DNA of 23,954 nucleotides from Spirochaetaceae bacterium (lineage in GTDB: Bacteria > Spirochaetota > Spirochaetia > SZUA-6 > Bin103), in assembly GCA_028818385.1 (NCBI GenBank), contig JAPPNY010000194.1, positions 1-23,954 of the forward strand, written 5' to 3'. The notes below the pieces were generated by a model that saw only the letters and a list, made by a program, of their open reading frames with translations, ran no database searches and had not been told where the DNA came from. This document shows positions 1 to 23,954 of this stretch, in pieces (position 1 is the stretch's first letter; each line of letters starts with the position of its first letter). The translations under genes were made by a program, and so were the position numbers.

Positions 1-191
1 CCGACTGCGCGTCCGCCGCCGGCTTCATAGGGGCTGGTTTCACCGGTCGCTTACGAAATACCGGCGCAAGACTACGTATTGGATACGCATCCGACCCGTG
101 CGTCATGTAATCATTGACCAAACTGGGAAGGCACGAGCTATCCGAACCCGCCCCGCGGGGAAGGAAGCCGAGCACGCCCGGGAAGCGCAAA

Positions 192-2000
192 GTGACTGGC
201 AAGCAACCGTCGAACGACAGAGTGCTGGTCGTCGACGATCAGAAGGACATCCACGACGACTTCAAGGAGATGCTGCTGGCGCGCGCCGCGGCGGCGGACG
301 ACCTGGCCGGATCGTTCCTGGGCGGCGAAGAGCCGGACCATCATCTGCCGGAGTTCGAGTTGCTGCACGCGATGGGCGGAGAGGAGGCATGCGAGCTCGT
401 GGCGCAGGCAGCGCGCGACGAGCGTCCGATCACGGTCGCCTACATCGACATCAGGATGCCGCCCGGCATCGACGGGGTGGAAACGGTCCGCAGGATACGC
501 CATGTCGACCGGGCCATCGAGATCGTGCTGATGACCGCGTACACGGATACGTCGCTGGCGGACATCGTCCAGGACATGGAGCTGCTGCACAAACTGCCGT
601 ACATCAGGAAGCCGTTCGCGCGTGAGGAGGTACAGCAGATCACGCTGGCGCTGGTCAAGAAATGGAACCTGGAGCGGGAGCTGGAGGCGCGGCGCCGGCA
701 GTTGACTCTCACCAACCGGCGGCTGACGGCGGTGCTCGACTCCATCGGCGAGGCGATCGCCGTCAGCGACGACACGCACCGCCTGGTGTTCGCCAACCGG
801 CCCTATCAGCGCCTGATGGCCGCCACGGAAGCCGAGATGCAGGCGATGACCCTGGAGGAAGCGGACGCGCTGTGGGCCACGCGGCTGCGCAGGGTGCCGC
901 TGAAGGACAATGGCAGGGACCTCATGTCCGAAGCGGGCGGCGAGCTGGTGGAACCACTGGAGCCGGAGCCGCCGGCTGCGGGCGGCTCCGGCTCGGCGGG
1001 GCGGCTGTTTTATCGTCAGCACCGGCCCGTGCACGACGATCGGGGAGCGGTCATCGGCGACCTGTACGTGTACCGCGACCTGTCCAGCGAGGTCGAGATC
1101 GAGCAGATGAAGGCCGAGGTGCTGAGCCTGCGGGCGGCTCTGGAGACGCCATCGTCCTTCGCGGGAATTGTCGGCTCGAGCGTGCCCATGCAGCGGGTGT
1201 ACGGGCTGATGAAACGGGCGATGGATGCCGGCGTCACGGTGCTCATCCGCGGTGAGAACGGCACCGGCAAGGAGCTGGTCGCGAAGGCCCTGCACGCCAA
1301 CGGCCCCCGCCGCACGGGGCCGTTCCTGGCGGTCAACTGCGCCGCGGTGCCGGAGAGCCTGATCGAGAGCGAGCTGTTCGGGCACGAACCGGGGGCGTTC
1401 ACGGGCGCGACGCGGCGCAGAGTCGGATGCTTCGAACGCGCGCAGGGGGGGACGCTCCTGCTGGACGATATCGCCGACATGAAGCCGGAGTTGCAGGCCA
1501 GGTTGCTGCGCGTCCTGCAGGAGCGCGAGCTGCAGCGGGTGGGCGGCACGACCACGATACCGGTGGACGTACAGGTGATCGCGGCCACCAGCCGGGACCT
1601 GGAGGGGGCGATGCGAGCCGGCGAGTTCCGCGACGACCTGTACTACCGCCTGGCGGCGTTTCCGATCGAGATTCCGCCGCTGCGGGAACGGCGGGAGGAC
1701 CTGCCGCAGCTCGTCGACCACTGCCTGCGGCAGCACGCCGAGCGCCACGGCGAGCCGGTGAAGGGCGTCCACCCACGCGCGATGAGCCGACTGCTGGCGT
1801 ACGACTGGCCCGGCAACGTACGCGAGCTGCACGGCGTGATGGAGCGCGCCGCTCTGCTGGAGACCGGTGACACTATTCGCGTTGTCAGGTTGCCGGCCCA
1901 TCTGCAATCGGCGCGGCCGGAACGCGCGACCGAGCGCACCGCCGCCGAGGCGCCTCTGGCGGAGGTCGAGCGCTCGATGGACGCCGGCTCCGGCGCCTGA
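192..2000 (+). CDS. Sigma-54-type response regulator (REC-PAS-AAA+), copy 1
   Basis: This is a 602-aa two-component response regulator, read from the GTG at 192; the frame is open to an ATG at 114, but the second copy starts at the equivalent GTG. Seen: a receiver with the acidic pair near residue 15, phospho-acceptor D86 (in YIDIRMPPG) and K140 (in IRKPF). A short coiled coil and a PAS-like segment follow (about 150-310). The AAA+ sigma-54 activator domain has Walker A GENGTGKE at about 354, GAFTGA at 401-406, Walker B ending LLLDD (usually DE) and the arginine segment FRDDLYYRL. Family knowledge: GAFTGA contacts sigma-54 and ATP hydrolysis opens the promoter complex. Odd: after WPGNVREL the protein ends in a short charged tail with no Fis-type helix-turn-helix; APLAEVERSM may be its first helix. 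It ends 9 bp from the convergent kinase, its likely partner (inference). No clear promoter was seen in 1-191. Confidence 0.9.
   Translation: MTGKQPSNDRVLVVDDQKDIHDDFKEMLLARAAAADDLAGSFLGGEEPDHHLPEFELLHAMGGEEACELVAQAARDERPITVAYIDIRMPPGIDGVETVRRIRHVDRAIEIVLMTAYTDTSLADIVQDMELLHKLPYIRKPFAREEVQQITLALVKKWNLERELEARRRQLTLTNRRLTAVLDSIGEAIAVSDDTHRLVFANRPYQRLMAATEAEMQAMTLEEADALWATRLRRVPLKDNGRDLMSEAGGELVEPLEPEPPAAGGSGSAGRLFYRQHRPVHDDRGAVIGDLYVYRDLSSEVEIEQMKAEVLSLRAALETPSSFAGIVGSSVPMQRVYGLMKRAMDAGVTVLIRGENGTGKELVAKALHANGPRRTGPFLAVNCAAVPESLIESELFGHEPGAFTGATRRRVGCFERAQGGTLLLDDIADMKPELQARLLRVLQERELQRVGGTTTIPVDVQVIAATSRDLEGAMRAGEFRDDLYYRLAAFPIEIPPLRERREDLPQLVDHCLRQHAERHGEPVKGVHPRAMSRLLAYDWPGNVRELHGVMERAALLETGDTIRVVRLPAHLQSARPERATERTAAEAPLAEVERSMDAGSGA
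600..1789 (+). repeat. 1190-bp tract identical to 5991-7180
   Basis: The two regulator genes align without gaps at an offset of 5391 bp. By hand I found no difference from 600 to 1789, including synonymous sites, and the other-frame translations of the two tracts also agree. The preceding 408 bp of coding sequence carry about 30 differences and the following roughly 100 bp carry about 10. Abrupt edges around a perfect core are the pattern expected of gene conversion; assembly collapse is the main alternative. Confidence 0.92.
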
Positions 2001-2009
2001 AACGGAGGG

Positions 2010-4301
2010 TCAACCGGAAGACGGAGGCGCGGCGGCCTGCCGATCCGGCACCCCCTCGGTCGCGGCGCGGCGGAGCTTGATGCGGATTGTCGTGCCCGTA
2101 CCGTGGCCGTCACTCAACGCCCTGATGCTGCCGCCGGAGGCGATCACGAAGTTCGCCGCCGAATGCAGCCCTAGTCCGCTGCCGCTCTCCTTGGTAGTGT
2201 AGCCGGCGCTGAATACGAGCCGGTGGCGCTGCTCCCCGATCCCGATCCCGTTGTCGATCACGTCGAGCACGAGGTACTCTGCCTCCAGGTAGCAGGCGAT
2301 GCGGATGCGGGGCGGGTCCCGCGGCGCGGAGCCGTCGCCGGCCGCGGCCAGCGCGTCGATCGCCTCGATGGCGTTCTTCAGCAGGTTGACCAGCATCTGG
2401 TGGAATCGGCTCTCATGGATCCAGATTTCGCGGGGGGCGCCAGTACAGTCGACTTCGACCTTTATGCCGCGTGAGGTACATGAGTCGGCCAGCACCTTGG
2501 CGGCATCGGCGATCGACTGCCGCAGGTTGATGAGCTTGCGCTCCATGCTCCGGCCGTCGAACGACATCTGCGTTCTGATGAGATCGACGATGTGCGTCAC
2601 GCGGCCGCGCACGCGCTCGACGGTGTCCGTCAGCCGCCGATTCCAGGCCTCGAAGTCGGCGGCGAGCGCGACGATGAACGGCAGCACCCGCTGCCCCTGC
2701 GGGTCGTTCCGCACGTATGCCGGCCAGTCGTCCCGGTGCTGCTCCACGGCGTCGGCAAGGGCACGGAAGCGGCGCAACTCCCGATTCCGCGCCAATTCGT
2801 GCTGGATGGTCCCGACTCCGATCGCGACGCTGTTGATGGCGTTGCCGATGTTGTGGACGATCGTGTCGAGCACATCCAGCCGCCCCTGGGCGAACGCCTG
2901 CAGCAGCGCTTGGTGGGCGCGGACGTGCTCGGTCACGTCGCGGATCACGACGACTCCACCGTTCAGCGTGCCCGCACTGTCGCGCAGGGGCCGGCCGCTG
3001 ACGCTGACGAAGACGCCGTGCGGCACGCGCGGATTGCGGACGAAGAACTGCTCCTCGTCCGACGGCTCGCCGCGCGTCGCACGCGTGAGCGGCAGGCCAT
3101 CTGCCGGTACCGGGGTCGCCTGGTCGGGATAATACACGCCATACCGCTCGGCCCGCTGCTCCGGGGGAACATCGGTTGCGCCCAGACCCAGAATGCGTGC
3201 CGCGCTCGGATTGAACAGGGCGAGCGTGCCGGCTGCGTCGGCGGTCACCACGCCGTCGCTGGTGCTGTCGAGCACCGTCTGCAGAGCCCGGTGCTGCTCT
3301 TCGGCGCGGCGGGCCGTGTCCTTCAGCTTCCACTGGGTATCCTTGAGCCGGGTGATGTCGCGGAACACCGTCACGCCGCCGCGCACCGCGCCGGCCGAAT
3401 CCTTCAGCGGGCGGGCGCTGGTGCTCAGCAGCACGCCCCGCGGACGCTTGTCGTTGCGAACGAACACGTCGAACAGGTCGATCGACTCGCCCCGCAGCGC
3501 GCGCACGAGCGGCAGCCGGTCCGGCGGAATCGGCGTCTTCCGATCGGGATAGTACAGGCCGTAGACCCGCGCACGCCGCGCGAAGTCGGCGTCCGGTTCG
3601 GACTTGCCGACCAGGCGCTCCATGGCGGGATTGGTCATCATGTACCGGCCGTCGCGATCGGCCACGATCAGGCCCTCGCCCATGCTGTTCACCACCGTGT
3701 TGAGCAGCGCGGTCTGACTCCTGAAGTCCTCCACCTGCGTGCGCAACGCGGCCTCCGTCTTCTCCGCGCGATCCTGAAGCGTTGCGATGCGACGCCTGAG
3801 CGCGCCGCGTTCGCGGACGAGCTTCCGCGCGCGCTCGGCGAACTCGGTTTCGCGGCGGTGCTGCGCCAGGGCGGCGTCGATGGTGGCACGCAGGTGCCAC
3901 GGCGAGACCGGATTCGCCACGTAGCCGGCCGGTTCGGCCATCCGGGCGGCGCGCGCCACGCGCGCCGGCAGTTCGCCGTCGCACACGTAGATCACGGGAA
4001 TGCCGAACCGGCGGCGCAGCCGCCGGGCGGCGGCGACGCCGGAAACTTCGCCGTCGAGCGCCGGATCGATCAGCGCGAGATCGGGTCGCGGTTCATCGCT
4101 GTCCGCCATCGCCTCCACCGCGGCGACGGCCTCGCGGCCCGAGCGCGTCGCGGCGCAGACCGCATAGCCCAGGTTCGCAAGCAGCGCGTGCAACCCGGCG
4201 ACCTCGGGGTCGGCCCCCGCGATCAGCATGCGGGGACCGGCAGCATCCATCACGCCGGGCGAACATACGCGCCGCGCGCGGGCAGCGGCAACAGTAGGCA
4301 C
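2010..4301 (-). CDS. Hybrid PAS sensor histidine kinase
   Basis: This 763-aa cytoplasmic kinase has no membrane segment. Seen in order: an N-terminal receiver-like domain (about 23-145, D79 in LIDPALDG), a coiled coil (about 147-195), two similar PAS domains (about 196-317 and 338-458) that look like an internal duplication, a dimerisation helix with H483 in IVHNIGNAINS, and a HATPase domain with N box NLLKNAIEAID, G1 DVIDNGIGI and G2 GSGLGLHSA. The receiver has Asn (YVANPVSP) where the conserved Lys of KPF is expected, so its phosphorylation may be altered. The GTG start at 4301 has no clear ribosome site; the ATG at 4250, just before the receiver, is an alternative. It converges on regulator copy 1 (ends 2000), and pairing of HNIGN-type kinases with this regulator type suggests a cognate pair (inference). 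It could also signal to copy 2. Confidence 0.88.
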   Translation of the reverse strand: MPTVAAARARRVCSPGVMDAAGPRMLIAGADPEVAGLHALLANLGYAVCAATRSGREAVAAVEAMADSDEPRPDLALIDPALDGEVSGVAAARRLRRRFGIPVIYVCDGELPARVARAARMAEPAGYVANPVSPWHLRATIDAALAQHRRETEFAERARKLVRERGALRRRIATLQDRAEKTEAALRTQVEDFRSQTALLNTVVNSMGEGLIVADRDGRYMMTNPAMERLVGKSEPDADFARRARVYGLYYPDRKTPIPPDRLPLVRALRGESIDLFDVFVRNDKRPRGVLLSTSARPLKDSAGAVRGGVTVFRDITRLKDTQWKLKDTARRAEEQHRALQTVLDSTSDGVVTADAAGTLALFNPSAARILGLGATDVPPEQRAERYGVYYPDQATPVPADGLPLTRATRGEPSDEEQFFVRNPRVPHGVFVSVSGRPLRDSAGTLNGGVVVIRDVTEHVRAHQALLQAFAQGRLDVLDTIVHNIGNAINSVAIGVGTIQHELARNRELRRFRALADAVEQHRDDWPAYVRNDPQGQRVLPFIVALAADFEAWNRRLTDTVERVRGRVTHIVDLIRTQMSFDGRSMERKLINLRQSIADAAKVLADSCTSRGIKVEVDCTGAPREIWIHESRFHQMLVNLLKNAIEAIDALAAAGDGSAPRDPPRIRIACYLEAEYLVLDVIDNGIGIGEQRHRLVFSAGYTTKESGSGLGLHSAANFVIASGGSIRALSDGHGTGTTIRIKLRRAATEGVPDRQAAAPPSSG

Positions 4302-4318
4302 ATCTGGACGATGGAAAG

Positions 4319-4363
4319 ACTACCCGAATACTCTAAGAAGATTTATTCTCATTATTATACATG
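4319..4363. promoter_or_regulatory. AT-rich divergent promoter region
   Basis: The 76-bp gap between the divergent kinase and LytTR genes contains an AT-rich block that stands out from its GC-rich surroundings. On the minus strand it holds a perfect TATAAT (4354-4359), pointing toward the kinase. On the plus strand TTATAC and TATTCT resemble -10 boxes for the LytTR gene. I could not identify a convincing -35 for either direction, so this is a likely divergent promoter rather than a mapped one. Confidence 0.45.
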
Positions 4364-4377
4364 GCGCGCCGTAGGGA

Positions 4378-5265
4378 ATGATGGGGAAAGAGAGCTTGGC
4401 TACCGGGCGCGGACTGTGGCGTGGTGCGTACCGAGAGCTGCTGAGACCTCGGACGGTCGCCGTCGCGCTCGCCAGCGTCACCCTGTTCACGGTGGCGATG
4501 ACCATCTTCGGCCCGCTCGGCACGTCGACCCTCGAGCCGCTCCCCCGGTTCGCGTACTGGGCACTGTGTGCCGGCATCACGTTTCCGCTCTGTTACGCCG
4601 TGGCCGCCGTGGTGCTCTACCTGACGAGGCTCGCATCGCTCATCGAGATCGTGCCGGCGGCCGCGGCGGCGGTGCTGTTCGAGGGCCTCGTCTGCACGGC
4701 GGTCGTGCTGGCTGCCGACAGCCAGTTTCTCCCGGCACGCACACCGCCGCTGAACCGGGCGCACACCTATCTGACCGTGACGATCGTGGTAGCCGTGTGC
4801 ACCTTCTTCACCCACTACGTCGTCTTCCAGCGGATTCTCCACAACCGCGCGCTCAGCGCGCGCGGCAATGCGGGCCCGGTCCGCCCGCAGGGCGACGCTG
4901 CCGCACAGCTCACCCCACAACAGGCACGGTTCCACGACCGCCTGTCCCCAACGGTGAGCCGCGACGTCGTCTGTCTGAGGATGGACGACCACTACGTCAA
5001 CGTGTACACCACCGGCGGCTCCTGCCTCGTCCTGATGCGCTTCGCGGACGCCGTCGCCGATCTCGGTGCCCTCGGGATGCAGGTGCACCGTTCCTACTGG
5101 GTTGCCCATCGCCACATGCTCACCACGGTACGGCGCGACGGGCGCACGATGCTGCGCGTCACGGGCGGCCAGAACGTGCCGATCAGCCGCCCGTACCTTG
5201 CCGCCGTGCGCGAGGCCCTGCGCGCGCAGCCGTCCCCGCCTGCCCCTGGGGAACGGAATGCGTGA
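4378..5265 (+). CDS. Membrane-anchored LytTR DNA-binding regulator
   Basis: This 295-aa regulator has four predicted transmembrane segments in its N-terminal half (about residues 28-47, 58-82, 92-112 and 128-148). A short linker leads to a C-terminal LytTR domain (about 190-290). Seen LytTR hallmarks are VVCLRMDDHYVNVYT, a central LVLMRFADAVADL and VHRSYWVAHRHM. Known of the family: LytTR domains bind DNA through beta strands, and the membrane-fused version is thought to couple a membrane signal directly to transcription without a receiver. The start is the first of two adjacent ATGs (4378 or 4381). It diverges from the histidine kinase across an AT-rich promoter block. No target site could be recognised. 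Confidence 0.88.
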   Translation: MMGKESLATGRGLWRGAYRELLRPRTVAVALASVTLFTVAMTIFGPLGTSTLEPLPRFAYWALCAGITFPLCYAVAAVVLYLTRLASLIEIVPAAAAAVLFEGLVCTAVVLAADSQFLPARTPPLNRAHTYLTVTIVVAVCTFFTHYVVFQRILHNRALSARGNAGPVRPQGDAAAQLTPQQARFHDRLSPTVSRDVVCLRMDDHYVNVYTTGGSCLVLMRFADAVADLGALGMQVHRSYWVAHRHMLTTVRRDGRTMLRVTGGQNVPISRPYLAAVREALRAQPSPPAPGERNA

Positions 5266-5319
5266 ACGGCGAGGCACTCCCCCGAATTCTCGCCGATCCG
5301 TCGGCGCCGAGCGCGACGG

Positions 5320-5440
5320 CGTCCACGTCGCGGTCTCGACGGCATCGAGCTGATGGAGCGCGTCCCGAGCTCGCCGACCTGCTCGTGGTCTTCATCTCCG
5401 GGTACGGACGTGACGAGACCATCGCCCGGGCGCTGGAGAG
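5320..5440 (+). pseudogene. Frameshifted receiver-domain relic
   Basis: The 317 bp between the LytTR gene and regulator copy 2 has no intact gene but carries receiver-domain remains. One frame reads LDGIELMERVP (about 5334-5366). The next frame continues ELADLLVVFISGYGRDETIARALE (in two parts: ELADLLVVFI then SGYGRDETIARALE) to about 5438. Restoring one missing G near 5367 would join them into the D-x-G...SGYG core of a response regulator. The phospho-acceptor strand upstream and the KPF strand downstream are absent. The frame then runs through unrelated sequence to a stop at 5511. It may be what remains of a third regulator or a kinase-fused receiver. Confidence 0.6.
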
Positions 5441-5582
5441 ACAGCGTGCCCAGGAACAGGCTCTTGGCGAACCACGGCAGGCGCGACAGGAAGATACAAT
5501 GACATTATGATTCGGTTACGCCTCGGTTACGCCATGGACGTGCGGGCCCAGCAGCCAGGGCGTAACGCGATCGGGAAGCGAA

Positions 5583-7352
5583 GTGAAACGCAAGCAACCG
5601 GCGAACGCCAGGGTGCTGATCGTCGACGATCAGCGAGACATCCACGACGACTTCGAGGAGATGCTGCTGGCGCGCGCCGCGGCGGCGGACGACCTGGCGG
5701 CATCGTTCCTGGGCGCCGAAGAGCCGGACCATCATCTGCCGGAGTTCGAATTGCTGCACGCGATGGGCGGAGAGGAGGCATGCGAGCTCGTGGCGCGGGC
5801 AGCGCGCGACGAGCGTCCGATCGCGGTCGCCTACATCGACATCAGGATGCCGCCCGGCATCGACGGGGTGACCGCCGTCCGCAGGATACGGCGCGTCGAC
5901 CGGGCCATCGAGATCGTGCTGATGACCGCGTATACGGAGACGTCGCTGGCGGACATCGTCCAGGACATGGAGCTGCTGCACAAGCTGCTCTACATCAGGA
6001 AGCCGTTCGCGCGTGAGGAGGTACAGCAGATCACGCTGGCGCTGGTCAAGAAATGGAACCTGGAGCGGGAGCTGGAGGCGCGGCGCCGGCAGTTGACTCT
6101 CACCAACCGGCGGCTGACGGCGGTGCTCGACTCCATCGGCGAGGCGATCGCCGTCAGCGACGACACGCACCGCCTGGTGTTCGCCAACCGGCCCTATCAG
6201 CGCCTGATGGCCGCCACGGAAGCCGAGATGCAGGCGATGACCCTGGAGGAAGCGGACGCGCTGTGGGCCACGCGGCTGCGCAGGGTGCCGCTGAAGGACA
6301 ATGGCAGGGACCTCATGTCCGAAGCGGGCGGCGAGCTGGTGGAACCACTGGAGCCGGAGCCGCCGGCTGCGGGCGGCTCCGGCTCGGCGGGGCGGCTGTT
6401 TTATCGTCAGCACCGGCCCGTGCACGACGATCGGGGAGCGGTCATCGGCGACCTGTACGTGTACCGCGACCTGTCCAGCGAGGTCGAGATCGAGCAGATG
6501 AAGGCCGAGGTGCTGAGCCTGCGGGCGGCTCTGGAGACGCCATCGTCCTTCGCGGGAATTGTCGGCTCGAGCGTGCCCATGCAGCGGGTGTACGGGCTGA
6601 TGAAACGGGCGATGGATGCCGGCGTCACGGTGCTCATCCGCGGTGAGAACGGCACCGGCAAGGAGCTGGTCGCGAAGGCCCTGCACGCCAACGGCCCCCG
6701 CCGCACGGGGCCGTTCCTGGCGGTCAACTGCGCCGCGGTGCCGGAGAGCCTGATCGAGAGCGAGCTGTTCGGGCACGAACCGGGGGCGTTCACGGGCGCG
6801 ACGCGGCGCAGAGTCGGATGCTTCGAACGCGCGCAGGGGGGGACGCTCCTGCTGGACGATATCGCCGACATGAAGCCGGAGTTGCAGGCCAGGTTGCTGC
6901 GCGTCCTGCAGGAGCGCGAGCTGCAGCGGGTGGGCGGCACGACCACGATACCGGTGGACGTACAGGTGATCGCGGCCACCAGCCGGGACCTGGAGGGGGC
7001 GATGCGAGCCGGCGAGTTCCGCGACGACCTGTACTACCGCCTGGCGGCGTTTCCGATCGAGATTCCGCCGCTGCGGGAACGGCGGGAGGACCTGCCGCAG
7101 CTCGTCGACCACTGCCTGCGGCAGCACGCCGAGCGCCACGGCGAGCCGGTGAAGGGCGTCCACCCACGCGCGATGAGCCGGTTGCTGGCGTACGACTGGC
7201 CCGGTAACGTACGCGAGCTGCACGGCGTGATGGAGCGCGCCGCACTGCTGGAGACCGGTGACACCATTGGGGTCTTCAGGTTGCCGGCTCATCTGCTGAA
7301 GAAGCACGGGCAGACCGCCGACGCTGACGGCGACGCCGGCTCCGACGACTGA
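5583..7352 (+). CDS. Sigma-54-type response regulator (REC-PAS-AAA+), copy 2
   Basis: This 589-aa paralogue starts at a GTG at 5583, gaplessly equivalent to the copy 1 start. It has the same receiver, PAS and AAA+ order, with phospho-acceptor D86, Walker A GENGTGKE and GAFTGA. From about residue 137 to 533 it is identical to copy 1. The receiver differs at about 16 residues (for example D9A, V13I, K18R, K25E, E96T and H103R, P139L in local numbering), so partner or dimer specificity may have changed while the ATPase stayed the same. It ends in an unrelated short tail (LKKHGQTADADGDAGSDD) and also lacks a Fis-type helix-turn-helix. Both copies may therefore activate sigma-54 without site-specific DNA binding, or need a partner for it (inference). 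No -24/-12 site was recognised upstream. Confidence 0.9.
   Translation: MKRKQPANARVLIVDDQRDIHDDFEEMLLARAAAADDLAASFLGAEEPDHHLPEFELLHAMGGEEACELVARAARDERPIAVAYIDIRMPPGIDGVTAVRRIRRVDRAIEIVLMTAYTETSLADIVQDMELLHKLLYIRKPFAREEVQQITLALVKKWNLERELEARRRQLTLTNRRLTAVLDSIGEAIAVSDDTHRLVFANRPYQRLMAATEAEMQAMTLEEADALWATRLRRVPLKDNGRDLMSEAGGELVEPLEPEPPAAGGSGSAGRLFYRQHRPVHDDRGAVIGDLYVYRDLSSEVEIEQMKAEVLSLRAALETPSSFAGIVGSSVPMQRVYGLMKRAMDAGVTVLIRGENGTGKELVAKALHANGPRRTGPFLAVNCAAVPESLIESELFGHEPGAFTGATRRRVGCFERAQGGTLLLDDIADMKPELQARLLRVLQERELQRVGGTTTIPVDVQVIAATSRDLEGAMRAGEFRDDLYYRLAAFPIEIPPLRERREDLPQLVDHCLRQHAERHGEPVKGVHPRAMSRLLAYDWPGNVRELHGVMERAALLETGDTIGVFRLPAHLLKKHGQTADADGDAGSDD
5991..7180 (+). repeat. 1190-bp tract identical to 600-1789
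   Basis: This is the second copy of the perfectly matching direct repeat inside the two regulator genes. Its edges are marked by two mismatches just before 5991 (5989-5990) and two just after 7180 (7181-7182). The two copies lie about 5.4 kb apart in the same orientation, so recombination between them could delete or duplicate the kinase and LytTR genes. Confidence 0.92.
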
Positions 7353-7445
7353 GGGCACCCCAGTGGTCGTCGACGATCTTTGCATCGTAACGTCGCGTGT
7401 CACCCGTTCGGCTGAGCCCAAGCTGGTCGCGACGAGCTCGGGTAG

Positions 7446-8453
7446 GTGAGCGCCTCCGCACCGCCGCCGGTGTCCTGGCGCTTCCCGCGCACGGATCCGA
7501 TCCTGGCGTGCGGGCTGGGCGGAGATGCCGACGCCCGCCGTGCCTCGAGTCCGCACGTGCTGAAGGTCGGCGACGATTACCACATGTACTACTGGGGCAC
7601 CGGCGCGGACGGCTACCATCGGATCTGTTGGGCGGTCGCCCCGACGGCCGAACCGCATGAGTGGCGCTTCTCCGGATCGGTCCTGGAGCGCCAGGCCGAC
7701 ACCGCCTACAACGCGGTGGGGCCGAGCTTTCCGTTCGTGGTGTCGCGCGGCGACGGGCCGTGGCTGATGTACTACGTGGCGTGGGGGACGCCCAGAGACG
7801 ACGGCAAGCTGGCCAACACGACCGGTCTGGCCCTCAGCGAGGATCGCGGCCGCACCTGGCGGCACGCCGGCGAGTCGCCGGTGCTGGCGCTGGACCGCCC
7901 GTGGGACCACGAGGGCACCGGCAGCGTGTGCGTGCTCGCCGACGGCGGCGTCTTCCGCATGTACTACACCGCCCTGGGTGACTACTCGCCCAAGCCGGCG
8001 GGTGTGCGGACCGGTCATGGCGACGTAATTCCGCACATCGGCGTGGCCTACGCCGAATCGACCGATGGCATCCGCTGGACCAAGCCGCTGGACGGCCTGA
8101 TGGTGAGTCCCCGCGGATTCGCCACGGAGCCGTTCGAATACATCGCCTCCAAGCCGTTCGTGCTGCGCCGCGACGGCGGCTGGACGATGTGGGTCAACAC
8201 CTTCGGCACGGCATATCGCGTGCGAAGCCTGGTCAGCGACGACGGCGTGAACTGGACCTGGACGGCCTCCGGACCCGACGGCGACCTGGGCGTGGGCGCC
8301 GCCGGCAGCTTCGACGACCACCAGCGCTCGTACGCGGCGGTGGTCGCGCATAAGGGCGGGCTGCGCTGCTGGTACACGGGCAACGGCTTCGGGCAGACCG
8401 GCATCGGCTACGCCACGACCGTTCAGGGCGGGGGAGGCGTCCTCTCGGCATAG
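7446..8453 (+). CDS. Beta-propeller glycosidase-like protein (GH43/GH130/GH32 type)
   Basis: This 335-aa protein, from a GTG at 7446, has the repeated blade pattern of five-bladed beta-propeller glycosidases. Seen: SPHVLKVGDDYHMYYWG, WLMYYVAWGTPRDD, LALSEDRGRTW, GGVFRMYYTALGDY, VAYAESTDGIRWTKP and LRCWYTGNGFG, with the SxDGxxW motif recurring. These families act on or phosphorolyse plant, microbial or mannoside glycans, but the catalytic acids cannot be assigned with confidence, so the substrate is unknown. No signal peptide is visible, suggesting a cytoplasmic protein. The ribosome site is weak (GGTAG). The last ten or so codons overlap, on the opposite strand, the end of an M1 aminopeptidase relic, so the present 3' end may have formed at a rearrangement junction. 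An oxidoreductase gene follows. Confidence 0.8.
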   Translation: MSASAPPPVSWRFPRTDPILACGLGGDADARRASSPHVLKVGDDYHMYYWGTGADGYHRICWAVAPTAEPHEWRFSGSVLERQADTAYNAVGPSFPFVVSRGDGPWLMYYVAWGTPRDDGKLANTTGLALSEDRGRTWRHAGESPVLALDRPWDHEGTGSVCVLADGGVFRMYYTALGDYSPKPAGVRTGHGDVIPHIGVAYAESTDGIRWTKPLDGLMVSPRGFATEPFEYIASKPFVLRRDGGWTMWVNTFGTAYRVRSLVSDDGVNWTWTASGPDGDLGVGAAGSFDDHQRSYAAVVAHKGGLRCWYTGNGFGQTGIGYATTVQGGGGVLSA

Positions 8454-8569
8454 AGCCACGCGTCGAAGAGGTCGTCCAGGTCGCGTTCCGCGATCTCCTC
8501 GGCCACCGCCACGAAGTCCGCGGTCGTCACGTTGCCGCCGGCGTGGCGGGCCACGTACGCGCCATGGCG
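8423..8569 (-). pseudogene. C-terminal relic of an M1-family aminopeptidase
   Basis: Read on the minus strand, 8566 to 8423 encodes ARHAGGNVTTADF, then VAVAEEIAERDLDDLFDAWL, then YAERTPPPP and a stop. Family knowledge: GNxTTxDFxxLAEEVSGxDLDxFFxxWLY is the characteristic C-terminal end of M1 (PepN-like) metallo-aminopeptidases. Only about 45 residues remain. An in-frame stop at 8570-8572 closes the frame and the zinc-binding part is absent. The fragment fills most of the space between the glycosidase and oxidoreductase genes. I recognise it by motif memory, not by alignment. Confidence 0.6.
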
Positions 8570-8626
8570 TCAATGTGTGCGGGCGAGGCGGTATCGGCTA
8601 CTCTGACGGCGCACCGGGGAGGTTCC

Positions 8627-9874
8627 ATGCACGAAGGTGAGATACGCGTCGGCGTGATCGGTGTCGGCCGCGGCGAGAGCTTCATCAAGGGCGCCACGGA
8701 CGCCGTGGGGATGAAATTGGTCGCCCTCTGCGACACGTGGGAGGAACGGCTGCAGGCCGCCGGCCGTACCCACGGGGTCGCCACCTACACGGACTACGAC
8801 GCGTTCCTGGAGCACGACCTGGACGCGGTGATCCTGGCCAACTACTTCCACGAGCACGGGCCGTTCGCGGTCAAGGCGCTCGACGCCGGCAAGCACGTTC
8901 TCAGTGAGACCTCGTCGAACGGCACGATCGCTGAAGGAGTGGCGCTCTGCCGGGCGGCGGAGCGCTCGGGCTGCGTCTACATGCTGGCCGAGAACTACTG
9001 CTACACCGTCTTCAGCCAGGAGATGCGCCGGCTGTACCGCACCGGCGAGATCGGCCGGGCCACCTATGCCGAGGGCGAGTACAATCACCCCATGGTGCCC
9101 GACGCCCGCCTGCGCTTGGCGCCGGGCGAGCACCACTGGCGCAACTGGCTGCCGTCCACCTACTACTGCACTCACGCGCTGGCGCCGCTGGTCTACATCA
9201 CCGGGTCGATGCCGAGGATCGTCAATGGCCTGTCCATCGTCGCCCCGGAGGTCGACGAGCTCAGCATGCGCCGCAGCGATCCCGGCTCGGTGATCCTCTG
9301 CCGCATGGACGACGGCTCGGTGTTCCGGATCTTCGGCCTGGTGCTGCCGGGACACAGCAACTGGTACCGCGTGCACGGCACGCGGGGGGCGATGGAGATC
9401 GCGCGCGGGCCGGGCTACTTCGGTCCGGGGGAGGTGCGCGTCTGGCACGAACCGTGGAACCGCTGGCCGGAGCAGCCGCTGGAGCGCTCGTACCTTCCCG
9501 ATTGGCCCGAGCACGCCGAGCTGGCCGAGCGCGCCGGCCACGGCGGCGGCGACTTCTGGACCAACTACCACTTCGCGCGGGCGATCCGCTCGGGCGAGCG
9601 GCCGTTCCTGGACGTCTACCGGGGCGTGGCGATGAGCTCGGTCGGCATCCTGGCGTGGCGGAGCGCGTTGCAGGACGGCCAGCCGGTCGAGGTGCCCGAC
9701 TTCGCCGACGAAGCGCAACGGGCGAAGTACCAGGACGACACCTGGTCGCCGTGGCCGGACGGCGCCGAGCCGCCGGATGCGCCGCCCAGCATCGCGGCGA
9801 CTCGCGAGCCGACTACGGCGGCGAAGGCGCGCGCCCGGGAGCTCTGGGACGAGATGGGATACGGAGGCAGATGA
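8627..9874 (+). CDS. Gfo/Idh/MocA-family oxidoreductase
   Basis: This 415-aa NAD(P)-dependent oxidoreductase likely acts on a sugar or polyol. The start at 8627 is chosen because GGGGAGG lies six bases upstream and the Rossmann strand begins at once; the frame is open to 8543. Seen: the nucleotide loop VGVIGVGRGE, the aspartate of ALCDTWEER ending the second strand, and DLDAVILANYFHEHGPFAVK. A C-terminal alpha/beta domain has HHWRNWLPSTYYCTHAL and ends in a variable tail. The usual EKP motif after KHVL is replaced by SETSSNG, so the catalytic Lys of the family is not at its normal place. The substrate is unknown. Its stop overlaps the ATG of the next gene by four bases, showing translational coupling to a PhyH-type oxygenase. 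Confidence 0.88.
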   Translation: MHEGEIRVGVIGVGRGESFIKGATDAVGMKLVALCDTWEERLQAAGRTHGVATYTDYDAFLEHDLDAVILANYFHEHGPFAVKALDAGKHVLSETSSNGTIAEGVALCRAAERSGCVYMLAENYCYTVFSQEMRRLYRTGEIGRATYAEGEYNHPMVPDARLRLAPGEHHWRNWLPSTYYCTHALAPLVYITGSMPRIVNGLSIVAPEVDELSMRRSDPGSVILCRMDDGSVFRIFGLVLPGHSNWYRVHGTRGAMEIARGPGYFGPGEVRVWHEPWNRWPEQPLERSYLPDWPEHAELAERAGHGGGDFWTNYHFARAIRSGERPFLDVYRGVAMSSVGILAWRSALQDGQPVEVPDFADEAQRAKYQDDTWSPWPDGAEPPDAPPSIAATREPTTAAKARARELWDEMGYGGR

Positions 9875-10683
9875 TGGCGATCGGCACCGAGTCACAGGCC
9901 ACCGCCGAGCACGTGACGCAGCTCCAGCAGGACGGCTATTGCGTGATCCGCGGGCTGTATTCCGAGGAGGAGACGCGACCGGTCCGCGCGCGGATCGAGG
10001 AGATGTACGAAGGCCGCCACGACTACGGGTGGCCCAACCCGCATCTGCAGACGTGGGACCCGGAGGACCGCGACACGCCCGGCGGCAACTACCGCTCCGG
10101 CTCCCTGCAGCGGCCGGCGGACATCGAGTCCGTCTTCGCCGACTTCGCGGCAAGCCCGAAGCTGATCGCCGCAATGGAGACGCTGCTCGGCGGCCCGGTG
10201 CGCCACTACACCGACCAGACGATCTTCAAGCCGTCGGTGTTCAAGGCCGGGCGCAGCTTCTACCACCAGGACTGCTTCTACTGGAAGCTGCGGCCGAAGG
10301 TGTGCCTGAACTGCTGGGTGGCCCTGGACCGGGTCGACCGCGGGATCATGGCGCTGGGCTTCCTGCCCGGCTCGCACCGCCGCTGGCGGGTTCAGTTCCA
10401 CGAGGCATACTGGGACCAGGTGCCCAAGCATGGCCGCGACGGCAGCACCTACCAGCGCCGGCGGATACCGTTGGAGGTCGTCGACGACTCCGCGGAGGAT
10501 CTGATTCCGGGCGAGCCCGGCGACGCGTTCTTCTTCGACAACTACATCTGGCACCGCGGCGAGCCCAACCTGGGTGAGGTCAACCGCGCCGCGTACGCGA
10601 TCGCCTACCAGCTCGACCGCGACGACAACCGGCTCTCCGACGGGGAGTTCGCGGAGCTGACCGACGGAGCGCCGCAGGGATAG
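9871..10683 (+). CDS. Phytanoyl-CoA dioxygenase (PhyH)-family oxygenase 1
   Basis: This 270-aa protein is a predicted Fe(II)/2-oxoglutarate-dependent oxygenase. Seen: the N-terminal LQQDGYCVIRGLYSEEE typical of the family, the metal-binding HxD in SFYHQDCFYW, the distal His in YIWHRGEPN, and the 2-oxoglutarate-binding Arg region NRAAYAIAY. Family members hydroxylate lipids, natural products or small metabolites; the substrate here cannot be read from sequence. It begins at 9871 inside the end of the oxidoreductase gene with CGGAGG just upstream, so the two are co-translated. It is closely related to the gene at 12598, with which it shares a perfectly identical 112-bp stretch over the metal-site region. 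It ends seven bases from the convergent ATPase/nuclease gene. Confidence 0.9.
   Translation: MMAIGTESQATAEHVTQLQQDGYCVIRGLYSEEETRPVRARIEEMYEGRHDYGWPNPHLQTWDPEDRDTPGGNYRSGSLQRPADIESVFADFAASPKLIAAMETLLGGPVRHYTDQTIFKPSVFKAGRSFYHQDCFYWKLRPKVCLNCWVALDRVDRGIMALGFLPGSHRRWRVQFHEAYWDQVPKHGRDGSTYQRRRIPLEVVDDSAEDLIPGEPGDAFFFDNYIWHRGEPNLGEVNRAAYAIAYQLDRDDNRLSDGEFAELTDGAPQG
10206..10317 (+). repeat. 112-bp tract identical to 12909-13020
   Basis: PhyH genes 1 and 2 are base-for-base identical over this stretch, which encodes the segment around the metal-binding HQD. By eye, the sequences on both sides agree at only about three quarters of positions. Identity at synonymous sites argues for a recent short conversion tract rather than protein-level selection alone. 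Confidence 0.85.
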
Positions 10684-10689
10684 CGGATT

Positions 10690-12468
10690 CTACGCTGGTG
10701 TCACCGCCTCGCAGACCACCAGCTCCCAGCCGTGGAACACGAGGGCGAGTCCGGTGAAGCGCACGCCCGGGTACTGGCGAGCGAGCCGTTCATCCGCCAG
10801 GTAACCCCGTAGCTGCGCGCTCGCTTCGGCGAGCGCCGCCGCGATGCGCCCCTCGCCGGCCGATGCGCCGCGACGCAGATACTTGAGCTCGATCAGGTAG
10901 CCGCGCGTAAGGTGCGGGAATCGCGCCAGCAGCGGCTCCAGGCTGATGTCCGCATGGCCCTTTCCGAGCTCCGGCTCGCTGCGAAAAACGTAGTAATCCG
11001 TCACGCTCAGGTAGGCGGCCAGGAACCCCTGCAGCACCTTCTCGCCGGCGATGTAGTCGCGGATGGCAGTCTGCGCGGCGATGGCCTCGGCCAGGAACTC
11101 GAACACCGGCCGCCACTCGCCCTGATTGGCCATCCGCATCATCCGCTGCCCGAACTCGTACAGGTTGACGTCGAACGCCCCGGCGTCCTCGTACGCCTCG
11201 CGCAGGTACTCGTACATCAGCCGCTTCACGGTCTGGTTGGGAATCGCCAGCCGGGGAACCCCGTCCACGATCTCCCGGATGCTCAGCAGGCCGAAGAAGT
11301 GCAGTAGGGAGAGAAAGTTCTCCCGCTTGATGAGCCGCTTGAGGGGGAAGCTCGGCTGAATGCCGGCGTCGGCGGACTCGGTGCCGATGATGCCGCGCAG
11401 CAGGTCGAAGTTGCCGTTCAGGCGCGCGGAGCCTTCGGCGCTGCGACGGTTGACCACCAGCAGGTGGCGGAGCTTGCCGTAGTCGATACGCACGTTGGTG
11501 TCGATCAGATAGACAGGTACCGGCCGGTTCGGCACGGACTTCTGCAGGTAGTAGAGCACCATGTCGGTGTTGTAGAGGACGGTCTCGGCCTCCTCGGCGA
11601 AGCGGTAGCCGTCGTACCACGCGCGCATGATGCCCAGCGCGGTGTCGACGTCCTGACTGAATGCGCCGTGGCTGCGGTACCGCTCCACGAGGCCGTGCAC
11701 CTCCGCCTCCGTGAAGCCCAGCATCTCGTTGAACGCCGGCTCCAGGCTGAGGTTGGTGCCGATGTTGAAGCCTGAGGTCACGTCGTCCATGGTCACGGGC
11801 GACACGCCGGTGATGAACAGCCGCTCCAGGCCGCCGCCGCTGCGTTCGGTGCCGGTCTTCAGCGTGGCGAAGAAGTTGCGGTAGAAGCCGCCGCCGTGAG
11901 TGAGATTCTCGTACGCCTCGGCGCCGTGGTGGGCCAGGATGGTGTTGGCGAAGTTGTCGTACTCGTCGATCAGCACGTAGAGCGGCACGTCGTGCTCGCC
12001 GGCGTAATGGAAGAGTTCGCCGAGCTTGTCGGTGATGCCGTCCGGGGCCAGGATGCGTTGCCGCGCCGCTTCCGGGAACAGGTCCGGAAAGCGTTCCATC
12101 GCCCCGCGCAACTCCATGTGGCAGTAGGTCTCGAAACTCCGTTCCAGTCGCGGCAGGGCGTCGTTGACGGCGGAGAAGTTGAAGCGCAGGACGACGTAGC
12201 GATGGCGCTCGGTGGTGGGCTCGCGACCGAGGTCGGTGCCGGCGAAGACGGTGTCGAACTCGTGCGCCCAGCGCCGGTCGTAGTAGTTCTCCAGGAGCGA
12301 CAGCCAGCAGGTCTTGCCGAAGCGGCGCGGGCGGATGAAGAAGACGTAGCGCTCGTCTTCGAGGGTGCGTACGAAGCGGGTCTTGTCGACGTACAGCCAG
12401 CGGTTGAGGCGGATGCGGCGGAAGTCGGCTTCGCCGTAGGGGATGCGGGGCCAGGGATTGCTCATCAC
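10690..12468 (-). CDS. AAA-ATPase-like / PD-(D/E)XK nuclease-like protein
   Basis: This 592-aa protein matches the AAA-ATPase-like plus PD-(D/E)XK (DUF1703) architecture. Seen: the N-terminal IPYGEADFRRIR and YVDKTRFVRTLE, a Walker A-like RPRRFGKTCWLS at about residue 50, a Walker B-like YVLIDEYDNF, and a C-terminal nuclease-like core with GHADISLEP then YLIELKYLRR (the ExK half-motif). Known of the family: these genes occur in many dispersed copies in some bacteria and are suspected of roles in defence or mobile elements, but function is unproven. The first codon is GTG at 12468, with ATG at 12465 next. No clear ribosome site precedes either. It lies on the opposite strand between two PhyH units, suggesting later insertion (inference). 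Confidence 0.88.
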   Translation of the reverse strand: MMSNPWPRIPYGEADFRRIRLNRWLYVDKTRFVRTLEDERYVFFIRPRRFGKTCWLSLLENYYDRRWAHEFDTVFAGTDLGREPTTERHRYVVLRFNFSAVNDALPRLERSFETYCHMELRGAMERFPDLFPEAARQRILAPDGITDKLGELFHYAGEHDVPLYVLIDEYDNFANTILAHHGAEAYENLTHGGGFYRNFFATLKTGTERSGGGLERLFITGVSPVTMDDVTSGFNIGTNLSLEPAFNEMLGFTEAEVHGLVERYRSHGAFSQDVDTALGIMRAWYDGYRFAEEAETVLYNTDMVLYYLQKSVPNRPVPVYLIDTNVRIDYGKLRHLLVVNRRSAEGSARLNGNFDLLRGIIGTESADAGIQPSFPLKRLIKRENFLSLLHFFGLLSIREIVDGVPRLAIPNQTVKRLMYEYLREAYEDAGAFDVNLYEFGQRMMRMANQGEWRPVFEFLAEAIAAQTAIRDYIAGEKVLQGFLAAYLSVTDYYVFRSEPELGKGHADISLEPLLARFPHLTRGYLIELKYLRRGASAGEGRIAAALAEASAQLRGYLADERLARQYPGVRFTGLALVFHGWELVVCEAVTPA

Positions 12469-12597
12469 ACGCGCGCCGGCACGTCGGGATCAGGTGCATG
12501 ATGGCACGGCTGGGGATGCGCCGCCATCGACCGCCTGAGCGAAACGGGCCGTCCGTGGCGGGTGTATACTCGGCCGGTACGCGCCGAGGAGGGCCTG

Positions 12598-13383
12598 ATG
12601 GTCACCGAAGAACACAAGCAGCAGCTCGACCGGGACGGCTACTGCGTCGTCCGCGGCCTGTTCGACCAGGCGGAGACCGTTCCGGTGCGCGCCCGGATGG
12701 AGGAGCTCTGGAACGGCTACCACGACTACGGCTGGCCGCACCGCCACCTTCAGACCTGGGACCCCGACGACCGGGACACCCCCGGCGGCAATTACCGCTC
12801 CGGCTCCCTGCAGCTTCCGTCCGCCATCGAAACCGTGTTCGACGACTTCACCGGGCATCCCAAGCTGGTGGGCGCCATGGAGGCGCTGCTCGGGGGACCG
12901 GTGAAGCGCTACACCGACCAGACGATCTTCAAGCCGTCGGTGTTCAAGGCCGGGCGCAGCTTCTACCACCAGGACTGCTTCTACTGGAAGCTGCGGCCGA
13001 AGGTGTGCCTGAACTGCTGGATCGCCCTCGACCAGGTGGCGCCGGACGCCATCGCCCTCGGCTTCCTGCCCGGCACGCACGCCCGCTGGCGGATCCAGTT
13101 CCACGAGCAGTACTGGGACCAGGTCGCCCAGCACGGCCGAGACGGCCAGAAGTACCAGCGCAAGAGGATCGCCCTGGACGTGGTGGACGACTCGCAGGAG
13201 GACCTGATCTCCGGCGGGCCGGGCGATGCCTACTTCTTCACCAACTACGTCTGGCACCGCGGCGAGCCCAACCTGAGCGGTGTCAACCGCGCCGCCTACG
13301 CCATCGCCTACCAGCTCGACCGGGACGACAACCTCCTGTCGGAAGACGAGTTCGACGCGCTGATGGACGGGGCGCCGCAGTGA
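12598..13383 (+). CDS. Phytanoyl-CoA dioxygenase (PhyH)-family oxygenase 2
   Basis: This 261-aa Fe(II)/2-oxoglutarate oxygenase is a close paralogue of the gene at 9871. The ATG at 12598 is preferred because GAGGAGGG sits a few bases upstream; the frame is open to 12562. Seen: LDRDGYCVVRGLFDQAE, metal HxD in SFYHQDCFYW, distal His in YVWHRGEPN and the Arg in NRAAYAIAY. A TATACT at 12565-12570 could be its -10 box, but no good -35 accompanies it. The stop overlaps the GTG of the next oxygenase by four bases, so genes 2 and 3 form a coupled pair. The pair differs from the 8627-10683 pair in having a second PhyH instead of an oxidoreductase. Substrate unknown. Confidence 0.9.
   Translation: MVTEEHKQQLDRDGYCVVRGLFDQAETVPVRARMEELWNGYHDYGWPHRHLQTWDPDDRDTPGGNYRSGSLQLPSAIETVFDDFTGHPKLVGAMEALLGGPVKRYTDQTIFKPSVFKAGRSFYHQDCFYWKLRPKVCLNCWIALDQVAPDAIALGFLPGTHARWRIQFHEQYWDQVAQHGRDGQKYQRKRIALDVVDDSQEDLISGGPGDAYFFTNYVWHRGEPNLSGVNRAAYAIAYQLDRDDNLLSEDEFDALMDGAPQ
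12909..13020 (+). repeat. 112-bp tract identical to 10206-10317
   Basis: This is the second copy of the perfect 112-bp match, located at the same place in the paralogous oxygenase gene. The offset is 2703 bp and the orientation is the same. Confidence 0.85.
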
Positions 13384-14249
13384 CGGAGCCCGCGCTCCGA
13401 TCCCTCCGCCACCAGTGGACGGAGGAGGGCTACTGCGTGTACCGCTCGCTGCTGTCCGCCGACGAGGTCGCAGACCTCCTGCGGATCACCGAGCGCGTGG
13501 GCCGGCAGTGGCTTGCGGCCAGCGCCGAGGACGGCAAGCCCGGCGACCCCGACCGCCACAACATGCGCCACCTGAACCATCCCGGGTACTTCCGCGACCA
13601 CCCCGGCGAGTTCGTCACGCTCATGAACCTGATCGCCGACGAGCGCATCCTGGCCTTCGCCCGCGCGCTGCTGGACGGCGAGCCGGTGTTCCGCGCCACC
13701 ACCCTGTGGTTCGAGCCCAGGACCGCCCACGAGGACGGCTCCTGGCACCGCGACGTCCAGTTCCTGAAGCCCGACGAGGCGGACCAGCGCAGCGTCGTGG
13801 CAACCCGCACCAGGCCCGACGGTATCCAGCTCCAGATCGCCCTGGTGGAGACCTCCGACGTCGAGTACGTTCCCGGCTCACACGTGCGCTGGGACACCGA
13901 CGAGGAGTACCGCATCCGCCTGGCCGACGGCCAGGCGAACAGCCGCTCCAACACCATGCCGGGCGCCGTGCGCGTCCATCAGCGCCCCGGCGACGCCGTC
14001 GCCTTCGAGGCCCTGGGCCTTCACCGCGGCCGCTACCACACCGACAAGCGCCGCCGCACCTTCATGCTGACCTACACCTCCGACCGCGACTACCTGTTCG
14101 ACTACTTCTCCGACCAGCCGTGGATCCTGTCCTCGCCGCTGATGGCCGAGCTCCCCGACGCCACCCGCGCGTTCTTCCAGAGATTCCTCGACATCTACGA
14201 GGACGGTCTCCGCACGAGAAGCGCCGTCGCCCCGGAGTTCCGAAAGTGA
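13380..14249 (+). CDS. Phytanoyl-CoA dioxygenase (PhyH)-family oxygenase 3
   Basis: This 289-aa protein is a more distant member of the same Fe(II)/2-oxoglutarate oxygenase family. Seen: HQWTEEGYCVYRSLLSADE at the N-terminus, the metal-binding HxD in GSWHRDVQFL, the conserved VEYVPGSHVRWD loop, and a C-terminal EALGLHRGRYHTDKRRRTF giving the distal His and 2-oxoglutarate-binding Arg. The start is the GTG at 13380, which overlaps the TGA of the preceding gene, so translation is probably coupled. It lacks the extended identity shared by PhyH 1 and 2. Substrate unknown. A HicB relic begins seven bases after its stop. Confidence 0.87.
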   Translation: MTEPALRSLRHQWTEEGYCVYRSLLSADEVADLLRITERVGRQWLAASAEDGKPGDPDRHNMRHLNHPGYFRDHPGEFVTLMNLIADERILAFARALLDGEPVFRATTLWFEPRTAHEDGSWHRDVQFLKPDEADQRSVVATRTRPDGIQLQIALVETSDVEYVPGSHVRWDTDEEYRIRLADGQANSRSNTMPGAVRVHQRPGDAVAFEALGLHRGRYHTDKRRRTFMLTYTSDRDYLFDYFSDQPWILSSPLMAELPDATRAFFQRFLDIYEDGLRTRSAVAPEFRK

Positions 14250-14256
14250 AGCCGGC

Positions 14257-14462
14257 ATGAAGTACGCCGTCGTGATCGAACGGACTGCAAACGGGTACTC
14301 GGCGTACGTGCCTGACTTGCCTGGGTGTGTGGCAGCCGGAGATACGCGAAAGGAGACCGCGGAACTGATCAGAGTGGCGGTCGTATACCACGTATCGATG
14401 CTGCGCGAGAGCGGAGAACCGATTCCGCACCGCAGACGACCACCAGCTTGGTCGACGTGTAG
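14257..14462 (+). pseudogene. Frameshifted HicB-like antitoxin relic
   Basis: The first 55 or so codons give a typical HicB fold: MKYAVVIERTANGYSAYVPD, LPGCVAAGDTRKETAELI and MLRESGEPIP. After GEPIP the frame becomes atypical and runs to 14523. One frame over, the sequence reads APQTTTSLVDV followed by TAG at 14460-14462, which is the normal family ending. A single missing base near 14430 therefore disrupts the gene. HicB antitoxins normally pair with the RNase toxin HicA; no hicA was seen on either side, so this may be an orphan that decayed. A sequencing error is possible but nothing here indicates one. Confidence 0.75.
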
Positions 14463-14595
14463 CGACTGCTGCTGCATCCCTTCGGGAAGCGTTCCAACGC
14501 ATGCGTGGCATGGCACGCCGTAGCTTGAGGACGACGAGGTGGCCACGACGTATGATCGCCGCCACGTCACTGGTCAACCGGAGGGATTTACTATC

Positions 14596-17139
14596 TTGAA
14601 GCGCCCCGCGTGGGGAAAGGTCGACGTAGAGAGCGGCGACTACCACCCGCTCGCCCACCACTCGATGGACGTTGCGGCGGTCTTTCTGCGGATGCTGGAG
14701 ATCCCGGTCATTCGAGACCGCCTGACGACTGCTGCCGGCGGGCCTGTCTCGTCGATGACCCGCCAGCGACTGGCTGTGCTTGTGTTCCTGCACGACATCG
14801 GCAAGCTCCATCCCGGCTTCCAGGCAAAGGGCTGGCCTCCGGGGCTATGGACGCGTCCTCTGTTCGGACATGTCGACAAAGGATGCGAGTTCTTCGAACT
14901 GGCGTTCAGATGGCCTGACCATCCATTTCACGCGACAGTCGCAAAGATCGTCAGCTGGGGAGAAGCGGCCGGACCATTGCTGGATGCGGTCCTCGCGCAC
15001 CATGGAAAGCCAATCGCGGAGACGGCTGATCCGTCGCGCGCATCTTGGAGCGTGGAACCTCACTATGACTGGTGCGATCAGGCAGGTGTCATGGCCGATG
15101 CCCTTCACCGCTGGTTCGACGACGCACTCGGTTCGCGAGCGGAGCCGCTTCCCGACGAGCCCCCGCTTCACCATCTGGTAGCCGGATTGGTGGCTCTGGC
15201 CGACTGGATCGCTTCGGACCGCCAGTTTTTCCCGTTCGCAGCCCCGTTCGACTTCAGCTACGACGCGACAGCCCACGACCACGCCCGAGACGCGTTGGCC
15301 GCCATCGGATTCGACCCTGGAGCCCTGCTTGGCCGTCCGGCACCGGGCTTCTCGCAGATGGCCGGACACCCGGCATCGCGCCCGGTGCAGGCCGCTGTCG
15401 CGGCCGTCAGGAACGACGCTCACCTCATGGTCCTCGAAGCTGAAACCGGGTCGGGCAAGACGGAGGCTGCGCTGTGGCGCTTCATGCTGCTGTTTGCGGC
15501 GGGAGCTGTATCGGGAATGTATTTCGCGGTGCCCACGCGCGCTGCCGCACGCCAGTTGCACCGGCGGATCAACTCCGCGCTCCGCCGCGCATACGGAGCC
15601 GATGCTCCCGAGGCCGTGCTGGCCATTCCCGGAATGGTACGCGCAGGAGATGTTACCGGCCGCGCGCTGCCAGACTGGCGCGTCCTGTGGGAGGACCAGT
15701 GCAGTCCGGTTCCCGCGCGATGGGCGGCGGAGCATGCAACCCGCTTCCTCGCAGCGACTGTCGCGGTCGGAACGGTGGATCAGGCGATGCTCGCAGCACT
15801 CCAGGTGAAGCATGCGCATCTGCGCGGCAGCGCCCTGAGCCGAAGCCTGCTCGTGATCGACGAGGTGCACGCCTCGGACGCGTACATGACCGCAGTGATC
15901 GATCGGTTGCTGAGCGGGCACCTCGCCGCCGGCGGATACGCGCTGCTGATGTCAGCCACCCTTGGCGCCCGAGCCCGCGCTCGATGGCTTGAGCACGCAG
16001 TGCCCAAGTTGGAAGACGCGACGCGCGCACCCTACCCTGCAGTGTGGGTCAGAGGGGACCCGCGACCGAGCGGCAGCGCGGGAGCCGGCGGCGTGACGAA
16101 GACGGTTCAAATCGCGACGGTTCCAACGATGGCGCCCGCTTCCACGGCCGACTACGCCATCTCTGAAGCGAGCCGGGGCGCTCGGGTCCTCGTAATACGG
16201 AACACCGTCCGTGCCGCGGTCTCTACGTGGGAGGAGGTGTGTGCAGCCGGGGGCGAGGCGCTACTCATGAGAGCAGCCGGCCGGGCGTCCCTCCATCACA
16301 GCCGCTTTGCGGTGGAGGACCGCAGGCTACTCGATGACGCCGTGGAGTCTGCGCTGAGCATCGATCCAGCGCGCACGAACGAAGGACGCATCGTCATTGG
16401 TACGCAGACGCTGGAACAGTCTCTCGATATCGACGCCGATCTGCTGATCACCGATCTGTGCCCGATGGACGTTCTGCTGCAACGCATCGGTCGCGTACAC
16501 CGCCATCGTTTGCCGCGCCCGAGCGGTTTCGAGGACGCGCGTGCAGTCGTGCTGCTTCGCGCCGAAGGACTGGACCCTCTTACCGCCCCCGCCTTCGACA
16601 ACGGCCTCGGGACGTGGGACGGTCCCGGCGGTCAGGGCGGCATCTACCAGGACCTTGCCGTCTTGGAGCTCACCCAGCGCATGGTCGCTGCGCATGGCGT
16701 ATGGGAAATTCCTGCTATGAACCGAGTTCTGGTGGAGGAAGCGACTCACCCCGACCTTGTAGCGGAAGTGCTCGCAGAGAAGGGGGAGGACTGGGAAAGC
16801 TACGATCGCAAGGTAGGTGGGGCGCGGGCAGCGGAGGAGCAGTTCGCCAGGATGAACGCACTTGACCGGTCCAAACCCTTTGACGGGCTACGATTTCCCG
16901 GCGGGGACGAGCGCATCATGACGCGGTTTGGGGAGGAGGGCGCCGTACTCCAACTTGAGCCAGCGCCGGTGGGGCCGTTCGAGGTTGAGGTTACGCGCAT
17001 CACGTTGCCGCCGCACTGGTCCTTCGGCATCACCGCGGACCACCAGATCCGCGTCGAACGGGATGGATCAGATCTCTCCTTCATGGTCGCCGACAAGGAC
17101 TTCGGCTACAGCCGAACTGGGCTCGCCAAGGGACCTTGA
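14596..17139 (+). CDS. cas3: Cas3 HD nuclease-helicase, type I-E
   Basis: Cas3 is the helicase-nuclease recruited by Cascade to degrade target DNA. Seen in order: the HD domain (YHPLAHHS, FLHDIGKLHPGF, LAHHGKP), helicase motif I ETGSGKTEAAL at about residue 282, motif II IDEVHASDAYM at about 421, motif III LMSATLG at about 453, and motif VI LLQRIGRVHRHR at about 628. All catalytic motifs look intact, and the size (847 aa) is normal. I prefer the TTG at 14596, preceded by GGAGGG, because WGKVDVESGDYHPL matches usual Cas3 N-termini. A GTG at 14539 would add 19 unremarkable residues. The gene is separated from casA by 277 bp carrying its own regulatory structure, so it may be expressed independently. 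A short inverted repeat (GCGTG/CACGC, 14503-14518) precedes it. Confidence 0.93.
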   Translation: MKRPAWGKVDVESGDYHPLAHHSMDVAAVFLRMLEIPVIRDRLTTAAGGPVSSMTRQRLAVLVFLHDIGKLHPGFQAKGWPPGLWTRPLFGHVDKGCEFFELAFRWPDHPFHATVAKIVSWGEAAGPLLDAVLAHHGKPIAETADPSRASWSVEPHYDWCDQAGVMADALHRWFDDALGSRAEPLPDEPPLHHLVAGLVALADWIASDRQFFPFAAPFDFSYDATAHDHARDALAAIGFDPGALLGRPAPGFSQMAGHPASRPVQAAVAAVRNDAHLMVLEAETGSGKTEAALWRFMLLFAAGAVSGMYFAVPTRAAARQLHRRINSALRRAYGADAPEAVLAIPGMVRAGDVTGRALPDWRVLWEDQCSPVPARWAAEHATRFLAATVAVGTVDQAMLAALQVKHAHLRGSALSRSLLVIDEVHASDAYMTAVIDRLLSGHLAAGGYALLMSATLGARARARWLEHAVPKLEDATRAPYPAVWVRGDPRPSGSAGAGGVTKTVQIATVPTMAPASTADYAISEASRGARVLVIRNTVRAAVSTWEEVCAAGGEALLMRAAGRASLHHSRFAVEDRRLLDDAVESALSIDPARTNEGRIVIGTQTLEQSLDIDADLLITDLCPMDVLLQRIGRVHRHRLPRPSGFEDARAVVLLRAEGLDPLTAPAFDNGLGTWDGPGGQGGIYQDLAVLELTQRMVAAHGVWEIPAMNRVLVEEATHPDLVAEVLAEKGEDWESYDRKVGGARAAEEQFARMNALDRSKPFDGLRFPGGDERIMTRFGEEGAVLQLEPAPVGPFEVEVTRITLPPHWSFGITADHQIRVERDGSDLSFMVADKDFGYSRTGLAKGP

Positions 17140-17169
17140 CGGCGCAACACGAGCCAGAGTACATTCAAC

Positions 17170-17201
17170 CGTGTTGTTGGAAGGAATGGTACGATTTCTT
17201 C
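17170..17201 (+). promoter_or_regulatory. Candidate casA promoter and pseudo-spacer target
   Basis: Two signals coincide here. First, an extended -10 element, TGG followed by TACGAT (17187-17195), predicts transcription from about 17202; no good -35 is seen, as is common for extended -10 promoters. Second, bases 17170-17186 match positions 1-17 of the pseudo-spacer at 17338 in 14 of 17 places, with mismatches at 6, 9 and 12. The remaining 15 positions do not match at all. The three bases before it are AAC (17167-17169), a possible PAM. A nearby inverted repeat (GAAGGAA 17180-17186, TTCCTTC 17199-17205) overlaps the site. A Cascade complex guided to this place would cover the promoter (inference). 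Confidence 0.65.
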
Positions 17202-17220
17202 CTTCAGGAGGCGTTCTTCG

Positions 17221-17415
17221 ATGAAACTGACGATGATGGCACTGATGACGGGCTCTCGCCGCGTTCGCTGTCTCTTTGTCGCACTCGGATGGCTTTCGGC
17301 GGATATTGGCTTCCGGAGATCCTCTCCGGATACACCTCGTGTGGTCGGTAGGAACACGCTCCCGCACGACGATTCCCCATCGCTCATGGGGCATGGCAGC
17401 GGACCGGATCACTGA
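17221..17415 (+). CDS. Mini-ORF with strong ribosome site before casA
   Basis: A perfect AGGAGG (17206-17211) lies nine bases before the ATG at 17221, the best-formed initiation site in the window. The frame encodes 64 aa beginning MKLTMMALMTGSRRVR and containing a short hydrophobic stretch CLFVALGWLSADIGF. It stops at 17413-17415, one base before the casA GTG. I recognise no family. Its second half overlaps the pseudo-repeats and pseudo-spacer, so it may not be a conserved protein. Possible roles are a translated leader coupling to casA, a CreT-like toxic small RNA whose initiation signals matter more than its product, or chance. The position between promoter and pseudo-repeats supports a regulatory role (inference). 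Confidence 0.4.
   Translation: MKLTMMALMTGSRRVRCLFVALGWLSADIGFRRSSPDTPRVVGRNTLPHDDSPSLMGHGSGPDH
17308..17400 (+). CRISPR. Degenerate one-spacer CRISPR unit (CreR/CreA-like RNA candidate)
   Basis: Pseudo-repeat 1 (17308-17337) has GGCTTCC in place of the repeat's GGTTTCC, a perfect hairpin (TCCGGAGA, loop TCC, TCTCCGGA) and an 8-nt handle ATACACCT against ATGGACCC. Pseudo-repeat 2 (17370-17400) has GATTCCCC against GTTTCCCC, a hairpin CCCCAT-CGCTC-ATGGGG against CCCCGC-CCAC-GCGGGG (two paired G:C-to-A:T changes that keep the stem), then ATGG after one extra C. Between them are exactly 32 nt, the usual I-E spacer length, and the repeat-to-repeat period is 62 bp. The orientation matches the real array at 23926. 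The pseudo-spacer matches the candidate promoter at 17170. Established knowledge: such units act as cas-repressing or toxin-repressing guides in other systems. Function here is inferred. Confidence 0.72.
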
Positions 17416-17416
17416 G

Positions 17417-18967
17417 GTGAACCTTCTGATCGATCCGATCCTCACACTTGCCGGGGGCGAACGCGTTTCCCTACCAGGCCTGTTCGCAGCTCTGGCGGGC
17501 CGGCGGGCGCGCGGCTTCCCTGCATTGCGCGCCCATCAGCGTCCTGCGTGGCACATGTTCCTGGTGCAGCTTGCGGCCTTGGCGCTGTGGCACGCGAAGC
17601 GCGCTGCGCGGCGGCCGAGCGAGATCCCCGCCGATCCAGTCTCCTGGGCCGATGCGCTGCGTGCGCTCACCGCGAACCATCCTGACGATGCGCCGTGGCG
17701 GCTCGTGGTTGACGACGACGCGAAGCCCGCTTTCTTGCAGCCACCCGCACCACCGGGACTGAAGTGGACACCAGTGCGCACGCCGGATGAGTTGGACGTG
17801 CTGATCACCTCGCGTAATCACGACCTGAAACAGACGATAGCCTATCAGGCCGCAGCCGAAGACTGGGTGTTCGCGCTGGTCTCCCTGCAAACCAGCGAGG
17901 GTTACAGCGGAAGGGACAACCATGGTATCGCACGGATGAACGGAGGATCGTCGAGCCGCCCTCTGCTCGGCTTCGCTCCGGCGTCGGCGGATAACGAGAC
18001 CGCTATCGATCCGGCATCGTGGTGGATGCGCGATGTCCTCCTCCTGCTTGAGTTGCGCGCCGAGAACCGCGACCGCACGATCGGCACTCCCGACGGCCCG
18101 GCGCTACTGTGGTGCCTCGAATGGCCCGAGCGCCAGCAACTCGATCTGCGCACCCTGGACCCATGGTTCATCGAGGTATGCCGGAGGGTTAGACTGCATC
18201 TTGGCGACGTCATTCGTGCACGGCGCAGCACGTCGAAAGCGACGCGCGTCGACGCGAAGCAGCTCAAGGGAATGGTGGGCGATCCGTGGGCGCCGGTCCA
18301 CAAGACGGAAAAGAAGAGTCTAACCCTGAGCGGAGGCGACTTCGACTATCGCCGACTCTGGACGCTGCTGTTCTCCGGCGACTGGGAGGTGCCGCCTCTC
18401 GCGGAGGAGAACGCGTCTGGCCCCGAGCAGATGCTGCTCGTGGCGGAGGCGCTGGCGCGTGGCAATGCCAAGACGGAAGGGTTCAAGTCCCGCGTGCTGC
18501 CGATTCCCGGTAGGGTAGCGCGGCGCATGTTCTCGTCACCCACCGCTGCAACACTGTCCCAATTCCAAATGAAGGAGATCGAGGGTTTCGACACGGCGCT
18601 CCGAACGTCCCTCGCGCTGGTCGCCGCGCGCGGTGATCCAGCGCTATTGAACAGAGACCATTACGCCTGCACTAGGCCGGCGCGTACCCGCTTCAATCAG
18701 GAGGTGGACCGACTGTTCTTCCCTAATCTCTGGCGGCGTGTGGAGGCTGCCGCTGACCCGAATGCTGCCGAGACGGCGAAGACCGATTTCCTGAAGGAGC
18801 TGCATCGAGCAGCGCAGGACGAGTTCGATGGCGCGCTGCCTGCGATCCCGTGTACGGCGATTCATCGCCCCCGCGCCGAAGCGCGGGCGCGGCGGCGCTT
18901 CGGCAACACGTTGCGGCGGTCGTATCCCGAGCTGTTCACGGTGGAAGACAACGATGCGGCCGCGTAG
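17417..18967 (+). CDS. casA: Cascade large subunit Cse1/CasA (Cas8e)
   Basis: This 516-aa protein is the large Cascade subunit that reads the PAM and recruits Cas3. The GTG at 17417 is chosen because VNLLIDPILTL aligns with the usual MNLLxDPW start of Cse1; an ATG at 17393 in the same frame is less likely. Seen: ALRAHQRPAWHMFLVQLAAL, LITSRNHDLKQ, NHGIARMNGGSSSRP and MVGDPWAPV, which are typical Cse1 segments, and a C-terminal helical domain ending VEDNDAAA. The length is normal. It overlaps casB by 14 bp. Expression is probably governed by the promoter and CRISPR-like unit in the preceding gap, and its start lies one base after the mini-ORF stop. Confidence 0.93.
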   Translation: MNLLIDPILTLAGGERVSLPGLFAALAGRRARGFPALRAHQRPAWHMFLVQLAALALWHAKRAARRPSEIPADPVSWADALRALTANHPDDAPWRLVVDDDAKPAFLQPPAPPGLKWTPVRTPDELDVLITSRNHDLKQTIAYQAAAEDWVFALVSLQTSEGYSGRDNHGIARMNGGSSSRPLLGFAPASADNETAIDPASWWMRDVLLLLELRAENRDRTIGTPDGPALLWCLEWPERQQLDLRTLDPWFIEVCRRVRLHLGDVIRARRSTSKATRVDAKQLKGMVGDPWAPVHKTEKKSLTLSGGDFDYRRLWTLLFSGDWEVPPLAEENASGPEQMLLVAEALARGNAKTEGFKSRVLPIPGRVARRMFSSPTAATLSQFQMKEIEGFDTALRTSLALVAARGDPALLNRDHYACTRPARTRFNQEVDRLFFPNLWRRVEAAADPNAAETAKTDFLKELHRAAQDEFDGALPAIPCTAIHRPRAEARARRRFGNTLRRSYPELFTVEDNDAAA

Positions 18968-19532
18968 CTCATCGGTCCAAGAGACCGCCATCGCGGTGGC
19001 ACGGTGGACGCAACAGCTCGCACCGGGACCATTGGCCGAACTCAGGCGCTTGTCCGAGAGTGGCGCTCCCGCATTCTGGCGTCTGGCCGCGCAGCACCCC
19101 GCTACCATCGGCGGTGCGAGGCAGACCCGGTGGATGGTCATCGTGCGCATGATCGCGATTCTTACGCCGAAGGGCGATCCGACGAAGCGGCTGCCCCTGC
19201 ACCATTGGGACCGAAGGCTCGGCGAAGTCCTGTGCGACGGTGGCGACCCCTCCCAGGAGTGGCGAGGGCCTCCCACTTTCAGCGAGCGCCGCCTCACGCA
19301 GCTCATCGCGGCACGCGGCACGCAGCGCGCGGCACTGCTGGTGCGTGCCGTGCGAGCACTCGCGCGGACCCGACCAACGGACGCCGGAGTCAATGTCGCC
19401 GATCTCGCTTGGGCGGTACTCAAAGACGATGACGCAGCGTTGCTTGCGGCGCCGTACTACCGCCGGCTCGATCGTGCCGAGTGGATCGCGAATCAGACTG
19501 GAAACCAATCACAAGGAGCTACTGATGCCTGA
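18954..19532 (+). CDS. casB: Cascade small subunit Cse2/CasB
   Basis: This 192-aa basic, helical protein is the small Cascade subunit, normally present as a dimer that holds the displaced DNA strand. Identification rests on size, position between casA and casC, and segments such as GAPAFWRLAAQHP, WMVIVRMIAILTPKG and GVNVADLAWAVLKDDD, which resemble Cse2. The ATG at 18954 lies within the end of casA; the frame remains open further upstream but that part overlaps casA coding sequence. The stop overlaps the start of casC by 8 bp. No unusual feature seen. Confidence 0.88.
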   Translation: MRPRSSSVQETAIAVARWTQQLAPGPLAELRRLSESGAPAFWRLAAQHPATIGGARQTRWMVIVRMIAILTPKGDPTKRLPLHHWDRRLGEVLCDGGDPSQEWRGPPTFSERRLTQLIAARGTQRAALLVRAVRALARTRPTDAGVNVADLAWAVLKDDDAALLAAPYYRRLDRAEWIANQTGNQSQGATDA

Positions 19533-20649
19533 ATCCCGCTTCCTGCAGATTCACACGCTCAGCGGATACACCGCTGCACTTCTGAACCGCGACGACAGCG
19601 GCCTCGCAAAGCGTCTCCCATACGGTGATGCGTTCCGAACGCGTATCTCTTCACAGTGCCTCAAGCGGCACTGGCGGTGCGCCCAGGACCCTCATGCACT
19701 CCATGGGATCGACGGAGCGGTCGAGGCATTTCGATCCCGTGACCTCGTGACTCAGAAGGTCGTGGGTCCGTTGCGCGAGCGGTTTTCCAACGAGGTTGTC
19801 GCCGCGCTGGAGCCGGAGATTCAGATGGCGGTGTACGGCGACAAGGGAACATCCAAGGCGGGGCGCCAAACACTGCTATTCGGCGCACCCGAGATCACAT
19901 GGATCTCAGCCGAGGCGTCGCGGCTCGCCGACCAAGCCGGCGGCAGTCCGGACGCGGCGGCTACTGCCGCCAAGAAGTGGAGAGGCGAGTTTCGCGCCAA
20001 CATCAGAGCCATGCGCGAGAATGCGACCCTTCCCGCGGGCCTCGTTTCCGCGCTGTTCGGGCGCATGGTGACCTCCGACCCGGACGCGAACGTGACCGCA
20101 CCAGTGCACGTAGCCCACGCATTTACCGTGCACAGAGAAGAGCCGGAGATCGACTACTTCACAGCGGTAGACGACTTGGCCGAAGACGAGCCGGGCGCCG
20201 ACACGATTCAGGACACCGAGCTGACCTCCGGCCTCTTCTATGGGTACGTCGTGGTGGACGTTCCAGGGCTTGTCGACAACCTCGGCGCGAATGCGTCATT
20301 GGCCGGTGCGGTCCTACACAACTTCATTTATCTGATCGCCGAGGTCTCGCCCGGGGCCAAACTGGGTTCCACTGCTCCTTACGGTCGAGCGTCCTTCATG
20401 CTGTTGGAGGCCGGCGACCGCCAGCCCCGCAGTCTGGCCGAGGCCTTCCGCACGCCGTGCGAACCCTACGTCGATCCCGCCGTGACAGCGCTGTGCGGCC
20501 ATCTCGCCGCTCTGGACCGCATCTACGCCACCGGTGAAAAGAGACGCCACCTGTGTGTGGAAGACGTCAGCGTGCCCGAGTCACAACCTGGCTCGTTGGC
20601 GGACCTTGCGACTTGGGTGCAGAGTCTGCCGGGCGCAGGTGGCTCGTGA
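19525..20649 (+). CDS. casC: Cascade backbone subunit Cas7e/CasC
   Basis: This 374-aa protein forms the six-fold Cascade backbone along the crRNA. Seen: the strongly conserved N-terminus FLQIHTLSGYTAALLNRDDS and RLPYGDAFRTRISSQCLKRH typical of Cse4/CasC, plus LASxxxFGRMVTSDP-like LVSALFGRMVTSDPDANV and AHAFTVHREEPEIDYFTAVD. The ATG at 19525 has AAGGAG seven bases upstream and overlaps the end of casB. Its stop overlaps the casD GTG by four bases. In Cascade, each backbone thumb flips out every sixth crRNA base, which matters for reading the partial match of the pseudo-spacer discussed at 17308. Confidence 0.95.
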   Translation: MPESRFLQIHTLSGYTAALLNRDDSGLAKRLPYGDAFRTRISSQCLKRHWRCAQDPHALHGIDGAVEAFRSRDLVTQKVVGPLRERFSNEVVAALEPEIQMAVYGDKGTSKAGRQTLLFGAPEITWISAEASRLADQAGGSPDAAATAAKKWRGEFRANIRAMRENATLPAGLVSALFGRMVTSDPDANVTAPVHVAHAFTVHREEPEIDYFTAVDDLAEDEPGADTIQDTELTSGLFYGYVVVDVPGLVDNLGANASLAGAVLHNFIYLIAEVSPGAKLGSTAPYGRASFMLLEAGDRQPRSLAEAFRTPCEPYVDPAVTALCGHLAALDRIYATGEKRRHLCVEDVSVPESQPGSLADLATWVQSLPGAGGS

Positions 20650-21362
20650 ACCATCGCTGGCTCGTCCTCCGCCTTGAGTCGCCCCTGATGGCGTTTGGCG
20701 GTGTGGCGATCGATCAAGTCGGCCCGGTGCTCGACTTCCCGGCGGCATCGATGTTGACCGGACTGATCGGCAATGCGCTCGGCTGGCACTGGTCGCAGAG
20801 CGCAGCACATCAATCGCTGCAGGACCGCCTTACGTTCGCCGCGCGCCGCCTTCGTGACGGAACGCGGCTCACCGACACGCAGAACGCCCAGCTTGCCAAG
20901 ACGGACAAGGGCTGGACTACGCGAGGAGAGCCGGAAGGCCGCGGCGGTGCAAGCTTTAGTGCGCCGCATCGCCGCCTTCGCGAATATCACGCCGATTCGT
21001 CCGTGCGTCTCGTACTGCGTCTGGAGCCTGCCGGAGGCCCGCCGGATCTCGATCAGATTGCGGCTGCCCTGGATCGTCCTGCACGGCCGCTGTTCATCGG
21101 TCGCAAGCCGTGCCTTCCCTCCGCGCCACTGCTGGCGGCCGGCGCAGCGCGATGGGTGACCGCAGATACCGCATACGCGGCGCTATGCGCGGTGACCGAG
21201 ACGGGTGGAGTGAGAGCCCTGTGGCCCGAGAACCAGGGGCCAAGCGTTGGCGAGGCGGTAGACCGGATTGCCGAATGGACCGATCTGCGGGTGTGGCGAA
21301 CCGGCCTCCATGGTGGATCACGCAGGGTGGTGGAAGGCCGCGTGACGCCCGCCGCGCCGTGA
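20646..21362 (+). CDS. casD: Cascade subunit Cas5e/CasD
   Basis: This 238-aa RAMP protein caps the 5' handle of the crRNA. The GTG at 20646 overlaps the casC stop and is followed by the expected HRWLVLRLESPLMAFGG strand. Further Cas5 features seen are FPAASMLTGLIGNALGW, RREY-like RLREYHADSSVRLVL, and LFIGRKPCLPSAPLL, the usual signature near the end. Length is normal. No nuclease role is expected because Cas6e does crRNA processing in type I-E. It ends four bases before casE. Confidence 0.93.
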   Translation: MNHRWLVLRLESPLMAFGGVAIDQVGPVLDFPAASMLTGLIGNALGWHWSQSAAHQSLQDRLTFAARRLRDGTRLTDTQNAQLAKTDKGWTTRGEPEGRGGASFSAPHRRLREYHADSSVRLVLRLEPAGGPPDLDQIAAALDRPARPLFIGRKPCLPSAPLLAAGAARWVTADTAYAALCAVTETGGVRALWPENQGPSVGEAVDRIAEWTDLRVWRTGLHGGSRRVVEGRVTPAAP

Positions 21363-21366
21363 GAAG

Positions 21367-22146
21367 ATGAGCGCGCTCCATCTGATACGCGTCCCGCTTA
21401 CCATGAGTGCACTGGCGCGCTGGGCAGGAGAACGCGGCTGGCTGCCGGGTCGCACCGTGGCATTCGACGAAGGTCGCGCACTGCACCATCTCGTCGACGA
21501 GGCGTTCGGTCCCGGCGTGCTGCGCCCGTTTCGCTTGCTGGTAGCGCCGCGGTCCGGCGACGGCAACCTGTACTCCTACAGCAGCCAGGATGGCGAGGAA
21601 CTGCGGTGTGCGTTGCGGCACTTCGCGCTACCGGACCACCTCTGTGTCCTGCGGGAAGAGCGACTGGCAAGCAAGGCGATGCCCAGTGATTGGAGTGTCG
21701 GGCAGCGGCTTGGTTTCGATGTCCGCGTGCGCCCCGTGCGCCGCCTCCACAAAGACTTGGTGACGCCGCGGGGACGATTCCGCAACGGCTCCGAACTGGA
21801 CGCCTTCCTTTCGGAAGCGCTTCATCGCTATCCAGAGAATCGGGAGGGTATGGCAGACGGCAAACGGTCGCGCGAGGCAGTGTATCTCGACTGGCTGGCT
21901 GAGCGTCTGGAATGTGCGGCCGAGGTCGATCGTCAAGCTACCCGCATGGTCCGGTTCCACCGCACCCGAGTGGCTCGGGGGGAGCGCGTACACGAAGGGC
22001 CGGACGCCACGATCCATGGGACACTGACTGTGACGCAGCCGGAGGCGTTCGGTCATCTGTTGGCACGTGGCGTCGGCCGGCACCGGGCGTTCGGCTTCGG
22101 TATGATCCTGTTGCGCCCGCTGCAGCACTCAGCGCCGATCCGATAG
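21367..22146 (+). CDS. casE: crRNA-processing endoribonuclease Cas6e/CasE
   Basis: This 259-aa protein cuts the repeat RNA at the base of its hairpin, leaving an 8-nt 5' handle. Seen: H40 in EGRALHHLVDEAF, which lines up with catalytic His20 of the E. coli enzyme, and the C-terminal glycine-rich loop LLARGVGRHRAFGFG that binds RNA. The ATG at 21367 has GAGAAG just upstream. Its substrate here should be the CCCCGC/GCGGGG hairpin of the array at 23926. The degenerate hairpins at 17308 and 17370 keep paired stems, so Cas6e might also process them (inference). Twelve bases separate it from cas1. Confidence 0.93.
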   Translation: MSALHLIRVPLTMSALARWAGERGWLPGRTVAFDEGRALHHLVDEAFGPGVLRPFRLLVAPRSGDGNLYSYSSQDGEELRCALRHFALPDHLCVLREERLASKAMPSDWSVGQRLGFDVRVRPVRRLHKDLVTPRGRFRNGSELDAFLSEALHRYPENREGMADGKRSREAVYLDWLAERLECAAEVDRQATRMVRFHRTRVARGERVHEGPDATIHGTLTVTQPEAFGHLLARGVGRHRAFGFGMILLRPLQHSAPIR

Positions 22147-22158
22147 ACACCCGCCTAT

Positions 22159-23049
22159 ATGCTCAAAGGACGGCTCGGCCTCGAAACCGCACGCGTCCCC
22201 CACACTGACCGGCACGGCCTCATGTGGCTGGGCCGAGGAAACGTCTACGTCGAGTCGGGGACCCTCCGCTTCGTCACGGCAGGATACGGCGACCTCGGCC
22301 CCGGCGACTACGCGATCCCGTTTCAGATGGTGTCCTGTCTGCTCCTTCAGCCCGGCACCACCGTGAGCCACGACGCGCTGCGCATCCTGGCGCGCCACGG
22401 CACCACCGTGATCTGCGTGGGCGAGGACGGCGTGCGGTTCTACGCCAGTCTGCCTGCCGGCCCCGCGGCCTCGGCTCGCGCTCGGCGGCAGATACTGGCC
22501 TGGTGCAATCCCGAAACGCGTATCTCGGTCGTGCGCAAGATGTATGCCTTGCGCTTGGGCGAATTCCTGCCTTCGACCGACATCAACGCGTTGCGAGGCA
22601 TGGAAGGCGCCCGCATGAAGGTCATTTACCAGCGCCTGGCCGAGCGGCACGGCGTCCGCTGGCAGGGGCGTCGCTACGACCGCAACGACCCCGAGTCGGC
22701 GGACGTCGCCAACCAGGCCATCAACCACGCCTCCAGCGCCGTGGAAGGAGCCGCCTTGACCGCGGTCGCTGCCACGGGGACCCTCGCCGAGCTTGGATTC
22801 ATCCACGAGGACTCCAGCAACGCGTTCGCCCTGGACGTATCGGACCTGTTTCGCGACTCCGTCCTTCTGCCGATCGCATTCAGAGCGGCCAGTGCGATTC
22901 TCCGGAAGCGGGAAGGACCGGTCGAGAGAATCGTAAGGCGCTTTGCGGCACAGACCTTTCGACAGGAGAAGCTGATCGTCAACATGATCGATCGCATCAA
23001 GTTCCTGATCGACGGCGACGACGAGCATGACGATAGTCGTAACGCGTAA
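22159..23049 (+). CDS. cas1: CRISPR integrase Cas1 (type I-E)
   Basis: This 296-aa protein is the integrase that inserts new spacers at the leader end with Cas2. Seen catalytic residues are E149 in RGMEGARMK, H216 in GFIHEDSSNAF and D229 in ALDVSDLFR. Their spacing (67 and 13) equals that of E. coli Cas1 (E141, H208, D221), which supports an active enzyme. The N-terminal domain with HGLMWLGRGNVYVESGTL is typical of Cas1e. There is no fusion partner. The ATG at 22159 has no strong ribosome site, so translation may depend on the upstream gene. It overlaps cas2 by 23 bp. Confidence 0.95.
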   Translation: MLKGRLGLETARVPHTDRHGLMWLGRGNVYVESGTLRFVTAGYGDLGPGDYAIPFQMVSCLLLQPGTTVSHDALRILARHGTTVICVGEDGVRFYASLPAGPAASARARRQILAWCNPETRISVVRKMYALRLGEFLPSTDINALRGMEGARMKVIYQRLAERHGVRWQGRRYDRNDPESADVANQAINHASSAVEGAALTAVAATGTLAELGFIHEDSSNAFALDVSDLFRDSVLLPIAFRAASAILRKREGPVERIVRRFAAQTFRQEKLIVNMIDRIKFLIDGDDEHDDSRNA

Positions 23050-23386
23050 CTCTCCGGGACGCTTCCGCGGGTTCCTGGCATCCTGCATGTGCGAGATCGC
23101 ACCGGGTGTGTACACGGCGCCTCGCATGACCGTGGCCGTGAGGGAGCGGATCTGGAGTGTCCTCACCGAGTGGTACCGGCCGGCTCCGGATCACGCGATC
23201 CTGATGACGTGGCCGCAGTCGGCGCTGCCCGGAGGTCAGGAAATCCGCGTGCTCGGGATTCCTCAGCAGGACGTGTGGCGTCACGACGGCGTCTATGTGG
23301 CGAGAAGGGAGGTCGATGAGAAGACGCTCGCGCGCCTTCGAGACCGCGACGGCGAAGACTTGGGCCCATCACCTGACGCAGCGTGA
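23027..23386 (+). CDS. cas2: Cas2e adaptation protein
   Basis: Cas2 is the structural partner of Cas1 in spacer capture. Seen: the N-terminus MTIVVTRNSPGRFRGFLASC, the Cas2e segment IAPGVYTAPRMTVAVRERIW, and LGIPQQDVWRHDGVYVARRE near the usual end at about residue 96. The frame continues with a charged tail of about 23 residues to a stop at 23384-23386. This tail overlaps the start of the exonuclease gene, which lies in the +1 frame. In several type I-E systems Cas2 is fused to a DEDDh exonuclease. Here a +1 shift at the final GCG-TGA-C would join the two, so the split may be natural, programmed, or the result of a one-base change. Confidence 0.92.
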   Translation: MTIVVTRNSPGRFRGFLASCMCEIAPGVYTAPRMTVAVRERIWSVLTEWYRPAPDHAILMTWPQSALPGGQEIRVLGIPQQDVWRHDGVYVARREVDEKTLARLRDRDGEDLGPSPDAA

Positions 23387-23873
23387 CGACTGGCTGGTGA
23401 TCGACGTCGAGACCACGGGCCTCGGCCTTCAAGCCGAAGTCGTGGAGGCGGCGATCATCGGCAGCCGAGGCGATGTCCTCCTCGACACGGTGGTCCGCCC
23501 GCACACTCCTCTGGAGCCACAGGCATCCAGAGTTCATGGTCTCGACGTCGAGGCTCTCCGCGATCGGCCCCGATTCGGGCAGATCCACGGGAAGCTCATG
23601 AAACTCCTGACTCGACGGACCGTAGTCGCGTACCACGCCGAGTTTGACCGGCACGTCCTGGCTCACACGTGCCGGGCAGCCGGATTGCCTCAGATCGAGT
23701 GCACGTGGGAGTGTGCGATGCTCCGATACGAGCAGTGGCGCGGGTTTCGAGCGTCGCTCGCCACGGTCTGCGAGGTCGAGTCCATCGTCGCGGCCGGACC
23801 TCGTCATCGAGCACTGCCAGACGCCCGGCTTGTATGGAACCTGATTCGCCGCATGGCCGGCGAATCAGCGTAA
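23316..23873 (+). CDS. DnaQ-like DEDDh 3'-5' exonuclease
   Basis: This 185-aa exonuclease has motif I WLVIDVETTGLG (D30, E32), the HGLD segment of motif II region, YHAEFDRHVL with its aspartate, and a final HRALPDARLVWNLI supplying the His and Asp of DEDDh. All four acidic positions and the His appear present, so it should be active. Known: DEDDh exonucleases, free or fused to Cas2, trim prespacers for Cas1-Cas2. The ATG at 23316 is preferred because AAGGGAGG lies immediately upstream, inside cas2. The frame is open from 23295. It is the last gene before the CRISPR leader, so a role in spacer trimming is likely (inference). Confidence 0.88.
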   Translation: MRRRSRAFETATAKTWAHHLTQRDDWLVIDVETTGLGLQAEVVEAAIIGSRGDVLLDTVVRPHTPLEPQASRVHGLDVEALRDRPRFGQIHGKLMKLLTRRTVVAYHAEFDRHVLAHTCRAAGLPQIECTWECAMLRYEQWRGFRASLATVCEVESIVAAGPRHRALPDARLVWNLIRRMAGESA

Positions 23874-23925
23874 GCAGTCCACGATCTTTGACATACGAGA
23901 CTTGACTGGGTCAGAATGACGCAGA
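23874..23925 (+). promoter_or_regulatory. CRISPR leader with promoter-like sequence
   Basis: This 52-bp stretch between the exonuclease stop and the first repeat is less GC-rich than its surroundings. It contains TTGACA (23888-23893), a perfect -35, and CAGAAT (23912-23917), four of six to the -10 consensus, with 18 bases between them. Transcription would start close to the first repeat and run into the array. Leaders also guide Cas1-Cas2 insertion; no IHF site could be assigned. Confidence 0.6.
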
Positions 23926-23954
23926 GGTTTCCCCGCCCACGCGGGGATGGACCC
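23926..23954 (+). CRISPR. First repeat of a type I-E CRISPR array (cut by window end)
   Basis: A single 28-29-nt repeat is visible before the window ends. It has the I-E form: GGTTT, then the hairpin CCCCGC-CCAC-GCGGGG (six pairs, four-base loop), then the 8-nt handle ATGGACCC. Its position directly after the leader and the cas operon, and the handle on the right, indicate rightward transcription. Spacers and further repeats lie outside the window, so array length is unknown. Confidence 0.85.

Follow-up and report, generated by a model that had tools for sequence, protein, structure and literature searches.

A candidate CreR-type mini-array within a leader reading frame between cas3 and casA of a type I-E CRISPR-Cas locus

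CreR and CreTA are both known, also for type I-E, as far as the portions of the literature available here describe them, and the kind of element reported below is not itself new. CreR, the cas-regulating RNA, is generally not coupled to a toxin gene (PMC12737573, available text), and autorepression by CreR has been described for types I-B, I-E and V-A (PMC13131331, available text). In haloarchaeal creTA the order is promoter, small gene and guide, and the guide represses the promoter upstream of itself (PMC9458426 and PMC8501985, in the parts seen). A sequence-only reading of the DNA studied here had proposed an undescribed degenerate mini-CRISPR of the CreA/CreR kind between cas3 and casA. 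Conservation in relatives and a match between spacer and target support its assignment to that kind. As a kind it is not undescribed: CreR autorepression in type I-E is already in print (PMC13131331), and a Cascade-repressed toxin in a type I-E cas3-casA gap has been published (PMC12055562), according to the available text of both.

Like CreR, the unit found here is crRNA-like, lies beside cas genes and has a limited match to a promoter-like site upstream of them (PMC13131331, PMC12737573, partial texts). It may differ from CreR as described there in that its guide lies downstream of its own target, inside a frame ending at casA. With CreTA it shares two degenerate pseudo-repeats, of which the first (psiR1) keeps the handle and the second (psiR2) loses it, and a small gene between target and guide (PMC9458426, PMC8501985, parts available). 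In both, so far as those texts go, the seed spans positions 1-5 and 7-11, positions 6 and 12 are free, and a PAM-flanked target lies at a promoter upstream of the guide. By contrast with CreTA in the same texts, the guide here lies inside the ORF, the interval between guide and casA in the window has no terminator-like site and the small gene is at most a putative toxin. The Cascade-repressed toxin of the Citrobacter rodentium I-E locus also occupies the cas3-casA gap, with a partial match by a PAM and a small ORF under the targeted promoter, but there the guide is encoded ahead of the ORF on the other strand, and here only one locus (L041) is inverted (PMC12055562, available text). The 8-nt handle, hairpin and 32-nt spacer resemble those of a canonical I-E array, and a model of the mini-unit also scores true arrays of the same loci. 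Unlike such an array, the mini-array has two diverged repeats, one spacer, a seed-only self-target and a spacer length varying by 6. A leader frame ahead of casA with a guide inside it was not met in the literature searched, which did not include the primary CreR paper.

The type I-E locus and its degenerate repeat-spacer unit

The window, i.e. the whole 23,954-nucleotide stretch of DNA analysed, contains cas3, cas8e (casA), cas11e, cas7e, cas5e, cas6e, cas1e and cas2e in order and with open frames. The presence of all eight cas genes and a repeat of I-E type places the locus in type I-E.

14539..17139, + strand: cas3
17417..18967, + strand: casA (cas8e), start codon GTG at 17417; PADLOC match to Cas8e, E 2.8e-151
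18828..22146, + strand: casB, cas7e, cas5e and cas6e, the rest of Cascade with the predicted guide-processing nuclease
22159..23873, + strand: cas1e, cas2e and a DEDDh exonuclease-like ORF
23926..23954, + strand: first true CRISPR repeat, GGTTTCCCCGCCCACGCGGGGATGGACCC, at the window end

The cas3 stop at 17139 is separated from the casA start by a gap of 277 bases. The casA start is most likely GTG 17417; ATG 17393 was considered and rejected on alignment with the ATGAAC/T starts of relatives. With GTG 17417 as the start, psiR2 would stop short of the start codon. The DEDDh exonuclease-like ORF (23295-23873) overlaps the end of cas2e, a cas2-exonuclease pairing.

The gap contains the following unit, a degenerate repeat-spacer unit adjoining cas genes as in CreR.

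17308..17337, + strand: psiR1, pseudo-repeat 1, with the 8-nt handle ATACACCT at 17330-17337
17338..17369, + strand: psiS, the 32-nt guide spacer
17370..17398, + strand: psiR2, pseudo-repeat 2, with its stem at 17375-17391

The two repeat-like hairpins of the sequence-only reading, with a 62-nt period, a 32-nt interval and the orientation of the array, were confirmed. The psiR1 hairpin is TCCGGAGA-TCC-TCTCCGGA (17312-17330) and that of psiR2 is CCCCAT-CGCTC-ATGGGG (17375-17391); the two stems begin at 17313 and 17375, a distance of 62 nt. Both hairpins are oriented like the true array repeat. The reported agreement of the psiR1 handle with the array handle at five of eight places also holds (ATACACCT against ATGGACCC, from the array repeat at 23926-23954). 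Folding of the psiR1 hairpin was better than that of shuffles (z = -3.8). The psiR2 fold was no better than chance (z = -0.6; 48 of 200 shuffles as good), and the GC-rich window holds five hairpin pairs at about the mini-array spacing, so that such pairs are not rare in it. Hairpins and spacing alone thus prove nothing. What lifts the mini-array above chance is its conservation with compensating stem changes, together with the match between its spacer and a target. An Rfam search returned no match within 17000-17500.

Conservation, spacer-target match and PAM

A genome scan with casA gave 44 loci, so that 45 were compared with the window included. Ten of the 44 relatives, from several phyla, carry a mini-array on the same strand just before casA (11 of 45 with the window). 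The unit and its compensating stem changes therefore withstood the check on relatives that had been suggested from the window. Carriers are named as Alphaproteobacteria, Gammaproteobacteria, Acidobacteriota, Deinococcota and Chloroflexota and are mostly metagenome bins; the L026 unit, with handle ATAGACCC, is from Paracoccus kondratievae. The contig of L016 is without cas3 and its gap was outside the survey.

Counted over the 11 same-strand loci, the five outer pairs of the stem form in 54 of 55 cells for psiR1 and 55 of 55 for psiR2, with stem arms set by hand, locus by locus, which leans towards pairing. Two-sided changes were found at pairs 1, 3, 4 and 5 of psiR1 (four of five) and at pair 5 only of psiR2 (one of five). 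RNAalifold on a MAFFT alignment recovered the psiR2 stem and not the psiR1 stem; the loop of psiR1 varies in length. The spacer is 32 nt long in nine loci, 20 nt in L007 and L035 and 26 nt in the inverted L041, lengths which lie 6 apart. Cascade likewise has a pitch of 6 on its guide. The 20-nt spacers (L007:7933-7952 and L035:3338-3357) are two 6-nt Cascade steps shorter, and the leader frame is kept in both.

The inverted unit of L041 (SAR202, Chloroflexota) lies at 7443-7468 on the minus strand of the gap 7397-7994, has a spacer read by hand as 26 nt and shows two seed-like sites matching at nine of ten positions each, with flanks AAC and AAT. It lies upstream of a small cysteine-rich ORF (7696-7872). 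At L036:7907-8001 the handle is altered, one stem pair is broken and there is no target, and the unit looks decayed. A second casA match was found in the genome of L036 (G008).

A covariance model built from the 11 units scores them top by construction, and the next matches compared were repeat-spacer-repeat segments of true arrays, e.g. L009:8961-9054 in the array 8293-9971. At the match L008:7013-7101, where no array was detected, a true-looking repeat and one spacer are followed by a degenerate second copy of the repeat (CCCCATATCGGATGGGG stem). Eleven further loci read by eye contained no mini-array: eight genomic ones from casA searches of five genome groups (L049, L052, L053, L062-L064, L067 and L068) and three from plasmids (L069-L071). 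Left out were L054, L055 and L059, which are partial matches, and plasmid matches H3 and H5; re-found loci were removed (L057 = L023, L058 = L021, L066 = L010). A scan of both strands for the handle pattern, covering L052, L053, L062-L064, L067, L068 and the gaps of eight of the first 44 loci, found only L041. Neither casA relatives in viral contigs nor matches to the L026 gap in plasmids were found. A search of 390 genomes of one order with the RNA model, limited to ten scored candidates per genome and hence saying little, returned only the known Paracoccus locus.

On the casA tree the 11 same-strand loci need seven changes, at least five of them forced by well-supported branches (43 rows, in which L010 and L066 are the same locus, L041 is counted as without the unit and L031, L039 and L044 are dropped). 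The unit can be present in one of two close relatives and absent from the other, as in L020 (present) and L010 (absent) and in L027 (present) and L025 (absent). In unit-less relatives cas3 often overlaps or abuts casA. The unit thus seems to put Cascade under its own promoter, apart from cas3.

The sequence-only reading had named no target. We found one 168 nt upstream of the spacer, beside promoter-like sequence.

17136..17165, + strand: predicted sigma-70-like promoter TTGACG-N18-TACATT (consensus match only)
17167..17169, + strand: PAM AAC of the self-target
17170..17201, + strand: protospacer targeted by the guide; only 17170-17186 match, with mismatches at positions 6, 9 and 12

When positions 6 and 12 are set aside, the window spacer agrees with 17170-17186 at 14 of 15 positions, and nine of its ten seed positions match. 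The next best place in the whole window, on either strand, scores 12 and has the flank GCA. Positions 18-32 show zero matches in the window, and nine independent loci match at 30 of 111 positions from 18 on, about the chance level. Nine of ten independent loci have a seed match of 9-10 of 10 positions in their own gap, the exception being L036, which has no target. Combined by Fisher's test over the ten loci, L036 included, the shuffle p values (any PAM) gave about 2e-13. Because targets had been chosen as best matches, own pairs of spacer and target were also compared with crossed pairs. Own pairs match at 86 of 90 positions (L036 left out of this count), whereas crossed pairs average 4.8 of 10 with a maximum of 8, and the best of 20,000 random re-pairings scored 80, short of 86. 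L042, a near copy of L026, entered neither the Fisher nor the re-pairing test, nor the ORF product described below. The nine loci have nine different seeds, indicating that guide and target changed together. For L001 and L027 the 17-nt score was not above shuffles (373 and 227 of 1000).

Matches per position in the nine loci number eight or nine at positions 1-5 and 7-11, one at position 6 and two at position 12. The CreA of Halobacterium hubeiense was shown by experiment to need 1-5 and 7-11 and not 6 and 12 (PMC8501985, available part); the free positions of the mini-arrays follow the same rule. Between the two Paracoccus loci, L026 and L042, the target differs at positions 12, 16, 18, 21, 23 and 25, with the PAM and positions 1-11 unchanged. 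At L007 both guide and target are kept, about 30 nt apart. A psiR1 handle combined with a seed match at the predicted promoter of the small gene, as in the guide of CreTA, is present in the window.

The AAC flank of the window target recurs at the targets of L001, L026, L042, L027, L035 and L040, making AAC the self-target PAM at seven of ten loci, with TAC at two and AAT at one. If AAC or AAT is required, L002 and L020 lose their seed match (flank TAC). Real spacers of this Cas group point to the same PAM, with AAC at four of six protospacers, AAT at one and AGC at one, from five different spacers. Five of these protospacers are phage matches of the Rhodobacter capsulatus array L029: RcapNL (32/32, AAC), Jorvik (31/32, AAC), RcapMu (30/32, AAC), Ebor (30/32, AAT) and RcWaterboi (30/32, AGC, by the same spacer as RcapMu). 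The search gave seven phage records, with one place read in each of these five and second RcapMu and RcapNL records as the others. The sixth protospacer lies in plasmid pKON1 and is matched by a true spacer of the mini-array carrier L026 at 32/32 with AAC. The PAM of the mini-array self-targets, read from these flanks, agrees with that of the real spacers. Against plasmids the L029 array gave array-like matches only, the L019 array gave one weak phage match, and a single record came from each of the L021 and L042 arrays, in both cases a plasmid that carries a CRISPR locus itself. The repeat preceding the L029 spacer at 15341 (phage Ebor, PAM AAT) ends in T rather than C, as if its last base had been taken from the PAM.

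TTGACG-N18-TACATT is the only sigma-70-like promoter in 17000-17450 on either strand, with 0.1 expected in shuffles. The AAC PAM begins one base beyond its -10 element, so that Cascade bound there would cover the start site. Promoter-like pairs (at least 8 of 12) lie near the target, at varying distance, in seven of nine loci including the window; L001 and L040 have none near theirs. A TTGACA-like string (five to six of six) occurs at the cas3 stop in eight of 11 same-strand unit loci and in 10 of 33 others. As loci without the unit also carry such strings, this is weak evidence by itself. The locus has PAM-flanked partial complementarity at a putative cas promoter, as CreR has, provided that the predicted promoter does drive casA.

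A leader reading frame through the predicted guide

The mini-array lies within a small reading frame that runs towards casA.

17206..17211, + strand: AGGAGG, ribosome-binding-site-like, 9 nt before the leader ORF ATG
17221..17415, + strand: leader ORF of 64 codons, open through psiR1, spacer and psiR2, with its stop 1 nt before the casA GTG

In 10 of the 11 same-strand loci a frame starts before psiR1 and stays open through psiR1, spacer and psiR2. In all ten, its phase is that in which the handle is read as xAT-AGA-CCC, and its stop lies at most 12 nt from the casA start or overlaps it. The ORF starts beyond the target seed except at L007, where its start precedes the target by 6 nt, and at L036, which is without a target. 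At L002 the ORF is in another frame and stops in the spacer, the handle phase itself being open. By eye, most loci have a ribosome-site-like string ahead of the ORF, and the L007 ORF is without one. Compared with dinucleotide shuffles, the openness of each frame has a chance of 0.02-0.21, and that of nine jointly 1.2e-9, a product from which L002 and L042 were left out and which is uncorrected for the choice of phase and start, the omission of L002 and shared descent.

In control gaps, ORFs of at least 37 codons end at the casA start in four of seven (L004, L006, L031 and L044, that of L004 starting inside cas3), so a single leader ORF means little and only the joint openness in one phase counts. 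The ATGA overlap of leader ORF and casA was rejected as evidence, since casA in these loci mostly starts ATG-AAC/T, which gives TGA anyway, as in six of seven control gaps.

The leader ORFs show a weak coding-like bias, with GC of 0.54/0.49/0.58 at the three codon positions (276 codons, eight loci). In a public protein set, the window ORF has a homologue, P0004, with 80% identity over 95% of the ORF, and by eye its N-terminal half is kept there. The L026 ORF has homologues P0002 (80%) and P0001 (99%), and none was found for the L040 ORF. No Pfam match was obtained for any of eight leader ORFs, including that of the window, and peptides from separate lineages show little resemblance by eye. L026 and L042 differ at two of the 204 bases of the ORF and at nine of the 118 bases upstream. 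At fourfold sites there are 0 differences among 23 in the first part of the ORF, 19 among 288 in casA and 4 among 393 in the last part of cas3, numbers too small to show selection at the protein level. Together with its AGGAGG, the predicted leader ORF of the window forms a putative small gene under the targeted promoter, as in CreTA. The consecutive rare AGA/AUA codons at the ORF start that mark the tRNA-sequestering haloarchaeal CreTA were not found in it: AGA, AGG and ATA are absent from the first ten codons, with a single AGA at codon 33 and an AGG at codon 44. The leader frame may be translated and coupled to casA.

Probable autorepression of Cascade and competing explanations

The mini-array is probably a guide of the CreA/CreR type, and we favour CreR, i.e. 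autorepression of the casA operon, as its best reading on the sequence evidence. Transcription from 17136-17165 would give one RNA carrying the leader ORF, the guide and casA. Cas6e, encoded downstream, would cut it after 17329 and 17391, sites taken from type I-E biology. The 5' end at 17330 is thus the one foreseen in the sequence-only reading, whereas the predicted span of 17330-17391 is 62 nt rather than about 61. Once loaded with this guide, Cascade would bind at AAC|17170 by the seed alone and block transcription without calling Cas3. Repression without cutting is expected because only the seed pairs. Free Cascade would in this way shut its own promoter, and its loss or titration, by ordinary crRNAs or anti-CRISPR proteins, would reopen it. 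Translation of the leader ORF may feed ribosomes to casA, and excision of the guide would uncouple casA translation from it.

More tentatively, one transcript could be at once the mRNA of a leader (perhaps toxic) peptide, the guide precursor and the Cascade mRNA, with feedback in two layers. If so, Cascade with its guide would close the promoter while each Cas6e cut severs casA from incoming ribosomes, and when Cascade is lost or inhibited both brakes would go at once.

A CreTA module is the strongest competing explanation but an unlikely one. Here the guide would serve as antitoxin (CreA) by repressing the small ORF, with the ORF coding for a toxin (CreT) or being toxic itself, and the cell would be addicted to Cascade. 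CreTA shares the guide with CreR; this part of the claim is common to both. The order of promoter, small ORF and guide, with the guide repressing the promoter upstream of itself, is that of haloarchaeal creTA in the available text of PMC9458426 and PMC8501985, which would allow a toxin gene, instead of casA, to be the one repressed. In the type I-E case published for a cas3-casA gap, a 96-bp ORF has to be translated (PMC12055562, part seen). The ribosome-site-like strings before most of the ORFs, the N-terminal half kept in P0004 (both by eye) and the patchy presence of the unit, with its five or more forced gains or losses on the casA tree, are also in keeping with a toxin gene. Three observations led us to prefer CreR: the frame enters casA, the window gap has no terminator-like or second promoter-like site, and L007, which has guide and target, has almost none of the upstream ORF. 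The missing terminator is a weak point, as 0.3 such sites are expected in the gap by chance. Dissimilar peptides across lineages and the lack of Pfam matches (0 of 8) further argue against a toxin. So does the absence of AGA, AGG and ATA from the start of the window ORF, although the CreT of C. rodentium is also without rare codons (PMC12055562, available text).

It is very unlikely that the hairpins are only a cis-acting leader of casA mRNA, controlling translation or Cas6e cutting of the message with no guiding of Cascade. They do sit in an open, possibly translated leader, and at L026, L027 and L036 casA follows the GGGG arm of psiR2 at 7-11 nt, by eye a possible place for a ribosome site. 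Such a leader would account neither for the PAM nor for a spacer of 32, 26 or 20 nt, nor for a seed match in which positions 6 and 12 are free. Slightly less plausible still is a decaying remnant of an old array, out of use. Degenerate repeats and the decayed look of L036 would suit it, but selection is indicated by the two-sided stem changes and by the co-variation of spacer and target across phyla. That the hairpins arose by chance in GC-rich DNA, as the five similarly spaced pairs in the window might suggest, can be dismissed on the seed-match, stem and re-pairing comparisons among relatives.

If CreR autorepression is the correct reading, self-guided regulation of Cascade would extend to this type I-E subgroup. 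The design would be compact, with the gene of the regulator doubling as leader of the genes it regulates. It predicts a seed in which positions 6 and 12 are free, and spacers whose lengths lie 6 apart. In such genomes, guide RNA genes may be hidden within short ORFs that precede casA.

Elsewhere in the window, near-identical response-regulator-like genes lie about 5.4 kb apart at 114-2000 and 5583-7352, a recent duplication. A 592-aa ORF on the minus strand (10690-12468) resembles an AAA-ATPase with a nuclease-like tail by eye and had no PADLOC match. Paralogous stretches at 9897-10196 and 12600-12899, in dioxygenase-like genes (these and the duplicated genes were also named by eye), are 76% identical over 300 nt.
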